From positions 213,685 to 277,684 of the forward strand of contig ARQU01000001.1 of the NCBI GenBank assembly GCA_000384615.1: DNA of 64,000 nucleotides, written 5' to 3'. The translations under genes were made by a program, and so were the position numbers. Of this stretch, positions 1 through 64,000 are shown in pieces (within the stretch, counting starts at the first letter, position 1; every line of letters begins with the position of its first letter). This stretch comes from an alpha proteobacterium SCGC AAA536-G10 (GTDB lineage: Bacteria; Pseudomonadota; Alphaproteobacteria; Puniceispirillales; Marisalimonadaceae). The notes under the pieces are model-generated. The model saw nothing but the letters and a program-made list of their open reading frames with translations. It was not told the DNA's origin and did no database searches.

Positions 1-509
1 ATAATATCGAATATTCTTTTGATGATTTAGTATTTGCTACAGGTTTTGATGCAATGACAGGTGCAGTAAATGCTATTGAAATTTTAAATGATAAAGATGT
101 AAGTTTAAAATCTAAATGGTCTGATGGTCCCAAAACATATTTAGGTATGATGGTATCCAATTTTCCAAATTTGTTTATGATAACTGGGCCTCAAAGTCCA
201 GGTGTAAAAAGTCAAATGATTTTATCAATTGAACAACATGTCGACTTTATTCATAATTTAATAGTTCACAAAAAGGATAATAAATACAAAAAAGTAAATG
301 CAAATTCCATAAATCAAGATAAGTGGGTTAATCATAATAATGAAGTTGCTAATGCAACTTTATACCCATTAGCTCATTCTTGGTATAATGGTGATAATAT
401 TGTTGGTAAAAGTAAAGGATTTATGCCGTATGTTGGAGGCGTTGCCAATTATAAAAAAATATGTGACGAAAAAGTCAGCAATAACTATGAAGGGTTTGAA
501 TTCTCTTAA
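1..509 (+). CDS. Flavin monooxygenase (Baeyer-Villiger type), C-terminal part
   Basis: The gene is cut by the left edge; about 168 C-terminal residues are visible, reading open from base 3 to the stop at 507-509. The segment VFATGFDAMTG is the late conserved block of flavin-containing Baeyer-Villiger monooxygenases, and PNLFMITGPQSP followed by SIEQHVDFI is the block that normally follows it. Known members use FAD and NADPH to insert oxygen next to a ketone or to oxygenate heteroatoms. The FAD and NADPH Rossmann motifs lie outside the window, so the substrate cannot be judged. The next gene starts 24 bases downstream on the same strand with a good ribosome site, so the two are probably co-transcribed in a catabolic unit. 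The family is fairly sure; the exact reaction is not. Confidence 0.85.
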   Translation, partial: NIEYSFDDLVFATGFDAMTGAVNAIEILNDKDVSLKSKWSDGPKTYLGMMVSNFPNLFMITGPQSPGVKSQMILSIEQHVDFIHNLIVHKKDNKYKKVNANSINQDKWVNHNNEVANATLYPLAHSWYNGDNIVGKSKGFMPYVGGVANYKKICDEKVSNNYEGFEFS

Positions 510-533
510 AAAACAACTTAATAGGAGTTTGTA

Positions 534-1622
534 ATGGAAATTTCAAAAGTTGAAGTTGATACTTATCAAATCCCCTTACCAGAACCAGTTGAAGCTTTTG
601 CAGCGGGAGTGATGAAAGCATTTGATTTGGTTATTTGTAAAGTGACTAATGATAATAATGAACAAGGTGTTGGTTACATTACTGTTCATGAAAATCAAGG
701 TTTGGCAATTGCTTCAATTATTAAAAATAGTTTTATTCCTATTATTTTAAAAAAAGATCCAAGATTAATTGAATTACTCTGGAAAAATATGTGGAAAGCA
801 ACTCATTACGCAGGTAGAGGTGCACCTGTAAGTTTTGCAATAGCCGCTGTAGATGTTGCATTATGGGATCTAAAGGGAAAATGCCTGAAAGAACCCTTAT
901 GGAGATTGCTGGGCGGACATGATAAAAAAGTACTAGCTTATGCTGGAAATATTGACCTTAATTTTTCTACAGAAAAATTACTAGATGGAGCTACGAAATC
1001 TCTAGAAAAAGGATTTAGATCTATTAAAATGAGATTAGGGAAAGAGTTTTTAATTGATGATTTAAAAAGAATAGAAGCAATGCGAAATCACTTGGCAGAT
1101 AATATTATGCTAATGGCTGATGCAAATGAAGCATGGAGAATAGATCAGGCTGTTATTGCATTTAAAGAAATTGAAAAATTTAATTTAGTATGGCTTGAAG
1201 AACCAATAAAGCCTGACGATTTCAAAGGGTACTCATATTTACGTTCTTTAGGTAAAATACCTATAGCTGCTGGAGAAAATCTTCACAATCTTGCGGAATT
1301 TAATCAACTTATTGATGTTAATGGTGTTGATTTTTTGGAACCTGACTTAACTACTTGTGGAGGAATAACACCATTTATGAAAGTAGCAAAGCTAGCTGAA
1401 GTTAATAACCTACCTGTTTGTTCTCATGGTGTCCATGAATTGCATGTTCATTTATTAGCTTCATGTCCAAATGCATCATACCTTGAATTTCATGCTTGGA
1501 GAATAGATGAATTTATTGATTCTCCATTAAAGATTTTAAATGGATATACAGAGGCACCAGATTTACCTGGACATGGAATAAATTTTGATTTTGAAAAAGT
1601 TGAGAAATATAATGTTGGATAA
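534..1622 (+). CDS. Mandelate racemase/muconate lactonizing enzyme family protein (enolase superfamily)
   Basis: This 362-residue protein has the full enolase-superfamily layout: an N-terminal capping domain (about 1-115) and a TIM barrel. The metal ligands are Asp196 (MADANEAW), Glu222 (WLEEPIKPDD) and Glu248 (AAGENL). A Lys165-x-Arg167 motif (IKMRLG) and His298 (SHGVHE) give the acid/base pair typical of the mandelate-racemase subgroup. Such enzymes abstract a proton alpha to a carboxylate, and many are sugar-acid dehydratases or racemases. The start is supported by AGGAG eight bases upstream. It follows the monooxygenase and precedes a thioesterase, suggesting one carboxylate-degrading unit. 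The substrate is unknown; racemase, cycloisomerase and dehydratase all remain possible. Confidence 0.9.
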   Translation: MEISKVEVDTYQIPLPEPVEAFAAGVMKAFDLVICKVTNDNNEQGVGYITVHENQGLAIASIIKNSFIPIILKKDPRLIELLWKNMWKATHYAGRGAPVSFAIAAVDVALWDLKGKCLKEPLWRLLGGHDKKVLAYAGNIDLNFSTEKLLDGATKSLEKGFRSIKMRLGKEFLIDDLKRIEAMRNHLADNIMLMADANEAWRIDQAVIAFKEIEKFNLVWLEEPIKPDDFKGYSYLRSLGKIPIAAGENLHNLAEFNQLIDVNGVDFLEPDLTTCGGITPFMKVAKLAEVNNLPVCSHGVHELHVHLLASCPNASYLEFHAWRIDEFIDSPLKILNGYTEAPDLPGHGINFDFEKVEKYNVG

Positions 1623-1671
1623 TTTATAAAAATTAACATTCTTTAATTTTTAATATTTAGAAAGTTATTTA

Positions 1672-2109
1672 ATGAATGAAATAAATAAAATTAGAGATAT
1701 TGGGGCCTCTATGTTGTCCGATGCAAATAAATCTGACTTGCAAGATTTTGGTTCTTTTTATTTATCAAGGTTCTTAGGTTTCAAAGTTTCCTATGAAGAT
1801 AATAAATGTTTAGTTAACTTTGAAGCTAAGCCACCAATGTTTAATCCCCAAGGAACTCTTCACGGGGGAATAATAGCAACTGCTATGGATGTATCTATGG
1901 GACACTTGCTCTATAATACGACAGGTGCAGGTGCAACTTTGGAAATGAATATTAAATACCTACTTCCAATAAAAGAGGGAAATGTTTTATGCGAAGGAAG
2001 CTTTCTTAAGCCAGGAAAAACAATTAGTTTTCTACAATCACATTTGCATAGAACTGATGGAAAACTTGCTGCATATGCTAGTGCAACTTGGATACCTTTT
2101 AAAAAATAA
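1672..2109 (+). CDS. PaaI-like hotdog-fold thioesterase
   Basis: This 145-residue single-domain hotdog protein carries the PaaI/4HBT signature HGG at residues 64-66, followed by a helix with Asp73 (AMDVSMG), the usual catalytic or orienting residue. The C-terminal strands (EMNIKYLLPIKEG, then the KPGKTISF stretch) match the family. Members hydrolyse aryl- or medium-chain acyl-CoA thioesters, often to release CoA trapped in catabolic dead ends. It lies 49 bases behind the enolase-family gene on the same strand, so a role in the same pathway is likely. The stop is followed three bases later by the end of a convergent gene. The substrate cannot be told from sequence. Confidence 0.85.
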   Translation: MNEINKIRDIGASMLSDANKSDLQDFGSFYLSRFLGFKVSYEDNKCLVNFEAKPPMFNPQGTLHGGIIATAMDVSMGHLLYNTTGAGATLEMNIKYLLPIKEGNVLCEGSFLKPGKTISFLQSHLHRTDGKLAAYASATWIPFKK

Positions 2110-2112
2110 TAA

Positions 2113-2874
2113 CTAGCTTTTTAATTTTTTCATTTCACAATATTCTTCAGCAGTCATTTTAAAATATTCAATATTTTCATAATCTAATTTAACAGGCTCA
2201 GGATCAACTATATCAATATCAATTCCTCGAGAGATGGCTGATCTTAGTGCTATAGACGTAATATTTACACTAAATGAAGTTCCTATGAAAATCATTTTAT
2301 TTGCTACTTTCATCCATTGTTCTGCTTCTGAAATACGGTATAAATCTGTATAAATTTCGTCGAATAGCAACACATATGGTTTAAGAGAAATACCAATTTC
2401 TGGGCTGAATGTATTGCCAATTTTTCTAATTTTAAATTTCTTTAATAATTTTTCTTTTAAAACCTCATCAGTTGGATTTGATGTTATATCAATTTCATCC
2501 CATCCAGCATCAAAAGGTAATTGTTTGTCCATTTCATTTCTGTAATAAACAACTTTATCTAGTCTGCCATGGATAGATATATAATCAGTATTACCTGCTC
2601 TTCCATCTAAGCCGTCTATATTTTGAGTTATTAACTTTTTGTCAGCAAGCCAATAATGTGCTGAATTTGGTTTAACTGTTCTATAAGATGCAAATCTTTT
2701 GAAGTACCATAATAGAAAATCTGCAGGATTATTTTCGTACATCCATCTTGTTGCCATTTCTTGAGGTGTATAATTTTCACTTCCAACTGTCCAAAAACCA
2801 TCATTGCCCCTAAATGTAGGTATTCCGCTACTTGCACTTACGCCAGCTCCAGTTATAAATAATTCTTCATTCAT
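2113..2874 (-). CDS. SIR2-family NAD-dependent protein deacylase lacking zinc cysteines
   Basis: This is a sirtuin of about 253 residues. The NAD-binding motif GAGVSASSGIPTFRG spans residues 9-23, TQNIDGLDGRAG spans 83-94, and the catalytic histidine is His102 (SIHGR). The C-terminal GTSFSVN and IDIVDPEP blocks contact NAD in the family. I place the start at the ATG at 2874 because GAG lies just upstream; an in-frame ATG 12 codons earlier lacks this. The usual four zinc-binding cysteines between about residues 105 and 165 are absent; the only cysteine is near the C-terminus. Sirtuins remove acyl groups from lysine with NAD. Without the zinc module this one may have a changed substrate or act as an ADP-ribosyl transferase, which is inference. 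It is convergent with the thioesterase gene. Confidence 0.87.
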   Translation of the reverse strand: MNEELFITGAGVSASSGIPTFRGNDGFWTVGSENYTPQEMATRWMYENNPADFLLWYFKRFASYRTVKPNSAHYWLADKKLITQNIDGLDGRAGNTDYISIHGRLDKVVYYRNEMDKQLPFDAGWDEIDITSNPTDEVLKEKLLKKFKIRKIGNTFSPEIGISLKPYVLLFDEIYTDLYRISEAEQWMKVANKMIFIGTSFSVNITSIALRSAISRGIDIDIVDPEPVKLDYENIEYFKMTAEEYCEMKKLKS

Positions 2875-2986
2875 ATTGATCTCACAAGTAACTAATTGAA
2901 AGTAAAACAAATTTATTTGATTTAATTATTAATTACTAAATAATAAAGTTATTGTTTTAACAATTTAAATCGGGAGTTTCAAATAA

Positions 2987-3700
2987 ATGAGTAAAATTGA
3001 TATAGCGTATATTCCGGTTGTTGGAAGAGGACTTCAAATTGAGATTATTTGTGCCTTACATGGAATTGAAACCAACATGATGATGAGTAAGCCGATGGGG
3101 AAAGATTTTGATAAAAACACAGAAGCTCCTTTTGGAACTATTCCATGGTTGAAAGATCCATCAAATGGAATTGAACTAAATGATTCCTTAGCTATTGTTC
3201 AATATTTAATCACCAAATATCCAGGTCCCCTCACACCAAAATCAACAGAAAATGCCGCTCTAGCAGCTATGTATTGGTCATGGGCACAGGATTATTACTC
3301 TTTTGTATTATCACCATTTCATGACATTATTACCGGACATAATGAACCCTTTTGGAGAAATTTGAGACTTACAGACACACTTGCTGAGGGTGGAAAAGAA
3401 CTTGGAGTATCTAATCTAACAAAATTACATCATTCAAGACTTCAATATTTAGAAAATCATATTAAAAGTAAAAACATAGGCCCTTTTATTACTGGTGAAA
3501 ATTGTTCTTACGCAGATATTTTTATCTATACCTGTATTAGAACCGTCCAGGAGACAGCTGGATTTGCAGTATTAAGAGATTCATGTCAAGAAAAACCTTT
3601 TAAAGAATGTCCTAACATATTAAAGATATGTGTCGAAGTAGAAAAAGATCCCAAGGTAGTTAAGGCCGTAGGCTCTAAATTTAAGGATTGCCCAATATAA
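2987..3700 (+). CDS. Glutathione S-transferase family protein
   Basis: This 237-residue protein has a thioredoxin-like N-terminal half with the cis-proline loop (GTIPWLKD, about residues 54-61) and the glutathione gamma-glutamyl contact NDSLAIVQYL. An all-helical C-terminal half follows, containing the folding motif region YADIFIYTCIR. Tyr9 in YIPVVGRGLQ sits where the sigma/alpha/mu class catalytic tyrosine lies. GSTs join glutathione to electrophiles or act as peroxidases and isomerases. The start has GGGAG about nine bases upstream. It is divergent from the sirtuin gene and convergent with the small gene at 3737. It may serve detoxification linked to the upstream oxygenase, which is inference. 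Confidence 0.85.
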   Translation: MSKIDIAYIPVVGRGLQIEIICALHGIETNMMMSKPMGKDFDKNTEAPFGTIPWLKDPSNGIELNDSLAIVQYLITKYPGPLTPKSTENAALAAMYWSWAQDYYSFVLSPFHDIITGHNEPFWRNLRLTDTLAEGGKELGVSNLTKLHHSRLQYLENHIKSKNIGPFITGENCSYADIFIYTCIRTVQETAGFAVLRDSCQEKPFKECPNILKICVEVEKDPKVVKAVGSKFKDCPI

Positions 3701-3736
3701 GATACTTTATTTTGGCCAAAATTGAATAATTATTTG

Positions 3737-4030
3737 TTAATTTTTAGTGCTTGTGAAAGATTCTGCACACATCATAGTAACTGTACTAGTTTCTAACATT
3801 GCACCAGCATCTGCTCTAATTTTAGAGAGTTCTTCATCACTAGCAAAATTTTTTAATGATTCAGGTGAGTCAAATTCCATAATAACAGTTAATTTATTAT
3901 CATTATCTTTTTCAGTACCTGCGAAAACTAACCTACCGCCATGAGCATTTAATTTATGTTCATTTTTAACAAACATTTCTTTCCAAGGTCCAAAACCCCT
4001 AGCTAAATCTATACCCATTTTAACAATCAT
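3737..4030 (-). CDS. Small dimeric alpha/beta-barrel-like protein
   Basis: This 97-residue protein has alternating strands and helices (LTVIMEFDSPESLKNF, then a strand with TVTMM) resembling dimeric alpha/beta-barrel proteins of the YciI/DUF1330/DUF3764 kind. No catalytic motif is obvious. AGGAG lies about six bases before the ATG. It starts nine bases after the stop of folE on the same strand, so it is the second gene of a folE operon that probably answers to the Zur-type operator at 4670. A role in zinc-linked folate or pterin metabolism is a guess from position only. Confidence 0.65.
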   Translation of the reverse strand: MIVKMGIDLARGFGPWKEMFVKNEHKLNAHGGRLVFAGTEKDNDNKLTVIMEFDSPESLKNFASDEELSKIRADAGAMLETSTVTMMCAESFTSTKN

Positions 4031-4039
4031 TTTAATCTC

Positions 4040-4645
4040 CTATCTAATTAATTCCATAAATTCAGATCTTACATTTTCATCAGTTTTAAACACACCTAGC
4101 ATACGCTTTGTAACTGTACTCGACTCAGGTTTATGAACCCCTCTAGTAGTCATGCACTGATGAGACGCGTCAATAAGGACAGCAACACCCAGGGGATCTA
4201 GTACTCTTTGAATGGTTTCTGCAATCTGAGCAGTTAAGGTTTCTTGTATTTGAAGTCGTTTCGCATATACATCAACCAATCTAGCTAACTTACTAATTCC
4301 AACTACTTTTTTATTAGGCATATATGCAACATGAGCAATGCCTAGTATTGGAACAATATGATGTTCACAATGAGATTCTAGTCTAATATTTTTTATAATA
4401 ACCATCTCATCATAACCCTCTACCTCTTCAAATGTTTTAGATAGGATCTCGTCTGGGTTCATTTTGTAACCATCAAAAAACTCTTTATAAGCGTCTACAA
4501 CACGTTTTGGAGTTTCTATCAATCCTTCACGATTAGGATTATCTCCAGTCCATGCAATAAGAGTTTTTACGGCTTGCATAGCCTCTTCTCTAGACGGATC
4601 AGGATTAAATTTGATAATATTTTCATTATTTATATTTTTAGTCAT
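4040..4645 (-). CDS. folE: GTP cyclohydrolase I (type IA)
   Basis: This enzyme converts GTP to 7,8-dihydroneopterin triphosphate, the first step of tetrahydrofolate synthesis. The 201-residue length is normal. The zinc ligands match the E. coli set: Cys93 and His96 in [10 protein letters not shown], and Cys164 in [11 protein letters not shown]. The GTP-site stretches [13 protein letters not shown] and [10 protein letters not shown] are present. It is the zinc-dependent type, not the zinc-free FolE2 type that Zur usually switches on. The gene is divergent from a COG0523 GTPase, and the 68-base gap holds a near-perfect palindrome like a Zur box. In Bacillus the COG0523 protein ZagA supports FolE during zinc limitation, and this arrangement suggests a similar pairing. 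The 97-residue gene follows nine bases later. Confidence 0.95.
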
Positions 4646-4669
4646 TGTTGCTCTTTTCTAGACAATTAC

Positions 4670-4687
4670 GTTACGTTATAACATAAC
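4670..4687. promoter_or_regulatory. Putative Zur operator between folE and COG0523 gene
   Basis: The sequence GTTACGTTATAACATAAC is an 18-base inverted repeat with one mismatched pair. It shares the core GTTATAAC with the perfect palindrome at 8628-8647 in front of zur. It sits between divergent genes, 24 bases from folE and 26 bases from the GTPase start, so one repressor could control both. Zur boxes of proteobacteria have this AT-rich ATGTTATANTATAACAT style. The factor assignment is inference from motif and context. Confidence 0.7.
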
Positions 4688-4713
4688 ATACTATTTATAT
4701 TCAGAATTACAAT

Positions 4714-5782
4714 GTGTTAACTTTAATAATGTCTCAATTTCCTACTAATATTCCCATATCAGTAATAACTGGATTTTTAGGGAGCGGTAAAACAACTCTT
4801 TTGTCTGCTTTTTTAAAACAAGAGGTTATGATAAATACTGCTGTAATTATTAATGAATTTGGAGAAGTTGGCATAGATCATAATTTAATAGAGACTACTG
4901 ACGAAAACATAGTAGAACTTCAAAATGGCTGTATATGCTGTACTATCCAGGAAGATCTAAAATCAACTCTTCTTGATTTAATAAAGAAATTAAAAAAGAA
5001 AGACCATTCCTTATTTCGATAGAGTTGTCATAGAAACTACCGGTTTAGCAAATCCTGTTCCTATCATACATACTCTTATGACATCTCTAGATTTACATAG
5101 AATTTACGTTATTGACGGTATCATTACATTAGTTGATGCTATGAACGCTGAAAACACATATAATAATCATAAAGAAGCAATCAAACAAACAGCCTTAGCT
5201 GATAAGATTATTTTAAGCAAAACTGATCTTTCAGAAAGCTCTAATATAAATTCAATTAAAAATAGAATTAAGAAAATTAATCCAAAAGCAAATATAATTG
5301 AGAGCAACAAAAAAAATCTGCCTTTGACCGAAGTAATAGGATTAAATGATTACGATCCACTAAATAATTCATGGGATTCTCTAAAGTGGTTAGCAATTGA
5401 AAAACACAATGAAACCACCAACAAAAATACCCATCATAATCATAATCATAATCACGAACACGAGCATCATGATATAAATCGTCATGGTGATAACATCGAA
5501 AGTTTTTCATTAGTCACTAATCAGCAGATAGGTATGACAACTTTGAATTTTTTTATTGAATTACTGTCAAGTCAAATGGGTTCTAAATTGTTAAGATTAA
5601 AAGGCATAATAAATATAAAAGGCAAGGATGGGCCTGCAATTATTCATGGTGTTCAACATATTTTTCATCCTGTGGAATGGCTTAAAGAATGGCCTGACGA
5701 AGATAAAAGTACCCGAATGGTATTCATTACTCGTGATATTAAAAAAACTATCATTGAAGAGTTTTTTAAAATTATTGGTTAA
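4714..5782 (+). pseudogene. COG0523 GTPase (zinc metallochaperone), frameshifted
   Basis: Two adjacent frames together encode one COG0523/CobW-family protein. The first part has the Walker A motif GFLGSGKTT, INEFGEVGID and the metal motif CICC (Cys73, 75, 76). It then hits a stop at 5020-5022. The second frame, starting before the stop, reads FDRVVIETTGLANP, then SKTDLS (G4 motif variant), a His-rich metal-binding stretch (about 5433-5486) and the C-terminal domain with HGVQHIFHP. Removing one A from the run of six at 4992-4997 restores a continuous reading frame. The gene is therefore broken, phase-variable, or carries a sequencing error. Translation may start at 4714 or at the second ATG, 4729. 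It is divergent from folE across a Zur-type palindrome. Confidence 0.8.
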
Positions 5783-5851
5783 AACTAAAATTAATTTAAA
5801 TTATATAAATTTTGATTAACCTATTAATTAATAACATTAAATTTAAAATTT

Positions 5852-6109
5852 CTAACTTTGATTAAGTTTTTCTAGGTCTTCTATACCAATCTCATTAATA
5901 GATTTAGCTAAACGCCAGTTTTTGACAGACCCATCAATAGATCTAGTTGTAATTACAGTCTCTTTAGGAGGGCAATTAGGCTCATGACAATGAAGTTCTG
6001 CAATACTTAAAATTGTACTTTCTGGTAAATTTAATTTCTTAGTAATTTTATTTTTTAAATCTCTAATTACTTCAGGACTTGCATTTTTGCGTTCAAACAT
6101 TCCTACCAT
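5852..6109 (-). CDS. Small uncharacterised protein with Cys/His motif, Zur operon
   Basis: This 85-residue protein has no assigned function that I recognise. Its centre carries HCHEPNCPP (residues 40-48), a cluster of Cys and His that could bind metal, followed by a strand-like segment ETVITTRS. It begins four bases after the stop of the WD40 gene, so it is the last gene of a leftward run zur, COG0523 GTPase, WD40, this protein. A function in handling zinc is plausible from position and the Cys/His motif, but is inference. No ribosome site is clear at the ATG, which suggests translation coupled to the upstream gene. Confidence 0.75.
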   Translation of the reverse strand: MVGMFERKNASPEVIRDLKNKITKKLNLPESTILSIAELHCHEPNCPPKETVITTRSIDGSVKNWRLAKSINEIGIEDLEKLNQS

Positions 6110-6113
6110 CTAA

Positions 6114-7169
6114 TTATTTTTTCCATAGCGTAGACCATAAAATATTTCCGTCTGAGTCACCTATTAAGATATGTGAACGATTAGGAGAAATTGCTATTGC
6201 AGAAATTTCAGAACCTTTTGGATTTCTTATTACAAATGGATTTTTATTTTCATCGAGCTCAGACAACAAGACACTACCATCATTAAAACCTACAAAAATA
6301 GCTTTTTCTCCAGTTAAGGGCTCTATAAAAGTTGAAATTTGTTTACCACAATCTGCAACACAAACTGGTTCACGACCAAGTGGTCCATCTTTTCCATCAA
6401 ATGGCCAACATATAGCTTGATGGTCTCCAGAAGTTGCTAAATGCGGAGTATCTCCAACCCATGCAAAGCTCTTAATCTTTGCAGGATATCCTCTCATGGC
6501 TAAGTCAACTTTATTTCTTAGACGCCAACCGTGAAGTTCACTTTCTTGCATTGAAGTTACAATATATTTTCCATCTGGACTAAAACCTACTTTACTATGA
6601 GAACCTTTCCATACTAATCTTTTTGACGTCCACCGACGCTCTCCTCGTTCCCATAATGTTACACCTCCGTATGAAGAAACAGCTAAACGTTTTCCAGTAT
6701 AATCAAAGGCTAAACCTCCTACAGTACTTGAATGCTCAAGTGACTTTGCTTTCTTTTGATCCCCAGACCATATGTAGACATTACGACCAGATGAACAAAC
6801 CATACTATCTTTGTAAGCAGCAACATAGTCTACCCATCGAGAATTAAAATTAGCTATTTCAACAATATCTCCATTTTGAGATAACTTTAAAAATCTTCCA
6901 TCATCTCCACCTGTAAATATATATTCGCCATTTGTGGCTATTGATAAAACAACACCGTTATGAGCGTCAATAATTCTAGGTTTTTCTCCTTCAAAAAAAA
7001 ACCTAACTTTACCATCACCAAAACCTACAGCAATCGAATGACTGGTAGTCACTGAACAAGTTACAGGAGCTTGAAAATCAAAATGCTCCCCCCTACTTTC
7101 TAGCTCAGTTTCCTTTGGGACAAGGGAAGATATTTTTTCTTTTAAAAATTTTTCTCTGTCTGACATCAA
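6114..7169 (-). CDS. WD40-repeat beta-propeller protein
   Basis: This 351-residue protein is made of repeated units of about 40 residues. Examples are VLSIATNGEYIFTGGDDGRF, VGGLAFDYTGKRLAVSS, VGFSPDGKYIVTS and ISAIAISPNRSHILIGDSDG. These are degenerate WD40 repeats forming a probable seven-bladed beta-propeller. There is no signal peptide or membrane segment, so it should be cytoplasmic. It lies 33 bases behind the COG0523 GTPase gene and four bases before the small Cys/His gene. Propellers of this kind are usually protein-binding scaffolds. A partner role for the GTPase is inferred from operon order. The start could be either of two consecutive ATG codons at 7169 and 7166. Confidence 0.85.
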   Translation of the reverse strand: MMSDREKFLKEKISSLVPKETELESRGEHFDFQAPVTCSVTTSHSIAVGFGDGKVRFFFEGEKPRIIDAHNGVVLSIATNGEYIFTGGDDGRFLKLSQNGDIVEIANFNSRWVDYVAAYKDSMVCSSGRNVYIWSGDQKKAKSLEHSSTVGGLAFDYTGKRLAVSSYGGVTLWERGERRWTSKRLVWKGSHSKVGFSPDGKYIVTSMQESELHGWRLRNKVDLAMRGYPAKIKSFAWVGDTPHLATSGDHQAICWPFDGKDGPLGREPVCVADCGKQISTFIEPLTGEKAIFVGFNDGSVLLSELDENKNPFVIRNPKGSEISAIAISPNRSHILIGDSDGNILWSTLWKK

Positions 7170-7202
7170 TATATGCTATTTGGTAGTATATCACTTGAAC
7201 AT

Positions 7203-8174
7203 TTAGGCTACTTTACAGCCTTCAAAACCTTCTTGAAGATTCATAGTTTCAAGATTTCTTCCAATAAACACAACTCTTGAACTACGATCTTTACCTGCCG
7301 GCCATGGACCCATTGGAGATGCATCCATAAGCATATGAACTCCTTGGAAAACATACCTATCATCTCTACCTTCAAAATTCAGAATGCCTTTTGATCTCAA
7401 AATATCTTGGCCTTTTTCTTGTAACAAATTACCAAACCAAGCTTGAAATTTATCCATCTCTAAAGGCGTATCAGACACAAATGATAAACTTGTAACATCA
7501 TCATCATGTTCATGGTCATGGTCAGATTCTAGAAAATCTGGTTCAACTTCTAAAACTCGATCTAAACTAAAGGCGTTTAAACCTAGAACTTCCGTTAATG
7601 GCGCAGAGCAGTGATTAGTTTTAATAATTTTTGCGTAAGGGTTTATTTTACGAATACGAGTTTGAACATTTTTAACGGCTTTATCATCAACAAGGTCAAT
7701 TTTATTAAGTAATACGACATCTGCAAATGCTATTTGTTCTTCAGCTTCATGATGCTCACCAAGTTGTGAACTTAAGTGAACAGCATCTGCAACTGTAACT
7801 ATAGCGTCTAATTTAGTTTTGTCTGAAACATCTTGGTCCACAAAAAACGTCTGTGCAACTGGAGCTGGATCTGCAAGGCCTGTAGTCTCAACTATAATTG
7901 CGTCAAGTTTGTCCGCACGCTTCATTAGACCGCCAAGTATACGAATTAGGTCACCTCTAACTGTACAACAAATACAGCCATTATTCATTTCAAAAACTTC
8001 TTCATCAGCATCGACAACGAGATCATTATCAATACCTTGTTCTCCAAATTCATTAACAATTACAGCATATTTTTGCCCATGCTGTTCTGTAAGTATACGA
8101 TTTAGGAGTGTGGTTTTACCAGCACCGAGAAATCCAGTTAGCACTGTTACTGGTACTTGCGACATATTATTCAT
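7203..8174 (-). CDS. COG0523 family GTPase (ZigA/CobW-like zinc chaperone)
   Basis: This 323-residue protein is an intact member of the G3E GTPase family. It shows Walker [10 protein letters not shown] (14-22), the metal-binding motif CICC (Cys67, 69, 70), Walker B-like [11 protein letters not shown], the guanine motif NKID (157-160) and a short acidic His stretch [10 protein letters not shown] near 220. The CobW C-terminal domain follows. Such proteins hydrolyse GTP and hand zinc to client enzymes under zinc shortage. AGGAAA lies five bases before the ATG. The gene begins 23 bases after zur and is probably driven by the Zur-operated promoter at 8634-8662. It is complete, unlike the frameshifted paralogue at 4714. 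Confidence 0.92.
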
Positions 8175-8197
8175 TATTTTTCCTTTCAGGTACTCTA

Positions 8198-8590
8198 TTA
8201 ATTATTTGCACATGCACCACATCGACCGTGAATTTCTAGAACTGGATTATCAGGGATAAAACCAGTTTTTTTAGATAATTTATTTATATTGTTCGTAAAA
8301 TCTTGGTCAAGATGTTCTTTAACATATCCGCAATCATTACATATTTCAAAGACAGGTGTTTTGTCATTGTGAGATCCACAACATACTGTCCATGCATTAA
8401 GAGATTCTATTTTGTGCACTAATCCAATAGTAAGTAATTTGTCTAAAGCTCTGTAAACTGTAGTAGCGGCTGCAACGCCTTCTGACCTCATACCCTCAAG
8501 AATATCATAAGCTGAAAGTGGTTGATCTTTACTTTTTAAATACTGAAATACTCGATCTGCATGAGTTAGACGAGATTTACCTTTTATCAT
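8198..8590 (-). CDS. zur: Fur-family zinc uptake regulator Zur
   Basis: This 130-residue Fur-family protein has an N-terminal winged helix (about 1-70, with [17 protein letters not shown] as the recognition region). A metal-binding dimer domain follows. Two CxxC pairs, Cys84/Cys87 and Cys124/Cys127, form the structural zinc site. Cys71, His74, His93 and His121 are candidate sensing-site ligands, the pattern of Zur rather than iron Fur. With zinc bound it should repress zinc-scarcity genes. It is the first gene of a leftward operon with the COG0523 GTPase, WD40 and small Cys/His genes. A perfect palindrome overlapping its own -10 element implies autoregulation. AAGGG precedes the ATG by about six bases. 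Confidence 0.92.
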
Positions 8591-8627
8591 TTTTTCCCTT
8601 TAATTAAAAAAGTAATTATTCACTTAT

Positions 8628-8647
8628 TGCAATGTTATAACATTGCA
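8628..8647. promoter_or_regulatory. Zur operator, perfect 20-bp palindrome
   Basis: TGCAATGTTATAACATTGCA is its own reverse complement over all 20 bases. It matches the general proteobacterial Zur box style and shares the GTTATAAC core with the site at 4670-4687. It covers the -10 hexamer of the leftward zur promoter and lies nine bases upstream of the -35 of a rightward promoter. A bound repressor would block zur directly and could also affect the rightward gene. Confidence 0.85.
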
Positions 8648-8662
8648 TTATTTTTTTGACAA
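8634..8662 (-). promoter_or_regulatory. Promoter for the zur operon
   Basis: On the minus strand TTGTCA (8662-8657) and TATAAC (8639-8634) are spaced by 17 bases, a good sigma-70 type pair. The -10 element lies inside the Zur palindrome, so zinc-loaded Zur should exclude RNA polymerase. The predicted leader to the zur ATG is about 37 bases. Confidence 0.65.
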
Positions 8663-8683
8663 CACCCTACTAAAGTCTATGTT
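8656..8683 (+). promoter_or_regulatory. Candidate rightward promoter beside the Zur box
   Basis: TTGACA (8656-8661) and TATGTT (8678-8683) are 16 bases apart, with a perfect -35. It would drive the gene at 8816 with a leader of roughly 125 bases. The Zur palindrome ends nine bases upstream of the -35, so control by Zur is possible but less direct than for zur itself. Confidence 0.45.
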
Positions 8684-8815
8684 AAAAATTTTTTTGTTTT
8701 GTTACTAAAAAGAAAATTATAGATATTTTTGTTGATTAATAATATTCATATTATATCTATTAAGCATAATTTTATAAATATATCTTGTAATAAAAATTGA
8801 AAGATAATTAGAAAA

Positions 8816-9286
8816 TTGAAAAATAGTATTTCAAAAGGAGATGTGATTAATGCTCAAAGATTATGGGCAAATCATGTTATTCAAATTGGAGATCTTTATA
8901 CAAATAACGGTGACTACAAGCAAGCCGCATATGACTTTGTTTCTAATTTTTACGCATATGGTTTTAGTAACGTACTTTTCAAACCGACTTTAGCCTCAAA
9001 AAACCAGTTCAGAATAAAATTTGACGATGCTTTATCCTATTTCGTCGGTGGTTCAATAAAAGAAGATAAAGGATTTGCTCTAAAACCATGGAAGAAAATT
9101 CGTTTTGGCGATAGATATTTTATTTTGGAAGATCACACTGCTCTAGTAATGGGCAATTATTATTTTCAAACTAGCAATGTAAGTGAAGAGATTAGAGTTG
9201 AGTATACTTTTGGTTACATTAAGAATGATAACGGAGAATTAATTATAAATCTTCATCATTCTTCATTACCTTATCAAGGAGATTAA
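8816..9286 (+). CDS. SnoaL-like (NTF2-fold) protein of the family often labelled phosphoribosyl-AMP cyclohydrolase
   Basis: The 156 residues resemble a family of secreted SnoaL/NTF2-fold proteins. Characteristic blocks are FKPTLASKNQFR, DDALSYFVGG, EDKGFALKPW, ALVMGNYYF and NLHHSSLPYQ. Many entries of this family carry the name phosphoribosyl-AMP cyclohydrolase, but the true HisI motifs are not present and I would not use that name. The start is TTG; no ATG exists in frame, and a stop lies six codons upstream. Relatives I recall carry a signal peptide, which is missing here. The gene may thus be cytoplasmic, 5'-truncated, or started at a rarer codon. It is divergent from zur across the Zur box, pointing to a zinc-linked role. 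Confidence 0.65.
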   Translation: MKNSISKGDVINAQRLWANHVIQIGDLYTNNGDYKQAAYDFVSNFYAYGFSNVLFKPTLASKNQFRIKFDDALSYFVGGSIKEDKGFALKPWKKIRFGDRYFILEDHTALVMGNYYFQTSNVSEEIRVEYTFGYIKNDNGELIINLHHSSLPYQGD

Positions 9287-9314
9287 ATATAATGGTGATT
9301 TTAGGATTAAAAGA

Positions 9315-9491
9315 ATGAAAAGTCAGAAAAGTCCTTGTATTGATGTGTGTAAATTTACCGGTCAAAATGGTTGGTGCATAGGTTGTGGAAGAACAAGAGA
9401 AGAATGCCAAAAATGGAAAAAAATGAAACCATTCGATGTAAAATCGCTTCAAAAACAGCTAAAAAAAAGAATGTTAATAATTGCAAACTGA
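9315..9491 (+). CDS. DUF1289 small cysteine protein
   Basis: This 58-residue protein starts at the ATG at 9315 with AGGA eight bases upstream. Four cysteines in the pattern SPCIDVCKF and GWCIGCGRTREECQKW (Cys8, 12, 21, 24) are the hallmark of DUF1289, whose members are short, probably metal-binding and of unknown function. A fifth cysteine follows at position 31. It lies 28 bases downstream of the SnoaL-like gene on the same strand and may be co-transcribed. The short length means it is easily missed, but the motif match is strong. Confidence 0.85.
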   Translation: MKSQKSPCIDVCKFTGQNGWCIGCGRTREECQKWKKMKPFDVKSLQKQLKKRMLIIAN

Positions 9492-9619
9492 ATTAAATTT
9501 TCTAGTTTCTATTTCTATTACATAGTTAATGTTATATTTTTTAAAACTATTTAATTTAAAAAATTACTTTTATATAAAATCAATGTAATGATTTATTTAT
9601 ATAAATTAAGGAAAAAGAA

Positions 9620-10540
9620 TTGTCAGAAATAATTTCAGTTAAAAATTTAGTTAAGAAATATGACAATGATTTTATTGCAGTTAAAAATTTAAGTCTGAAA
9701 ATTAACCAAGGTGAAATAATCGCCCTCCTGGGTCCTAATGGAGCGGGTAAAACCACTCTCATTTCTACAATATGTGGTCTTGCATCAATAACATCTGGGA
9801 GTATCACAGTAAATGGATTTGACGTGATTAAGGATTACAGAAAAACAAGAGAGATTATTGGGCTTGTACCTCAGGAATTAGCACTGGAACCTTTTGAAAA
9901 AGTCATTAACTCAGTTAAATTTTCTAGGCGATTATTTGGTAAAAAAGATGATGTTGAATATGTTGAAAATCTTTTAAAGAAATTACAACTATATGACAAA
10001 AAAGACAATATCATTAAATCTCTTTCTGGGGGAATGAAACGTCGAGTAATGATAGCCAAGGCCTTAAGTCACAACCCTAAGATCTTATTTCTTGACGAGC
10101 CTACAGCAGGAGTTGACGTTGAATTACGTAAAGATATGTGGAACATTATAAAAGAATTGAAAAATGAAGGTGTTACAATAATTTTAACTACTCACTATAT
10201 TGAAGAAGCTGAAATGATAGCGGATAATATAGGTATAATAAACCATGGGGAATTACTACTAGTTGAAGAAAAGAACAAACTTATAAAAAGAATGAGCGTT
10301 AAAACACTTAAAGTAAAACTGAAAAAATCACTTTCAACAATCCCCACTAAACTTAAAAAATATAATCTGAAGCTGATTGATGAGGGCAATTCATTTCACT
10401 ATTACTATAATACAGGAAAAGAAAGAACGGGTATAACTTCCCTACTCTCAGACATGAATCAAATTGGTATTAATTTATTTGACATTCAAACAGAAGAAAC
10501 ATCATTAGAAGATATTTTTGTAAAAATTATTAAGGACTAA
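9620..10540 (+). CDS. ABC-2 type transporter, ATP-binding protein
   Basis: This 306-residue ATPase has Walker A GPNGAGKTT, Q-loop VPQE, signature LSGGMKRR, Walker B ILFLDEPTAGVD and the switch histidine in TTHYIEEAE. It belongs to the DrrA/NodI/YadG group. A C-terminal extension of about 90 residues follows the nucleotide domain, as in that group. The start is TTG with AAGGAAAAAG just upstream. The permease gene follows three bases after the stop. The pair should form an exporter of unknown substrate at the inner membrane; drugs, polysaccharides or lipids are typical for the family. Confidence 0.92.
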   Translation: MSEIISVKNLVKKYDNDFIAVKNLSLKINQGEIIALLGPNGAGKTTLISTICGLASITSGSITVNGFDVIKDYRKTREIIGLVPQELALEPFEKVINSVKFSRRLFGKKDDVEYVENLLKKLQLYDKKDNIIKSLSGGMKRRVMIAKALSHNPKILFLDEPTAGVDVELRKDMWNIIKELKNEGVTIILTTHYIEEAEMIADNIGIINHGELLLVEEKNKLIKRMSVKTLKVKLKKSLSTIPTKLKKYNLKLIDEGNSFHYYYNTGKERTGITSLLSDMNQIGINLFDIQTEETSLEDIFVKIIKD

Positions 10541-10543
10541 TCA

Positions 10544-11305
10544 ATGAACCTGCGAGGAATACAAGCAATCTATATATACGAGATGAATAGATCCTTTAGG
10601 ACTCTAATTCAAAGTCTTGTCTCTCCGGTTTTATCAACAATACTTTATTTTATTGTTTTTGGCGCTGCCATTGGTTCAAGAATGGAAAATATTAGCAATG
10701 TAACTTATGGCGCATTTATTGTTCCAGGATTAATAATGTTAACTGTTCAAATGCAAAGTGTAAATAATGCTTCTTTTGGTATTTATTTTCCAAAATTTAT
10801 TGGAACTACTTATGAACTTTTGTCAGCACCATTATCATTTGTTGAAATAGTGATTGGTTATGTAGGGGCGGCAACAACTAAATCATTCTCAATAGGCTTA
10901 ATAATATTAGCAACATCTTATCTATTTGTTACCATTGATATTGTACACCCAATTTTTATGTTATTTTTTTTATTGTTAACGTGTATTAGTTTTAGCCTTC
11001 TTGGTTTTATTATTGGTATTGTATCAGATAATTTTGAGCAACTAAACATAGCTCCAATGTTAATAATTACTCCTTTAGTTTTTTTAGGTGGAAGTTTTTA
11101 TACAATAGATATGTTACCTCCTTTCTGGCAAAACTTTGCTTTATTAAATCCTATAGTTTATTTAATATCTGGCTTTAGATGGGCTTTTTTTGGTATTGGT
11201 GATGTGCCAATACTAACAAGTATTTTTTTTATACTGTTGTTCACTAGCATATGTATTAGTATAATTTGGTACATTTTTAAAACTGGATATAGAATAAAAA
11301 GCTAA
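10544..11305 (+). CDS. ABC-2 type transporter permease
   Basis: This 253-residue protein has six hydrophobic segments and the ABC-2 family signature in the region FLGGSFYTIDMLPPFW, near residue 180, followed by NPIVYLISGFRW. It is close to the YadH/NodJ branch. It starts three bases after the partner ATPase gene, with AAGGA eight bases upstream of its ATG, so the two are clearly one transcription and functional unit. Dimers of each protein would make the exporter. The substrate is unknown. Confidence 0.92.
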   Translation: MNLRGIQAIYIYEMNRSFRTLIQSLVSPVLSTILYFIVFGAAIGSRMENISNVTYGAFIVPGLIMLTVQMQSVNNASFGIYFPKFIGTTYELLSAPLSFVEIVIGYVGAATTKSFSIGLIILATSYLFVTIDIVHPIFMLFFLLLTCISFSLLGFIIGIVSDNFEQLNIAPMLIITPLVFLGGSFYTIDMLPPFWQNFALLNPIVYLISGFRWAFFGIGDVPILTSIFFILLFTSICISIIWYIFKTGYRIKS

Positions 11306-11350
11306 TTCAATTAATATATATTTTTTTAACTAAAAATTTAGAGGTTAGTA

Positions 11351-11995
11351 ATGAAGTTATATACTTTCACCCCTGCAGCAAACGCACTTAGAGTTGAAAT
11401 GTTCCTAAAAGAGAAAAAAATAGATATAGAAACCATTCAAGTCAATGTTAGAGAAGATGAAATATTTAAAGAACCATATAAAACAATGAACCCGTTTAAT
11501 TGTGTTCCATTTTTGGAATTAGAAGATGGTACAATTATTTCTGAAACAATATCAATTTGTCGTTATTTAGAAGATAAATTTGAAAATCCAAATTTATTTG
11601 GAAGTAATAGTAAGGAGATAGCTATTATTGATATGTGGAACAGAAGAATAGAATTGGATGGATTTTTACCTCTCTTACATTCTGTAAGAAATAAAACATC
11701 TTTTTTCAAGGGAAAAGTAGTTCCTGGCACGCGGAACGAAATTGATCAATCGCCTGAAATTGTTGTTCGTGGAATTGAAATGTTTAAAATTTTTCTAAGT
11801 AGGGTTGAGCCATATCTTTCAAAGAATAAGTTTATTGCTGGAGAAAAATTTACTATTGCAGACATAACAGCACATTTTATGTTTAATTTATCAAAAATCT
11901 TAAAAATTGATCTTGAAGATGAATACAAAAATGTTTTTAGATGGAAATCAGAACTTGAAGATAGGCCATCAAATCCAATTAATAACCTAATCTGA
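11351..11995 (+). CDS. Glutathione S-transferase family protein
   Basis: This 214-residue protein has the thioredoxin-like half with the cis-Pro loop NCVPFLELEDG and the glutathione contact ISETISICRYLE. The helical half contains the conserved FTIADITAHFMF motif. It differs from the GST at 2987 in length and class: the N-terminal TPAANALRVEM has no clear catalytic Tyr or Ser, like some theta/beta-like bacterial GSTs. AGAGG precedes the ATG. It lies 20 bases ahead of an SDR dehydrogenase on the same strand, so the two may work on one substrate. Confidence 0.88.
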   Translation: MKLYTFTPAANALRVEMFLKEKKIDIETIQVNVREDEIFKEPYKTMNPFNCVPFLELEDGTIISETISICRYLEDKFENPNLFGSNSKEIAIIDMWNRRIELDGFLPLLHSVRNKTSFFKGKVVPGTRNEIDQSPEIVVRGIEMFKIFLSRVEPYLSKNKFIAGEKFTIADITAHFMFNLSKILKIDLEDEYKNVFRWKSELEDRPSNPINNLI

Positions 11996-12015
11996 TAAAC
12001 TGAGTATACACAAAC

Positions 12016-12777
12016 ATGAATGAAGATAGTACAAAGTTAGCCATAGTTACGGGAGCGGCTAGAGGGATTGGGCTAGCTACAGCTCTTATGTTTAATGAAA
12101 ATGGTTATAAAGTTGCAATAGTTGATAATGATAAGAAAGAGATTGATAACTTATCTTTCACAAATGAAAATTTAAAAACATTTTGTTTTGATATTTCAAA
12201 TGTTGATGAATTAGAGAAAATGTATAGTCAAATATTAGAGTGGCATAATAGAATTGATATATTAGTTAATAATGCAGGTGTAGCTGATTTTGGTCATATC
12301 GAGGAAACCAATTTCAAGAGATGGAATGAGGTTATGAAAACAAATTTAGATGGTGTTTTTTTATGCTCCCAAAAAGCAATATCGCATCTAAAAAAAACAA
12401 AAGGAAATATAATTAATATTGCGTCTATATCTGGTTTACGTGCATCAACCCTTAGAGTAGCTTATGGAACCTCAAAGGCAGCTGTTATTCAACTAACTAA
12501 ACAACAGGCTGCTGAATTAGGGGAATTTGGTATAAGAGTAAATTGTATTGCACCAGGTCCAGTAAAAACAAAACTAGCAATGGCAGTCCATACCCAAGAT
12601 ATTATTGAAGCTTATCATGATGCAATTCCACTTAATAGATATGGTACTGAACAAGAAATTGCGAATGGTATTTATTTTTTAGCATCTGAAAAAGCTTCAT
12701 ATATTACTGGACAAGTCCTTGCAGTAGATGGTGGATTTGAAGCTACTGGTGTTGGGCTTCCTTCTTTAAGAAAATAG
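12016..12777 (+). CDS. SDR family oxidoreductase
   Basis: This classical short-chain dehydrogenase has 253 residues. The cofactor motif TGAARGIG lies near the N-terminus with Asp37-type acceptor VDND, suggesting NAD preference. NNAG follows, then Ser of IASISG and the YGTSKAA catalytic Tyr/Lys. The C-terminus ITGQVLAVDGGF is typical of FabG-like enzymes. It would oxidise an alcohol or reduce a ketone with NAD(H). It follows the GST gene by 20 bases and precedes the subtilisin-like gene by six, so the three may share a transcript. The substrate is unknown. Confidence 0.9.
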   Translation: MNEDSTKLAIVTGAARGIGLATALMFNENGYKVAIVDNDKKEIDNLSFTNENLKTFCFDISNVDELEKMYSQILEWHNRIDILVNNAGVADFGHIEETNFKRWNEVMKTNLDGVFLCSQKAISHLKKTKGNIINIASISGLRASTLRVAYGTSKAAVIQLTKQQAAELGEFGIRVNCIAPGPVKTKLAMAVHTQDIIEAYHDAIPLNRYGTEQEIANGIYFLASEKASYITGQVLAVDGGFEATGVGLPSLRK

Positions 12778-12783
12778 TTAATT

Positions 12784-14037
12784 ATGAAAGAAATTAATTT
12801 TCTAATACTATTTTTATTCTCAACAATGTTGTTAATTGGCAAATCTTTTAGTTCCACAGAAAATGATGAGTTTATAAGATTAAAAGAAACTCATAATATT
12901 ATATGTAAAAATATAACTTTATCTAATGTAAAAGAAATAGTGAATAATTGGAAATTACAAAAAAAAAATAAATATTTACAATTATTTGCCAATAAAAATG
13001 AACAAAAAACTTTACAAATTAGACCTTTATACAGAGCAAACCAAATCCAAAAGATTATATTTACTTTTTATAAAATTCCAAAGAGACCAATTTTAGAAAT
13101 TAGATCAAATAAAAATTGTAATATACAAAGTATAAGAAAAATAATTTACAATAAAAATTTCATACCTCAAGAGATACATTCAATTAATATTTCTGATTAC
13201 AAGATAGATAATACAAAATTGTTAAATCCAAAATTACCTAAACTAAAATCAAATAATGACAAGAATATAATCGCTTTAGTTGATACGGGTATAAATTATA
13301 GTTTGAAAATACTTCATAAAAACATTGCTGTTAAAGATAGACAAATTTTAGGTTTTGATTTTTGGGATAATGATAACAAACCTTTTGACAGTGATCCTAG
13401 GCAAAGTCCTTTTTACCCAAGACACCATGGAACTACAGTATTTAGTATTTTAGCTAATGATGCCCCAAACTCTCCAATTGCACCATATAGATTTCCAGCT
13501 CTAGATATGTGTAAATTTAAAGAATTAGTTGAACACATTGTTGAAAACTCAATTAGAGTAGTTAATTTATCAATGGGATCTACGAAGTTACAAGATTGGG
13601 AGTGTTTTGAGAAAGTGGCTAGTAAATACAAGGATATCATCTTTGTTGTATCTGCAGGCAATAATGGATTTAATATTGATGAAAATCCAATTTACCCAGC
13701 TTCTCTAAATTTGAAAAATATCCTTGCTGTTACTTCGTCAGATAAAAGTGGAAGATTGGGACGTGGTTCGAATTACGGACAAAATTCTGTAGACTTCATA
13801 CTGCCTGCAGAACGCCTACAAGTATTTGATCATAGAGGAGTGAAAGCTTTTACAGGTGGTACAAGTTATGCGGCCCCGAGATTAACTGCTTTAATTTCAA
13901 GATATATTGAAAAAAATCCTAATTGTACAAATGATGAAATATATGATTTTCTTAAAAAAAGAGCTATTCAAAAAGGAAAAAAAATTACTAAGTATGGCTG
14001 GATACCTGATCCCTTAGATGATTATTTAATTAATTAG
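12784..14037 (+). CDS. Subtilisin-like (S8) serine protease, exported
   Basis: This 417-residue protein begins with a signal peptide (hydrophobic FLILFLFSTMLLIG, cleavage near residue 23). A lysine-rich N-terminal region of about 130 residues follows, probably a propeptide. The S8 triad is complete: Asp167 (ALVDTGI), His215 (RHHGT) and Ser361 (GGTSYAAP); the oxyanion Asn lies in SAGNNG. It should act in the periplasm or outside the cell. Its stop overlaps the end of the convergent S1 protease gene by eight bases. Two exported proteases of different clans end to end suggests shared purpose, such as peptide scavenging or protein quality control, but that is inference. Confidence 0.9.
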   Translation: MKEINFLILFLFSTMLLIGKSFSSTENDEFIRLKETHNIICKNITLSNVKEIVNNWKLQKKNKYLQLFANKNEQKTLQIRPLYRANQIQKIIFTFYKIPKRPILEIRSNKNCNIQSIRKIIYNKNFIPQEIHSINISDYKIDNTKLLNPKLPKLKSNNDKNIIALVDTGINYSLKILHKNIAVKDRQILGFDFWDNDNKPFDSDPRQSPFYPRHHGTTVFSILANDAPNSPIAPYRFPALDMCKFKELVEHIVENSIRVVNLSMGSTKLQDWECFEKVASKYKDIIFVVSAGNNGFNIDENPIYPASLNLKNILAVTSSDKSGRLGRGSNYGQNSVDFILPAERLQVFDHRGVKAFTGGTSYAAPRLTALISRYIEKNPNCTNDEIYDFLKKRAIQKGKKITKYGWIPDPLDDYLIN

Positions 14038-15148
14038 CTTTAAAAGCGTTATCAATAAATTTTTGCGCAAGAGGCAAAGCTTCTTTATTGTATTTTTCCA
14101 TAAGAGTTAAAACTTCATTAGTCATTTTTTTGTCCTTTAAAATTCCAGCAACTTGGACACCTAATCTTAACACTTGTGGATTTTCAGGAGTTATCTCCAA
14201 CAATTTTAATATTACAGGTCTTTCTTTCTTTAAATCTCTACTAATATGATAAGTTATTGCTAAAGAAAGAAGAGCATTTGGACTCTGGGGATCGAGTAAA
14301 ATACTTCTTTCAAGAAATTTTTTTGCTTTTTCAAGATCCCCTAACCTTCCAAAAGTTTGCCCTGCTTGATCAATTAATTGTTTATTATTAGAACTCCAAC
14401 AATAATGATCAATATTGTTTTCAATTTTTATATCTAAATTTTTTTGTACATTAAATGCAGTTTCAAGATTATCCGCGCATGTTTTAATATATTTACCTAT
14501 TTTATAGAATTCGTCTTCATGCTTTAAATTGGTGTTTTGAATAATCTTATTAACCAAGGAAACTGGTATAACTTCATTAATATTACCATCACCAGAAGCG
14601 AGTATGCCAATTAATTCTCCATTTTCGTCAACTACTGAACCCCCACTGTTTCCTGGCAAACTTTTAGCAGTTGTATGGATACGTGCTTGGGGATATTTGT
14701 TAAAATCAGAAAATGAAATAACTTTTCCTGGATTATAAATACGATTTGCATTTCTTCCCTGGTCGTAAGCTATTACCCTAATCTTTCCAACAATTTTATC
14801 AGATTTTGGTAATTCATTAAGCTGATGAGGTTCTTTTTTTAATGATAACAATGCTAAATCTGCAGGAAAATTATGAGGTAAGGGGAACGCTTTTTTTATT
14901 TCACCATTATTAAACTTAATAACGAACTGCTTATGATCTTCGACAACATGCCTGTTAGTTACTATAATATTTTCATTAATTATAGTTCCACTCGCTATCA
15001 TCATAGGAGTTTTTATACCAACAACTTTGTTTAGCTTGTCACAAATATTTTTTTTGTAATTACATTTTAAAGTATCTGCAAAAGCATAATCAAAAATAAT
15101 AAAAATAAATATTACAATATGATAGGTGCTTTTAATAATTTTATACAT
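14030..15148 (-). CDS. Trypsin-like serine protease with C-terminal TPR repeats, exported
   Basis: This 372-residue protein has an N-terminal signal peptide (IVIFIFIIFDYAFA). An S1-type protease domain follows with the triad His67 (VTNRHVV), Asp97 (PADLALLSL) and Ser168 (PGNSGGSVV), as in HtrA/DegP-like enzymes, but with no PDZ domain. Instead the last 120 or so residues form TPR-like repeats (LGDLEKAKKFLERSILLDP). That architecture suggests binding of protein partners in the periplasm. The gene overlaps the upstream MaoC gene by eight bases (15141-15148), so translation is probably coupled, and it is convergent with the subtilisin-like gene. Confidence 0.88.
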   Translation of the reverse strand: MYKIIKSTYHIVIFIFIIFDYAFADTLKCNYKKNICDKLNKVVGIKTPMMIASGTIINENIIVTNRHVVEDHKQFVIKFNNGEIKKAFPLPHNFPADLALLSLKKEPHQLNELPKSDKIVGKIRVIAYDQGRNANRIYNPGKVISFSDFNKYPQARIHTTAKSLPGNSGGSVVDENGELIGILASGDGNINEVIPVSLVNKIIQNTNLKHEDEFYKIGKYIKTCADNLETAFNVQKNLDIKIENNIDHYCWSSNNKQLIDQAGQTFGRLGDLEKAKKFLERSILLDPQSPNALLSLAITYHISRDLKKERPVILKLLEITPENPQVLRLGVQVAGILKDKKMTNEVLTLMEKYNKEALPLAQKFIDNAFKAN

Positions 15149-15614
15149 TATTTAATTTCTTTTTAATTAGATATTTGTGAAATCCCTCAAAAACTAAAAT
15201 ATTTTTTTGGTTATAGATAGCAGCCTTCATTTCTAAAACCCCTGTGGTGTTTTGAGAAATTAGATTTGAAATTATTAGTTCAGGGTATAAAGTATCTTCT
15301 CTATAAACAGGTTTTAACATTTTTCCTGAAATCTCAATTAAACCAATTAAACTATCCCTAACCTCAGAAGGAAATGTTCCAGCACCTGCTACAGTTTGAA
15401 TCATGACTTGTAATCCATGAGCTAACATTTCTGGGTGTCCCCTTTTTTTGCAATATTCTAAATCATAATGAATTGGATCATTATCTCCTGACGCTGCCTG
15501 AAACATTGAAAATATACCACTAGTTTGAGTTCTAGATGGTATTAAGTATTTGTCACCAATTGAAAAATCCTCGAAATACTTACTATTTTTATTATTTTCT
15601 ATTTTTGTCATCAT
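15141..15614 (-). CDS. MaoC-like hydratase/dehydratase
   Basis: This 157-residue hotdog protein carries the (R)-hydratase motif ASGDNDPIHYD, with the Asp and His catalytic pair. It also has LAHGLQVMIQTVAG, the helix that follows in MaoC-family hydratases. Members hydrate enoyl-CoA or related thioesters. It overlaps the start of the TPR protease gene by eight bases, an odd pairing functionally. It is divergent from an SDR dehydrogenase, which might use the hydroxyacyl product; that link is inference. The start could be either of the first two ATG codons. Confidence 0.85.
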   Translation of the reverse strand: MMTKIENNKNSKYFEDFSIGDKYLIPSRTQTSGIFSMFQAASGDNDPIHYDLEYCKKRGHPEMLAHGLQVMIQTVAGAGTFPSEVRDSLIGLIEISGKMLKPVYREDTLYPELIISNLISQNTTGVLEMKAAIYNQKNILVFEGFHKYLIKKKLNNV

Positions 15615-15695
15615 GATAAAATATGTCCCTACTATATAAATAGCAAGAAATCATAAAAAACTTTATTCATAAACAAATTTGTGCTGAAATCAAAT

Positions 15696-16520
15696 ATGGA
15701 TCGATTAAAAGGTAAAATTGCTTTAATTACAGGCGCTGCTAAAGGCCTAGGGGCTTCAATTGCCAAGCATTTCACTAATGAAGGCGCCGTGGTCATATTG
15801 TGTGATATTGACATCAATCAAGCTTCTGAAATAGCTAGAGAATTAGGTGGCACGGCCTACTATATAGATGTATCAAATTCCAAAAGTGTTAAAGATGTAT
15901 TCTCGAAAGTTAAATCAGATTTTAAACAATTAGACATTCTGGTAAATAATGCAGGTATTAATGGTTTTGAAAACAGACAAGACTTAATTGATGAAAGAAT
16001 AAAAGTAAACAATCTTCAAATTAAAGAATTTACAAAATCAGAAAAAATTAGCACTCATTTTGATGTTACTGTAAACATGTCAGATGATGAATGGCACAAA
16101 ATGATATCAGTTCATTTGAATGGTACTTTTTTTTGTACGAGAGAAGCCTTAACTATAATGAACAATCAAGAAAGTGCCTCAATAATAAATATGGGATCAG
16201 TTTTGGGCACAACAGGCGGTCCATCTTCTCCACATTATTCTGCTGCTAAAGCAGCAATCCTTGGCTTTACAAGGGCTACTGCTAGGGAATTGGCATCTAG
16301 AAATATAAGAGTTAACGCTATTGCTCCAGGTTATATTGATACTGATATGACAAGCGGCCTAGGAGATGTGATAAAGCTTGTCAAATCATCCACACCTATG
16401 AAAACATTTGGAGAGGTTAACGATATAGCATGGGCTGCAGTTTATTTAGCATCTGAAGAAGCTAAATTTGTTACCGGACAAACAATTTCACCTAATGGTG
16501 GATTTGTAATGAGCCAATAA
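15696..16520 (+). CDS. SDR family oxidoreductase with an insertion
   Basis: This is a FabG-like short-chain dehydrogenase of about 274 residues. It has TGAAKGLG, acceptor Asp in CDIDIN, NNAG, catalytic Ser in NMGSVLG, and YSAAKAA. The C-terminus VTGQTISPNGGF is typical. About 30 extra residues follow NNAG (from about 16010 to 16075) before the conserved helix, making it longer than usual. I chose the ATG at 15696 because homologues start close to the RLKGKIALITG block; a GTG at 15681 would add five residues. It is divergent from the MaoC gene. The substrate is unknown. Confidence 0.87.
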   Translation: MDRLKGKIALITGAAKGLGASIAKHFTNEGAVVILCDIDINQASEIARELGGTAYYIDVSNSKSVKDVFSKVKSDFKQLDILVNNAGINGFENRQDLIDERIKVNNLQIKEFTKSEKISTHFDVTVNMSDDEWHKMISVHLNGTFFCTREALTIMNNQESASIINMGSVLGTTGGPSSPHYSAAKAAILGFTRATARELASRNIRVNAIAPGYIDTDMTSGLGDVIKLVKSSTPMKTFGEVNDIAWAAVYLASEEAKFVTGQTISPNGGFVMSQ

Positions 16521-16532
16521 TATTTAGTAATG

Positions 16533-16549
16533 TGATTAAACTTTAATCA
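16533..16549. repeat. 17-bp inverted repeat upstream of DsrE gene
   Basis: TGATTAAAcTTTAATCA is a perfect inverted repeat around a single central base. It lies 13 bases after the SDR stop and about 84 bases before the DsrE start. It could be an operator of a dimeric regulator. There is no T-run after it to suggest a terminator, and the regulator is not known. Confidence 0.4.
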
Positions 16550-16632
16550 ATTATTCAACACTTCCAGTTAAACATTTAATTAATTCAATTATTCATTTAG
16601 TTATGAAGTATTACGATAATTGGTTTAATAAT

Positions 16633-16995
16633 ATGGCTAAAATTTTATTTAACATAACTAATGGAACTAACAACCAGACAAAAGCATCATTAGGTTTTAT
16701 GTTAGCAAGAACTGCTGTCGAAGAAGGGCATGAAGTTATAGTTTTCCTAAATGCTGACGCTGTTAGTTTGATAAGACCACCAGTTTTAAATAATTTACTA
16801 GGTTTAGGAACAGGTAGCTTAAAAGAACATTTTTATGTATTAAAAAAAGCCAGAGTACCAATTTACGTTTCTGCTATATCTTGTGAAATAAGAGGCGTTA
16901 CAACACAAGATCTTAAAGACGCTAATGCAAGAAAAGTTTTTCCAAAGACGTTATTAAATTTATCACTAGAAGCAGATAGAACATTTGTATATTAG
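16633..16995 (+). CDS. DsrE family protein
   Basis: This protein of about 120 residues starts with AKILFNITNG and continues with LGFMLARTAVEEGHEVIVFL, the fold signature of DsrE/YchN-type proteins. Some members relay sulfur through a cysteine. Here a cysteine in AISCEIRG sits near the expected position, but the flanking sequence differs from the classical sulfurtransferases. I prefer the ATG at 16633 to the one at 16603 because the family begins at the first strand; neither has a strong ribosome site. It stands alone between two promoter regions. The function is uncertain. Confidence 0.75.
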   Translation: MAKILFNITNGTNNQTKASLGFMLARTAVEEGHEVIVFLNADAVSLIRPPVLNNLLGLGTGSLKEHFYVLKKARVPIYVSAISCEIRGVTTQDLKDANARKVFPKTLLNLSLEADRTFVY

Positions 16996-17064
16996 CCCCA
17001 TAAATCTTGTTCAGGATAATTCGTAATATTTAATAATAAATGTAATATCTTCTATTATTATTAT

Positions 17065-17093
17065 TTGACACATATCAATAATTTTTAGATAAT
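17065..17093 (+). promoter_or_regulatory. Sigma-70 type promoter for aldehyde dehydrogenase
   Basis: A perfect TTGACA (17065-17070) and GATAAT (17088-17093) are separated by exactly 17 bases. The aldehyde dehydrogenase ATG lies 27 bases further on, with AGGGGG just before it. This is one of the clearest promoters in the window and suggests strong expression of the downstream pair. Confidence 0.7.
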
Positions 17094-17120
17094 TATTTAT
17101 AATCAAAAAAGGGGGAAACT

Positions 17121-18683
17121 ATGGATGATGTAAGACCATTTATCTATCCTGGCGATAATGGATCAAAATTAATGCCAGTGTCTAGATATGAAAATTTTAT
17201 TGGTGGTGAATGGACAAAACCAAAATCGGGGAATTATTTTGAAAATATTTCTCCAACAAGCGGAAAAATAATTTGTGAAGTTCCTAGATCAAATGCTGAT
17301 GATATTAATTTAGCATTAGACGCTGCTCATAAAGCTGCAGGCTCGTGGGGTAAAACTGGACCTGCAGAAAGAGCAAATATATTACTTAAAATTGCTGATA
17401 CGATTGAACAAAATGCAGAAAAATTGTCTCTAGCCGAAACTTTAGATAATGGTAAACCAATAAGAGAACCTATGGCAGCAGATATACCTCTAACTGTTGA
17501 TCATTTTAGATATTTTGCTGGAGCAATTAGAGCTCAAGAAGGTTCAATTGGAAATATAGACGGAATGCAATCAGGTGGAGGTAATTCTGCGCAAGGAATG
17601 ATGGCATATCATTATCCAGAACCTTTAGGAGTAGTTGGACAAATTATACCTTGGAATTTCCCAATTTTAATGGCTGCTTGGAAACTTGCTCCTGCATTGG
17701 CTGCTGGGAACTGTGTGGTATTAAAGCCCGCAGAACAAACACCTTTTTCAATTTGTATATTGATGGAGTTAATAGGTAATTTATTACCTGCTGGAGTTGT
17801 AAATGTTGTTCAAGGATATGGAGTTGAAGCTGGTAAACCGTTAGCATCAAGTAATCGTATTAATAAAATAGGATTTACAGGTGAAACAACAACGGGTAAA
17901 TTAATAATGCAATATGCATCTGAAAATCTTATACCCGTCACACTCGAACTAGGTGGTAAAAGTCCGAATATATTTTTTAAAGATATAATGAACGGCGGAG
18001 ATGAATATTTGTCTAGATGTGTAGAAGGTTTTCTTCACGCTTATTTTAATCAAGGCGAAGTTTGTACTTGTCCATCAAGAGCAGTTATTCATGAAGATAT
18101 ATATGAACCATTTATGGAAATGGTAAAAACAAGAGTATCAGCATTGAACTGTGGTGATCCTTTTGATTTAAATACTCAAGTCGGCGCTCAAGCTTCGTCT
18201 GAACAGTATGATAAAATTATGTCATATCTTGACGTTGGTAAACAAGAAGGTGCAAGCGTCCTTTTTGGAGGAGAAAAACGTCAAATGAATGGTAACTACT
18301 CTAATGGATACTATGTAGAACCAACTGCATTTAAAGGAAATAATTCTATGAGAATTTTTCAAGAAGAAATTTTCGGTCCTGTTGTTTCAGTAACAACATT
18401 TAAAGATGAATCAGAGGCTGTCTCAATAGCTAATGATACTTTATATGGATTAGGTGCAGGTGTTTGGTCAAAGGATTCTAACATTTGTTACCGAATGGGA
18501 AGAGCTATCCAAGCAGGTAGAGTGTGGGTTAATTGTTATCATTCATACCCAGCACATGCAGCATTCGGTGGTTATAAAAATTCAGGAATTGGACGAGAAA
18601 CTCATAAAATGATGCTTAACCATTATCAGCAAACGAAAAATGTGTTGGTTTCTTATTCAGAAATACCAGATGGATTTTTCTAA
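17121..18683 (+). CDS. Aldehyde dehydrogenase (acetaldehyde-type)
   Basis: This 520-residue NAD(P)-dependent aldehyde dehydrogenase has the cofactor-site [18 protein letters not shown] stretch, general base Glu in [10 protein letters not shown] and nucleophile Cys in [10 protein letters not shown]. The C-terminal [13 protein letters not shown] is also present. It is of the type that oxidises acetaldehyde or other short aldehydes to acids in alcohol catabolism. The next gene encodes DUF779, the usual neighbour of this subgroup, which strengthens the assignment. A strong promoter lies upstream and a 10-bp stem-loop lies just after the stop. Confidence 0.93.
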
Positions 18684-18693
18684 AATAATATAT

Positions 18694-18717
18694 AATCCTC
18701 CCTTACCAGGGAGGATT
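18694..18717 (+). terminator. Stem-loop between aldehyde dehydrogenase and DUF779 genes
   Basis: A perfect 10-bp stem, AATCCTCCCT paired with AGGGAGGATT, encloses the loop TACC and is followed by ATTTT. It starts 10 bases after the dehydrogenase stop and ends six bases before the GGAG of the DUF779 ribosome site. It may act as a partial terminator or protect the 3' end of the upstream message, so that the dehydrogenase is made in excess. Confidence 0.65.
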
Positions 18718-18732
18718 ATTTTGGAGTTTTAA

Positions 18733-19149
18733 ATGATACAAAGAGTATTATCTACAGATAAAACAAATAAACTGATAAATGAACTTTCTAATATACATGG
18801 ATTATTGGTTTTTCATCAATCTGGTGGTTGCTGTGATGGTTCATCACCTATGTGTTTTCCAAGATCAGAATTTAAAGTTGGCTCTAGGGATATTTACTTA
18901 GGAGATATTTGCAACCAACCTTTTTTTATGTCTGAAGACCAATTTTCTTACTGGAAACATACTCAATTAATAATAGATGTAGTGCCAGGAAAAGGTGGTA
19001 TGTTCTCACTTGAAGGACCCTCTGGAAACAGATTTTTGACAAGATCAAGAGTATATGAAGAAAAAGAAATTAGTTTACTTAAAAACAACCCACCTCAATG
19101 CGCATCAGAACTAAAAGATATTAAAGGTTTACAAACAACAATAAATTAA
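18733..19149 (+). CDS. DUF779 family protein
   Basis: This 138-residue protein is recognised by HQSGGCCDGSSPMCF near the N-terminus and DVVPGKGGMFSLEGPSG towards the C-terminus, both conserved in DUF779. Members are almost always encoded beside acetaldehyde or similar aldehyde dehydrogenases, as here, and their biochemical role is unknown. The three closely spaced cysteines could bind metal or be redox active. It is preceded by GGAG at a good distance and separated from the dehydrogenase gene by a stem-loop. Confidence 0.88.
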   Translation: MIQRVLSTDKTNKLINELSNIHGLLVFHQSGGCCDGSSPMCFPRSEFKVGSRDIYLGDICNQPFFMSEDQFSYWKHTQLIIDVVPGKGGMFSLEGPSGNRFLTRSRVYEEKEISLLKNNPPQCASELKDIKGLQTTIN

Positions 19150-19337
19150 TACTTCTATAATTTATTAATGTTAATAGCCTTGTTTTCTAAAGTTAAACTA
19201 ATCAAGTCTATTTGATGAAGCCGTTACTTTACAATATAAAATTAAATGATCAATATCATAGAATGAAAAATCAAACTTTGACAAATTAGAATATCTTTAT
19301 AGTTTAGTTTTTAAATTAAAATAAGGAATTTATTAAA

Positions 19338-19688
19338 ATGAAAAAGTACATCGTAACTGGAAAAACTTCTCAAGAAACTGCTGCCTCTATGCTTAATAAA
19401 CCACAAAACAGAAGAGAAATTACTGAACCTTTAGCTGAAGCATTTGGAGCCCAATTTATTGAATTTTTATACTTAAATCATCCTGAGTTTGATTTTATGT
19501 GTATTGTTATGGCTAAGAATGACGAAGATATATCTGCAACCGCAAATTTAATATATGCAAGTGGTGCTTTTTCTTCTTTTAATTGGTATAGAGCATTTGA
19601 GGCTGAAGAATGGAAAAATATTTTTCAATTAGCATCAAAAAATATGGCCACATACATATCTGCTAAACAAGAAGCTCAGGAGAATTAA
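19338..19688 (+). CDS. GYD-like small alpha/beta protein
   Basis: This 116-residue protein resembles the GYD domain family. It begins with a strand and TGKTSQETAASML, has the helix PQNRREITEPLAEAFG, then the strand HPEFDFMCIVMAKNDED. The canonical GxYD turn is replaced by PEFDF. Such proteins have a ferredoxin-like fold and unknown function. AAGGAATT lies upstream of the ATG, and a TTGACA at 19278 could be part of its promoter, though the matching -10 is weak. It heads a run of three small genes and an adenylate cyclase, with the next gene starting right after its stop. Confidence 0.65.
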   Translation: MKKYIVTGKTSQETAASMLNKPQNRREITEPLAEAFGAQFIEFLYLNHPEFDFMCIVMAKNDEDISATANLIYASGAFSSFNWYRAFEAEEWKNIFQLASKNMATYISAKQEAQEN

Positions 19689-19949
19689 TTGTACGGACGT
19701 AATATTAATTTCACTCTTTTAGCACCGTCTTTGTGGGCCGTGGTTGAAGCTGTTTCCACAAATGTTGAGGAAGAAAAATATAAGAGAATGCTATTTAAAA
19801 CTGGGGACAACAGTGGATTCATTGTTGAAATTTTTGATAATATATCAGTAGCTGGTAAAAAAATTGAAACTATGAAAGCTCTACAGGGTTTGAGTGAACA
19901 GGCAATGGCTAAGGTATCAATTCAAGAAGGGGCCATAATAAGAAAATAA
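19689..19949 (+). CDS. Hypothetical small protein
   Basis: This 86-residue protein starts at a TTG that follows directly on the stop codon of the GYD-like gene, so its translation is almost surely coupled. I do not recognise the family. The predicted pattern strand-helix-strand-helix (GFIVEIFDN, then a long helix IETMKALQGLSEQAMAKV, then a strand) would suit a ferredoxin-like fold similar to its neighbours. No catalytic residues stand out. It is kept as real because of the tight fit between two other small genes and codon use like theirs. Confidence 0.55.
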   Translation: MYGRNINFTLLAPSLWAVVEAVSTNVEEEKYKRMLFKTGDNSGFIVEIFDNISVAGKKIETMKALQGLSEQAMAKVSIQEGAIIRK

Positions 19950-20033
19950 AAAACTCTTACATTAATACTCTTGATAGATATAATAATTTCTAATATTATT
20001 TGTAAAAGTTTTTTAAAAATAAGGGATACTTTA

Positions 20034-20357
20034 ATGGGAAAAAAACATTACATGTGTACACATACATGGTCAAACCCAGATACTGTTAAGGATATAATTA
20101 AACAACAAGGTGAAATGACTGACAAAGAATTCTTTGCTGGATTAAAAAGTGAAAAAGCAGAAACCCTTCAACATTGGATGGGTAAGGATGACTTTTTTTT
20201 CTGTCATTGGTTCGCAGAGGATGAGCAGTCTATAATAGACGTTCTAGAACAAACTGGTTTAAATGACATGATTGTAACTATGCCAAATGAAATGCAAAGG
20301 TATGTTTCATCAGATAAAATCACAAATGAAAAACTAGTTGATCCTTTTGATACTTAA
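20034..20357 (+). CDS. Hypothetical small protein, possible alpha/beta barrel
   Basis: This is a 107-residue protein from the ATG at 20034, which has AAGGGA eight bases upstream; an earlier in-frame ATG at 19971 lacks this. The sequence starts MGKKHYMCTHTW, with a strand carrying Cys and His, and later DDFFFCHWFAEDEQSIIDVL, another strand-helix unit. This looks like a duplicated ferredoxin-like (dimeric barrel) fold of the DUF4242/SCO4226 sort, but I cannot name the family. It is the third small gene of the run and lies 44 bases before the adenylate cyclase gene. Confidence 0.6.
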   Translation: MGKKHYMCTHTWSNPDTVKDIIKQQGEMTDKEFFAGLKSEKAETLQHWMGKDDFFFCHWFAEDEQSIIDVLEQTGLNDMIVTMPNEMQRYVSSDKITNEKLVDPFDT

Positions 20358-20401
20358 CTGAAAAATTATTATATTTCCTTAATTAAATGTTTATAATATA
20401 A

Positions 20402-21220
20402 ATGACCGACGATCAGAGTAGTGAAATTAGAGCTCTAAAAATGCAAGTTGCAAAATTACAACTTGAGTCAAAATTACGTCGTAATTTAGCTTCTGAAATT
20501 GATAAGCAAAAACAAATAGCAAAAAATGCAGAAGAAATAGCTAAGGAAAAAAGTAGAGAAATTGAAGGAATAGCTAGCCAACTTTCAAAATATCTTTCGC
20601 CTCAATTATTTAGTTCTATATTTTCAGGCGAAAAAAAAGTTTTGATTGAAAGTGAAAGAAAGTTTCTTACTGTTTTTTTCTCTGACATAGTTTCCTTTAC
20701 ATCAATTTCTGACAATATGGATTCCGCTCCACTAACTGAAATGTTAAATTTATACTTGACGAAAATGTCGGAGATAGCACTGAAGTACAGCGGTACTATT
20801 GACAAGTATATTGGTGACTCTGTGATGATATTTTTTGGTGACCCTAAAACTGCTGGCAAAAATCAAGACGCTATAAATTGCGTTAAAATGGCAATAGAAA
20901 TGCAAAATACTATGAAAAAATTATCTAAAGTTTTTATGAATGATTTTAATCTTTCTAGCCCCCTAAATATTAGAGTAGGAATTAATTCTGGTGAGTGCAC
21001 GGTAGGAAATTTTGGAAGTGAAAAACGCCTAGATTACACTGTTATAGGTGGTACAGTAAATCTTGCTTCTAGGTTAGAAAGTAATTCTCCAGAAGGTCAA
21101 ATTTTAATTTCAGAAAAAACTAAATCTCTTATAGTAAATGAGATTAATTGTGAGAAATATGATGAAATAAACGTTAAAGGATTTAATAAGAATATAAGGA
21201 CATTCATTCCTATCTTTTGA
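20402..21220 (+). CDS. Class III adenylate/guanylate cyclase with N-terminal coiled coil
   Basis: This 272-residue protein has a charged N-terminal coiled coil (about 5-60) and then a class III nucleotide cyclase domain. The two metal aspartates are visible in FFSDIVSFTS and IGDSVMIFFGDP. LDYTVIGGTVNLASRLES gives the purine-recognition Asp and the transition-state Asn/Arg. It should make cAMP (or cGMP) in the cytoplasm, with no membrane segment. The coiled coil probably carries a signal from an unknown sensor. It follows three small proteins on the same strand, which may be partners. It is convergent with the SnoaL gene at 21250. Confidence 0.9.
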   Translation: MTDDQSSEIRALKMQVAKLQLESKLRRNLASEIDKQKQIAKNAEEIAKEKSREIEGIASQLSKYLSPQLFSSIFSGEKKVLIESERKFLTVFFSDIVSFTSISDNMDSAPLTEMLNLYLTKMSEIALKYSGTIDKYIGDSVMIFFGDPKTAGKNQDAINCVKMAIEMQNTMKKLSKVFMNDFNLSSPLNIRVGINSGECTVGNFGSEKRLDYTVIGGTVNLASRLESNSPEGQILISEKTKSLIVNEINCEKYDEINVKGFNKNIRTFIPIF

Positions 21221-21249
21221 AACTTAGAAAATAGAAAAAATTTACGAAT

Positions 21250-22242
21250 TTATTTTATAACCTTAAGTATATCCACACCTAAAATTTTCCAGAAATATAA
21301 TAAATCAATGAATACCCAATTTTCTGATAATTTATTACCATCTCTTCTATACATGTCTATTATTCTCATCTCAGAGGATTTTGGAGTAGCTGTGATACCC
21401 ATAAATATTTTACTAGGAGTTAATGTCAAATTAGGCCAACCAAAGAAACCACCATAATTACCCTCTGTAATACGGCAAAGATGTCCATTAAATTTTCTTT
21501 CTTTAAAAACTTGCCTAAAAGGGCTGGCATGTTGATCTGCATATCTATTTATTGTGTAAGTTGAACCAATTCCAGTTGGTCCCCACCAAATCATATTATC
21601 GTTCCAACTTTTTTTAAGCTCTTCAATTAATGAAATTCCAGTCGTACTTTTCCAAACTTTCACGTCATTAATCATATTTTCAATAATTTCTAATGTTCTA
21701 TTTCCTTCATTAGGATCTTGTTTATTAAACATTAAACCGTCATGTGTTAAAGGGCCCGGTTGAACCAAACTAATTCCAGTTTCGCTCGGGAAAGCTTTTA
21801 TTCCTGCTTGAAGCATTAGATGAGGTATATCAAAGAACATTGCTACTTCAGAAATTTTACCATTTTGTATTTTACTAAATTCACAGTAACGTAACATAGC
21901 AATTTTTTTGGTTTCTTTTATACCAATCCAAGGATTATCAAACAAACCCATTAAATGTCCCATTGAAACAACCCAAACACCCTCATTGCCAGATATTACA
22001 TTATATCCAGCTAAAAAGATGTCCATCCGTCTTTGATAATTAAAAAAACTTTTTTTAAATGGTTGCCAGAATTGAGAGTATAATTTTTCTATTCCACTTA
22101 TTTCGTTAAAAGGATGAAAACCACGCCATAATATATCTTCTGAACAATAATTAGATAAGACTTTTGGAATTTCGTCAATTTTACTAGCTTCAAGTGCATT
22201 ATAAAAATTGAGGACTACTTGTTTTTCTGATTGAAAATTCAA
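21250..22242 (-). CDS. Double SnoaL-like (NTF2-fold) domain protein
   Basis: This 330-residue protein consists of two SnoaL-like halves. Residues 1-160 begin FNYQRRMDIFLAGY-type strands after a helical start with VVLNFYNALEASK. The second half runs from about 190 to 330 and contains LIEELKKSWNDNMIWWGP. Both end in a FFDIPHLMLQAGI or FIDLLYFWKILGV-like segment, showing an internal duplication. SnoaL domains include polyketide cyclases, ester cyclases and hydrolases. The start is TTG with weak upstream signal; no ATG lies nearby. It is the last gene of the nine-gene operon, 22 bases after the MetE-like gene. The function is unknown. Confidence 0.75.
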   Translation of the reverse strand: MNFQSEKQVVLNFYNALEASKIDEIPKVLSNYCSEDILWRGFHPFNEISGIEKLYSQFWQPFKKSFFNYQRRMDIFLAGYNVISGNEGVWVVSMGHLMGLFDNPWIGIKETKKIAMLRYCEFSKIQNGKISEVAMFFDIPHLMLQAGIKAFPSETGISLVQPGPLTHDGLMFNKQDPNEGNRTLEIIENMINDVKVWKSTTGISLIEELKKSWNDNMIWWGPTGIGSTYTINRYADQHASPFRQVFKERKFNGHLCRITEGNYGGFFGWPNLTLTPSKIFMGITATPKSSEMRIIDMYRRDGNKLSENWVFIDLLYFWKILGVDILKVIK

Positions 22243-22264
22243 TTATTAAAAACTCATTTAACTT

Positions 22265-23386
22265 TTATTTAACTTTACTTGCACCTTCAACTAAGGATTG
22301 TAGTTTTAAATAAGCAATATCTGGATCCACATTACCAAAACCTGCAAACGTTCCAAACCCACAATCTGTACCTGCTATCACTCTATCTTTTCCAACAATA
22401 TTGACAAACTTCTCAATCCTTTGTCTTACTAAAGAACTATGTTCAACAAAATTACTAGTAGTATCAAGAACTCCAGGGATGAGTATTTTGTTTTCAGGTA
22501 TTTTGTTTTTTAATTTTTCAAAAATTTCCCACTCATGTTGATGTCTGGGATTTGATGACTCAAAAAGTAGGTAATTACCCTTAAATGACATCAAGACGTC
22601 AAAAATCAGTTCAATAGATATATCGTGTATGTGTGGACCCTCATAATTCCCCCAACAAACATGAAGTCTCAACATTTCTGATGGAATATTTTTAAGGCTT
22701 TGATTGAGTATTTCCATATTTTCATAAGCAATTTTTATAAAATCTTTATCACTCTCACTTTTAAAAGTCATATGTCTAGATAAAGCTAAATCAGGGCAAT
22801 CTAACTGCAGTTTAATTCCAGAATTGACAATTGTCTCATATTCATCTTGCATAGCTGATGCAATTGCATCTAAATATTCATTTCTATTTGAATAATATGA
22901 ATTGCTAAGAAACAGAGATATCACTCCAGGGGAAGCTGCATTCATAAAGATTTTATTATGATTAAACTTTTTTGATGCCCTTAAAAGATTTTTAATATCA
23001 TTAGTTAAATCATTATTCTTTTTTGAAGAAATTTCTGCAACGCAGCAAGGCCGTGAATAAGTCGGTGTACCACCACTATCCGCAATTTTTTTCATATAAT
23101 TTGGAAACTTTTCTAAATCTTGTGGTGGATTCCTCTCACTATCACCAGCAAAGCCATTATACCTATCTTTCACATAAGTTGCATAAGATATTTTAGACAT
23201 TTCACCATCTGAAATTATATCAACGCCAACATCTAATTGTTTTTTTACAACTTCTTTTACACTCTTTGATATTACCTCTTCAAAATATTGCTGATTATAC
23301 TCCTCTTCCTTTTCTCTTTTAAAGAGTAAATCAGAAACCATCTTAGGTCTTGGAAGAGAACCTACATGTGTTGTTAAAATGGTCAT
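22265..23386 (-). CDS. Core-MetE-like zinc methyl/alkyl transferase
   Basis: This 373-residue protein matches only the catalytic C-terminal half of cobalamin-independent methionine synthase. It begins with the family motif HVGSLPRP. All four expected zinc ligands are present: His242 and Cys244 (LHVCWG), Glu276 (LLFESS) and Cys342 (GTDCGFG). Stand-alone proteins of this type include core methionine synthases and epoxyalkane:coenzyme M transferase, which activate a thiolate at zinc. It sits inside a catabolic operon with a sugar-type importer, cupin and SnoaL proteins. Transfer of a methyl or alkyl group from the imported compound to a thiol is therefore as likely as methionine synthesis. AAGGA precedes the ATG. 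Confidence 0.82.
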   Translation of the reverse strand: MTILTTHVGSLPRPKMVSDLLFKREKEEEYNQQYFEEVISKSVKEVVKKQLDVGVDIISDGEMSKISYATYVKDRYNGFAGDSERNPPQDLEKFPNYMKKIADSGGTPTYSRPCCVAEISSKKNNDLTNDIKNLLRASKKFNHNKIFMNAASPGVISLFLSNSYYSNRNEYLDAIASAMQDEYETIVNSGIKLQLDCPDLALSRHMTFKSESDKDFIKIAYENMEILNQSLKNIPSEMLRLHVCWGNYEGPHIHDISIELIFDVLMSFKGNYLLFESSNPRHQHEWEIFEKLKNKIPENKILIPGVLDTTSNFVEHSSLVRQRIEKFVNIVGKDRVIAGTDCGFGTFAGFGNVDPDIAYLKLQSLVEGASKVK

Positions 23387-23392
23387 TAAATA

Positions 23393-24355
23393 TTATTTCC
23401 TTTTAGTAGAGCCTGGTTTATCATCCGTAGGAATGACTTTATAAATTGAAGCAATGCCTGGCTTTGTAGGCTCTAATGTATATTTGTTATTTTTAGGAAG
23501 TGAAAACGTATCGCCTGGATTTAAAATTATGTCAAACATTTCAGACTTTATTCTCCAATATCCATAAACTGGCATAAAAACAACGTCTTTAGAATATATT
23601 CCATAGTTGTTTTTAGACTTATCTGAAATAAATTCGACTTCAAATCCTGGTTTATCATAAATTTTTCCTTTTTCACCTATTACTGTACATGGAGTTTCAA
23701 ATGATAAAGAATATAGGTCTAAATATCTCGCGACATAATAAGGAACAACCTCACTAGTTGAATATTCTAGAAAATTTTTAAGCTCATCATCTTCTAGAGG
23801 TTTCATTTCATTTTCATATTTAGGTATTTGTTGATCTTTAAGCGTGTTATAAATTTTACCTTTTTGCGATAAAATTAAACCATGTTTCTTAGCTTCAAAA
23901 AGCACTTCAGGTGCCCATATCACACCACCACCTGCATCATCGCCTCCTAAGATGGCCATTAGCATTCCGTAACTTTCTCCAATATTCTCAAATCCTCTAA
24001 AAATACCTGTCGGAATATTAAAAATGTCGCCTTTTTCAAGTATAACTTCTCCAGCGTTACCATAACGCCCCCAAAAAAACCTCCACCTACCAGACAAAAC
24101 AAAAAAAACCTCTGCAGTACGGTGACTATGAAGAGAATTATTACATTTTGGTGGTTGTCCAGCTGCCCCAATATTAAAGCCATGAGGTATATTTATATGA
24201 ACATGTTGTTCTGGATTTTCTGAAACACCAGAACCAATAATAGTAAAATTTTCTTTCTGATCAGAGCCTGGTGTATGAGTGTCTATAAAAGCAGTTTTGC
24301 ATGGTATCAATTCTCCATATCTAACTAACCTATTATTTATATTTAATTCGTTCAT
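23393..24355 (-). CDS. Double cupin-domain protein
   Basis: This 320-residue bicupin has a first barrel with metal ligands in LHSHRTAEVFFVLSG, then the GDIFNIPTGIFRGFENIG second motif. The second barrel (VFMPVYGYWRIK, then LNPGDTFSLPKN) lacks the histidines and is probably structural. The layout resembles gentisate-type ring-cleaving dioxygenases and bicupin isomerases. The first-barrel His-x-His and Glu could hold iron or manganese. It starts 16 bases after the triple SnoaL gene and ends six bases before the MetE-like gene, inside the nine-gene operon. GGGAAG lies before the ATG. An oxidative or isomerising step on the imported compound is inferred. Confidence 0.78.
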   Translation of the reverse strand: MNELNINNRLVRYGELIPCKTAFIDTHTPGSDQKENFTIIGSGVSENPEQHVHINIPHGFNIGAAGQPPKCNNSLHSHRTAEVFFVLSGRWRFFWGRYGNAGEVILEKGDIFNIPTGIFRGFENIGESYGMLMAILGGDDAGGGVIWAPEVLFEAKKHGLILSQKGKIYNTLKDQQIPKYENEMKPLEDDELKNFLEYSTSEVVPYYVARYLDLYSLSFETPCTVIGEKGKIYDKPGFEVEFISDKSKNNYGIYSKDVVFMPVYGYWRIKSEMFDIILNPGDTFSLPKNNKYTLEPTKPGIASIYKVIPTDDKPGSTKRK

Positions 24356-24371
24356 AATCTTCCCATCAATA

Positions 24372-25835
24372 TTAAAGTAATAATTGTTTCCAAATTGAAA
24401 TTTCGTCTATTAAAATGAACTCTCTTACAATTCCTTGTTTACCGAACTCGGCGTGAGAAATACCATAAATTTCAATTTCTTTGTTAGTTGGTAAGCCAAA
24501 AAACCCATTAGAGTTATGCAAGCAAATCAACCTCCATCTTAATGCAGCCCTTGGCCTCATATTATTTTGATCTAAAGCTATACTATTTGAAACTTCACAT
24601 TTTAAAATTTTAAAGCATGAAAGAAACAAATTCCATTTTTCATATATATTTTCAACAGTATTAATTAATTCTCCACCAAACCAATATAATTGAGCTGAAC
24701 GCTCATATATCTTTTTATCAAATGAAAATTTATTTTCCATAAGATTTATAATTGAATCTTTGTATGTTTTTGCGTGTATGTTCTCACAATCAGTCATTAT
24801 ATTTTTTTTGATAAATGAATTTTTTGTAAACTGAATATCATTTTTTTTAAACGTTCCATCACTAATTCGTTGTTCAACAAAATCACTTACTTTAAACCCT
24901 AATTGATTTAAAATACTTGCTTCGTCTCTAATAATCCATTCTTCTACAATTTTATTATTAACAACCAAGCAATCAGCTATGACCCTATATATAACATTCT
25001 TACCAGTCGCTTTACCATAAAACCCGTCGCCTACGTGAGTTCCTGTAGATAGGATCCTATGAGAACTAAGATATGTACTTTTTATAGATCCAAACGAAAT
25101 GACATCCTCACCAATTAACTGTCTATTTGGGAATTGCTCTAGAGTTTTATAGGTTGCTTGAACTACAGCATCACAATCGTACGTTGTAATACTTGGTGAT
25201 CTTACAATTACATCTGAAGAGTAATAGTTTCTGATATTTTCAACTTTCTTATTTTCCCAAATTTCTTCTGTAATTTTGTATATAAAATCTTCAATTTCGT
25301 TCTGATCAAGTGAATATTCGTTAATTAGAGTTTTTTTACAATCAAATTTTTCCCAACCTTCTCCTTTAAAAATATCAACCCCTAATTGTCTCATCACGTC
25401 TGGAAAATCTACCATCACCCAATTGTTAATAATTTTATTATCTTTGGTTTGCCAAAAATCCATATACCTTATGTTAACTTTTTTATTTGTTGGGCTTATA
25501 CCCATAAATGTTCCGCTATGCACTGCTTCTTGCCTTCCAAACGCAGCACCCCAATCTCCTTCGAACAGTCTAGCCTCGTCTACACAAACTTTTTCTGAAA
25601 AAGCTTTTTGAAATGGCACTTGCCAATTTTCTTGAAATTCTTTTAAACCTAGTTTAGTTCCACAACCATAATTCCCAAACCAGTTTAAATTTTCAGAGAA
25701 AAACTCTCCAATATCATCTATTCTATGGTCATTAAGTGCGACAACCATTTTCTCAATAATTTCTCTAGTAATTTTTGTTTTAGATAAATCATTAGAAGAA
25801 GTGAGAGTTGATTGCTCTATTATTTTATCTTTCAT
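24372..25835 (-). CDS. Triple SnoaL-like (NTF2-fold) domain protein
   Basis: The 487 residues divide into three SnoaL-like units: about 20-150 (RYMDFWQTKDNKIINNWVMV), 165-320 (RVIADCLVVNNKIVEEWIIR) and 340-487 (EIYGISHAEFGKQGIVREF). Each ends with the family-typical pattern of a strand, short turn and strand followed by an aspartate-rich helix. Three tandem copies in one chain are unusual. SnoaL domains bind hydrophobic or cyclic small molecules and may be enzymes or carriers. It starts 15 bases after the second sugar-type permease gene and precedes the cupin gene by 16. AGGAG lies about 12 bases before the ATG. Confidence 0.78.
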   Translation of the reverse strand: MKDKIIEQSTLTSSNDLSKTKITREIIEKMVVALNDHRIDDIGEFFSENLNWFGNYGCGTKLGLKEFQENWQVPFQKAFSEKVCVDEARLFEGDWGAAFGRQEAVHSGTFMGISPTNKKVNIRYMDFWQTKDNKIINNWVMVDFPDVMRQLGVDIFKGEGWEKFDCKKTLINEYSLDQNEIEDFIYKITEEIWENKKVENIRNYYSSDVIVRSPSITTYDCDAVVQATYKTLEQFPNRQLIGEDVISFGSIKSTYLSSHRILSTGTHVGDGFYGKATGKNVIYRVIADCLVVNNKIVEEWIIRDEASILNQLGFKVSDFVEQRISDGTFKKNDIQFTKNSFIKKNIMTDCENIHAKTYKDSIINLMENKFSFDKKIYERSAQLYWFGGELINTVENIYEKWNLFLSCFKILKCEVSNSIALDQNNMRPRAALRWRLICLHNSNGFFGLPTNKEIEIYGISHAEFGKQGIVREFILIDEISIWKQLLL

Positions 25836-25850
25836 TTATAATTAACACTC

Positions 25851-26741
25851 CTAACCTTTCACGGCACCTTGAGTTAAACCACTTACTAATTTAGTTTGAA
25901 AAAACATTATTAATATGAAAAGTGGTACAGTAGCAGAAACTACAGCCGCAACTGCGAACATAACATTTCCTTCAGTATAAGTTGTACCTAAAAAAGCAGC
26001 TATCTTTGGTATCATTGTTCTATTTTCATCAGATAAAAGCATAGAAGTAACTGCAAAATCATTATAAGCTAACAAAAAACTAAATAGTCCAGTAGTAATT
26101 ATTCCTGGCCACATGACAGGTACAATTACATGTCCAAAAGCTTGGTATTGTGAACAACCATCGACTTTAGCGCTCTCATCAAGTTCCTTCGGTATATTTT
26201 GAAAGAATGAATGTAACATCCACAAAGTAAATGGTTGGTTTATAGAAACTAACACTATGATTGTTGTCGGCAGAGTGCCCCATAGATTCCATTCAAAAAA
26301 AGGTGGAAGATAACCAGCAACAAGCGTAATTGGAGGCATTGCTCTGAAAATAAGTGCCATTATTAAAAGCCAAAATGTATATTTAAAATTTGATCGTGAA
26401 AGTGCGTATGCGCCAAGAGTACCTATTGTCAGTGAAGTAATCACGACAAAAAAACAGACTAAAGATGTGTTTATGAAAGCTTTCCAAAATTCTTCTTGAA
26501 CCCAAGCACCGTGGTATCCAATAAAAGTGAAAGGAGAACCATAAGTTTGTTCTGTATTTTTCCCAGTAATAGCATTAGTCCAATTTGATATTGAAAAAAA
26601 ATCTAATTCAACTTTGAAAGATCCCCAAAAAGTCCAAATAAAAGGAAAAGCAGCTACAAAAACCCATAAAAATATCAGGAAATAAATTATTATTGCCGTA
26701 AAGGAACTGTTTTTAGTACTTTTATTAGAATTAAAAATCAT
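25851..26741 (-). CDS. Carbohydrate-type ABC transporter permease (MalG/UgpE-like)
   Basis: This 296-residue inner-membrane protein has six transmembrane segments. The EAA loop is ELDESAKVDGCSQYQAFGHV followed by PVMWPG, which docks with the ATPase. It belongs to the MalG family. It overlaps the other permease gene by four bases (ATGA), showing coupled translation and paired assembly. With the MalF-like protein, binding protein and MalK-like ATPase of the same operon it forms an importer for a carbohydrate-like or related solute. Confidence 0.93.
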   Translation of the reverse strand: MIFNSNKSTKNSSFTAIIIYFLIFLWVFVAAFPFIWTFWGSFKVELDFFSISNWTNAITGKNTEQTYGSPFTFIGYHGAWVQEEFWKAFINTSLVCFFVVITSLTIGTLGAYALSRSNFKYTFWLLIMALIFRAMPPITLVAGYLPPFFEWNLWGTLPTTIIVLVSINQPFTLWMLHSFFQNIPKELDESAKVDGCSQYQAFGHVIVPVMWPGIITTGLFSFLLAYNDFAVTSMLLSDENRTMIPKIAAFLGTTYTEGNVMFAVAAVVSATVPLFILIMFFQTKLVSGLTQGAVKG

Positions 26742-27763
26742 TTTTTAAACTCAAATTCTTTCCATGTTTTTATTAAAACAGGTGAAAGTAAGATTATAAT
26801 ACCAAAAATAGTTAGTATAGAAGAAGTTGCTGCAGCAGATAACTGTCTTGTTTCACCTCCAAGATCGTTAAAAATAATCCAGCTCAATGAGGTTGCGTGA
26901 GCTTCTGCATTAAACCCAACGATTGGTTCAAATACTCTAAAATTATCCATTAGCTGCATTAATGTTACAAACGTAATTAGTGGCATTATGTGTGGTATAA
27001 TTATGTGTATGGTTTGTTGGAAAGTATTTGCACCGTCAATTTGGGCGGATTCTATTTGATCTTTTGGAAGGGTCTGTAATCCTGCATAAAAAACAATGAA
27101 TGAAAAAGGAATTGCATGCCATACCCCGTAAACAATTAACATTATCCAAGTTAAGAATGTAGATGCTTTAAGAGATAAACCTGGGTCTTCAAACAATATT
27201 TGTAAAAAGTTTCCTACAATTCCCCTACTATCTATCATCCAAAATAGTATTATCGAACCTATTAATGGCGTAACTATCATTGGTAGAAGAGAAAAGAAAA
27301 TAATTAACCCTTTTAATTTTTGATTAAATGAATCCACTCCTAAGGCAATTAATAGTCCGAGAACAAGCATTATTGGAGTAACTGTGAATGTGAAAGTCAA
27401 AGTGAAAAATAAGGCTTTATAAAATGGTAAATCAGCAGTTAATTTTAAAAATTCCAAAAAATTATTTGTATTTGACCATAAATTTTTGACCTGTTCAATT
27501 GCTAAATGACCCCTATCAAAATAAATGTCTAAACCAACATATTTGCCTAACGGGTTATTTTTTTTTAATTTTTGTGTAGCTTCATGATTTATAGAGGTAG
27601 CCTTTTTACAACCAAAAGGATCGCAGTTTTCTACGGTTATTAGAACATTTTCATGAGGGGTGTGAAATGATTGTATTGTAACAGAAATAATTGGCAATGT
27701 TATAAAGAAAAACATTGCCAAGAATGTTGGAAGTATAAACCAAAAGAAAGTTTTATGTTTCAT
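26738..27763 (-). CDS. Carbohydrate-type ABC transporter permease (MalF/UgpA-like)
   Basis: This 341-residue permease has an N-terminal membrane segment, a periplasmic segment of about 85 residues and then five further segments. The EAA loop IESAQIDGANTFQQ and HIIIPHIMP contact the ATPase. The periplasmic segment contains two nearby cysteines (NCDPFGCKK), which may form a disulfide. A nine-base-pair stem-loop ends eight bases before its ATG, just after the binding-protein gene, and probably lowers its expression relative to the binding protein. Confidence 0.92.
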   Translation of the reverse strand: MKHKTFFWFILPTFLAMFFFITLPIISVTIQSFHTPHENVLITVENCDPFGCKKATSINHEATQKLKKNNPLGKYVGLDIYFDRGHLAIEQVKNLWSNTNNFLEFLKLTADLPFYKALFFTLTFTFTVTPIMLVLGLLIALGVDSFNQKLKGLIIFFSLLPMIVTPLIGSIILFWMIDSRGIVGNFLQILFEDPGLSLKASTFLTWIMLIVYGVWHAIPFSFIVFYAGLQTLPKDQIESAQIDGANTFQQTIHIIIPHIMPLITFVTLMQLMDNFRVFEPIVGFNAEAHATSLSWIIFNDLGGETRQLSAAATSSILTIFGIIILLSPVLIKTWKEFEFKK

Positions 27764-27771
27764 CTTTTAAA

Positions 27772-27796
27772 ACTAGAGAGCCATAAACTCTCTAGT
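27772..27796 (-). terminator. Intercistronic stem-loop after binding-protein gene
   Basis: On the minus strand a perfect 9-bp stem (ACTAGAGAG with CTCTCTAGT) encloses a seven-base loop and is followed by TTTT. It starts six bases after the binding-protein stop and lies directly before the permease start. The position suits a partial terminator or mRNA-protecting hairpin that leaves more binding protein than permease. Confidence 0.65.
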
Positions 27797-27802
27797 CGCC
27801 TT

Positions 27803-29029
27803 TTATAAAAAACCTTTTTCTTTTGCAGAAGCTCTGTAAGCATCTTCTATGTCAGACAAAGTCTTTTTTGCTGATTCTTTACCTTGCATGAAATCGGATA
27901 TTTCTTTTCCGATTGCTGAATGCATTAATCCTGCATATGGTAACATTGGATAAGGAGTAGTGCTCATTTTTGCTGCTGCAAAAACACCTTTAGCTGCTTC
28001 TGTCGGCTTATAACCATCAATTAACCATACAGCTTGCTTTCTTATGTCATCTTTATCCATTATTGAAGGTCTAATAGCATTAGTCATTGCAATAAAAGTA
28101 GCTTCTGCTTCTTTATCACTTATTTTTTTAGCTATAGTCCAACCATCCCAAAACAATGTTGAAGCAGGAGTTTTACCTCCACCAACTGTCATAGGTCCAG
28201 CTATATCCATGCCATTTTTAACTTCATCACTAACACCATCAACATCTACCAATGTAGCAGCTCTACTACCCCACATATTCATAATAGCGACGTTTCCAGC
28301 TCTAAACTCAGCATTTGTAGCGTTACTATCATGGGTTAGAAAATCTGGATTCATATAACCAGACAAAGCTTTCATCATTTCAAGAGCTTTTACGCCAGAT
28401 TCAGAATTTACATTTGGTTCTGCAGTGTTGCCTTTAAAATGTGATCCTCCATAACCTATAAACATATTATTAAACTCTTGTGCTAAATTCCAGCCAGCTT
28501 TATAAGCTCCACCAACAGGATTTTTTAAAAGACCTGCGTCTCTTATTTTTTTTGCTGCAGATAACATTTCTTCATAGGTCTTTGGAACATCGATATTTAG
28601 TTTTTTCAAAATATCTTTTCTATAAACGAGATGTTGTGCATTAGCCATAAATGCTACTGCCATTATCTTACCATCAATGGTAATAAGTTGGTTCTTTTTC
28701 AAATCTTTACCATGTTTTTTAACTAAACTATCTAACGGTCTTATAAGATCTTCATTAAGCAATGCAACAATTGAAGTATTGGCGACTATAGCTGAGGTAT
28801 ATTCAGCCGGCTCACTACTCATACCTGCAACGTTAATTTTTTGATGATCTGCAGTTAAATTTGCTGATACTTTAGCTCCTTTACATTCTTTTGCACCAGA
28901 TCCAACTGTTTGAATTGCAGGAAACTCATTTCCAACAATACTAACTCTAGCAGAAATACTACATGCGAATGCGCTTGTAGATGTCAAAAAAATAATTGAA
29001 GATAAAATTTTTATTAAAAATAGTTTCAT
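27803..29029 (-). CDS. ABC transporter substrate-binding protein, family 1
   Basis: This 408-residue periplasmic binding protein has a cleavable signal peptide ending FLTSTSAFA before residue 23. It has the extracellular solute-binding family 1 layout, with PKTYEEMLSAAKKIRDAG and NVAIMNMWGSRA as typical lobes. The family binds oligosaccharides, glycerol phosphates and other polyols. The first mature residues contain two cysteines close to the cleavage site, but a lipobox is not evident. AAGGAG precedes the ATG. It lies between the ATPase and permease genes in the nine-gene operon. The ligand is unknown. Confidence 0.9.
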   Translation of the reverse strand: MKLFLIKILSSIIFLTSTSAFACSISARVSIVGNEFPAIQTVGSGAKECKGAKVSANLTADHQKINVAGMSSEPAEYTSAIVANTSIVALLNEDLIRPLDSLVKKHGKDLKKNQLITIDGKIMAVAFMANAQHLVYRKDILKKLNIDVPKTYEEMLSAAKKIRDAGLLKNPVGGAYKAGWNLAQEFNNMFIGYGGSHFKGNTAEPNVNSESGVKALEMMKALSGYMNPDFLTHDSNATNAEFRAGNVAIMNMWGSRAATLVDVDGVSDEVKNGMDIAGPMTVGGGKTPASTLFWDGWTIAKKISDKEAEATFIAMTNAIRPSIMDKDDIRKQAVWLIDGYKPTEAAKGVFAAAKMSTTPYPMLPYAGLMHSAIGKEISDFMQGKESAKKTLSDIEDAYRASAKEKGFL

Positions 29030-29042
29030 ATTTTCTCCTTGA

Positions 29043-30092
29043 TTAACTTAAATTAAAACCAGTTTTATTATCAAAAATCTGACACTTTGAAGACAAAATT
29101 GATATACTAACAACATCTCCTAGAGATGCATTAAAAGTATTACTCATTTTTACTGAAATAAAATTTTCTTCTATTTTCACTGTTACCATGGTCGCATCAC
29201 CTAAAAGCTCTATTGAAAAGATTGGTCCTTTAATATTTCCAGAAATACTCTTGATTATTTTACCATCTTCTGCACGAAATCCAAGCTTATATTTTCCATT
29301 TTTATGATTAAAATTTTCAATTTTTATATCTTTTGCAATAAAATCATTGTCCTTGATATTACCATTAATTAAATTCATAGGTGGGTTACCTATGAACGAA
29401 GCAACAAATGTATTTATAGGCTTGTCATAAATTTGTTTTGGTGTCCCAATTTGTTGAATAACACCCTTATTCATAACAACAACTCTATCAGCTAAAGTCA
29501 TTGCTTCAATTTGATCATGAGTTACATATATTGTAGTTATTTGAAGTTGGTTTTGTAAGTGTTTAATCTGCCCTCTAGTCGAAACTCTCAATTTAGCATC
29601 AAGGTTGGATAAAGGTTCATCCATTAAAAAAACATTAGGTTTTCTTACTAAAGCTCTTGCTAATGCAACTCTCTGTTTTTGTCCCCCAGATAGTTCAGCT
29701 GGTTTTCTGTGGCAAAAATCATTTAATTCAACTAAATTGATAGCCTCCATAACTAAATTATTCTGGTTTTCTCTAGGTACTTTTCTTATTTTTAGAGGAA
29801 ATCTAACATTTTCGTATACAGTCATATTTGGATATAAACCGTATGATTGAAATACCATAGAAATATCTCTGTCTTTAGGTTCTAAATCATTTACAATTTT
29901 ATTATCAATTTTGATAATTCCATCTGTTAAATCCTCTAACCCAGCTATCATTCTCATTGTAGTGGTTTTACCACATCCAGAAGGGCCTAATAACACTAAA
30001 AACTCTTTATCCTTAATTATTAAATTAAAATCAATTACAGCATTGAAATCACCCCAACTTTTTGACACTTTAATTAGTTCAATCTCTGCCAT
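29043..30092 (-). CDS. ABC transporter ATP-binding protein (MalK/UgpC-like)
   Basis: This 349-residue ATPase has Walker A GPSGCGKTT, Q-loop FQSYGLYP, signature LSGGQKQR, Walker B NVFLMDEPLSNLD and the switch His in YVTHDQIEAM. A C-terminal TOBE/regulatory domain of about 110 residues follows, as in the MalK group. It powers the importer formed with the two permeases. It starts 10 bases after the HAD-like gene and ends 13 bases before the binding-protein gene, firmly inside the operon. Confidence 0.93.
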   Translation of the reverse strand: MAEIELIKVSKSWGDFNAVIDFNLIIKDKEFLVLLGPSGCGKTTTMRMIAGLEDLTDGIIKIDNKIVNDLEPKDRDISMVFQSYGLYPNMTVYENVRFPLKIRKVPRENQNNLVMEAINLVELNDFCHRKPAELSGGQKQRVALARALVRKPNVFLMDEPLSNLDAKLRVSTRGQIKHLQNQLQITTIYVTHDQIEAMTLADRVVVMNKGVIQQIGTPKQIYDKPINTFVASFIGNPPMNLINGNIKDNDFIAKDIKIENFNHKNGKYKLGFRAEDGKIIKSISGNIKGPIFSIELLGDATMVTVKIEENFISVKMSNTFNASLGDVVSISILSSKCQIFDNKTGFNLS

Positions 30093-30102
30093 TTAATATC
30101 AT

Positions 30103-30756
30103 TTACCCTTCTTCAAAAAATGATTTTACAGATTTGAATATATCTTTGCTTATTAAAGAGCTTTCTTCATAAGTTGTATATTCACCCGGGTATAAAAGCG
30201 TCTGTATATTTGCATTCATTGCAGAACGACAGTTTTCTATAGTATTCTCAACTGCTAATGAATTTGAATGCATTACATCTAGTTTTTTTAATGCAAATTT
30301 ATAAATTTCAGGATCAGGTTTTCTTTTAGAAACAAGCTCATCATGGGTAATTAAGTCAAATTTTGAAAAATCAACCTGTTTTGATAAATTATTGATTACT
30401 AAATCTAGAGTATCCTTATTTGTAGTTGTAATAAAACCAATTTTAATATTATGAATCGACACATATTCAATAACTTCTAAAACTCCAGCCCTTGGTTTTA
30501 AATTTTTTTTCGATAATAATTTGAAATGTTTAATTTTTAATAAATGTATTTGTTTAGCATCATCTAAATTCAATTTATTTTTTGAAAATTCAATCAAACG
30601 ATTTAAACCACCAGGTTTTTCAAGCATTTTTATGTAATTAGCAACGTTCCAATACCAGTCAATACCAAATTCTTTAAAAGCTGCATTAAAAGCTTTCCTT
30701 TGAATTTCAGAACTTTCAACAATAGAACCAATAGAACCAAATAATAAAGACTTCAT
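30103..30756 (-). CDS. HAD-like protein with degenerate active site
   Basis: This 217-residue protein aligns end to end with HAD subfamily IA (CbbY/phosphoglucomutase-like) phosphatases, with the cap helices after EIQRKAFNAAFKEFGIDW. The catalytic motif I, normally FDxDGT, reads FGSIGS, so both aspartates (positions 7 and 9) are lost. Motif II keeps Thr near 110 (GFITTTNK) and motif III keeps Lys146 (KRKPDPE). Motif IV reads VENT, with Asn171 for the expected Asp. It is unlikely to be a phosphatase and may bind a ligand or regulate. It is the first gene of the nine-gene operon. The DNA reading at 30739-30721 confirms the changes. Confidence 0.83.
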   Translation of the reverse strand: MKSLLFGSIGSIVESSEIQRKAFNAAFKEFGIDWYWNVANYIKMLEKPGGLNRLIEFSKNKLNLDDAKQIHLLKIKHFKLLSKKNLKPRAGVLEVIEYVSIHNIKIGFITTTNKDTLDLVINNLSKQVDFSKFDLITHDELVSKRKPDPEIYKFALKKLDVMHSNSLAVENTIENCRSAMNANIQTLLYPGEYTTYEESSLISKDIFKSVKSFFEEG

Positions 30757-30862
30757 GACGTGTATAAAATAAGAAACATAAGTTTTTTCAAAAATTAGTT
30801 AAAAGAAATGATACATTTAAAATATTAATTACACTATCTTTAATCCTGAAGCCATCGATATA

Positions 30863-32560
30863 TTAAATTATAGATTCAATTTTTGGCATCAATCTTAAGA
30901 GTTCTTTAGTATAAAGATTTTTGGGATTATTAAAAATATTTTCAGTTTGATTTATTTCACAAATACGCCCTTTTTTAAGCACGGCTATTCTATTACACAT
31001 TTGACGAATTACTGGTAGATCATGGCTAATGAACAATATTGTTAGATTCAAGTGTTCTTGCAAATCTTTTAAAAGATTTAAGACTTGTGCTTGAATTGTA
31101 ACATCTAGGGCTGAAGTAGGTTCATCGCAGATAAGTAATCTTGGTTTTGTGGCGAGAGCTCTAGCAATAGAAATTCTTTGTCTTTGACCACCTGAAAATT
31201 CATGCGGAAATCTCTCAAGTGATGTTCTTGAAATACCTACAATATCAATTAAATCATTTACATTTTGATCTAAAGAATAATTATCAATATTATTTCTAAA
31301 AAACTTTATAGGTTCAGATATTATTTCCTTAATTTTAAACCTTGGATTTAATGAAGAGTATGGATCTTGAAATATCATTTGAATTTGACCTCTAAATTTC
31401 TTAATTTTCAATTTATTTCTTGGATCAAATAATGATAAGTTTTCAAAATAAATTTCTCCTTTTGTTGGATTAATCAAGCCACTTATAATTTTAGCTATAG
31501 TTGATTTTCCAGATCCAGATTCTCCAACTAATCCAAAAGATTCTCCTTCAAATATATTAAAAGAAACATTGTCTAAAGCTTTGATTTTATCCTCATCATT
31601 CTGTGAAGATAAAATTTTATTTTCATCAAATATCTTGGTAATATTTATAAAATCTAATAATTTTTTGTTACTTTTCTCTCTAATTTCCCAATTTTTAATT
31701 ATATTATTTGTTAACTTTAAAAAAGTATCAATTATCTGATTACCATCGGGGCTTAAAAATTTAAATCTATCAATTTTTTTGTTTGTAGGAGGTACAGACA
31801 TTACTAAACTTTTACATTCGATAGAAACTGGCTGTGACAAAACCTTATATGTTTTACCATGCTCGACAATCTTGCCATATCTCATAACTATTACTTTATC
31901 TGTGATTTCTGCTATTACACCCATGTCATGGGTGATAATTAAAACACCTAGTTTTCTATCAATTGTAAGTTTTTTTAAAAGTTTAAGTATCTTAAACTGT
32001 ATACTAACATCTAAAGCAGTCGTTGGTTCGTCTGCTATTAATAAATCTGGTTCACAACTTATAGCAAGGGCTATTACAACCCGTTGCCGCATCCCTCCAC
32101 TAAATTGGTGTGGATAGTCATTAATTCTTTTTTCAGGATTTTCTATTCCAACCTCTGTTAACAACTTAATCGATTTTTCAAAAGCTTTATTATAATTTAG
32201 GTCTGTATGTGTTTGAATTGTTTCGATCAATTGGTCTTTTATTGTAAATAGAGGGTTTAATGATGTTTGTGGATCTTGAAAAATAAAACCAATTTTTTTT
32301 CCTCTAATAGTTCTAACGACCTCTTCATTATTACATAATTCTGTTTCATCTAATGAAATTGATCCATTAGTAATCTTTCCAGGCTTGTCTATTAAATTAA
32401 TTATTGCGTTAGCAACTGTAGATTTTCCAGATCCTGATTCTCCAACTATCCCTATTATTTCACCTCTTTCTAAATTAAATGAAACATTCTTACTCGCACT
32501 GATTATTTCTTTTCGAGTTTGATATTCAATATCCAGATTATTTATTTTTAAAAACGTCAT
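30863..32560 (-). CDS. Dipeptide/oligopeptide ABC transporter, fused ATP-binding protein (DppD-DppF type)
   Basis: The 565 residues contain two complete ABC ATPase domains. Each has GESGSGKST, signatures SGGMRQR and SGGQRQR, and Walker B LLIADEPTTALD and LLICDEPTSALD. Such fusions replace separate DppD and DppF, as in YejF or GsiA. Each half has the family C-terminal extension; only the first is followed by a clear linker. It energises import of peptides through the two permeases encoded upstream, whose reading frame it overlaps by four bases. The gene closes the operon, with 106 bases to the next gene. Confidence 0.92.
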   Translation of the reverse strand: MTFLKINNLDIEYQTRKEIISASKNVSFNLERGEIIGIVGESGSGKSTVANAIINLIDKPGKITNGSISLDETELCNNEEVVRTIRGKKIGFIFQDPQTSLNPLFTIKDQLIETIQTHTDLNYNKAFEKSIKLLTEVGIENPEKRINDYPHQFSGGMRQRVVIALAISCEPDLLIADEPTTALDVSIQFKILKLLKKLTIDRKLGVLIITHDMGVIAEITDKVIVMRYGKIVEHGKTYKVLSQPVSIECKSLVMSVPPTNKKIDRFKFLSPDGNQIIDTFLKLTNNIIKNWEIREKSNKKLLDFINITKIFDENKILSSQNDEDKIKALDNVSFNIFEGESFGLVGESGSGKSTIAKIISGLINPTKGEIYFENLSLFDPRNKLKIKKFRGQIQMIFQDPYSSLNPRFKIKEIISEPIKFFRNNIDNYSLDQNVNDLIDIVGISRTSLERFPHEFSGGQRQRISIARALATKPRLLICDEPTSALDVTIQAQVLNLLKDLQEHLNLTILFISHDLPVIRQMCNRIAVLKKGRICEINQTENIFNNPKNLYTKELLRLMPKIESII

Positions 32561-33480
32561 CTTACTTTAAGTTTTGGATTTAAGGCGTCTCTCATCCAAT
32601 CTCCTAGTAAATTGATTGATAAAGCAAGAACAACAAGAAAAATTGCAGGAAAAAAAGTTATCCACCATTCTCCTGAAAATAAAAAATTGTTTCCAAATCT
32701 AATTAATGTGCCTAAAGACGGGTTTGTAGGAGGAAATCCTACTCCTAAAAAACTAAGAGTAGATTCGGTTATAATTGCCTGCGACAATCCTATAGTAGAT
32801 ATTACCAAGATAGGTCGTAGAATATTGGGAAGAATATGTTTTATCATAATTACTATATCAGATAGACCAATTATTCTTCCAGCCAAAACATATTCTTTAT
32901 TTTTTTCAACAAGAGTAGCCGCTCTCGTAATTCTAGCAAATTGTGGCCATTCTGAAATTCCAATAGCTAAGATAAGAACGTATATTGCCATGTCATCATG
33001 AAGTGATTTATTAATAAACCCTCTTGCTATTCCATCAACCAAAAGAGCCATCAAAATACTAGGTATAGTCAGTTGAACATCGGTAAACCTCATCACAATT
33101 ATTTCGTAACGACCACCTAAATAACCAGCAGTAACTCCTAAAAAAACACCAAGAACCATAGCAAAAATTATTGAAGCAAATCCAACTATTAAAGAAATTT
33201 GTGAACCATATATTATGGTTGACAACATATCCCTACCTTGTTGATCAGTTCCCAAAATAAATTCCACACTTCCACCAATAGACCATATTGGTGGTGTAAA
33301 AGCATCCATTAGAGAAATACTCTTGGGGTCAAAAGGATTGTAAGGAGCTATCAAAACAGCAAATAATGAGGTAATCATAATTGCTAAAAATATGATTGAA
33401 GAAATAATAGCAACTTTAGACTTTGAAAAGCTATATCCAATATCTGTATCTAAAAAATTTTTAATAATTTGACGTATCAT
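32557..33480 (-). CDS. Peptide-type ABC transporter permease (DppC-like)
   Basis: This 307-residue inner-membrane protein has an N-terminal segment plus five more spans. It includes the DppC signature FILGTDQQGRDMLSTIIYGS after the first span and the EAA loop around AGRIIGLSDIVIMIKHILP. It overlaps the gene before and the gene after by four bases each, so the set dppB-dppC-fused ATPase is translationally coupled. Together with DppB it forms the channel for peptides or similar solutes such as opines or nickel complexes. Confidence 0.92.
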   Translation of the reverse strand: MIRQIIKNFLDTDIGYSFSKSKVAIISSIIFLAIMITSLFAVLIAPYNPFDPKSISLMDAFTPPIWSIGGSVEFILGTDQQGRDMLSTIIYGSQISLIVGFASIIFAMVLGVFLGVTAGYLGGRYEIIVMRFTDVQLTIPSILMALLVDGIARGFINKSLHDDMAIYVLILAIGISEWPQFARITRAATLVEKNKEYVLAGRIIGLSDIVIMIKHILPNILRPILVISTIGLSQAIITESTLSFLGVGFPPTNPSLGTLIRFGNNFLFSGEWWITFFPAIFLVVLALSINLLGDWMRDALNPKLKVR

Positions 33481-34460
33481 TTATTTGTTTCTTCTTCTTT
33501 GAATCTTATTCTTGGATCAATAAAGTAATACGCTATATCAACTATAAAATTTATCATAACAAATAAAAATGCAACCATAATCAAGTAAGCTGACATTATT
33601 GGAATATCAACAAATTGAACTGCATTTATAAATAATAAACCCATACCAGGCCATTGAAATACAGTTTCTGTAATAATGGAAAATGCTATTAGAGTACCAA
33701 CATTTATACCCGTTATAGTTATAACTGGTATCAAACCATTTTTAAGAGCATGCTTGTTATTAATAACTTTTTTATTAATTCCTCTTGCTCTTGCGAATTT
33801 GATATAATCAGTTTCCAAAATCTCCATCATCTCAGCTCTAACAAGTCTAATAATATAAGTCATTTGAAATAGACTTAACGTAATCGAAGGTAGTATTAAT
33901 GCTTTTATTCCACTCAAAGTCAAAAAACCTGTAGACCAAAAACCAAAATTGACTACTTCTCCTCTACCAAAAGAGGGTAAAATGCCAAGAATAACTGAAA
34001 ATAAATATATGAATAAAATTCCAATAACAAAAGTTGGGAGAGATACACCGAAAAGTGATGTAACTAATATGAAGTTACTGACTAAACCTTCACGATTAAT
34101 TGCAGTATATACACCCAAAAATACTCCAAAAAAAATTGCAATTAAGGCCGAAACTAAAACTAATTCAAGTGTGGCAGGTAATCGTTCAGAAATTAAAAGT
34201 GAAACTGGTCTTCTTAATTCATACGACAACCCAAATTCTCCATTTGAAGCATTAACAACAAATTTAAAAAATTGGGTATAAACAGGATCTTTCAATCCAA
34301 GTTTTTCTCGAATTTCCTCCCTAGTTTCTTCACTAGCCTCTTGTCCAACCATATTGTTTACAGGATCACCTACAAAGTTAAACAATGAAAAAGATACAAA
34401 ACCCACAATAAGCATAACAAGAATTGACTGAAGGAGTCTTTTTAAGAAATATTGAAACAT
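33477..34460 (-). CDS. Peptide-type ABC transporter permease (DppB-like)
   Basis: This 327-residue permease has the DppB N-terminus FLKRLLQSILVMLIV, the GLKDPVYTQFFKFV block and the EAA region ARARGINKKVINNKHALKNG. The C-terminus DIAYYFIDPRIR is typical of the family. It starts 66 bases after the binding-protein gene, beyond a strong stem-loop, and overlaps the next gene by four bases. It is part of the peptide-type importer. Confidence 0.92.
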   Translation of the reverse strand: MFQYFLKRLLQSILVMLIVGFVSFSLFNFVGDPVNNMVGQEASEETREEIREKLGLKDPVYTQFFKFVVNASNGEFGLSYELRRPVSLLISERLPATLELVLVSALIAIFFGVFLGVYTAINREGLVSNFILVTSLFGVSLPTFVIGILFIYLFSVILGILPSFGRGEVVNFGFWSTGFLTLSGIKALILPSITLSLFQMTYIIRLVRAEMMEILETDYIKFARARGINKKVINNKHALKNGLIPVITITGINVGTLIAFSIITETVFQWPGMGLLFINAVQFVDIPIMSAYLIMVAFLFVMINFIVDIAYYFIDPRIRFKEEETNK

Positions 34461-34485
34461 TTAAAATATTTATAGTTTATTTTGA

Positions 34486-34520
34486 AACAATGCCAGTTAA
34501 TGTTTAAAACTGGCATTGTT
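34486..34520 (-). terminator. Intercistronic stem-loop after dppA-like gene
   Basis: A perfect 13-bp stem (AACAATGCCAGTT with AACTGGCATTGTT) encloses a nine-base loop. It starts six bases after the binding-protein stop and lies 25 bases ahead of the permease start. No long T-run follows on the minus strand, so it is more likely an mRNA-stabilising or partially terminating hairpin than a full terminator. Confidence 0.65.
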
Positions 34521-34526
34521 GTTTGT

Positions 34527-36086
34527 TTAGTTTACTTTAGCAAAACGAAAAAGTGGCTCGTTATTTGTTCTAATAGGTATATTAACATTACTCTTTGTTC
34601 CCCAGGAAATTACTTGGTGGTGAAGAGGCAAATAAGGCATATTATCTTGAACAATTGACCAAGCTTCTGCGATATTAGCGTTTCTCTTGTCTAGATTTGT
34701 TTCTGTCAACATAGTACCCACTAATTCGTCAACCTTTTCATTTTTAAAACCAGATTTATTCCAACTTCCATCGGATTTTAAGAGAAATGAATATACATAA
34801 TGACTATCAAACGTTGGAACACCCCAGCCCAACATATAGAAATCACTTAAACCACCTTTTAAGTCTTTAAAGTGAATACTTTTTGGTTGAGCATCTAAAT
34901 TTACCTTTATACCAACCTTTGCAAGCATACCTACAGCAGCCACACAAATTGCTTCATCGTTAATGTATCGGTTATTTGGACAGTCTAAAGTTATTTCAAA
35001 GCCTTTAGGATATCCGGCATCAGCTAAAAGTTTTTTAGAAAGATTAGGGTCATATGATAATCTTTTATCTAATTGCTTTGTGTAACCCTGAACACCTGGG
35101 AAAGTTATCATACCAGCTGGCTCACTTAAACCTCTCATAATTTTTTCTTTAATAGCATTCATATCTAGAGCATGGTAAAAAGCAAGTCGCACTTTCTTAT
35201 CTTTAAAAGGATTTTTTCCTTTAACATTAGACGACCGCAATTCATCAACGCCTTGATCCATACCAAAGAAAATTGTTCGAGATTGAGCCGCACTTACTAC
35301 CTTATGCATTGAAGAGCTTTTAATCCTATTTATATCCTGGGCTGGTGTAAAATTAGTAAAGTCGATGTCACCTGAAAGAAGAGCTGCAACTCGTGTAGCA
35401 TCATTTTTAATTGGCAGCAGTTCAATTTTATCTATGTTATGTTGAGATTGATCACCCCACCAGTTGTCATTTCTCTCAAAGACAGTTCTTGTGTTTTGTT
35501 CTCTTAAAGTAATTTTAAATGGCCCTGTACCCATAGCATTTATAGAGCAAAATGTTTCCTGAGAGGCATTATAATCTTGTGCTGTTTCACAACCATTTTT
35601 CTTTGACCATGATTCAGACATTATAAATATTTGGACTAATTGATTTAGTAAAATAGGGTTTGGACCCTTAGTTTTAATCTCAATCGTTGAATTGTTTAAA
35701 GCTTTGACTGAAGTAATACTATTGATCAGTTCTTTCACATCAGAAGTTCCAGTTAAAGCTCTATTAATACTAAATTCAACATCACTAGCTTTTAGTAAGC
35801 TTCCATCTTGGAATTTTACACCTTTTCGCAATGTAAAAACCCAAGTTTCTGGATCAGTTGTTTTCCATGAAGTAGATAATTGAGGCTTAATAGACATATC
35901 AATTGCTCTTGTAACAAGTCCTTCATAAACTTGCCTAGAAACCATGTGTGTAGGCCCCTCATTTTGCGCATGTGGATCTAGTGTAAGAGAGTCTCCCGGC
36001 ATAGACCATTTAATAGTTGCAGCATATAGAGGAGAAAATATACTAACAAAAATCATAGTTACGATTAACTTAGTTAATATCTTCAT
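34527..36086 (-). CDS. Peptide-type ABC transporter substrate-binding protein (DppA-like, family 5)
   Basis: This 519-residue periplasmic protein has a signal peptide (KLIVTMIFVSIFSPLYA). It has the family 5 layout with QVYEGLVTRAIDMS, WVFTLRKGVKFQDG and FFGMDQGVDELRSS blocks. Members bind di- and oligopeptides, and some bind other solutes. AGGAAGGA lies a few bases before the ATG. It is the first gene of the leftward operon with dppB, dppC and the fused ATPase. A stem-loop after its stop should raise its yield relative to the membrane parts. Confidence 0.92.
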   Translation of the reverse strand: MKILTKLIVTMIFVSIFSPLYAATIKWSMPGDSLTLDPHAQNEGPTHMVSRQVYEGLVTRAIDMSIKPQLSTSWKTTDPETWVFTLRKGVKFQDGSLLKASDVEFSINRALTGTSDVKELINSITSVKALNNSTIEIKTKGPNPILLNQLVQIFIMSESWSKKNGCETAQDYNASQETFCSINAMGTGPFKITLREQNTRTVFERNDNWWGDQSQHNIDKIELLPIKNDATRVAALLSGDIDFTNFTPAQDINRIKSSSMHKVVSAAQSRTIFFGMDQGVDELRSSNVKGKNPFKDKKVRLAFYHALDMNAIKEKIMRGLSEPAGMITFPGVQGYTKQLDKRLSYDPNLSKKLLADAGYPKGFEITLDCPNNRYINDEAICVAAVGMLAKVGIKVNLDAQPKSIHFKDLKGGLSDFYMLGWGVPTFDSHYVYSFLLKSDGSWNKSGFKNEKVDELVGTMLTETNLDKRNANIAEAWSIVQDNMPYLPLHHQVISWGTKSNVNIPIRTNNEPLFRFAKVN

Positions 36087-36213
36087 TTTGTATCCTTCCT
36101 GTAAATTTTATAATAACAATTTAATAAATGTATAAATGATAGAATTTTAAAATGACATATTTGATAGATATGTAAATTTAAAAATTAAAATGAATAAGAA
36201 ATATATAAAATTA

Positions 36214-38115
36214 TTATTCAAAACCGTATTTTAACAAAACTTCTTCGTAAATAGGATAGCTTAAACGTTCATTATTATACTTTTTAAAAATATCGTAAAT
36301 TTTTAAAAGTTTATTACCCTCTATTGATTTTTTCACATTTTCAAAATGTTTTTTAGCTAAATCAAATTTATTTGCAAAATGCGCAGCTACTCCAGAATGG
36401 ATTTCAAAGAAAAAATTTCCATTATGTGGCATTGGACTCATCATTTTTAGGGCATTTTTACCATCTTTTACTATATTATAGCATACTGCCAACATATAGT
36501 TGTCCATAGTAGCAAAATTACCGGTATCTAATTTATGAGCTTTAAGACCCATTTCCCAGCAACCTTTGTGAAATTGACATTGTTTGTTTTTGTTTAATTT
36601 AGGTTTTTCACTAATTTTAGTAACTTCATCTAAAGTACATAAACCACCAAATGCAACATTTACAGCCAAATTACTAAGCACACTTGGATCACTAACGTTT
36701 AATTCATAAGCCCTGTCGGCAATATTAAACATTTCTTCCCAGTTTTTTTTGTGAAACTCGATCATTGTTTTAACAGATAAACCTTTAGGTGAAAGAGGGT
36801 CGAGTAGAAGACCTTTATCAATGTATTTATTAGCATCTTTCAATAGATGATCATATTCACCTTTAGGATAATCAGCATATAATTTTCTAGTAATTTCTGC
36901 TAACCAAATCCAAGATGGCGCATAATTCGGATCTTTTTTTACAGATTCTTTTAAACATTCTATTGCTTTTGATCTATACTTACGATGGTTTGTTTTAGCT
37001 TTTCTAGCTAAATTAACACACTCATAGATTGAAAGATCATCAGTACTAACAGTTTCTATTTTTTTGTTAATGTCTTTTAATAAAATAGCCCCAGTCCCTA
37101 CAAGCTGGTTTACAATCTCGTTAATAATCATATCTTGAAGTATAAAAATATTCTGTCCAGTTAGTTCCTTATCATAAGTTTCTGACCAAACATTTGAAAC
37201 ACTTTCTCCTTCAATAAGGTCAACTTTAACCCTCAAGATATTATCAATTTTTCTTATATTCCCATCTAATATATAAGAAGCTTGAGTTTTTTTTGACAAA
37301 GCTTTTAAGTCATCTGGTCTTTTATTTATATTCATTATATTTAGTGATTTAGACGATTTTGTTAACTTTGTACCTAAATCTTGAGACAAGCCTAAAGCTA
37401 ATAAATTTTCTTTTTCTGAAGCATTTAAACTTTTAAAAGGAAGAACTATTATTTTACTTGTATCTAATCTTTTATTAATTTCAAATATTCCGGAGAAGAA
37501 TAATCCTATGAAGACGGCAGCTATAGCTCCTCCTATCATAGCTACTAGTTTAGTGTTTGATGATTGTGTTTTAAGCTTTCTCTTTTGTGATGGATCTAAT
37601 AATAGATCATAAGCATAAAATTGATTTTCTTTTACTTTTTGTATTCCTAAATCATTGAACTCATACTTTGTTTTATTAGCTACCAGATCATAAACATTCT
37701 TGGATATTGTTATTCCACCTGACTGAGCTAAAGCTTCTAATCTAGCTGCTACATTAACACCATCTCCCATAAGGTTAGCATCACCCTGTTTAACAACATC
37801 ACCCATATTGATACCTATGCGGTATTCTAGCTTAACATCTGTTGTATCTTTATCATTACGAGCTTTAATTTGTTTTTGGAACTCTACAGCTGTGTTAACT
37901 GCAGCGACTGCACTGGGAAACTCTGCAAAAACGGAGTCTCCTCCAGTATTGAATATACGGCCTTTTTGTTTTTTTATCAGAGGCTCAATGATCTTATTAC
38001 AGTCATTTAAACTGGCTAGAGTAGCATCCTCATCTTTTTCCATGTGTTTGCTATAGCCAACAACGTCAGTAGCAAATATCACTGCTATTTTACGATCTAT
38101 GTCTGAGGAGCTCAT
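36214..38115 (-). CDS. Class III adenylate cyclase with membrane span and TPR-like region
   Basis: The 633 residues comprise a cytoplasmic class III cyclase domain (about 8-180), one transmembrane span near 190-212 and a large C-terminal region. The metal aspartates are Asp17 (FATDVVGYS) and Asp60 (TGGDSVFAEF), and MGDGVNVAARLE gives the catalytic Asn/Arg. The C-terminal region first resembles a TolB-N-like domain (SKIIVLPFKSLNA), then carries TPR-like helices. This is the common alphaproteobacterial CyaX type, probably sensing something outside the membrane. It is divergent from a cyclic-nucleotide-binding gene 272 bases away, so it may feed that protein. Confidence 0.9.
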   Translation of the reverse strand: MSSSDIDRKIAVIFATDVVGYSKHMEKDEDATLASLNDCNKIIEPLIKKQKGRIFNTGGDSVFAEFPSAVAAVNTAVEFQKQIKARNDKDTTDVKLEYRIGINMGDVVKQGDANLMGDGVNVAARLEALAQSGGITISKNVYDLVANKTKYEFNDLGIQKVKENQFYAYDLLLDPSQKRKLKTQSSNTKLVAMIGGAIAAVFIGLFFSGIFEINKRLDTSKIIVLPFKSLNASEKENLLALGLSQDLGTKLTKSSKSLNIMNINKRPDDLKALSKKTQASYILDGNIRKIDNILRVKVDLIEGESVSNVWSETYDKELTGQNIFILQDMIINEIVNQLVGTGAILLKDINKKIETVSTDDLSIYECVNLARKAKTNHRKYRSKAIECLKESVKKDPNYAPSWIWLAEITRKLYADYPKGEYDHLLKDANKYIDKGLLLDPLSPKGLSVKTMIEFHKKNWEEMFNIADRAYELNVSDPSVLSNLAVNVAFGGLCTLDEVTKISEKPKLNKNKQCQFHKGCWEMGLKAHKLDTGNFATMDNYMLAVCYNIVKDGKNALKMMSPMPHNGNFFFEIHSGVAAHFANKFDLAKKHFENVKKSIEGNKLLKIYDIFKKYNNERLSYPIYEEVLLKYGFE

Positions 38116-38305
38116 TTAGATACAATAGACATAAATTTTATATATTTTCAATAGTTATTTGGAAATATCTTAGTTGAAACATAGCTAAGTTATTTTTCTT
38201 ACATTAAGCTGTAATTATATAAGTAATGTCACCAAAAAAATTCTAATATTTATGAGAATAACTTAATCCCAAAATGATACTAAGCTATTGAAATAATTTA
38301 ATAAA

Positions 38306-38333
38306 TTGACTTTTAAATAAAAAACACTAAAAT
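38306..38333 (+). promoter_or_regulatory. Promoter for cyclic-nucleotide-binding protein gene
   Basis: TTGACT (38306-38311) and TAAAAT (38328-38333) are 16 bases apart, each one base from consensus. The ATG at 38388 lies 54 bases further on. The rest of the 272-base gap to the divergent cyclase gene holds only AT-rich sequence and a weak CTTAG/CTAAG inverted repeat near 38170-38190. Confidence 0.55.
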
Positions 38334-38387
38334 ATTTTCACTTTTATGACGTAACAATTATTGTACCAAAAAAAAGTAAAATGTTAT

Positions 38388-38849
38388 ATGAATGACTTTA
38401 TACAAAATGAAAAATTAAACAGTACTTTTTCTAAAAGAATTTTAGAAAAAAATGAACTTTTGTTTCGCCAAGGGGACCTTATTGGAGATGGATATATTAT
38501 AAATTCTGGAGAAATAATGCTTGAAAGAAATAATATAAAAATCGAAAAATTAGGAAAAGGAGAGGTTTTTGGAATATTTAATCTTTTTTTTGAAAACAAA
38601 ATACGATTTTTCTCTGCGCATACAATAGTTAATACAGAAGTACTTATCATTCCTCAAAAACATATAAAGAAAATTCTTAATAATTCAGATCCTTTCGTAA
38701 CACATATTTTTAGAAATTGGCTTAATTTAACTGGAAGATTTATGACAGATTTAAATAAAGAAGTTAAATTAAAAGAAAAAGTTTCAAAATTAAGTAAATT
38801 AGAAGAACTTCACAAAAAAAATGAAAATGACTGCCTAATTATCAATTAA
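38388..38849 (+). CDS. Stand-alone cyclic nucleotide-binding domain protein
   Basis: This 153-residue protein has a Crp/Fnr-like cNMP-binding fold. ILEKNELLFRQGDLIGDGYI and INSGEIMLER form the first strands, GKGEVFGIFNLFF the phosphate-binding cassette, and NTEVLIIPQKHIKKIL the last strand and C-helix. There is no helix-turn-helix; after the C-helix only a lysine/glutamate-rich tail remains. It cannot bind DNA in the Crp way and should instead bind another protein or act as a cAMP sensor. The cassette arginine may be the Arg of NKIRFFSA, but the match is loose. I prefer the ATG at 38388 to the TTG at 38361. The nearby divergent cyclase is the likely source of ligand. Confidence 0.78.
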   Translation: MNDFIQNEKLNSTFSKRILEKNELLFRQGDLIGDGYIINSGEIMLERNNIKIEKLGKGEVFGIFNLFFENKIRFFSAHTIVNTEVLIIPQKHIKKILNNSDPFVTHIFRNWLNLTGRFMTDLNKEVKLKEKVSKLSKLEELHKKNENDCLIIN

Positions 38850-39035
38850 GCCTAAAGCTCATATTATTTTTAGAATTTTTTACATTTTAGCCTGTCATAT
38901 TTTTTATAATTATGACGATTATCTTCGGAGCAAAACCAGACCAAAATTGGATAGATGGTTTTAAATTAGGTAATGTTTTCAATGAGTTGTTGGCTAAGTT
39001 ATTGTATTTACCACCACTATTCGAATTAGGAAAAG

Positions 39036-39111
39036 TGGTGAGCGCGACAGGATTCGAACCTGTGACCCATTGATTAAAAGTCAATTGCTCTACCAACTGA
39101 GCTACGCGCCC
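39036..39111 (-). tRNA. tRNA-Lys (anticodon UUU), CCA encoded
   Basis: The minus strand gives a 76-base cloverleaf. The acceptor stem GGGCGCG pairs with CGCGCTC; the D arm is GCTCAGTTGGTAGAGC, and the anticodon arm TTGACTTTTAATCAA has anticodon TTT. The T arm CACAGGTTCGAATCCTGT and a genomic CCA end at 39036 complete it. The pairing is complete apart from one G-T pair in the acceptor. It lies downstream of coaD on the same strand. Confidence 0.97.
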
Positions 39112-39130
39112 TAAAATAAAAAGAAACTAT

Positions 39131-39152
39131 TTGATTATAATATTATAATCAA
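39131..39152. repeat. 22-bp perfect palindrome between coaD and tRNA-Lys
   Basis: The half-site TTGATTATAAT is followed directly by its reverse complement ATTATAATCAA. It lies 15 bases after the coaD stop and 19 bases before the tRNA-Lys 5' end. It could act as a coaD transcript end, as part of the tRNA promoter (it holds TATAAT on both strands), or as a regulator site. The sequence alone does not decide. Confidence 0.6.
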
Positions 39153-39167
39153 GTTTTAAGTTTAAAT

Positions 39168-39674
39168 TTAAGTGTTTTTTTTGTTTTTTATAGCTTGGTC
39201 AACATTAGAAGGAACAAAAGAAGAAATATCTCCTCCTAAATGAGCTATTTCTTTTACAAATCTTGAAGCAACAAACTGATGTCTCTCTGAGGCAGTTAAA
39301 AACACAGTTTCAATATCATTTGCTAGCCTAGCATTCATGCCAGCCATTTGAAATTCATAATCAAAATCCGATACAGCTCTTAAGCCTCTTATAATCATAG
39401 TTACTGAATTAGATCTGGCGAAATCAATAAGGAGGTTATCAAAACTTTTAATCTTTATCTCTCCCAATTTCCTTTTAGATTTGATGTCGCTATCAATAAC
39501 TGCCTCTTCAATAAGAGATTTTCTTTGAGAAATATTAAAAAAAGGATTTTTACCAATATTTTCTGCAACACCTACTATTAATATATCACAAAGTGAACTA
39601 GCCCTGTAGATAATATCTAAGTGACCATTTGTTATAGGGTCAAATGTTCCTGGATATAAAGCTATTCTTTTCAA
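39168..39674 (-). CDS. coaD: Phosphopantetheine adenylyltransferase
   Basis: This 168-residue enzyme couples ATP and 4'-phosphopantetheine to make dephospho-CoA, the fourth step of CoA synthesis. The nucleotidyl-transferase motif YPGTFDPITNGHLDII with its T/HxGH-type histidine is at the N-terminus. The second signature, IIRGLRAVSDFDYEFQMA, follows. The length is normal. It starts 21 bases after the gyrA stop on the same strand, the usual gyrA-coaD order of alphaproteobacteria. Confidence 0.96.
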   Translation of the reverse strand: MKRIALYPGTFDPITNGHLDIIYRASSLCDILIVGVAENIGKNPFFNISQRKSLIEEAVIDSDIKSKRKLGEIKIKSFDNLLIDFARSNSVTMIIRGLRAVSDFDYEFQMAGMNARLANDIETVFLTASERHQFVASRFVKEIAHLGGDISSFVPSNVDQAIKNKKNT

Positions 39675-39695
39675 TCAAAAACCTTGGTTATTTAT

Positions 39696-42314
39696 TTAAT
39701 CTTCTAGTTCATTATAAGTATTTTTATTTTCAAGAACCTCTTGAGAAGTCTCTTCATCTTGCTCATCTTCACTTTCGCTTAACAATGCCACTGAAACTAC
39801 CTTTTCACCTTCTTCAAGGTCAAACAATCTTACTCCTTGAGTTTTTCTACCTGCAACTCTTATTGAGTCGCCTTCTCCTCCGTGAACACGTATTCTTATT
39901 AATTTACCCGAATTAGTTACAAGCATTATTTGGTTATCCTCCGAAGCCACGTAAGATGCAACAACAGGACCATTTCTTGATGAACATTCAATATTAGCTA
40001 CACCTTGACCGCCTCTATTAGTCATCCTGTAATCTTCTATCGGTGTTCGTTTTCCAAATCCATTTTCTGTAACGGATAATATAAACCTTTTTTCTAACTT
40101 AGGTATTAATGACATTGATACTACATAGTCGTTGGGCTTTAATCTTATTCCTCTAACTCCTGATGAGCCCCTACCCACAAAAACCCTCACATCATTAACA
40201 TCAAATCTTATTGCTTTACCTAATCTGGTTGCTAAGAGAATGTTGTCTTTATCACTACATGGTATAACAGAAACTAATTCATCCTCTTCATTTAATTTCA
40301 TTGCAATTTTACCGTTTTGCCTGATATTGGTAAAATCACTAAGCTGATTTCTTCTAATGTTTCCATTTTTAGTAGCAAAAATAATTTGTAAATTCTGCCA
40401 AGTTTCTTCATCTTCCGGCATAGGCATTACAGTATGTATATTTTCATCTTGATTTATAGGTAACATATTAATCATGGGTTTACCCAATGCTTGAGGTGCA
40501 GAGTCAGGGAGTTTGTAGCATTTTAATTGGTAAACCATACCTAATGAAGTGAAAAACAAAATTGGTGTATGAGTGTTTGTTACAAAAAGAGAGGTTACAG
40601 TATCTTCATTTCTCATTTTCATCCCAGCTCTACCTTTTCCACCTCTTCTTTGGGCTTTGTATGTCGACAATGAAACTCTTTTGATGTAACCTCTATGACT
40701 AACTGTTACAACCATATCCTCTTTTTGAATAAGATCTTCATCATCATGATCTACAGCGCTATCATTAATCTCAGTACGTCTAGGATCATCTATTCGACTT
40801 AAAACTTCATCAAGTTCAGTTTGTATAAGATTAGTTAATTTATTTTTATCCGAAAGAATTATTAAATACTTATTAATTTGTTCAGATAATTCATGGGTCT
40901 CTTTTTCTAGTTTATTTCTTTCCATACCTGTAAGTCTTTGCAGCCTTAACTCTAAAATTGCCTTAGCTTGAGTAACTGACAAAGTATAATTATCATTAAC
41001 TATTTGATGATTTGGGTCATCAATTAGATTAATAAAGGCTTCAACTTCTTTAGCAGGCCAAGTTTTTGAACATAATTGATTACGTGCGCTTTCAGGATCA
41101 GCAGACGATTTTATAAGCTCTATTATTTCATCAATACTTGTAATAGCAACCATTAATCCGGCTAAAATATGAGCTCTGTTTCTTGCTTTATTTAAAAGAA
41201 ACTTCGTTCTTCTTATTACAACTTCAAACCTGAAATCTATAAAAGCTTTTAGGATTTCAATAAGTCCTAATTGCTTTGGCTGCCCTCGATCTAAAGCAAG
41301 CATATTTACTGGAAAACTAGTTTGAAGCCTAGTATGCCTCCACAATTGATTTAAAACCACATCCCCCTGAGCATCTCTTTTGATCTCAATAACAATTCTC
41401 ATACCATTTCTGTCAGATTCATCCCTTAAATCAGAAATTCCTTCAATTGTTTTATCTCTAATTAATTCTCCAATTTTTTCTAAAACAAGAGCTTTATTAA
41501 CTTGAAATGGTATTTCTGTAATAACTATCATTTCACGATCAGCATTTTTGCCAGTTTGCACTATCTCTGCCCTAGAACGCATGATTATGCTACCTCTTCC
41601 AGACTTAAAAGCGTCTCTGATACCCGACCGGCCCATTATAAGAGCTGCAGTAGGAAAGTCTGGTCCGGGTATTATTTCCATCAGTTCTTTTAAACTTAAT
41701 TCAGGATTTTCTATAAGAGCTTTACATGCTCTTATTACTTCACCTGGATTGTGAGGAGGAATGTTAGTTGCCATACCTACTGCTATGCCACCAGCCCCAT
41801 TGACTAGCATATTAGGAAATTCTGCAGGTAAAACAGAAGGTTCAAACTGCGACTCATCATAATTTGGGATATAGTCAATAGTATCTTTGTCAATGTCTCT
41901 TAATAAACTCTCAGAAGATTTAGCCAACCTAGATTCAGTATATCTCATTGCTGCAGGAGGATCTCCATCCACGGATCCAAAGTTACCCTGACCGTCAACG
42001 AGCATCAATCTCATAGAAAAATCTTGGGCCATTCTTACCATTGAATCATAAATGGCCGTATCACCATGGGGATGATAATTACCCATAACATCACCAACAA
42101 CTCTTGCAGATTTTCGATAAGGCTTTGACCAATCATAACCACCTTCAATCATAGCGTAAAGAATTCTTCTATGAACGGGTTTCAACCCATCTCTTACATC
42201 TGGCAGAGCTCTGGAAACTATTACACTCATAGCATAATCTAGATAAGATTTCTTCATTTCTTCCGTAATAGAAATTAAAGAATGATTTGAAGGTTTGTTG
42301 TTTTCTTCAGACAA
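39696..42314 (-). CDS. gyrA: DNA gyrase subunit A
   Basis: This 872-residue subunit, with GyrB, introduces negative supercoils using ATP. The N-terminal [20 protein letters not shown] block and the active-site tyrosine in [11 protein letters not shown] are present. The quinolone-resistance region contains GDTAIYDSM, and the C-terminal domain has six beta-pinwheel blades with the GyrA box QRRGGKGR that marks gyrase rather than topoisomerase IV. The end is acidic ([13 protein letters not shown]). It lies 109 bases downstream of ssb and 21 bases before coaD on the same strand. In the QRDR the motif [12 protein letters not shown] has Thr at the usual Ser83-type position. Confidence 0.97.
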
Positions 42315-42423
42315 AAAAAAGCTCCAAGGATAATATTTTTATAAAAAAGATTACTAAATATTGTATATGTTTTTAGTTTATATAACAATATGTATTATTT
42401 TGTATTGAGTGTTGAAATTTATT

Positions 42424-42885
42424 TTAAAAAGGTATTTCGTCATCTAAATCAGATGCAATATTGGAAACTGGAGGTTCACTTAACTGATCAATTTCAGATT
42501 TATTGTAATCATTGTTAATTTGATTGTCTGGTCTAGACCCAAGTAAGGTTAATTCTCCTCTGTATCTTTGAAGAACAACCTCGGTTGTATATTTATCTTG
42601 ACCAGATTGCTGGTCAGTCCATTTTCTTGTTTGAAGTTGGCCTTCTAAATAAACACTACTTCCTTTTTTTAAGTATTGTTCTGCAATTTTACCTAAAGCA
42701 TCGTTAAAAATGACAACTCTATGCCATTCAGTTCTTTCTTTTTGTTCACCAGAATTTTTATCTTTCCATCTATCAGATGTAGCGATACTAAGTTGGACAA
42801 TTTTATCACCATTTTGCATAGCTCTAATTTCAGGGTCTCGACCTAAATTGCCCACTAAAGTGACTTTATTAACACTTCCGCTCAT
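42424..42885 (-). CDS. ssb: Single-stranded DNA-binding protein
   Basis: This 153-residue SSB has an OB-fold domain ([16 protein letters not shown] at the start, then [14 protein letters not shown] and [12 protein letters not shown]). A short polar linker follows, and the C-terminal tip DDEIPF recruits repair and replication proteins. It coats single-stranded DNA as a tetramer. The gene is divergent from uvrA across 148 bases, a neighbour pair common in bacteria and often under SOS control. I could not see a clear LexA site in that gap. Confidence 0.96.
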
Positions 42886-43033
42886 TATTTAAACTCCATA
42901 AAAAAACAGAATTTACTATAGAACAGTATTCCATTAAAAAAAACAATAAATTAATCTTTTTCATTGACTTTTAGGGTTTCAAAGTTAACTAAGTGGAAAG
43001 TTAAATTTCTTTTAATGAGGACATAATTATCTA

Positions 43034-45907
43034 ATGACTATAACTCTTGAACCAAACCAATTTCTTAAAGTTCGAAGTGCCAATGAACATAATTTAAAAA
43101 ACGTTAATATTAATATCCCTAAAAATAAATTAATTGTTATGACTGGAGTTTCTGGTTCTGGTAAAAGTTCACTCGCCTTTGATACAATTTATGCAGAAGG
43201 TCAAAGAAAATATGTAGAATCACTTTCAGCGTATGCACGACAATTCTTACAAATGATGCAAAAGCCTGATGTAGAATCTATTGAAGGCTTATCACCTGCA
43301 ATTTCAATTGAACAAAAATCTACTAATAAAAATCCAAGGTCTACGGTTGGCACAGTAACTGAAATATATGATTACATGAGACTTTTATGGGCAAGATTAG
43401 GAATTCCATATTCTCCAGCGACAGGTTTACCTATAGAAAGTCAAACTGTTAGTCAAATGGTTGATAAAATTTATAAAAAAAAAGACAACACCAAAATTTA
43501 CATACTATCCCCAATTGTAAGAGGAAGAAAAGGTGAATATAGAAAAGAATTTATAGATTTAAGGAAAAAAGGGTTTCAAAGACTTAGAATCAATAATGAA
43601 TTTTATGATATAGAAGAATTACCAACACTTGACAGATATAAAAAACACGATATTGAAGTTGTTGTTGATAGATTAATAATTAAAAAAACTACTGAGCAAG
43701 AAAATAAAGATTTATTGCAAAGGCTTGCAGATTCTGTTGAACTTTCATTACAATTATCAGACGGTTTGTTATATACCTTAGAGGTCGATACAAATAAAAA
43801 AGAAATATATTCATCTAATTTTTCCTGCCCTGAGAGTGGTTTTACGATTGATGAGATTGAACCTAGAATCTTCTCTTTTAACAATCCAGCTGGCGCATGT
43901 GATAAATGTGACGGATTAGGTAATGCTGTAGCATTTGATGTAAATCTAGTAGTTCCTGATGAAAGTATTTCTTTAAAAGATGGTGCAATTGCCCCTTGGG
44001 CTTTAAATACCAGTAAATTATATGTTCAAACGCTACAATCTCTGGCAAAACATTATAAATTTGATATTGAAAGTAAATTTTCAGATCTTTCAGATGATAT
44101 AAAACAGAGGCTTTTATATGGTTCTGGTGAAGAAAAAATTGAAATCGTATATAATGATGGAACCAGAGTTTATAGATCTAATAAAGCATTTGAAGGTGTA
44201 ATTCCAAATTTGGCTAGAAGACTAAAAGAAAGTGAAAGTAAGTGGGTTAAAGAAGAACTGGGTAGATTTCAATCTGATAAAGATTGTGATAAATGTAATG
44301 GAAAAAGACTTAAATTAGAAACTTTAGCGGTTAAAATTAATAAAAATGATATTGCAGATGTTTCTAGATTAACAATTGAAGACGCTAGAGAATGGTTTTT
44401 AAATCTAAATTCAATACTGAATGAACAAGAATTAGCAATTTCAAGGCAGGTTTTAAAAGAAATAAATGACCGACTTGGTTTTTTAACAAGTGTTGGGCTT
44501 TCTTATTTATCAATTTCTAGGAATAGTGGAACTTTATCTGGTGGAGAAAGTCAAAGAATACGTTTAGCTAGTCAAATTGGTTCTGGATTATCAGGAGTAT
44601 TATACGTACTTGACGAACCAAGCATTGGATTACACCAAAGAGATAATGAAAAATTATTACATACATTACAAAAATTAAGAGATCTTGGAAATACTGTTAT
44701 AGTTGTTGAACATGATGAAGAAGCTATTTTAATAGCAGATCATGTTGTAGACATTGGCCCAGGTGCTGGAATTAACGGTGGAGCAATTATAGCTGAAGGG
44801 ACACCTCAAGAAATTAAAAATAATAAAAATAGTATTACTGGAAATTATCTCTGTGGTATTAAAAAAATTGACGTTCCTAAAAAAAGAAGAAAAATTAATC
44901 CAAATAAACATATTATACTAAGAGGAGCCTCTGGAAACAACCTTCAAAATATTGATGTAGAGTTCCCCTTAGGAATCCTTACATGTGTTACTGGCGTGTC
45001 TGGTGGAGGGAAATCTACTTTAGTAATACAAACACTTCAAAAAAGTTTGTCTAAAATCTTAAATGGTAATAGTTCAATGCCTTCACCATATAAGTCAATA
45101 AATGGCATATCACAAATTGATAAAATTATAGACATTGATCAGTCACCTATAGGTAGAACTCCTAGATCAAACCCCGCCACTTATACTGGAGCCTTTAATC
45201 ATATTAGAGATTGGTTTGCGGGTCTACCTGAAGCAAAAGCGAGAGGTTATTTAGCAGGTAGATTTTCATTTAACGTAAAAGGGGGAAGATGTGAAGCATG
45301 TCAAGGTGACGGAGTAATAAAAATCGAAATGCATTTTTTACCTGATGTCTATGTAAAATGTGATCAATGTAAAGGGATGAGATATAATAGAGAAACATTA
45401 GATGTAAAGTGGAGAGATAAATCTATTTCTGACGTTTTGGATATGACTGTTTCAGAAGGAGCAGAACTTTTTAAGGCTGTGCCATTAATTTATGAAAAAT
45501 TAGAAACATTAGAAAGAGTTGGTTTAGGGTATATTAAAATTGGTCAACGATCTACAACGCTATCTGGCGGAGAAGCTCAAAGAATAAAGCTTGCAAAAGA
45601 GTTATCAAGGAAAGGAACAGGTAGAACCATTTACATATTAGATGAGCCAACAACAGGTCTACATTTTCACGATATAAAAAAGCTTTTAGAAGTTATGCAA
45701 GAACTCGTAGATAATGGCAATACAATGATTGTGATTGAACATAATCTTGATGTAATTAAGACAGCAGATCATATCATTGACTTAGGACCTGAAGGAGGTG
45801 ACAAAGGTGGATATGTAATTGCTCAAGGTACTCCTGAAGAAGTTGCTAAAGTGGAAGAAAGTCATACTGGTATTTTCCTAAAAAGAATATTAGGTAATAA
45901 AAAATAA
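43034..45907 (+). CDS. uvrA: Excinuclease ABC subunit A
   Basis: This 957-residue protein is the damage-recognition ATPase of nucleotide excision repair. It has two ABC-type ATP sites ([14 protein letters not shown] and [11 protein letters not shown], signatures LSGGESQR and LSGGEAQR). It also has zinc-binding CxxC pairs: [16 protein letters not shown], and CEACQGDG with CDQCKGMR. The length is normal for the family. It acts with UvrB and UvrC, whose genes are not in the window. The trmFO gene begins two bases after the stop, so the two are co-transcribed. Confidence 0.97.
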
Positions 45908-45908
45908 T

Positions 45909-47267
45909 ATGATAAATCAAAATAAAATTAGTGTTGTTGGTGGTGGTTTAGCTGGATGCGAGGCTGCTTATCAAATTTCTAAATTAGGAATTGATGTTGA
46001 CCTTTATGAAATGAGACCCGACACTAGAACTGAAGCTCATAATACTGAATATTTAGCTGAACTAGTGTGTTCTAATTCTTTTAGATCAGACGATAAAGAG
46101 TATAATGCAGTTGGAGTTTTACATGAAGAATTAAGAATGTCTGACTCGTTAATTATGAAAACTGCTGATTTGAATAAAGTACCTGCAGGTTCTGCTTTAG
46201 CTGTAGACAGAGATGATTTTACTAAAGAAATTAATAATATTATCAAAAGCAATTCAAAAATAAACATTATAAATAAAGAAGTTAAAAATCTTGATGAATT
46301 TAAAGACAAAATAGTAATTGTTTCCACAGGCCCATTAACGTCAGGTCATTTAACAGAGTATATTAAAAATAAAACATCTGAAAATTCATTAGCTTTTTAT
46401 GACGCAATAGCTCCAATTATTTACAAAGATACGATAAATATGACTATAGCTTGGAAACAGTCTAGATATGATAAGGGTGATGGAGATGATTATATAAACT
46501 GTCCGTTATCAAAAAAGGAATACTATGAGTTTATAGAAAAAGTTAAAAAAGCTCCTAAAATGGACTTCAAAAATTTTGAATATACACCATTCTTTCAGGG
46601 ATGTATGCCTATAGAAGAAATAATTAGAAGAGGTGACGAAACACTGCGTTATGGGCCTATGAAACCTGTAGGTTTAACAAACCCTAACAGTTGTGAAGAA
46701 CCGTATGCTATCGTTCAATTAAGGCAAGATAATAAATCTGGTACATTATTTAACATTGTTGGTTTTCAAACCAAGATGAAACATAGTGCACAAAAAGAAG
46801 TTTTTAAAACAATTCCTGGTTTGGAAGATGCTGAGTTTGCAAGACTTGGCGGTCTTCACAGAAATACATTTATAAAATCTCCCATATTATTAGATCAATA
46901 TTTACGTTTAAAAAAATCTCCAAATATTATTTTTGCTGGCCAAATCACTGGGGTTGAAGGCTATGTTGAATCTTCCGCAATAGGTTTGATTTCAGGCATG
47001 GTGGCTGCGCATGATTTTAAAAAAACTGATTTCAAACTACCACCAGATAATACAGCTCATGGAGCTTTATTAAAACATATTACAATGAATGCAAATCCAA
47101 AAACATTTCAACCTATGAACATTAATTTTGGTCTAATGCCTGATATAAACTTAACTAGTACAATTCAAAATAAAAAGAAATATTTGAAAGGCAGAGAAAA
47201 GAAAAAAATACAGGCTAATAATGCGTTAAACTCGTTTAAGAAATGGGTAGAAGAAATTAATATTTAA
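45909..47267 (+). CDS. trmFO: Methylenetetrahydrofolate-tRNA-(uracil-5-)-methyltransferase
   Basis: This 452-residue folate- and FAD-dependent enzyme makes 5-methyluridine at position 54 of tRNA. The FAD motif GGGLAGCEAAYQISKLG is at the N-terminus. The family blocks AEYLAELVCSNSFRSDD-like LVCSNSFRS, TFFQGCMPIEE-like FFQGCMPIEEI and QITGVEGYVES are present. The catalytic cysteines (Cys in LVCSNS and in GCMP) are in place. It starts two bases after uvrA and ends flush against the convergent secF stop. The folate cofactor links it loosely to folE elsewhere in the window. Confidence 0.96.
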   Translation: MINQNKISVVGGGLAGCEAAYQISKLGIDVDLYEMRPDTRTEAHNTEYLAELVCSNSFRSDDKEYNAVGVLHEELRMSDSLIMKTADLNKVPAGSALAVDRDDFTKEINNIIKSNSKINIINKEVKNLDEFKDKIVIVSTGPLTSGHLTEYIKNKTSENSLAFYDAIAPIIYKDTINMTIAWKQSRYDKGDGDDYINCPLSKKEYYEFIEKVKKAPKMDFKNFEYTPFFQGCMPIEEIIRRGDETLRYGPMKPVGLTNPNSCEEPYAIVQLRQDNKSGTLFNIVGFQTKMKHSAQKEVFKTIPGLEDAEFARLGGLHRNTFIKSPILLDQYLRLKKSPNIIFAGQITGVEGYVESSAIGLISGMVAAHDFKKTDFKLPPDNTAHGALLKHITMNANPKTFQPMNINFGLMPDINLTSTIQNKKKYLKGREKKKIQANNALNSFKKWVEEINI

Positions 47268-48209
47268 TTATCTTTCATATTCTGGAACATTTGATTGCTC
47301 CGCTACTTTATCTCCTTTATTAATATTAAAAAATGTCAGTAACGAAACTGCAACAAAAATTGAAGAAAATGTTCCTATTAATACTCCCCATATCATTGCA
47401 AGAGCAAAATCAGACAATACAGCACCACCAAAAAAGAAAATAATAAATAAAGCTATTAGCGTAGTAACTGATGTTATTACAGTTCTAGATAAGGTTTCGT
47501 TAATAGATTTATTATAAATAAAGTAATGGTCTTTTGACTTATATCTTCTTAAATTTTCTCTAACTCTATCAAAAATAACCACAGTATCATTTATTGAATA
47601 TCCAGCAGTTGTTAAAATAGCTGCGATTGTAGCTAAGTTAAACTCTAATTGGAGGATAGAAAATAGGCCAACTGTAGTTAAAACATCGTGAGTTAAAGCA
47701 ATAATTGCAGCAATCGAAAATTGCCACTCAAACCTAAACCAAATATAGACCATGATTGATAACAAAGCTAAAGAAACAGCTAACATTCCTGCAGTTTTTA
47801 ACTCATCACCAACAACTGGACCAACAAATTCGGATCTTCTTACATTGTAATCTTTATCAGTAACAGATTTAACTTTTTCAATCATAGCAATTTGTTGTTT
47901 TTGGTCACCATCTTGCTTTTGAATTCTAACTAAAAAATCTGTTTCTTTTCCAAAGTTTTGTATTGAAACTTCACCAGCGTTTAAAGTTGAAACTTTATTT
48001 CTTAGATCATCAATGTTGCTATTATTTGAATTATTACTTCTTAATTCTAGTAATATTCCACCTTTAAAATCAATGCCATAGTTCAAATTATTAATTAACA
48101 AACTTACGAAAGTTCCTAAAATTATTATAGCCGAAAAAATAAAAGCGATTTTTTTAAAACGTAAAAAATCAAAGTTTGTATCACTTGGAATTAATCTTAA
48201 TAATTTCAT
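47268..48209 (-). CDS. secF: Protein translocase subunit SecF
   Basis: This 313-residue inner-membrane protein has six spans, a periplasmic domain between the first two, and the SecF motif YGIDFKGGILLE. The TTAGYSINDTVVIFDRVREN block is typical of SecD/SecF. With SecD it uses the proton motive force to complete export through SecYEG. The gene starts nine bases after secD and its stop abuts the trmFO stop with no gap. Confidence 0.96.
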   Translation of the reverse strand: MKLLRLIPSDTNFDFLRFKKIAFIFSAIIILGTFVSLLINNLNYGIDFKGGILLELRSNNSNNSNIDDLRNKVSTLNAGEVSIQNFGKETDFLVRIQKQDGDQKQQIAMIEKVKSVTDKDYNVRRSEFVGPVVGDELKTAGMLAVSLALLSIMVYIWFRFEWQFSIAAIIALTHDVLTTVGLFSILQLEFNLATIAAILTTAGYSINDTVVIFDRVRENLRRYKSKDHYFIYNKSINETLSRTVITSVTTLIALFIIFFFGGAVLSDFALAMIWGVLIGTFSSIFVAVSLLTFFNINKGDKVAEQSNVPEYER

Positions 48210-48218
48210 ATCTAAACC

Positions 48219-49781
48219 TTAAAATAAAATATTATTAATATCTTTTCTTTTTGAATAGAATAAAACAAGATATTTAGTTATAATAATTGCAGTAAACATA
48301 GAAGTGGCTATTCCTATCATCAAAGTAACTGAAAAACCTTTTATAGGGCCACTTCCAAATGAAAACAATGCAAAAGCAGCAAATAATGTTGTTAAATTAG
48401 CATCGACAATTGTTGAAATAGCTCTTTGAAAACCAGCTTCAATAGCATCTACAATTTTTCTTCCGGCATTAAACTCTTCTTTAATACGTTCAAAAATCAA
48501 AACATTTGCATCTACAGCCATGCCCATTGTTAAAACTATTCCAGCAATGCCTGGTAACGTAAGAGTTGCTTGAATCATGCTTAATAAAGCTATTATAAAA
48601 ATTATGTTACAACAAAGAGCAATATTGGCAAATATCCCAAATATACCATAAGTTATTAACATAAAAAACATAACGGCTATTAAGCCTATTGTACTAGCTA
48701 TCTTACCCGATGATATTGAATCACTACCCAACCCTGGCCCAACTGAACGTTCTTCTAAAATAATCATTGGTGCAGGCAATGCTCCTGATCTAAGAACTAA
48801 TGCTAGATCATTTGTTTCTTGGACACTAAAAGCCCCTGTTATTTGACCTGTTGAAAAAATTTGGGTTTGAATAACAGGTGCACTTACAACTTTACCATCT
48901 AGGACAATGGCAAAAGCTCTACCAACATGCTTACCAGTAACTCTTCCAAATTTTTTACCTCCTAAGGGTGTTAATTGGAATGAAACAGAGGGACTATTGT
49001 TTCTGTCAAAAGTAGGACTGGCATCTTTTAACATTTCTCCAGAAACCATTACTCTCTTATTAACCATATAGAAACGATCAGAATTTTTATCTTCCGGTAA
49101 CACAATGTAACCTGGAGGAGATTTTGAGCTTTCATTAATATCTTCAGATAAAATTGTAGGATGAACTAGTTGAAAGTTTAATTTAGCAGTTTTTCCAAGT
49201 AATTTTTTTATACGACTTGGATCGTCTAAACCTGGTAATTGAACAATTATTCTATCAATTCCTTGTTGCTGAATACTAGGCTCATTAGTTCCAGTTTCAT
49301 CTATTCTTCTTCTGACTATTTCAATTGCTTGCATCATTGTTGTTTTAGTAATTTTTTGTTTATTAGCATTAGAGAATTTAATTTTAAAAATATCAGTGTT
49401 ATTCTCAACAATTAAATTTTTATCTATGCCTAACATAACAGATTTTATTTTTTCAACAGATATCCCTCTGCGCATTTGAAAAGAAACAACATTTTCCTTT
49501 ATTTTTAATTTCTTATAACCAATTTTTGATTTTCTAAGAGAGGATCTAATATCAGACATTAAAGATTCTAATTTTTCAGCAAATACTACTTCCATATCAG
49601 CTTTTAATAACAGATATGATCCACCTTTTAAATCTAAACCAAGATTAATTTTTTTTCCTGGCAATAAACTAATTGAATTATTTTGTAGAGAACTATTAAA
49701 AAAATTAGGTGCGGCATATACTAGACCTAAAAAAACACTAAAAAGTATTAGAATAATCCGAATTTTAGATAAGCTTTTCAT
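48219..49781 (-). CDS. secD: Protein translocase subunit SecD
   Basis: This 520-residue partner of SecF has the LGLDLKGGSYLLL motif after the first span and a large periplasmic region (including TGTNEPSIQQQGIDRIIVQL). The cytoplasmic-side GMAVDANVLIFERIKEE block precedes the last spans. It pulls secreted proteins out of the Sec channel. Gene order yajC-secD-secF is the common bacterial one and is kept here, with 42 bases between yajC and secD. Confidence 0.97.
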   Translation of the reverse strand: MKSLSKIRIILILFSVFLGLVYAAPNFFNSSLQNNSISLLPGKKINLGLDLKGGSYLLLKADMEVVFAEKLESLMSDIRSSLRKSKIGYKKLKIKENVVSFQMRRGISVEKIKSVMLGIDKNLIVENNTDIFKIKFSNANKQKITKTTMMQAIEIVRRRIDETGTNEPSIQQQGIDRIIVQLPGLDDPSRIKKLLGKTAKLNFQLVHPTILSEDINESSKSPPGYIVLPEDKNSDRFYMVNKRVMVSGEMLKDASPTFDRNNSPSVSFQLTPLGGKKFGRVTGKHVGRAFAIVLDGKVVSAPVIQTQIFSTGQITGAFSVQETNDLALVLRSGALPAPMIILEERSVGPGLGSDSISSGKIASTIGLIAVMFFMLITYGIFGIFANIALCCNIIFIIALLSMIQATLTLPGIAGIVLTMGMAVDANVLIFERIKEEFNAGRKIVDAIEAGFQRAISTIVDANLTTLFAAFALFSFGSGPIKGFSVTLMIGIATSMFTAIIITKYLVLFYSKRKDINNILF

Positions 49782-49823
49782 TTTTTATCACTTTTTTACA
49801 TGTTTAAGGAGTGAAAAATTTAG

Positions 49824-50195
49824 TTATTTTTTAGATTTTGGTTTATTTTTATTTTCAACCACTTTAATTTTTTCTTCACCTCTTACTTCAGAAATCATTT
49901 GTCTTGCCAATTCTACGGTTACACCTGAAGAAATTTCTACACTTACTGTTTCAGACCCATCAACAGCTTTAGTAACAACTCCAAGAATTCCTCCTGCTGT
50001 TAGAACTTTGTTTCCCCTTTTTAAACTTTCAACCATTAATTTGTGTTGTTTAACTCTTTTTTGTTGAGGTCTTATTAACAAAAAATAAAATATTATAAAA
50101 ATTAAAACAAATGGCAGAAGTCCTTGTAAAGAAAATCCTCCAGCTCCTCCAGCTGCAGATTGAGCGAATGCACTTGAAATCATTGGTAACTCCAT
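49824..50195 (-). CDS. yajC: Preprotein translocase subunit YajC
   Basis: This 123-residue protein has one membrane span (LPFVLIFIIFYFLLIRPQQK), the YajC signature RPQQKRVKQHK right after it, and a cytoplasmic domain with the GGILGVVTKAVD block. It binds the SecDF complex. The start has no strong ribosome site but the family often begins near this point. It is divergent from the DUF815 gene and leads the secD-secF operon. Confidence 0.94.
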   Translation of the reverse strand: MELPMISSAFAQSAAGGAGGFSLQGLLPFVLIFIIFYFLLIRPQQKRVKQHKLMVESLKRGNKVLTAGGILGVVTKAVDGSETVSVEISSGVTVELARQMISEVRGEEKIKVVENKNKPKSKK

Positions 50196-50302
50196 AAAAA
50201 TCTAAAATTTAGTTACCAACTTATATAAAAAAAATCTAAGAAAGACCATAGATAAATTCCTAAAAATATATATATTACTACTTTAACGATTTAGGCTCTC
50301 AA

Positions 50303-51169
50303 ATGATTAATAACGATAATACAATTTTTTTATTAGAACGTATAGCAAACGCTTTGGATAGATTAGCACCACCAAAAAAAAATATAGATGGTTTAAACAA
50401 AAGTGAGGGATTTGTTTATGACTCAAAGTCAGGACTTATTAGACCGATAGAAGATATTAATCGTATTCCAATTTCACTTCTTCAAGGCATTGAACCACAA
50501 AAAAAGTTGCTTCTTGATAACACATTAAATTTTTCTCAAAACTTAACAGCTAATAATGCGCTCTTATGGGGAGCAAGAGGAACCGGAAAATCTTCTTTGG
50601 TTAAAGCTGTACATGCAGAAATTTTATTAATGACAAAATCTACAAATTTAAAATTAGTTGAAATTCATCGTGAAGATATTTCTGAACTTCCAGAATTACT
50701 TTATCTATTATCGCAAAATAAAAATTTTAAATTTATCTTATTATGTGATGACTTATCATTTGATGCTGGAGAAAACACTTATAAAAGCCTTAAAGCTGCA
50801 TTAGACGGCGGAATTGAAGGAAAGCCTAACAATGTAATTTTTTATGCAACATCTAATAGAAGACACTTAATGCCAAGAGATATGATGGAAAATGAAAAAT
50901 CAACAGCTATTAATCCATCTGAGTCTGTAGAAGAAAAGGTTTCTTTATCAGACAGATTTGGATTATGGATAGGTTTTCATAACATGTCTCAAGATACATT
51001 TTTAGAAATAGTTTATGGATATTGTGACGAATTTAAAATATCAATCGACAAAAATATTTTAAAATTGGAGGCACTTGAATGGTCAATTACAAGAGGAGCC
51101 AGATCAGGAAGAGTTGCTTGGCAATTCATACAAGATTTAGCTGGAAGAAAAAAAATTAAAATATATTAA
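50303..51169 (+). CDS. DUF815 AAA-family ATPase
   Basis: This 288-residue cytoplasmic ATPase has Walker A GARGTGKSS and Walker B FILLCDDLSF, a sensor-1 asparagine in VIFYATSNRRH and an arginine-rich end. It matches COG2607/DUF815, a conserved family without assigned role that is often encoded in this place in alphaproteobacteria. The residues LSDRFGLWIGF look like a sensor or arginine-finger region. The stop overlaps the convergent NlpD-like gene by four bases. The function is unknown; a loader or chaperone role is common for such AAA proteins. Confidence 0.88.
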   Translation: MINNDNTIFLLERIANALDRLAPPKKNIDGLNKSEGFVYDSKSGLIRPIEDINRIPISLLQGIEPQKKLLLDNTLNFSQNLTANNALLWGARGTGKSSLVKAVHAEILLMTKSTNLKLVEIHREDISELPELLYLLSQNKNFKFILLCDDLSFDAGENTYKSLKAALDGGIEGKPNNVIFYATSNRRHLMPRDMMENEKSTAINPSESVEEKVSLSDRFGLWIGFHNMSQDTFLEIVYGYCDEFKISIDKNILKLEALEWSITRGARSGRVAWQFIQDLAGRKKIKIY

Positions 51170-52074
51170 TTTAGATAATTTACTGGATTAATAGGAGTTC
51201 TGTTGTATCTTAATTGGAAATGAAATAACCCATTGTCTGAGGAAGTATAGGCTATAACTTCACCTTTTTTAATTGTGTCACCTTGTTTTACGTTATATTT
51301 ACCTAAATTTGAATACGCTGATAACCAACCATTTTTATGCTTAACAAGAATAAGATTCCCAAATTTTTTAATTTGGGATCCAATAAAAGCAATTTTTCCA
51401 TCGTACGTAGAATGAATTGGTCTATTTTCACCTAATTTTATATCAATTCCATCATAATGTTGTCCCTTGCCAAATTTACCAAAACTTTTAGTAACAGTAC
51501 CTTTTGCAGGCCAAATAAATTTAGGTGAATTTTTAATTAAGTTTTTATTATTTTTATTAGATTTAGAAACTACTAATTTAGATCCATAAACTTTTTCATT
51601 AACTATTAAGTCAACAACAGAATAGTCTCTTATTTTTGGAATTAAAATTTTGTTGCCCACTATTAATTTATATGGTTTTTTCAGTTTATTAAGTATAATA
51701 ATATCTGATTTATTAACTGCGAATCTTAAAGAAATTTTGTCAAGAGTGTCATCATTCTTTATTACGTATAGGTTTTTATTTCTTAAAAATAAAATTTGGT
51801 TAAACTTTAAATTATAGGGCTTTGAAAGCTTATTATCCTCAATAATATCTTTTGGAATAACATTATATTTATTTGCAATGCTATAAATTGTTTCATTTTC
51901 TTTTACCATTATCATACCATTTAAAGGTATGTTGTTTTTAATAAATTCTTCATATTTATTGAAAACTAAAGCTTTAGTCTCAGGCGCATAGTCATTTTTT
52001 ATACCTTCAACCAAGTTATTTGTTTGGCAACCAAACATAAAAAAAGCTATTATAATTAAATGAAGTTTTAACAA
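51166..52074 (-). CDS. NlpD/EnvC-like lipoprotein with LysM and degenerate M23 domain
   Basis: The protein is about 302 residues from the TTG at 52074, which has GGAG nine bases upstream; an ATG at 52098 has none. A lipoprotein-like signal ends in FMFGC. Two LysM repeats (about 55-97 and 100-145) bind peptidoglycan, and a C-terminal LytM/M23 domain follows. The first metal motif is kept (HYDGID), but the other usual ligands are lost: YAHL is YSNL, and HxH is LFH. This fits a non-catalytic activator of amidases, as NlpD and EnvC are. The place after surE and pcm is also where E. coli nlpD lies. Confidence 0.85.
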   Translation of the reverse strand: MLKLHLIIIAFFMFGCQTNNLVEGIKNDYAPETKALVFNKYEEFIKNNIPLNGMIMVKENETIYSIANKYNVIPKDIIEDNKLSKPYNLKFNQILFLRNKNLYVIKNDDTLDKISLRFAVNKSDIIILNKLKKPYKLIVGNKILIPKIRDYSVVDLIVNEKVYGSKLVVSKSNKNNKNLIKNSPKFIWPAKGTVTKSFGKFGKGQHYDGIDIKLGENRPIHSTYDGKIAFIGSQIKKFGNLILVKHKNGWLSAYSNLGKYNVKQGDTIKKGEVIAYTSSDNGLFHFQLRYNRTPINPVNYLN

Positions 52075-52124
52075 TTTTAATTCTCCATAGTAAATCATTA
52101 ATGTTTCAAAAAATTAAAAGTTAT

Positions 52125-52769
52125 TCAATCTTTTTCAGTAATTAATGGTACAAAACTAACTTTACCTAAATCTTCCCAAACGTCGTCATTTCTGTCATTT
52201 CCTATTGTAATTTTCTTTAGTCTTTGATGAGTATTTGTTTTGCCTATTGGTACAACACATGAACCATTAATTCTAATTTGATTTAATAATCTATCATCTA
52301 TTTTTTTTACTGCACATGTTATTATCATGTGATCAAAAGGTGCTAATTTTGGCCAGCCTAAAAAACCATCTCCATATTCAGATATAATATTCGTTAATTT
52401 AAGCTTTTTAAAACAACTTTGAGCATTAACAAGTAGTGGCTTTATTCTCTCTATAGAATAAACCCTTCTAGATAAAAGAGATAAAATTGAAGTTTGATAA
52501 CCAGAACCGGTACCTATTTCTAAAATCACTTCGTTACCCTTTAGTGATAAAGCCTCAGTCATAAGTGCAACAATATAAGGTTGACTAATTGTTTGCTCAA
52601 AACCAATGGGTAAAGGGTTATTTTCATAAGCATATGATTGAAATGTAGATGGCAAAAAGATTTCTCTTGGAATTTTCTCTATGGCTGAAAGAACATCATT
52701 AGATGAAATGCCCATTGATCTCAAATCCATTATAAGATTAGCCTTTTGAATAGAGGTTTCATATAACAT
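52125..52769 (-). CDS. pcm: Protein-L-isoaspartate O-methyltransferase
   Basis: This 214-residue enzyme uses S-adenosylmethionine to repair isoaspartyl residues in aged proteins. The signature TISQPYIVALMTEAL is followed by the SAM motif EIGTGSGYQTSILS and the post-motif stretch of the family. It begins immediately after the surE stop with no gap. It precedes the NlpD-like gene by about 50 bases, the classical surE-pcm-nlpD order. Confidence 0.95.
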   Translation of the reverse strand: MLYETSIQKANLIMDLRSMGISSNDVLSAIEKIPREIFLPSTFQSYAYENNPLPIGFEQTISQPYIVALMTEALSLKGNEVILEIGTGSGYQTSILSLLSRRVYSIERIKPLLVNAQSCFKKLKLTNIISEYGDGFLGWPKLAPFDHMIITCAVKKIDDRLLNQIRINGSCVVPIGKTNTHQRLKKITIGNDRNDDVWEDLGKVSFVPLITEKD

Positions 52770-53528
52770 CTAAGAGATCTTCAAATTATTTATTATTAAA
52801 TAATTAGTCAAATTTAATAATAATGGAGTAATTGAAATTTTATTTTTTTTCAAAGTTTCTAAATCTGAATTTAACAAGCACTCATTGTGATTTATCATTC
52901 TTCCGATGCTGAAAGAATTATTATCTTCACTAAAAATAATTTCATCTGCCTTTTTTTGGGATGCTAACTCAGTAAACAAATAATCTTTATTTTTTATAAT
53001 TTCTGAAAAAATAAATGGAAAATTAACGTTATAAAATTTTGGATGACCTACTTTTAAATCAAGTATATAATTTATAACATTATAAGCATTGTTTTTAGAA
53101 TTCTTATAGGAATAGATATCATTATCTCCACCAAATTGACTTAACGCAATAGAGTTAATTCCTCTTACTGCGCCTTCCCATGCAGCAGCTACAGTACCTG
53201 AATAAGACACCTCATCACCAATATTACTACCTGCATTAATGCCACTTAAAATTAGATCAGGTTTATCTGACTTAAAAATATGATTTAAAGCAAAAATCAT
53301 ACAATCTGTAGGTGTTCCATCTACAATCCAATTATAATTGGATATTTTTTTATAGTTGATATTATTTCTAATAGTTATAGATTTAGATTTGGCAGACTGA
53401 TTTTTTTTAGGAGAAATCACATATACATTTTTCCCAAGCTTTTCTGCAATTTCTAATAATATTTTTATACCAATAGCATCATAACCATCATCATTTGTTA
53501 TAAGAATATTGTTTAATTTTTTATTCAT
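52770..53528 (-). CDS. surE: 5'/3'-nucleotidase SurE
   Basis: This 252-residue phosphatase removes phosphate from nucleoside 5'- and 3'-monophosphates. The metal motif ITNDDGYDAIGI at the N-terminus and NAGSNIGDEVSYSGTVAAA in the centre (with the conserved GSN and SGT) define the family. It lies five bases after serS and directly before pcm. It probably helps salvage nucleotides in stationary phase, like its relatives. Confidence 0.95.
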   Translation of the reverse strand: MNKKLNNILITNDDGYDAIGIKILLEIAEKLGKNVYVISPKKNQSAKSKSITIRNNINYKKISNYNWIVDGTPTDCMIFALNHIFKSDKPDLILSGINAGSNIGDEVSYSGTVAAAWEGAVRGINSIALSQFGGDNDIYSYKNSKNNAYNVINYILDLKVGHPKFYNVNFPFIFSEIIKNKDYLFTELASQKKADEIIFSEDNNSFSIGRMINHNECLLNSDLETLKKNKISITPLLLNLTNYLIINNLKIS

Positions 53529-53533
53529 GTATT

Positions 53534-54823
53534 TCAGTTTGGAATGTCAATCTTCTGTGTCCCTTTCATATAAGGTACTAACACATCAGGTATTAAAACA
53601 GATCCATCTATCTGTTGATAATTTTCTAATATAGCTATTATTGTTCTGCCTACAGCAAGTCCAGAGCCATTTAAAGTATGTAAAAAATCAGTTTTATTAG
53701 TTTCTTTATCCTTAAATTTTGCATTCATTCTTCTGGCTTGAAAATCTCCACAATTAGAGCAAGAAGATATTTCTCTGTAGGCACCCTTACCTTTATTTTG
53801 ACCAGGTAACCAAACTTCTAAATCATATGTCTTTTTTGCAGAAAAACCTATATCTCCAGAACATAATTTCATTACTCTGTAAGGTAATTTTAATTTTTGG
53901 AGAATAGTTTCTGCACATATAACTAAACGATCTAATTCCTTGTTAGATTCTAAAGGATTAGTTATAAAAACCATTTCAACTTTAGAAAATTGATGCTGTC
54001 TTATCATTCCTCTTGTGTCTGCCCCAGCCGCACCTGCTTCTGATCTAAAACAAGGGGTATTAGCAACAAATCTTAAGGGCAATATTTTTTTATCAACTAT
54101 TTCATTACTTACAATATTAGTTAATGGAACCTCAGCTGTAGGTATTAACCATCTATTATCTGTTGTGTTAAAAAGGTCTTCCGAAAACTTTGGGAGCTGT
54201 CCAGTACCAAACAAAGCATCTTCTCTGACAATATAAGGAGGAGAAACTTCTTCAAAATCAAACTCGCTTAAATGAGTATCCAGCATAAAAGACGAAAGTG
54301 CCCTCTCCAGTAAAGCTAACTGACCTCTCAACAAAACAAACCTCGAACCAGAGATTTTTACACCTGTCTTAAAATCAAGTTCGTTTAATATTTCACCAAT
54401 CTCTACATGATCCCTCGGTTTAAAGGAGAATTCAGGCTTATTCCCCCAATCTTTAACGAATTCATTTTGAAATTCAGTTTCACCATCCGGAACATCTTCA
54501 TCTAAATAATTAGGCAGTTCTTTCAAAATATCATTTAAGTCTATTGATAATTTTTTAATTTTATCGTCTAATTCACTTAAATCAGATCTATAATTTTCTA
54601 AATTTAATTTTAAACTTGATACATCTGAACCTATTGATAATAACTTTCCAATTTCCTTAGAAGCAATATTTCTTTTTTGCTGTATCGTTTGAATTTCTGT
54701 TTGATAACCTCGTATTGAGGTATCAATTTCAAGAATGAACGAAGATTTTATATTTAAACCTCTTCTCCTCATTAGTTTTTCAAATTCTTCAGGATAACTT
54801 CTTATAAATTTAATATCATGCAT
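53534..54823 (-). CDS. serS: Seryl-tRNA synthetase
   Basis: This 429-residue class II synthetase has an N-terminal coiled-coil arm (about 30-110) that grips the long variable arm of tRNA-Ser. The catalytic core has motif 2 FRSEAGAAGADTRG and motif 3 NGSGLAVGRTIIAILEN. Gly-Thr-Ala-Glu-type TAEVPLTN is the serine-recognition loop. It sits between tatC (17 bases) and surE (five bases) in one leftward operon. Confidence 0.97.
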   Translation of the reverse strand: MHDIKFIRSYPEEFEKLMRRRGLNIKSSFILEIDTSIRGYQTEIQTIQQKRNIASKEIGKLLSIGSDVSSLKLNLENYRSDLSELDDKIKKLSIDLNDILKELPNYLDEDVPDGETEFQNEFVKDWGNKPEFSFKPRDHVEIGEILNELDFKTGVKISGSRFVLLRGQLALLERALSSFMLDTHLSEFDFEEVSPPYIVREDALFGTGQLPKFSEDLFNTTDNRWLIPTAEVPLTNIVSNEIVDKKILPLRFVANTPCFRSEAGAAGADTRGMIRQHQFSKVEMVFITNPLESNKELDRLVICAETILQKLKLPYRVMKLCSGDIGFSAKKTYDLEVWLPGQNKGKGAYREISSCSNCGDFQARRMNAKFKDKETNKTDFLHTLNGSGLAVGRTIIAILENYQQIDGSVLIPDVLVPYMKGTQKIDIPN

Positions 54824-54840
54824 AATATTTCTCGTTTAAT

Positions 54841-55617
54841 TCAATTGGTACTTAGAAATTTTGAAAATATTATAGAAATTTCGTATAAAGCAATTATAGG
54901 TAAAGCGAGCAAAATTTGTGAGATAACATCAGGAGGTGTTAAAATTGCAGCAATCACAAAAGCTGTTAAAATTGCATATTTTCTCTTACTAGCCAAATCT
55001 TCTGGAGTAATTATGCCAGTCTTAACAAGTAATAACAATATAACGGGTAATTCAAAACATAATCCAAAAGCAAAAATTAATTTCATTATTAAAGACAAAT
55101 ATTCAGATATCCTGGGCTCTAATTCAATAGGTAATGAACCATCAATACTGCTTACTTGGAATGAAAGGAAAAAATTCCAGGCAAGTGGAATTACAATATA
55201 ATATACCATAGCTGCACCTGCTATAAAAAGGATTGGAGTAGCAAGCAAGAAAGGAAGAAAAGCTTTTTTTTCATTTTTGTATAAACCTGGAGCTACAAAA
55301 CGCCATACTTGTATTAAAAAGATTGGTAACGAAACACATATAGATATAAAAAAAGCAACTTTAACCTGAGTAAAAAAACCTTCATGTAATGCTGTATAAA
55401 TCATCCTACCACCGTTTTCTAATATTTGCGATGCTAGAGGAGCTTGCAGAAAATTATAAACAATATCAGCTAAATTTTGATTGTCGCTTGTAAATTTTAT
55501 AAAGCACAAAAAAAATAGGAATAAAAAAGCACAAAAAGAAACTAAAAGCCTATTTCTTAATTCAATTAAGTGATCTAATAGTGTCATATTATGTTCTGAT
55601 TTTTTTACTTTTGCCAT
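54841..55617 (-). CDS. tatC: Twin-arginine translocase subunit TatC
   Basis: This 258-residue membrane protein has six spans. The N-terminal HLIELRNRLLVSF and the loop RFVAPGLYKNEKKAFLPF match the family and form the signal-peptide binding site. It exports folded proteins carrying the RR motif. The gene lies 16 bases after tatB and 17 bases before serS. Confidence 0.97.
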   Translation of the reverse strand: MAKVKKSEHNMTLLDHLIELRNRLLVSFCAFLFLFFLCFIKFTSDNQNLADIVYNFLQAPLASQILENGGRMIYTALHEGFFTQVKVAFFISICVSLPIFLIQVWRFVAPGLYKNEKKAFLPFLLATPILFIAGAAMVYYIVIPLAWNFFLSFQVSSIDGSLPIELEPRISEYLSLIMKLIFAFGLCFELPVILLLLVKTGIITPEDLASKRKYAILTAFVIAAILTPPDVISQILLALPIIALYEISIIFSKFLSTN

Positions 55618-55633
55618 AGTAAATTCTTAAATA

Positions 55634-55996
55634 TTATTTTTTGATAATTTTAGAAGTTTTGTTTTGCTTAAGTGATGAATTTTGAGAGTTTTTAATTTCA
55701 TTAACATCATCCTTCAAAGATTTTACATTTATATCATTTTGAAAATCCTTGATATCATTTATTTCAGAATCAATAATAGAATTATTTTCTATTTTACTAA
55801 CTTCCTTTCTTAGGTCTGAGATCTCAGATTCGTTAGCTAAATCATCAATTCCAGAATGAAATTGAGAAGCCATTGTTTTTATTTTTCTAACAAAAGTAGT
55901 AATTGATCTTAACACTTTTGGTAAATCTTTAGGTCCAACTACAATAAGTAATACGAAAGAAATTAAAAGAAATTCTGGAAAACCAATATCTAGCAT
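55634..55996 (-). CDS. tatB: Twin-arginine translocase subunit TatB
   Basis: This 120-residue protein has a single N-terminal span with the Glu-Phe/Pro hinge (MLDIGFPEFLLI, VVGPKDLPKVLRSI) and an amphipathic helix. A long polar lysine-rich tail follows. It partners TatC in binding substrates. It starts 20 bases after tatA. The tail is highly charged and of low complexity. Confidence 0.92.
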   Translation of the reverse strand: MLDIGFPEFLLISFVLLIVVGPKDLPKVLRSITTFVRKIKTMASQFHSGIDDLANESEISDLRKEVSKIENNSIIDSEINDIKDFQNDINVKSLKDDVNEIKNSQNSSLKQNKTSKIIKK

Positions 55997-56016
55997 TTAG
56001 AACTTTCTGAAAAATG

Positions 56017-56268
56017 TTAAGATTTCTTTTTAACAGTTTGTTTCTTTTTTGCTGATTTTTTAACTGTTTTCTTTTTTGGGGTAGCTTTCTGTTCAGAAAT
56101 AACCTCAACTTCCTCTTCATTACCTTTATTAGATTTAACTTGATCTTTGAAGTTCTTTAGACCTTTTCCAAAATCTCCCATTATGCTAGATAATTTACCT
56201 TTCCCACCAAATAGGATAAGGACAACTATCAAGACGATAATCCAATGCCAAATACTAAATGCACCCAT
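56017..56268 (-). CDS. tatA: Twin-arginine translocase subunit TatA
   Basis: This 83-residue protein has the TatA pattern: a short periplasmic end with [20 protein letters not shown], then the amphipathic helix [22 protein letters not shown]-type segment. The tail is lysine-rich. It forms the pore with TatB and TatC. It begins the run tatA-tatB-tatC-serS-surE-pcm, with AGGAG before the ATG. The tail repeats KK-rich motifs that may be AT-bias driven. Confidence 0.94.
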
Positions 56269-56351
56269 AATATTTACTCCTAAAATTATAAATTACTTAT
56301 AACTTATTTGATATTATATGTAATTTTTATTTTTTTATATATTAAAAATAA

Positions 56352-57428
56352 TTATTGCTGAAAAACAAATATTTGTGAAGGATCAATAGAAACAAGAACT
56401 TTTTCATTAATGTTAAAAAAATTTAATCCTGGAATTTTAGCATGAACATGAAAATTTGTTTGGTTAACCTTTAAAGACAAATGAACTAATGTTGAACCTG
56501 CCAATAATCTTGCTTCCATTACATAACCAAAATAGGGTGAAGTAACAAATTCAGTTTGTTTGCCCTTCATTAGATTTAATTTATTTTCTGCAAAAACATT
56601 AATTGCTTCATTTCTTATAACAATCTTTACCTTTTTTTTATTGAATTTATTTGAGCATTTAAAAGTACCTAAAACAGTATTTACAGATCCATCCTCAACT
56701 ATTCCTTCAAAAACATTAATCTCTCCAAAAAACTCTGCAATGAAAGCAGATTTAGGACGCAAATATAGGTCTATAGGACTTCCAAACTGTTCAATAGAAC
56801 CATTATTTAAAATACCAATTTTATCTGACATAAACATCGCTTCTTCAGGGTCATGAGTTACAAGTAAAGCAGAAATATTATACTCTCTTAGTATGTGTAA
56901 CATTTGGTCCCTAATTTTCTCTTTCAACCTTGAATCAAGATTTGAATAAGGCTCGTCTAAGAAAATAATTTTTGGATCACTCGCCATGGCTCTAACCAGA
57001 GCTACTTGCTGTTGTTGCCCTCCTGATAATTCATGTGGGTATTTTTCTGACAAATTTGAAATATTAATTTCATTCATTAAGCTTTGTATTTTATTTTTCT
57101 GTCTTTCTATTTCAATTGATTTCATTCCAAAAAAAATATTCTGTAATATTGTTAAATGTGGGAATAGAGCGCAGTCTTGAAAAACATAACCAACATCTCT
57201 ATTTTCTGAATTAAGATGAATATTAGGAGATGATACAATTTCGTTATTTAATTTAATCTCGCCATTCTGAAGTTTTTCAATACCACTTGCTAATTTAAGC
57301 AAGGTGGTTTTACCGCATCCAGATGGTCCTAATAAAGAAACTACTTCACCTGATTCAAGCTTCATCGAGAAATCATTCAAAATTTTTTGATTATTATATG
57401 AGTGAGATATATTTAAAAATTCTAACAA
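56352..57428 (-). CDS. ABC transporter ATP-binding protein (FbpC/AfuC-like)
   Basis: This 358-residue ATPase has Walker A GPSGCGKTT, Q-loop FQDCALFPHL, signature LSGGQQQQ, Walker B IIFLDEPYSNLD and the switch His in LVTHDPEEAM. A C-terminal TOBE-type domain follows. It resembles ferric-iron importer ATPases (FbpC) or other MalK-like ATPases with TOBE. No permease or binding protein lies nearby, so it is an orphan that serves a transporter encoded elsewhere. It lies between scpB and tatA on the same strand. Confidence 0.88.
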   Translation of the reverse strand: MLEFLNISHSYNNQKILNDFSMKLESGEVVSLLGPSGCGKTTLLKLASGIEKLQNGEIKLNNEIVSSPNIHLNSENRDVGYVFQDCALFPHLTILQNIFFGMKSIEIERQKNKIQSLMNEINISNLSEKYPHELSGGQQQQVALVRAMASDPKIIFLDEPYSNLDSRLKEKIRDQMLHILREYNISALLVTHDPEEAMFMSDKIGILNNGSIEQFGSPIDLYLRPKSAFIAEFFGEINVFEGIVEDGSVNTVLGTFKCSNKFNKKKVKIVIRNEAINVFAENKLNLMKGKQTEFVTSPYFGYVMEARLLAGSTLVHLSLKVNQTNFHVHAKIPGLNFFNINEKVLVSIDPSQIFVFQQ

Positions 57429-57463
57429 AAAAAACCTAATATTAAAAAAAGTTGAATGAGTAT

Positions 57464-58051
57464 TTAATCTATTGTTTGATCACCAAAAATTATTTTATTT
57501 TTATCAAGAAGCCCAGAACTTTTTAAATCTTCAATTCCAGGAAGTTCATTGATTTCTTTTAAACCAAAATGATCTAAAAAATTATTAGATGTTTTCCAAG
57601 TTAGAGGATTACCAGGCGTCGCTCTTCTTTGGCCAGGTTTTATCCAACCTAATTCTAATAACAGATCTATAGTACCTCTACTTAGAGAAACACCCCTTAT
57701 ATTTTCTATTTCTGATCGAGTAATTGGTTGATGATAAGCAATAATTGCCAAGGTTTCAGTCGCTGCTCTAGATAAAGGTTTAGGAACTATTCTTTCTATG
57801 TTCAAATATTCTGAGACTTCGGAGGATGTCCTAAAAGCATAAGAGTTACTTATTGTATATAAATTTACTCCACTAGACATATATTTTTTTTCTAAAGCAA
57901 TTAGAATTTTATCAAGTTGTTTATCGTCAGTAATTAATTTTTGTAATTCTGAATATGAAATAGGTTCAGCTGAAGAAAAAATCAAAGCTTCAACAATCTT
58001 TTGGTTTAGACCAAAATCAATATTTTTATAATTTTTATTTAAATTTTTCAT
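57464..58051 (-). CDS. scpB: Segregation and condensation protein B
   Basis: This 195-residue winged-helix protein has the ScpB blocks KIVEALIFSSAEPIS, TLAIIAYHQPITRSEIE and IRGVSLSRGTIDLLLE. It binds ScpA and the SMC condensin to compact and separate chromosomes. It lies 43 bases after scpA in the same operon. The smc gene is not in the window. Confidence 0.94.
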   Translation of the reverse strand: MKNLNKNYKNIDFGLNQKIVEALIFSSAEPISYSELQKLITDDKQLDKILIALEKKYMSSGVNLYTISNSYAFRTSSEVSEYLNIERIVPKPLSRAATETLAIIAYHQPITRSEIENIRGVSLSRGTIDLLLELGWIKPGQRRATPGNPLTWKTSNNFLDHFGLKEINELPGIEDLKSSGLLDKNKIIFGDQTID

Positions 58052-58094
58052 AAATTCACCAAATCATGTGTTAAATATTATTAGGAAGTATATT

Positions 58095-58847
58095 TCATTT
58101 TTTATTAAAACTTATTAAAATTTTGTCATTAAAATTATCCTGTCTTAAGGATATATCACCCTCTTTTACAAGTTCCAAAGATGCTACAAAATGTGAAGCT
58201 AAAGCAGATTTTATCTCAAGCTTATCTTTTATATTTCTTGGAATAAATTCTAGTAGATTTATCCAACCATTAGATGTTTTAACAAAACTCTTTAGTCTAT
58301 TTATAGCATCCTCAACAGAATAAAATTTTGTTTCAGCAATTGTTATTGATTTATTATTATCTTTTGTAATAATTTTTCCATAAGTTTTGATTAAATCATA
58401 TAAACTTAACTCATAGTTTACCTTATTATTGTTATTGAAAAACTCTGGATCACCTCTTTTAAAAAAATGCGTTCCTAATTGATGCTTTTTTAAAAGAAGT
58501 TCTGATACTTTTTGAATACCTTCTAATCTCTTTATTTGGAATTCCAATAACTCGGACATTTCTTCAGCAGTATACGAGCTTTCAATTTTATCATCAGGTA
58601 ATAAAAGTTTGGATTTTAAAAAAGCAAGCCAAGCTCCCATTACCAAGTATTCAGCTGCGATATCAATATCCTTTTTTATAGAGTGATCTAAGAATTCTAA
58701 ATATTGTTCTGCTAATTTAAGTATTGATAATTTAGTTAAATCAATTTTATGATCTCTAGCCAAACTCAAAAGTAAATCAATTGGTCCTTCAAATCCATCT
58801 AAACTCAGGCTGAATACATCTATTTTAGGATTAATTAATTCTGACAT
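58095..58847 (-). CDS. scpA: Segregation and condensation protein A
   Basis: This 250-residue kleisin of the SMC complex starts with the family block FEGPIDLLLSLARDHKIDL and has the YLVMGAWLAFLKSKLLLP motif. The C-terminal winged-helix region KLEIKSALASHFVASLELVKEG-type contacts ScpB and SMC. It starts seven bases after the SPOR gene and precedes scpB, the usual order in alphaproteobacteria. Confidence 0.94.
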   Translation of the reverse strand: MSELINPKIDVFSLSLDGFEGPIDLLLSLARDHKIDLTKLSILKLAEQYLEFLDHSIKKDIDIAAEYLVMGAWLAFLKSKLLLPDDKIESSYTAEEMSELLEFQIKRLEGIQKVSELLLKKHQLGTHFFKRGDPEFFNNNNKVNYELSLYDLIKTYGKIITKDNNKSITIAETKFYSVEDAINRLKSFVKTSNGWINLLEFIPRNIKDKLEIKSALASHFVASLELVKEGDISLRQDNFNDKILISFNKK

Positions 58848-58854
58848 ATTTCGC

Positions 58855-59523
58855 TCATTTATTTACTTGTAAAATACAAACAATATTTTGTTTTTTAAAC
58901 TTGCTACATAAGTCAAGACCATTAACTTTAGTTAAAGGAGAAGTCCAAACTCTATGAAAAACAACTTTGTCATTGTTAGTATATGAATAAATTTCTAACT
59001 TGATATTGGACAATAAATTAACATGTTTTTTATTCATGCTATTTTTAGCAAGCTGTGCCTTATCTAAATTTCTAAATGAACCAAACTGCACTCTATACAA
59101 TCCAAGTTCTTTTTTTGATTTTTCTATAATTTTACTAGAACTTTGGACTTTTATCTTATTGTATGGAATTTCATTGTTTTTAGATTTTTTTATTTTTTCT
59201 GTTTTTTTAACAACCTTTTCTTCACTAACATCTAAAGGCAAAAGTTCAGGTTCAGCAGGAATTGGTCTTAATTTCTCATCGGTGATTAGAGCTTTTTTGT
59301 TGTTCAATATTTCTATATCAAGATTAGATACTTTTTTCCCGCCAACATCTTTAGGAATAGTAAAGATATCTTTACTATCAGGACCTAAAACTATCAATTC
59401 TTTCTCATTGTTTTCTTCGAAAATTATTTTTAACGCAAACAAACTTAATGAGAAAAAAACTCCCGTACTTAAAAATAAAATTATAGAAATTTTTAAGTGT
59501 TTTTTCATCATTTTACATTTCAA
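58855..59523 (-). CDS. SPOR-domain membrane protein
   Basis: This 222-residue protein has a short cytoplasmic start and one membrane span (ISIILFLSTGVFFSLSLFAL). A lysine-rich periplasmic linker follows, then a C-terminal SPOR domain beginning LYRVQFGSFRNLDKA. SPOR domains bind denuded glycan strands at the division site. The first ATG overlaps the end of argS by 11 bases; two ATG codons four and five codons later are alternatives. It sits between argS and scpA, a frequent place for such a protein in this class. Confidence 0.88.
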   Translation of the reverse strand: MKCKMMKKHLKISIILFLSTGVFFSLSLFALKIIFEENNEKELIVLGPDSKDIFTIPKDVGGKKVSNLDIEILNNKKALITDEKLRPIPAEPELLPLDVSEEKVVKKTEKIKKSKNNEIPYNKIKVQSSSKIIEKSKKELGLYRVQFGSFRNLDKAQLAKNSMNKKHVNLLSNIKLEIYSYTNNDKVVFHRVWTSPLTKVNGLDLCSKFKKQNIVCILQVNK

Positions 59524-61249
59524 AAATTGGTTTTATTTTAAGAATACTTAACCCTTTTCTAATTGTTAAAGCAACTGCTTTAACTAATAACAATCTTGCA
59601 TTCGTTAATTTAATATCTTTTTCAACTATAAATTTAAAGTTGAAATTATCTTTACCTTTATTCCATAAAGAATGAAACATACTAGAAAGCTCTATTAAAT
59701 AATAACAAATCCTGTGAGGTTCATGGTTTTTAGCAGCCAACTCTAATGTTCTAGGCCATTGAGAAATAAATTTAATCAATTCAATTTCATCTTTTCCACT
59801 TAATAGGTCTGTGTTTTCAATATGAAGATTTTCTTCTAATATTTCTGCTGATTTAAAAATAGAATTGCAACGAGCATGCGCATATTGAACATAAAAAACT
59901 GGATTTTCTTTTGACTTTTCCATAACCTTTTTAAAATCAAAGTCTAAAGATTGATCATTTCTTCTAGTTAACATTATAAATCTGATTACGTCTTTTCCAA
60001 CTGCATCGATTATATCAGAAAGAGTCACAAAATTTCCTGCTCTTTTACTCATTTTTATTGGCTTACCATTTTCCATAAGGTTAACTAACGCACATACTTT
60101 CGTATCTATGGAAATTGAACCATTCGAAAGAGCATTAACTGCTGCATTAATTCTTGATATGTATCCTGTATGATCGGCACCTAAGACATTTATTAAATCT
60201 CCATTTGTTCTATTAATTTTATCTAGATGATATGCCATATCAGTTGCAAAATAAGTCCAACTACCGTCTGACTTCTTTAAGGCCCTGTCAGTTTCATCAC
60301 CATAAACAGTAGATTTAAAAAGAAATTGTTCTCGCCTTTCCCATTTTGTTGGATCTACTCCCTTTGGAGGATCAAGAAACCCAAAATAAGTAAGATTTTT
60401 TTCCTCGAGTATAGTTAGTATATCCGTCAATAAATTTCCTGAAATGATATTATGTTCGCTAGTGAACACATCCATTTCGATGCCTAACTTATAAAGATCT
60501 TCTTTAATCATTTTCATTATAACTTCTAAAGAAACTTCTCTGACTAAATTAAAAATATCTTCTTTTGAATTTTGTTTTAAGTTTTTTCCATATTTTTTTA
60601 AAAGTGCTTTTCCAACCTCCTGTAAATACTCGCCTGGATAAAGACCTACTGGAATTTCTTTTATATTCTTACCATTACATTCATCGTATCTTATCAAGGA
60701 AGATTCAACTAATTTTTCTATCTGACTTCCTGCGTCATTGATATAATATTCTCTTATAACTTTATACCCAACTTCATTTAAAAGAGAAGCAAGCGCATCC
60801 CCAAAAACAGCTCCTCTAGCATGACCAGCATGTAATGGACCGGTTGGATTAGCAGAGATATATTCCAAATTAATTCTTTTACCCTTTCCAAGATCCTGTT
60901 TGTCCCAATTATCAGGATCTAGAAGTATTTTTTTTATGCAATCTGACCAAGTTTTTTGCTTTAATGTAATGTTAATAAAACCAGGTCCAGCGATATCAAC
61001 AGTTAGCACATTTGGTAGTTTTGAAATATATGGTTTAAGTTTATTAGCAATTTCTTTTGGATTTAACTTTAAATTTTTACTCAAAAGCATTGCTAAATTA
61101 GTAGACATGTCTCCATTAATAGTATTTTTAGGAGGTTCTAATGTAATCTTTTTAAGTATTTCAGTATTATCAAAGTTATAATTAGAGTCTAATTTGAACT
61201 TATCAAGTATTTCAATAGTGTGATTAAAATAAATTTTATAAATGTTCAT
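59513..61249 (-). CDS. argS: Arginyl-tRNA synthetase
   Basis: This 578-residue class I synthetase has the N-terminal Add-1 domain, the HIGH-type motif GPLHAGHARG, the KMSK motif in IKMSKRAGNF and a C-terminal anticodon-binding helix domain. It charges tRNA-Arg, and in this family catalysis needs the tRNA present. It starts 14 bases after dgt and overlaps the SPOR gene by 11 bases. Confidence 0.97.
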   Translation of the reverse strand: MNIYKIYFNHTIEILDKFKLDSNYNFDNTEILKKITLEPPKNTINGDMSTNLAMLLSKNLKLNPKEIANKLKPYISKLPNVLTVDIAGPGFINITLKQKTWSDCIKKILLDPDNWDKQDLGKGKRINLEYISANPTGPLHAGHARGAVFGDALASLLNEVGYKVIREYYINDAGSQIEKLVESSLIRYDECNGKNIKEIPVGLYPGEYLQEVGKALLKKYGKNLKQNSKEDIFNLVREVSLEVIMKMIKEDLYKLGIEMDVFTSEHNIISGNLLTDILTILEEKNLTYFGFLDPPKGVDPTKWERREQFLFKSTVYGDETDRALKKSDGSWTYFATDMAYHLDKINRTNGDLINVLGADHTGYISRINAAVNALSNGSISIDTKVCALVNLMENGKPIKMSKRAGNFVTLSDIIDAVGKDVIRFIMLTRRNDQSLDFDFKKVMEKSKENPVFYVQYAHARCNSIFKSAEILEENLHIENTDLLSGKDEIELIKFISQWPRTLELAAKNHEPHRICYYLIELSSMFHSLWNKGKDNFNFKFIVEKDIKLTNARLLLVKAVALTIRKGLSILKIKPIFEM

Positions 61250-61263
61250 ATAGTTTAATTTTC

Positions 61264-62442
61264 CTATTCAAAATATTTTTTGTATTCTCTTTTTAAATAA
61301 CCATCTGTCATACCTGCAATATAATCTGTAATTACTCGTGATTGTTTAGTCTTCGAGAGCTTTCCTTTTAAATTTTTCCACTGTTCTGGTAGCAAGTTGA
61401 TATCTTTGTGGAATAGAAAAAATAACTTTTCTATCATTAAACAACTATTTTGTAATTTATTTATCAAAATATCGTTGTTGTACATATTTTTAAATAAAAA
61501 ATTTCTAATTTCTTCCATATTACTGTGAGCAGTCGGACTAAGTTTAATTATTTTATTTTCAAAACATCGAATTTGGTTAACATTTTTAAAATTATTAACA
61601 TTTATGACAGCTAACGAGTTCGAAACTACATCATTTATAAAATAACTTATCAAATGCCTTATAAATTGATGAATTAAAATATCAATTTTAATATTTATAA
61701 ATTCTTTTTTTAACTTATGTAGAATTTCATCAATAATTTTAATTTTACGAAGATCATTTATTGTAAATAGGCCCTCTCGAAGACCATCGTCAAAGTCATG
61801 AGTTAAGTAAGCAATATCATCTGAAATATTTGCCACCTGCCCTTCCAGAGAAGGATAAGTATTTAAATCTAATGGAAATATTTTATTAATTTGGTCAATA
61901 GTGTATGGTATTTCTCTATTATCTAGAAATGGTCCATTATGTTTGGTCAATCCTTCTAATGTTTCAAATGTAAGATTTAAGCCATTAAAATTAGGATATT
62001 TTTTTTCTAGTAATGTTACAACTCTTAAAGATTGTTCATTATGATTAAAACCACCACATTTTATCATTAGTTTTTTCAGGACATCTTCACCTCTATGACC
62101 AAGAGGAGGATGTCCTAAGTCATGAGCTAATGCAATAGTCTCAGCCAAATCTTCGTTAATTTTAAGGGCTTTTGCAATTGACCTTGCAATTTGGGAAACT
62201 TCAATTGTATGAGTAAGACGAGTTCTATAGTGATCTCCATCGTGATATACAAAAACTTGTGTTTTATCTTTTAACCGCCTAAAAGCTTCTGAATGAATAA
62301 TTCTATCTCTATCTCTTTGAAATTCTGAGCGTCCAAGTATAAGAGGTTCATCAGTATACATTCTCCCCCTACTTTCAGAACTATAACAAGCAAAGGAACT
62401 TAGATATCGATTGTCGTCATTATTTTTCAATAATATTTCCAA
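61264..62442 (-). CDS. dgt: Deoxyguanosinetriphosphate triphosphohydrolase-like protein
   Basis: This 392-residue HD-domain hydrolase cleaves dGTP (or other dNTPs) to the nucleoside and triphosphate. The metal motif is in TRLTHTIEVSQIARSIA and AHDLGHPPLGHRGED, giving the H...HD...D set. The later SDDIAYLTHDFDDGL block is typical. The length is close to type 2 dGTPases. It is divergent from erpA and leads the leftward run dgt-argS-SPOR-scpA-scpB. Confidence 0.93.
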   Translation of the reverse strand: MEILLKNNDDNRYLSSFACYSSESRGRMYTDEPLILGRSEFQRDRDRIIHSEAFRRLKDKTQVFVYHDGDHYRTRLTHTIEVSQIARSIAKALKINEDLAETIALAHDLGHPPLGHRGEDVLKKLMIKCGGFNHNEQSLRVVTLLEKKYPNFNGLNLTFETLEGLTKHNGPFLDNREIPYTIDQINKIFPLDLNTYPSLEGQVANISDDIAYLTHDFDDGLREGLFTINDLRKIKIIDEILHKLKKEFINIKIDILIHQFIRHLISYFINDVVSNSLAVINVNNFKNVNQIRCFENKIIKLSPTAHSNMEEIRNFLFKNMYNNDILINKLQNSCLMIEKLFFLFHKDINLLPEQWKNLKGKLSKTKQSRVITDYIAGMTDGYLKREYKKYFE

Positions 62443-62533
62443 TAATTAATTCATTTATATATGATTATATGATATTTATACTTTAACATTTGTATTTGCT
62501 CTTTCAATTAGTAAATTTTGCAAGGTTTTTATA

Positions 62534-62881
62534 ATGAATGAAGTTAGTGAAATCAATAAACAAGAATTTAAATTATCTAAAGAAGCTATAAATAGAATTA
62601 AATTTTTATTGAAAAATGAAAAGGGCACTTACTTTAGAATTTCTGTGCTAGGTGGCGGATGTTCTGGTTTCCAATATGATTTTTCTTTTGTTAGTTCGCC
62701 AAATATCGATGATTTAGTTTTTAAAGAAGGTGGAATTAATTATTTAGTTGATAAAATATCAATGGATTTTCTAAATGGTAGTACTTTAGAGTATATATCT
62801 GAATTAGCTGGCGCCTATTTTAAAATTGAGAACCCTAACGCTACAGCTAACTGTGGTTGCGGAACCAGTTTTTCAATATGA
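62534..62881 (+). CDS. erpA: Iron-sulfur cluster insertion protein (A-type carrier)
   Basis: This 115-residue A-type Fe-S carrier has the three cluster cysteines: one in GGGCSGFQY and two in the NCGCGTSF end motif. Members pass 4Fe-4S clusters to enzymes such as IspG. AAGG lies upstream of the ATG. It is divergent from dgt, and the exonuclease gene follows 17 bases later on the same strand. It could equally be named iscA-like. Confidence 0.9.
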   Translation: MNEVSEINKQEFKLSKEAINRIKFLLKNEKGTYFRISVLGGGCSGFQYDFSFVSSPNIDDLVFKEGGINYLVDKISMDFLNGSTLEYISELAGAYFKIENPNATANCGCGTSFSI

Positions 62882-62898
62882 TTTTATTAAAAAAATAA

Positions 62899-63690
62899 AT
62901 GCCCCTAAAAATTGCTAGTTTTAATGTCAATTCAATAAAAATGCGTTTGCAAAGTGTAATCAATTGGATAGATCAAAGTGAAATTGATATCATTCTAATG
63001 CAAGAAACAAAGACAATTGACGAAAACTTTCCTTATAAAGATTTCAATGAAATAGGATTAGACGTATTAGCATCTGGGCAAAAGTCTTACAACGGTGTTG
63101 CAATTGCAAGTAAATTTAAAATAAATGAAATAAATCGTATACTACCTTTTTATAATCAAGATATAATTGAAGACGATCAAGCAAGATTTTTACATGTTAA
63201 AATTGAGAATATAAACATAATTTGTTTATATTTACCGAACGGTAATCCGGCTCCTGGCCCTAAATATGATTATAAAATCAACTGGATGAAGCGTCTTATA
63301 AAGTACACAGAAAAAATCTATGATAAAAATGAACCTCTAATTTTAGGAGGAGACTTTAACGTCATTCAAGAAGATAATGACTGTTATGATGTTTCAAAGT
63401 GGCAAGATGATGCTCTATATCTTAAAAAAACAAGAAAATATATGAAAGAGTTAATAAATATAGGTTTAATTGATTCATATAGGTTAAAATATCCAAATTC
63501 AAAAGAGTATAGCTTTTGGGATTATCAGGCTGGGGCTTGGCAAAAAGATAATGGTATAAGAATTGATTTTTTTCTCATTTCTCCAGAAATAGTAGATACT
63601 TTAATTGATGTTGGCATAGATAAAAGTCCTAGGGGACAGGAAAAACCTAGTGATCACACTCCAATATGGATTGAAATAGAAAATTTTTAA
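62899..63690 (+). CDS. xthA: Exodeoxyribonuclease III
   Basis: This 263-residue AP endonuclease/exonuclease III starts IASFNVNSIKMRLQSV and has the metal-binding Glu in LMQETKT. GGDFNV gives the Asp-Asn catalytic pair, and SDHTPIWIE the catalytic His. It repairs abasic sites and 3' blocked ends. It follows erpA by 17 bases on the same strand. The end is convergent with the dehydratase gene, with one base between their stops. Confidence 0.95.
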   Translation: MPLKIASFNVNSIKMRLQSVINWIDQSEIDIILMQETKTIDENFPYKDFNEIGLDVLASGQKSYNGVAIASKFKINEINRILPFYNQDIIEDDQARFLHVKIENINIICLYLPNGNPAPGPKYDYKINWMKRLIKYTEKIYDKNEPLILGGDFNVIQEDNDCYDVSKWQDDALYLKKTRKYMKELINIGLIDSYRLKYPNSKEYSFWDYQAGAWQKDNGIRIDFFLISPEIVDTLIDVGIDKSPRGQEKPSDHTPIWIEIENF

Positions 63691-63691
63691 A

Positions 63692-64000
63692 TTAATTTTT
63701 ATGAATATTTTTTGGGATGAAATCTGACTTTTTGATCTCACGTGGATCAGATATCCAAACTTTTCTGTCGGGATGCATCCCTGCCCCATATACAGCTGAA
63801 ACAGCTGAGCTTCTCATTCTATTTAATAGTCTAGTATCAGCAATCCCCACTGCAGGGTGTAATCCATTGTTATCATGAACAATTTTTTTCCAGTCATTTT
63901 TTCTTTCACTTAAAATATTCTCATCTAATAATTGGGTACAATTAATCTCATTTTTATTCAAATCAACGATAATTTCATCTCCATCCTCTATTAGGGCTAT
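63692..64000 (-). CDS. IlvD/Edd family dehydratase, C-terminal part
   Basis: The gene runs off the right edge; about 102 C-terminal residues are visible. The stretch ALIEDGDEIIVDL followed by LLDENILSERKNDW is the late conserved block of dihydroxy-acid and sugar-acid dehydratases (IlvD/Edd, including arabonate and xylonate dehydratases). The last 50 residues (LHPAVGIADTRLLNRMRSS and beyond) do not look like standard IlvD, so a sugar-acid dehydratase branch is more likely. The N-terminal Fe-S cysteines are outside the window. It is convergent with xthA. Confidence 0.75.
   Translation of the reverse strand: MALIEDGDEIIVDLNKNEINCTQLLDENILSERKNDWKKIVHDNNGLHPAVGIADTRLLNRMRSSAVSAVYGAGMHPDRKVWISDPREIKKSDFIPKNIHKN

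Follow-up and report, generated by a model that had tools for sequence, protein, structure and literature searches.

The window, i.e. the whole stretch of 64,000 nucleotides that was analysed, belongs to a genome of 2.16 Mb in 148 contigs which is 90% complete. Positions 22265-23386 form a single frame of 373 amino acids on the minus strand, from ATG to stop, referred to below as the METE-like gene; on the plus strand, frame 1 is interrupted there by many stops, and the coding strand, which an earlier note on this DNA had omitted, is the minus one. The closest relatives of the gene (13 loci, 84-97% identity) are SAR116 records and its host is a SAR116 bacterium.

Against Pfam, the protein gave 59.9 bits with Meth_synt_2 (PF01717, cut-off 21), and this was the sole domain above its cut-off. 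Since Meth_synt_1, the N-terminal folate-binding half, gave no match above the Pfam cut-off, only the catalytic half of MetE is present, as the earlier note had read from the sequence. The zinc ligands which it had named, His242, Cys244, Glu276 and Cys342, align exactly to H641, C643, E665 and C726 of Escherichia coli MetE. Among the 63 homologues (query counted) His242, Cys244 and Glu276 were kept in 62 each and Cys342 in all. The Ser, Glu and Asp which bind homocysteine in MetE, according to the available text of PMC7857596, are likewise conserved (Ser10 in 62, Glu62 in 63 and Asp196 in 62 of the 63). The sole true substitution at these seven positions was an Asn in place of Ser10, the remaining misses being gaps. 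The predicted structure was poor (mean pLDDT 55.8, from an alignment of 13 sequences with 84-100% identity), and the five best PDB matches of this model, all of them MetE, therefore carry little weight.

Table 1. Genes of the nine-gene cluster, in cluster order, and codons of the zinc and homocysteine residues, in window positions. Zinc-ligand codons were counted from the start codon at 23386.
Feature	Position	Strand	Evidence or remark
Putative HAD-like hydrolase, 217 aa, first cluster gene	30103..30756	-	relatives have homologues in this position
UgpC/MalK-type ABC ATPase	29043..30092	-	NF008653, 422.9 bits (cut-off 432)
Solute-binding protein (SBP_bac_1)	27803..29029	-	
Sugar-type ABC importer permease	26738..27763	-	best NCBIfam match UgpA, below cut-off
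Sugar-type ABC importer permease	25851..26741	-	best NCBIfam match MalG, below cut-off
SnoaL fusion protein, 487 aa	24372..25835	-	SnoaL, 114 bits
Bicupin-type protein, 320 aa	23393..24355	-	Cupin_2
METE-like gene, 373 aa	22265..23386	-	catalytic domain of MetE alone (PF01717); all zinc and homocysteine residues kept
SnoaL-like protein, 330 aa, last cluster gene	21250..22242	-	two matched stretches
His242 and Cys244 (HVC), zinc ligands, codons 242-244	22655..22663	-	aligned to MetE H641/C643
Glu276, zinc ligand	22559..22561	-	aligned to MetE E665
Cys342, zinc ligand	22361..22363	-	aligned to MetE C726
Ser10 (MetE Ser433, homocysteine carboxylate)	23357..23359	-	alignment; role from available text of PMC7857596
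Glu62 (MetE Glu484, homocysteine amino group)	23201..23203	-	alignment; role from available text of PMC7857596
Asp196 (MetE Asp599, homocysteine amino group)	22799..22801	-	alignment; role from available text of PMC7857596

The METE-like gene is number eight of nine minus-strand genes with intergenic spacings of -4 to 39 bases (Table 1). A promoter and terminator scan gave 44 and 5 sites, respectively, compared with 52.7 and 4.0 in shuffled sequences; as these numbers were not informative, the operon status rests on spacing and conservation. The 487-aa SnoaL protein is regarded as a fusion, because its successive parts are matched by two separate SnoaL proteins from L079, a Roseobacter-type operon with the gene order of the named ones described below. 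The earlier note had pointed to importer and catabolic-type surroundings in place of methionine genes, which is borne out by the content of the cluster, and had suggested that a methyl or alkyl group of the imported compound might be moved to homocysteine, glutathione or another thiol. PDB sequence searches with the cupin, the solute-binding protein, the SnoaL protein and the RraA-like protein indicated no substrate. No known demethylase was found among the operon genes, and this counts against a methyl transfer. Near the operon, on the plus strand of the window (17121-19149), an ExaC-type aldehyde dehydrogenase and a DUF779 protein are encoded; in several relatives the same flanking genes enclose another pair, of about 65% and 50% identity and in inverted orientation.

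Conservation and distribution of the operon

The METE-like and the bicupin genes were each found in 69 of the 136 genomes of the SAR116 order. They occurred together in 68 genomes and apart in one each way, and neither was found in 66. In one genome (G105) the sequence on the cupin side of the METE-like gene runs for 47 bases before the contig stops. In another (L162 in G045:C13, about 3300-10500) the HAD-like gene, the importer and the cupin are kept, no match to the 487-aa SnoaL protein was found, and the METE-like gene is represented by residues 3-24 following the cupin. This stub of 22 residues is apparently a natural loss, and the importer and cupin persisting beside it count against a catabolic methyl transfer. 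A METE-like copy with an internal TAG stop was also observed (L036, G056:C9:20110-21222). In the genus of the window the gene was present in 15 of 40 genomes, many of them incomplete, and with this patchy distribution it looks like an accessory trait. In a sample of 299 genomes of the phylum, a match at E 1e-20 was obtained for 20 (own genome counted).

Operon genes were counted by six-frame searches, longest-frame gene calls being unreliable in G+C-rich loci; only the same strand was considered and the identity threshold for each gene was set by us. The counts cover 45 loci with 53.5% identity or more, 14 of which belong to the window's genus, and 14 loci under 48%. In the first set, 41 loci have a cupin no more than 2.5 kb away from the METE-like gene, and SnoaL2b was found in 43, PermB in 37, LacI in 26 and HisD-like in 20, while at the thresholds used none of these five appeared in any of the 14 more distant loci. 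The importer counts are lower bounds, as some of the stretches stop short of the importer. The METE-like gene travels with the importer and the cupin and not with methionine genes; the cupin counts in the two sets thus uphold the earlier view of a catabolic-type rather than a methionine operon. The four loci without a nearby cupin are counted against the catabolic methyl transfer.

The operon is also carried by named Roseobacter plasmids, in Ruegeria conchae, Octadecabacter arcticus and Marinovum algicola. There it comprises the importer, ester cyclases, a hisD-like gene, an SDR (without annotation in Marinovum), a LacI-type regulator, the cupin, the METE-like gene, an alpha/beta hydrolase and RraA.

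The HisD-like protein of the L079 operon is nearest in the PDB to HpsN, the DHPS 3-dehydrogenase (1e-109). In the six proteins examined its motif is GK(F/Y)PM, which differs from GRY(A/S)H of HpsN and also from GSAPL of HisD (PMC11382572), and GKYPM/GKFPM marks, at the level of the motif, a putative third HisD/HpsN subtype. In the window's genome an HpsN-like dehydrogenase (70% identical to the L079 one) and an SDR (48%) are encoded outside the operon, at L154 8476-10556 (G000:C1, about 153975-156055). The genes near this pair look like those of a putative TRAP transporter. HpsN-like dehydrogenases occur in genomes without the METE-like gene as well; this, together with the position of the pair outside the window operon, counts against the methyl transfer. 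DHPS catabolism was set aside as the purpose of the operon, as the motif differs and the gene pair is located elsewhere in the window's genome.

Methionine synthesis in the host and the Phaeobacter orthologue

The MetH activation domain was found in none of the 136 genomes of the order, while 7 of 14 control genomes were positive. For the corrinoid cap (PF02607), the 58 genomes in the window's family gave no match, compared with 65 positive genomes among the 78 in the rest of the order, many of the genomes counted being incomplete; outside the family it was present in 38 of the 46 genomes bearing the METE-like gene. B12-dependent methionine synthesis has apparently been lost in the window's family, and the METE-like protein seems to have no corrinoid methionine-synthase partner there. 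Since no corrinoid protein of methionine synthesis was found in the family, a B12 or corrinoid methyl donor is unlikely in it.

The METE-like protein is the only PF01717 protein found in its own genome. Three genomes of the family which do not carry the METE-like gene (G009, G022 and G049) have a different PF01717 protein, as if the two were interchangeable. This is counted against the catabolic methyl transfer and favours an accessory methionine synthase, i.e. a cobalamin- and folate-independent enzyme of a fifth Mes-like family, which would use a general methyl donor and would merely be housed in a nutrient operon. The zinc and homocysteine residues, all intact, are in agreement with such an enzyme, and it would be useful where the MetH activation domain, the corrinoid cap (in the family) and other PF01717 proteins (in its own genome) are absent. 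However, proteins of the homocysteine S-methyltransferase type (PF02574) were found in 118 of the 136 genomes of the order, including 60 of the 69 carriers of the METE-like gene, and in the window's genome too, the METE-like gene is missing from 25 of the 40 genomes of the genus (many incomplete), and its companions are the importer and the cupin instead of methionine genes. The PF02574 protein of the window's genome, below the NCBIfam cut-offs, is nearest in the PDB to MmuM by a small margin, followed by 5-methyltetrahydrofolate S-homocysteine methyltransferase. The same genome encodes an MTHFR-family reductase and, away from the operon, a protein resembling DmdA (371 bits, cut-off 410).

Published work on Phaeobacter bears on the same alternative. 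A 'mes-like' gene of Phaeobacter inhibens, PGA1_c27430, and its deletion mutant are described in the accessible part of PMC12366255. Matches to the primers given there were sought, with up to three mismatches, in our loci numbered 69 and up. The upstream deletion primer of PGA1_c27430 (Ala-Phe-Ile-Asp-Ala-His) matches the cupin gene in 10 loci with 0-3 mismatches, 1-2 kb upstream of the METE-like gene, an eleventh match (L088) lying elsewhere, and the downstream deletion primer matches the RraA gene of the METE-like operon in four loci with 2-3 mismatches. Primers 12, 13 and 15 gave no match with up to three mismatches in these loci, and primer 16, which matched L072 and the unrelated L150 and L151, was excluded. 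As the published primers match the cupin and RraA genes of the operon, PGA1_c27430 can be taken, within the primer data accessible in that source, as the orthologue by position.

In the portions available of PMC12366255 and PMC12478193, a METE-like gene or its kind is counted among the possible B12-free methionine synthases of marine bacteria; the latter calls the function of the core-MetE homologues of aerobic marine bacteria questionable, and considers that they are perhaps made only under cobalamin limitation. The accessory synthase, a role thus considered in print, is further favoured by the residual growth which the delta-bmt mutant of Phaeobacter is reported to show when methionine is left out (PMC12366255, available text). 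On the other hand, methionine is supplied in Phaeobacter by the three-part MetH, the mutants of which are rescued by methionine (PMC5764234) and need it also according to PMC12478193, as far as the accessible sections of both go; the orthologue, though present, is no replacement for the methionine synthase in these mutants. Taken together, we consider the accessory synthase unlikely.

In the delta-mes-like mutant the shortening of the lag by DMSP persists (PMC12366255, accessible part), and DMSP is accordingly unsupported as the methyl donor. Since this independence of the DMSP lag is all that the single published mutant shows in the text available, it is also counted against the methyl transfer.

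Family placement and sister clades

None of the NCBIfam equivalogs of methionine synthase (PRK04326, PRK06233, PRK00957, PRK09121, PRK05222, PRK01207 and TIGR01371) scored above its cut-off with the METE-like protein. The best of them was PRK04326 (106.2 bits, cut-off 406), and PRK00957 and TIGR01371 gave 67.3 bits (258) and 46.9 bits (930), respectively. A quick maximum-likelihood tree of 71 proteins has long outgroup branches. It leaves out 15 of the 63 homologues (14 near-duplicates and one fragment), and its references include six of the eight MesD proteins and eight chosen other PF01717 proteins from the order. EtnE of Nocardioides JS614, which carries the annotation 'methionine synthase II family protein', was taken by us as the epoxyalkane:CoM transferase (EaCoMT), and this reference was retrieved beside its alkene-oxidation neighbours.

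The operon clade is one group of 38 rows (SH-aLRT 95) inside a group of 54 rows, which stands apart from MesD, E. coli MetE, EaCoMT and the other PF01717 proteins (SH-aLRT 100). The six MesX-neighbouring MesD proteins form a clade of their own (SH-aLRT 100). EaCoMT lies on a long branch outside the 54-row group, and its joining beside that group may be a long-branch artefact. A distant PF01717 protein from a Paracoccus versutus plasmid (L116, 4001-5044) groups with no reference family in this tree. By tree, residues and curated cut-offs, the predicted protein is not a MetE, a MesD or an EaCoMT, MesA, MesB and MesC being outside the tree. The earlier note had suggested a phylogeny against MetE, MesA-D and EaCoMT; for MetE, MesD and EaCoMT the comparison holds, and the protein falls into no established family among those sampled, while MesA, MesB and MesC, which come from methanogens and other anaerobes (PMC7857596, available text), are not part of it.

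As the Ser/Glu/Asp set is kept, compared with Asn for Ser10 and Lys for Glu62 in the one EaCoMT sequence used, homocysteine is favoured among the thiols proposed earlier, and on this basis the acceptor would more likely be homocysteine than CoM. The same residues bear on a further explanation, in which the protein would form thiol adducts in the manner of EaCoMT, the zinc thiolate of homocysteine or a similar compound attacking an electrophilic carbon (epoxide or enone), or would catalyse the reverse. EaCoMT provides a catabolic precedent in the MetE fold, cyclases and hydroxylases occur among the SnoaL-fold proteins, and the quick tree, with its possible long-branch join beside the METE-like family, leaves the nearest group of EaCoMT unsettled. 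However, the differences at the two thiol-site residues, the position of EaCoMT outside the 54-row group and the lack of annotated alkene or epoxide genes in the named Roseobacter operons speak against it, and make it slightly less likely than the accessory synthase. Membership of the EaCoMT family itself was ruled out by the thiol-site residues and the position outside the 54-row group. A zinc protein which transfers no methyl group, e.g. a regulator or binding protein of the operon, has a non-enzymatic precedent in the MesB-like proteins of Chloroflexales, but these do not have the zinc residues (PMC7857596, available text), and with all seven residues kept in 62 or 63 of the 63 METE-like homologues this explanation is very improbable.

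Five proteins of the tree make up the nearest paralogue clade. Around four of them, one on a Sphingobium sp. RAC03 plasmid (L113) and three in a single alphaproteobacterial family (L090, L091 and L093), a DesA/LigM-type O-demethylase is encoded at most about 7 kb away, accompanied by an IclR regulator and a PcaD-like hydrolase. The O-demethylases of three of the four scored 824.6-834.9 bits (NCBIfam cut-off 800), and that of L090 is 66% identical to one of the three scanned. In L090 and L113 the adjoining gene encodes a SnoaL-type protein, while in L091 such a protein is about 4 kb off and in L093 only at the edge of the stretch; in Sphingobium, the METE-like relative is downstream of a p-hydroxycinnamoyl-CoA hydratase/lyase gene. 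Next to the fifth member (L077, from the SAR116 order) there is a SnoaL-like reading, and at a distance of about 5 kb one that resembles GcvT/DmdA (25-31% identity). In the subclade of L092, L094 and L095 (around 3000-13400) a second PF01717 gene is found in tandem, with glyoxalase-type and CoA-transferase-like genes, and L096 has the latter genes without the tandem PF01717; the two different MetE-core proteins in tandem in these alphaproteobacteria represent a separate cluster. From these neighbourhoods it appears that the wider family recurs in breakdown-type clusters, one branch of it in a methoxy-aromatic cluster. If the DesA-type enzymes of the sister clusters already transfer the O-methyl groups to folate, the METE-like protein there may have another job, which is counted against the methyl transfer.

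Proposed function and comparison with known systems

The explanation we tentatively prefer, as a possible rather than a probable one, is that the METE-like protein would be a catabolic zinc methyltransferase, a subfamily of the MetE core, by which homocysteine receives the methyl group of a methylated compound taken up by the importer, or of an intermediate of it. The importer would take up a methylated, polyhydroxylated compound of sugar-like or carbocyclic nature. By analogy with MetE chemistry, zinc would activate homocysteine as a thiolate nucleophile. The compound, or a product of its early breakdown, would donate its methyl group directly to this thiolate, resulting in methionine and the demethylated compound. 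The imported compound or its intermediate is suggested as the donor by the gene context. The SnoaL proteins and the cupin would process the remainder, in the Roseobacters also with the HpsN-like dehydrogenase, the SDR, the hydrolase and RraA. The nature of the donor is the weakest step of this model: an O-methyl group (enol or aryl ether) is most likely, since there are O-demethylases in the neighbourhood of the sister-clade genes and the importer is of sugar type. It is somewhat doubtful whether the more specific form of the proposal holds, in which a corrinoid- and folate-free zinc enzyme would demethylate an imported methoxylated marine metabolite directly onto homocysteine and so act as a catabolic methionine synthase of abundant ocean bacteria. 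As a guess, the substrate could be a vinylogous methyl ether, such as the gadusol or mycosporine ring, which fits the chemistry and the gene set.

The conserved operon suggests that the METE-like protein has a role in the breakdown of one specific nutrient and not in B12-free methionine synthesis. If the catabolic methyl transfer is true, it would be a new direct route from the methyl groups of plankton metabolites to methionine in SAR116 and Roseobacter cells, and a zinc-based alternative to the folate- and B12-dependent demethylases. The function of a marine importer could then also be tested, in a strain of which a mutant is already available.

In the open-licence literature searched no description of the operon was found. 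The locus tags PGA1_c2739 to c2744 were found in PMC12366255 alone, and the available portions of PMC9007349 and PMC10130141 contain nothing on the operon. The protein type and the knockout of the orthologue are already in print, while the link to the operon and the residue argument appear to be new within the literature searched. In the accessible text of PMC12366255, PGA1_c27430 is treated as a possible core methionine synthase and the operon is not described.

Of the known systems, E. coli MetE shares with the METE-like protein the catalytic domain and all seven residues, but the N-terminal folate-binding half is present only in MetE. MesD is more similar in its architecture, being also a stand-alone catalytic half of MetE with the HCEC zinc set and the Ser/Glu/Asp homocysteine set (PMC7857596, available text); it differs by its separate clade in the tree, and its companion MesX (PF08908) was not found in the host genome of the METE-like gene. 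EaCoMT differs at the two thiol-site residues in the one sequence compared and is only 23.5% identical, but like the METE-like protein it is a stand-alone catalytic half of MetE with the same zinc ligands, encoded in a catabolic cluster.

Follow-up and report, generated by a model that had tools for sequence, protein, structure and literature searches.

A putative CbbY-derived HAD pseudophosphatase associated with an ABC-importer gene cluster in marine Alphaproteobacteria

The window analysed here, a stretch of DNA of 64,000 nucleotides, contains a gene cluster lying entirely on the minus strand, whose first gene (positions 30103–30756) encodes a HAD protein of 217 amino acids in a frameshift-free reading frame with an ATG start. 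It is followed by the genes for the ATPase of an ABC importer (UgpC/MalK type; 29043–30092), an extracellular solute-binding protein (SBP_bac_1; 27803–29029), two importer permeases (UgpA-like, 26738–27763, and MalG-like, 25851–26741), a 487-aa protein with SnoaL-like domains (24372–25835), a cupin protein (23393–24355), a cobalamin-independent methionine-synthase-like protein of the MetE C-terminal family (22265–23386), which is used below as the pathway marker, and a 330-aa SnoaL-like protein (21250–22242), the cluster's final gene. The spacing bears out the statement of the earlier note that the HAD gene heads the operon, as 10 bp separate its stop codon from the start of the ATPase gene and a gap of 106 bp lies upstream of it. 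An Rfam scan of positions 20500–38500 found no RNA element, a promoter scan gave sites no commoner than in shuffled sequences, and a terminator was looked for and none was found. The region is flanked on one side by a protein matching Pfam Guanylate_cyc (36214–38115) and on the other by what we take, judged by eye, to be a second cyclase-like protein (20402–21220).

The HAD protein matches Pfam HAD_2 (E = 3e-18) and, weakly, the bPGM and HAD-IA models of NCBIfam. Its AlphaFold2 model is a confident, complete fold (mean pLDDT 87.6, pTM 0.82), and the HAD_2 match and the model both indicate the presence of the HAD Rossmannoid core and the C1 helical cap. In a phmmer search against solved structures, CbbY of Rhodobacter sphaeroides ranks best (7.5e-28), with Arabidopsis CbbY also among the best matches; searched with the AlphaFold2 model, Foldseek returns CbbY structures as its top matches (E 1.2e-15), and VIA gives CbbY a Z of 22.5 with 216 residues aligned at an rmsd of 3.0. 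Judged by sequence and predicted fold, the nearest solved relative is CbbY, a xylulose-1,5-bisphosphate phosphatase (RsCbbY, 4UAR/4UAT; AtCbbYA, 4UAV) which has the same C1-cap HAD-IA fold and about 24–27% identity to the window protein over nearly its full length. Beta-phosphoglucomutase (1LVH and variants), an active mutase with D8 and D10, also has the HAD-IA fold and shares about 17% identity with the window protein, in which equivalents of its S114/S116, K76, K145 and E169 are found. The same genome (G000) contains no intact paralogue, the sole other match being a distant HAD with 27% identity over residues 90–202.

In the alignment of motif I, the CbbY segment FDVDGTLAETEELHRRAFN lies opposite FGSIGSIVESSEIQRKAFN in the window protein, where residues 6–11 (FGSIGS; 30724–30741, minus strand) replace FDxDGT (FDVDGT in CbbY), and in motif IV (residues 169–172, VENT; 30241–30252, minus strand) AVENT lies opposite ALEDS. 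We take D8 to be the nucleophile, D10 the acid/base and D176 the metal ligand, as is established for CbbY and beta-phosphoglucomutase. The alignment with CbbY places G7, I9 and N171 at these three positions, the last being that of the Mg ligand, so the aspartates by which CbbY is recognised (D8 + D10 + D176) are absent, and the claim that all catalytic aspartates are lost holds for this protein, with the adjacent motif IV acid E170 retained. The motif II region (residues 110–112, TTT; 30421–30429, minus strand) aligns with T115/T117 of CbbY and S114/S116 of beta-phosphoglucomutase, and the motif III lysine K146 (30319–30321, minus strand) with K151 and K145, respectively. The window protein thus has the motif II Ser/Thr and motif III Lys of C1-cap HAD-IA proteins (T110, K146), with FGSIGS in place of their motif I, DxDx[TV]; the reading frame and the alignment bear out what the earlier note had stated of the intact frame, the motif II threonines (T110, T112) and K146. 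Of the CbbY residues, W37, Y42, R54, K78, T115/T117, K151 and E175 are conserved in the window protein, which has G, I, S and Q where CbbY has D8, D10, E17 and H20.

The comparison set comprises 51 distinct dead forms, drawn from SAR116, a second small-genome marine alphaproteobacterial order and Rhodobacteraceae, and 35 intact CbbY-like relatives; a HAD match in G347 spanning residues 46–194 only, with motif I unreadable, is left out of the counts. In CbbY numbering, four positions separate the two sets without exception (51/51 against 35/35): position 8 is Gly in the dead forms and Asp in the intact ones, position 10 Ile/Val against Asp, position 17 Ser against Glu (E17→S; S16 in the window) and position 20 Gln against His (H20→Q; Q19 in the window). 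At least 98% of the dead forms keep T110 (or Ser, as in 6 of the 51), T112, K146, Y41, R53, K74, W36 and E170, the E170 of motif IV being invariant; T110, T112 and K146 align with the phosphate site, while Y41, R53 and K74 are cap-region residues. As R53 aligns with CbbY R54 and not with beta-phosphoglucomutase R49, its contact with phosphate is only assumed. Many positions outside this conserved core vary among the dead forms.

A single branch of the tree splits the dead from the intact forms (support 100/99), this split persists after removal of the motif columns (SH-aLRT 99), and the window protein falls outside the intact CbbY-like clade, in a separate clade (100/99). FGSIG or IGSIG is present in all full-length orthologues found among the SAR116 relatives. 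In the second order, whose assemblies measure 0.7–1.6 Mb, 92 of 150 genomes match the dead-clade profile and all 12 loci read contain FGSIG, while a verified dead copy occurs in 17 of 248 Rhodobacteraceae genomes; a Litoreibacter MAG (FGAIG) and a plasmid of Roseobacter litoralis also encode the dead form. Local mutation or sequencing error is ruled out, as all full-length orthologues share the loss, and the replaced motif cannot be a matter of chance, since it is fixed in 51 distinct homologues.

The earlier note had asked for an alignment with homologues, and in this alignment the loss at motif I is shared, with the motif replaced in 51/51 dead forms; no orthologue with an intact DxD turned up, the intact proteins being in a clade of their own. 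Its joint treatment of motifs I and IV stands for motif I, whose loss dates back to the common ancestor; in motif IV the replacement came later and at genus level, as D→N is seen in 13 of the 51 sequences, none of them from outside the window's genus, and the other 38 have Asp. Given the one-branch split and the restriction of D→N to that genus, the sequences indicate that the phosphatase chemistry disappeared a single time, at an early stage and through motif I, and that motif IV changed later in one lineage.

Five active-site positions have changed together and are now nearly invariant, which exceeds what loss alone requires, and the protein tracks a catabolic-looking pathway (see below). 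The G-[S/A]-I-G loop, together with S16 and Q19, might therefore support a non-phosphatase reaction that needs no Asp nucleophile, such as isomerisation or elimination on a sugar derivative. New chemistry of this kind is unlikely, as the protein could no longer ligate Mg and the window's genus has lost D171 too, and a working HAD enzyme with Gly in place of the nucleophile and Ile in place of the acid/base is not known to us.

Estimated by the Nei-Gojobori method, dN/dS is about 0.13–0.26 for the dead HAD and 0.03–0.06 for the solute-binding protein, so the HAD is under purifying selection, weaker than that on the solute-binding protein, and evolves faster than its operon partners. Such faster evolution is compatible with relaxed constraint and not only with a non-catalytic role. 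G005 and G011, which yielded no solute-binding protein and no MetE-like marker, show only truncated HAD remnants, and G023, like these two an incomplete genome, contains on one contig a full copy and a second, N-terminal-only copy (L057, G023:C22:1302-1475, about 57 residues), the latter being either a duplication remnant or a single-cell assembly artefact. These three truncated copies and the dN/dS above that of the operon partners could be read as signs of a relic, a gene decaying since its phosphatase role was lost. That reading is highly improbable and already largely refuted, as dN/dS lies far under 1, the motif residues are invariant across deep divergence, the other SAR116 copies are full-length without internal stops, and so are the 92 matches of the second order, except one partial match. 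The intact frame, the shared ancient loss, the dN/dS values and the conserved phosphate-site residues together support an inherited, selective loss of the phosphatase chemistry as against decay, as had been suggested from the window alone.

In several species of the window's genus (L135, L136, L139, L140) the HAD gene directly precedes the ATPase gene, and in G027, G374, G200/L056 and G590 it lies within or beside the same cluster in differing arrangements. It is unlinked in G030, the G026/G029/G032 group and most Rhodobacteraceae, where the pathway is encoded elsewhere in the genome. The neighbours of the dead HAD gene in most Rhodobacteraceae (G590 is the exception) are unrelated to the pathway; judged by eye from the starts of the sequences, they are presumably aspS and carB. 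In relatives, the extended cluster adds a histidinol-dehydrogenase-family protein, an SDR, a LacI-type regulator and an RraA-like protein; NCBIfam gives the dehydrogenase the general hisD name only and, for the remaining pathway proteins, no equivalog above cut-off. Clusters combining an ABC importer, several SnoaL-like proteins, a cupin, a MetE-like protein, a histidinol-dehydrogenase-like protein, an SDR, a LacI-type regulator and an RraA-like protein recur across marine Alphaproteobacteria (L149, L154, L166 and similar loci).

By Fisher tests, which ignore shared ancestry and draw on many incomplete genomes, the MetE-like marker occurs, as a close pathway orthologue (E up to 1e-138), in 7 of the 8 dead-form genomes of the class-wide sample, in which 21 of all 385 genomes have one (p = 4e-9), and in 79 of 92 dead-form genomes against 17 of 58 others in the second order (p = 3e-12), where HAD and marker lie at most 10 kb apart in 66 of the 79. 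The corresponding counts are 16/17 against 82/231 in Rhodobacteraceae (p = 2e-6), sampled at one genome for each of 248 genera, which eases the shared-ancestry problem and does not remove it. Of the SAR116 relatives, 16 of 18 genomes with the dead form also encode the solute-binding protein, against 5 of 23 others (p = 2e-5). The marker is found in only 7 of 36 Rhodobacteraceae genomes with intact CbbY. The dead form is thus tied, as a correlation, by gene order and co-occurrence to one ABC-importer/SnoaL/cupin/MetE-like pathway, which intact CbbY does not accompany. The link is not obligatory, since G031, G035 and G039 contain the pathway and no dead HAD; G144 has the dead form without the pathway cluster, and around the plasmid copy of Roseobacter litoralis, the part of that genome searched, no pathway cluster was found.

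As the inactive form is kept in many marine relatives and travels with one uptake pathway, the dead HAD is probably a helper or sensor and not a broken gene. A role as ligand sensor, inhibitor or binder of a phosphorylated intermediate is plausible from the co-occurrence and the conserved phosphate-site residues. More specifically, and with middling confidence, we regard the protein as a CbbY-derived pseudophosphatase that may bind a sugar-phosphate-like pathway intermediate uncleaved and thereby help or control either the importer or one of the pathway's enzymes. Its origin lies in a sugar-bisphosphate phosphatase of the CbbY type whose nucleophile and acid/base aspartates disappeared a single time, in the ancestor shared by a clade now spread through marine Alphaproteobacteria; there motif I was re-fixed as G-[S/A]-I-G, and E17→S and H20→Q became fixed with it. 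The alignment and the model show that the protein has kept its cap, its fold and the residues found at the phosphate site of CbbY and beta-phosphoglucomutase. The intermediate could then be bound without cleavage, and the closed-cap, ligand-bound state would act on the importer or the enzyme; the dead HAD may report or buffer the bound compound for the pathway, or dock on a partner in the manner of PcrP.

HAD pseudoenzymes as such are already known, although bacterial ones with a known role are rare, and PcrP (PA2803) of Pseudomonas aeruginosa, a non-catalytic C1 HAD that binds protein partners (PMC12632274), is the sole one found here and, by analogy, the closest functional precedent. The PcrP/PA2803 subfamily (including PSPTO_2114, 2ODA) is likewise a bacterial HAD clade of C1 ancestry that has persisted after loss of catalysis; it is phosphonatase-related and described as pseudomonad-exclusive, whereas the present clade appears CbbY-derived, the best sequence and structure matches of the window protein being CbbY and its phosphonatase matches weaker (PcrP is not in the tree). 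Its members have lost the residues of motifs I–IV, including the motif II Ser/Thr and the motif III Lys/Arg, and have an abbreviated cap (PMC12632274), in contrast to the present clade, which keeps motifs II and III and the cap. Following PcrP, the dead HAD might no longer bind a small ligand and instead dock on the importer ATPase, a regulator or a pathway enzyme, a possibility to which we give distinctly less credence; it would suit the adjacency of the HAD and ATPase genes in the window's genus and the many variable positions beyond the conserved core, but this adjacency is not conserved in Rhodobacteraceae, and the retention of T110/T112, K146 and the cap, unlike in PcrP, suggests that ligand binding persists. 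Binding of a ligand is ranked first because the clade keeps the motif II/III residues and the cap that PcrP lost.

A literature search, which hardly covered subscription journals, found neither a CbbY-derived pseudophosphatase nor the present gene cluster. Annotation pipelines name the dead forms 'HAD-IA family hydrolase' (e.g. ROLI_RS23305), which is very likely wrong across the clade, and the conserved loop makes it easy to recognise from sequence the dead form, which marks an uptake pathway common to SAR116, the second small-genome marine order and Rhodobacteraceae. Because these proteins occur widely among marine bacteria and are linked to just one pathway, their ligand, partner and phenotype are open to direct testing. 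More speculatively, and with rather low probability, marine Alphaproteobacteria may have seen a single conversion of a sugar-phosphatase fold, either into a sensor that does not hydrolyse and is dedicated to a widespread, uncharacterised pathway of carbon uptake in the ocean, or into an enzyme of a new type serving that pathway, the G-[S/A]-I-G loop being its new functional signature.

Several related variants also occur. A related Rhodobacteraceae protein (L226, G564:C37:33400-34250) reads FNADGT, with D8→N and D10 kept, and its nucleophile loss is apparently separate from and independent of that of the dead clade. A more divergent dead subgroup (L220, L222, L223, L224 and L227, from G604, G502, G431, G652 and G562) contains FGGIG, FAGIG or FGGMG, with E-C-A-[D/E]-[L/M]-D-R replacing ETSE-IQR, and the MetE-like marker is present in four of its five genomes. 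Two or three dead HAD paralogues are encoded in the Rhodobacteraceae genomes G638 (L174, L250, L251), G647 (L179, L253) and G482 (L180, L254), one of those in G638 having the altered loop FGSLQT.
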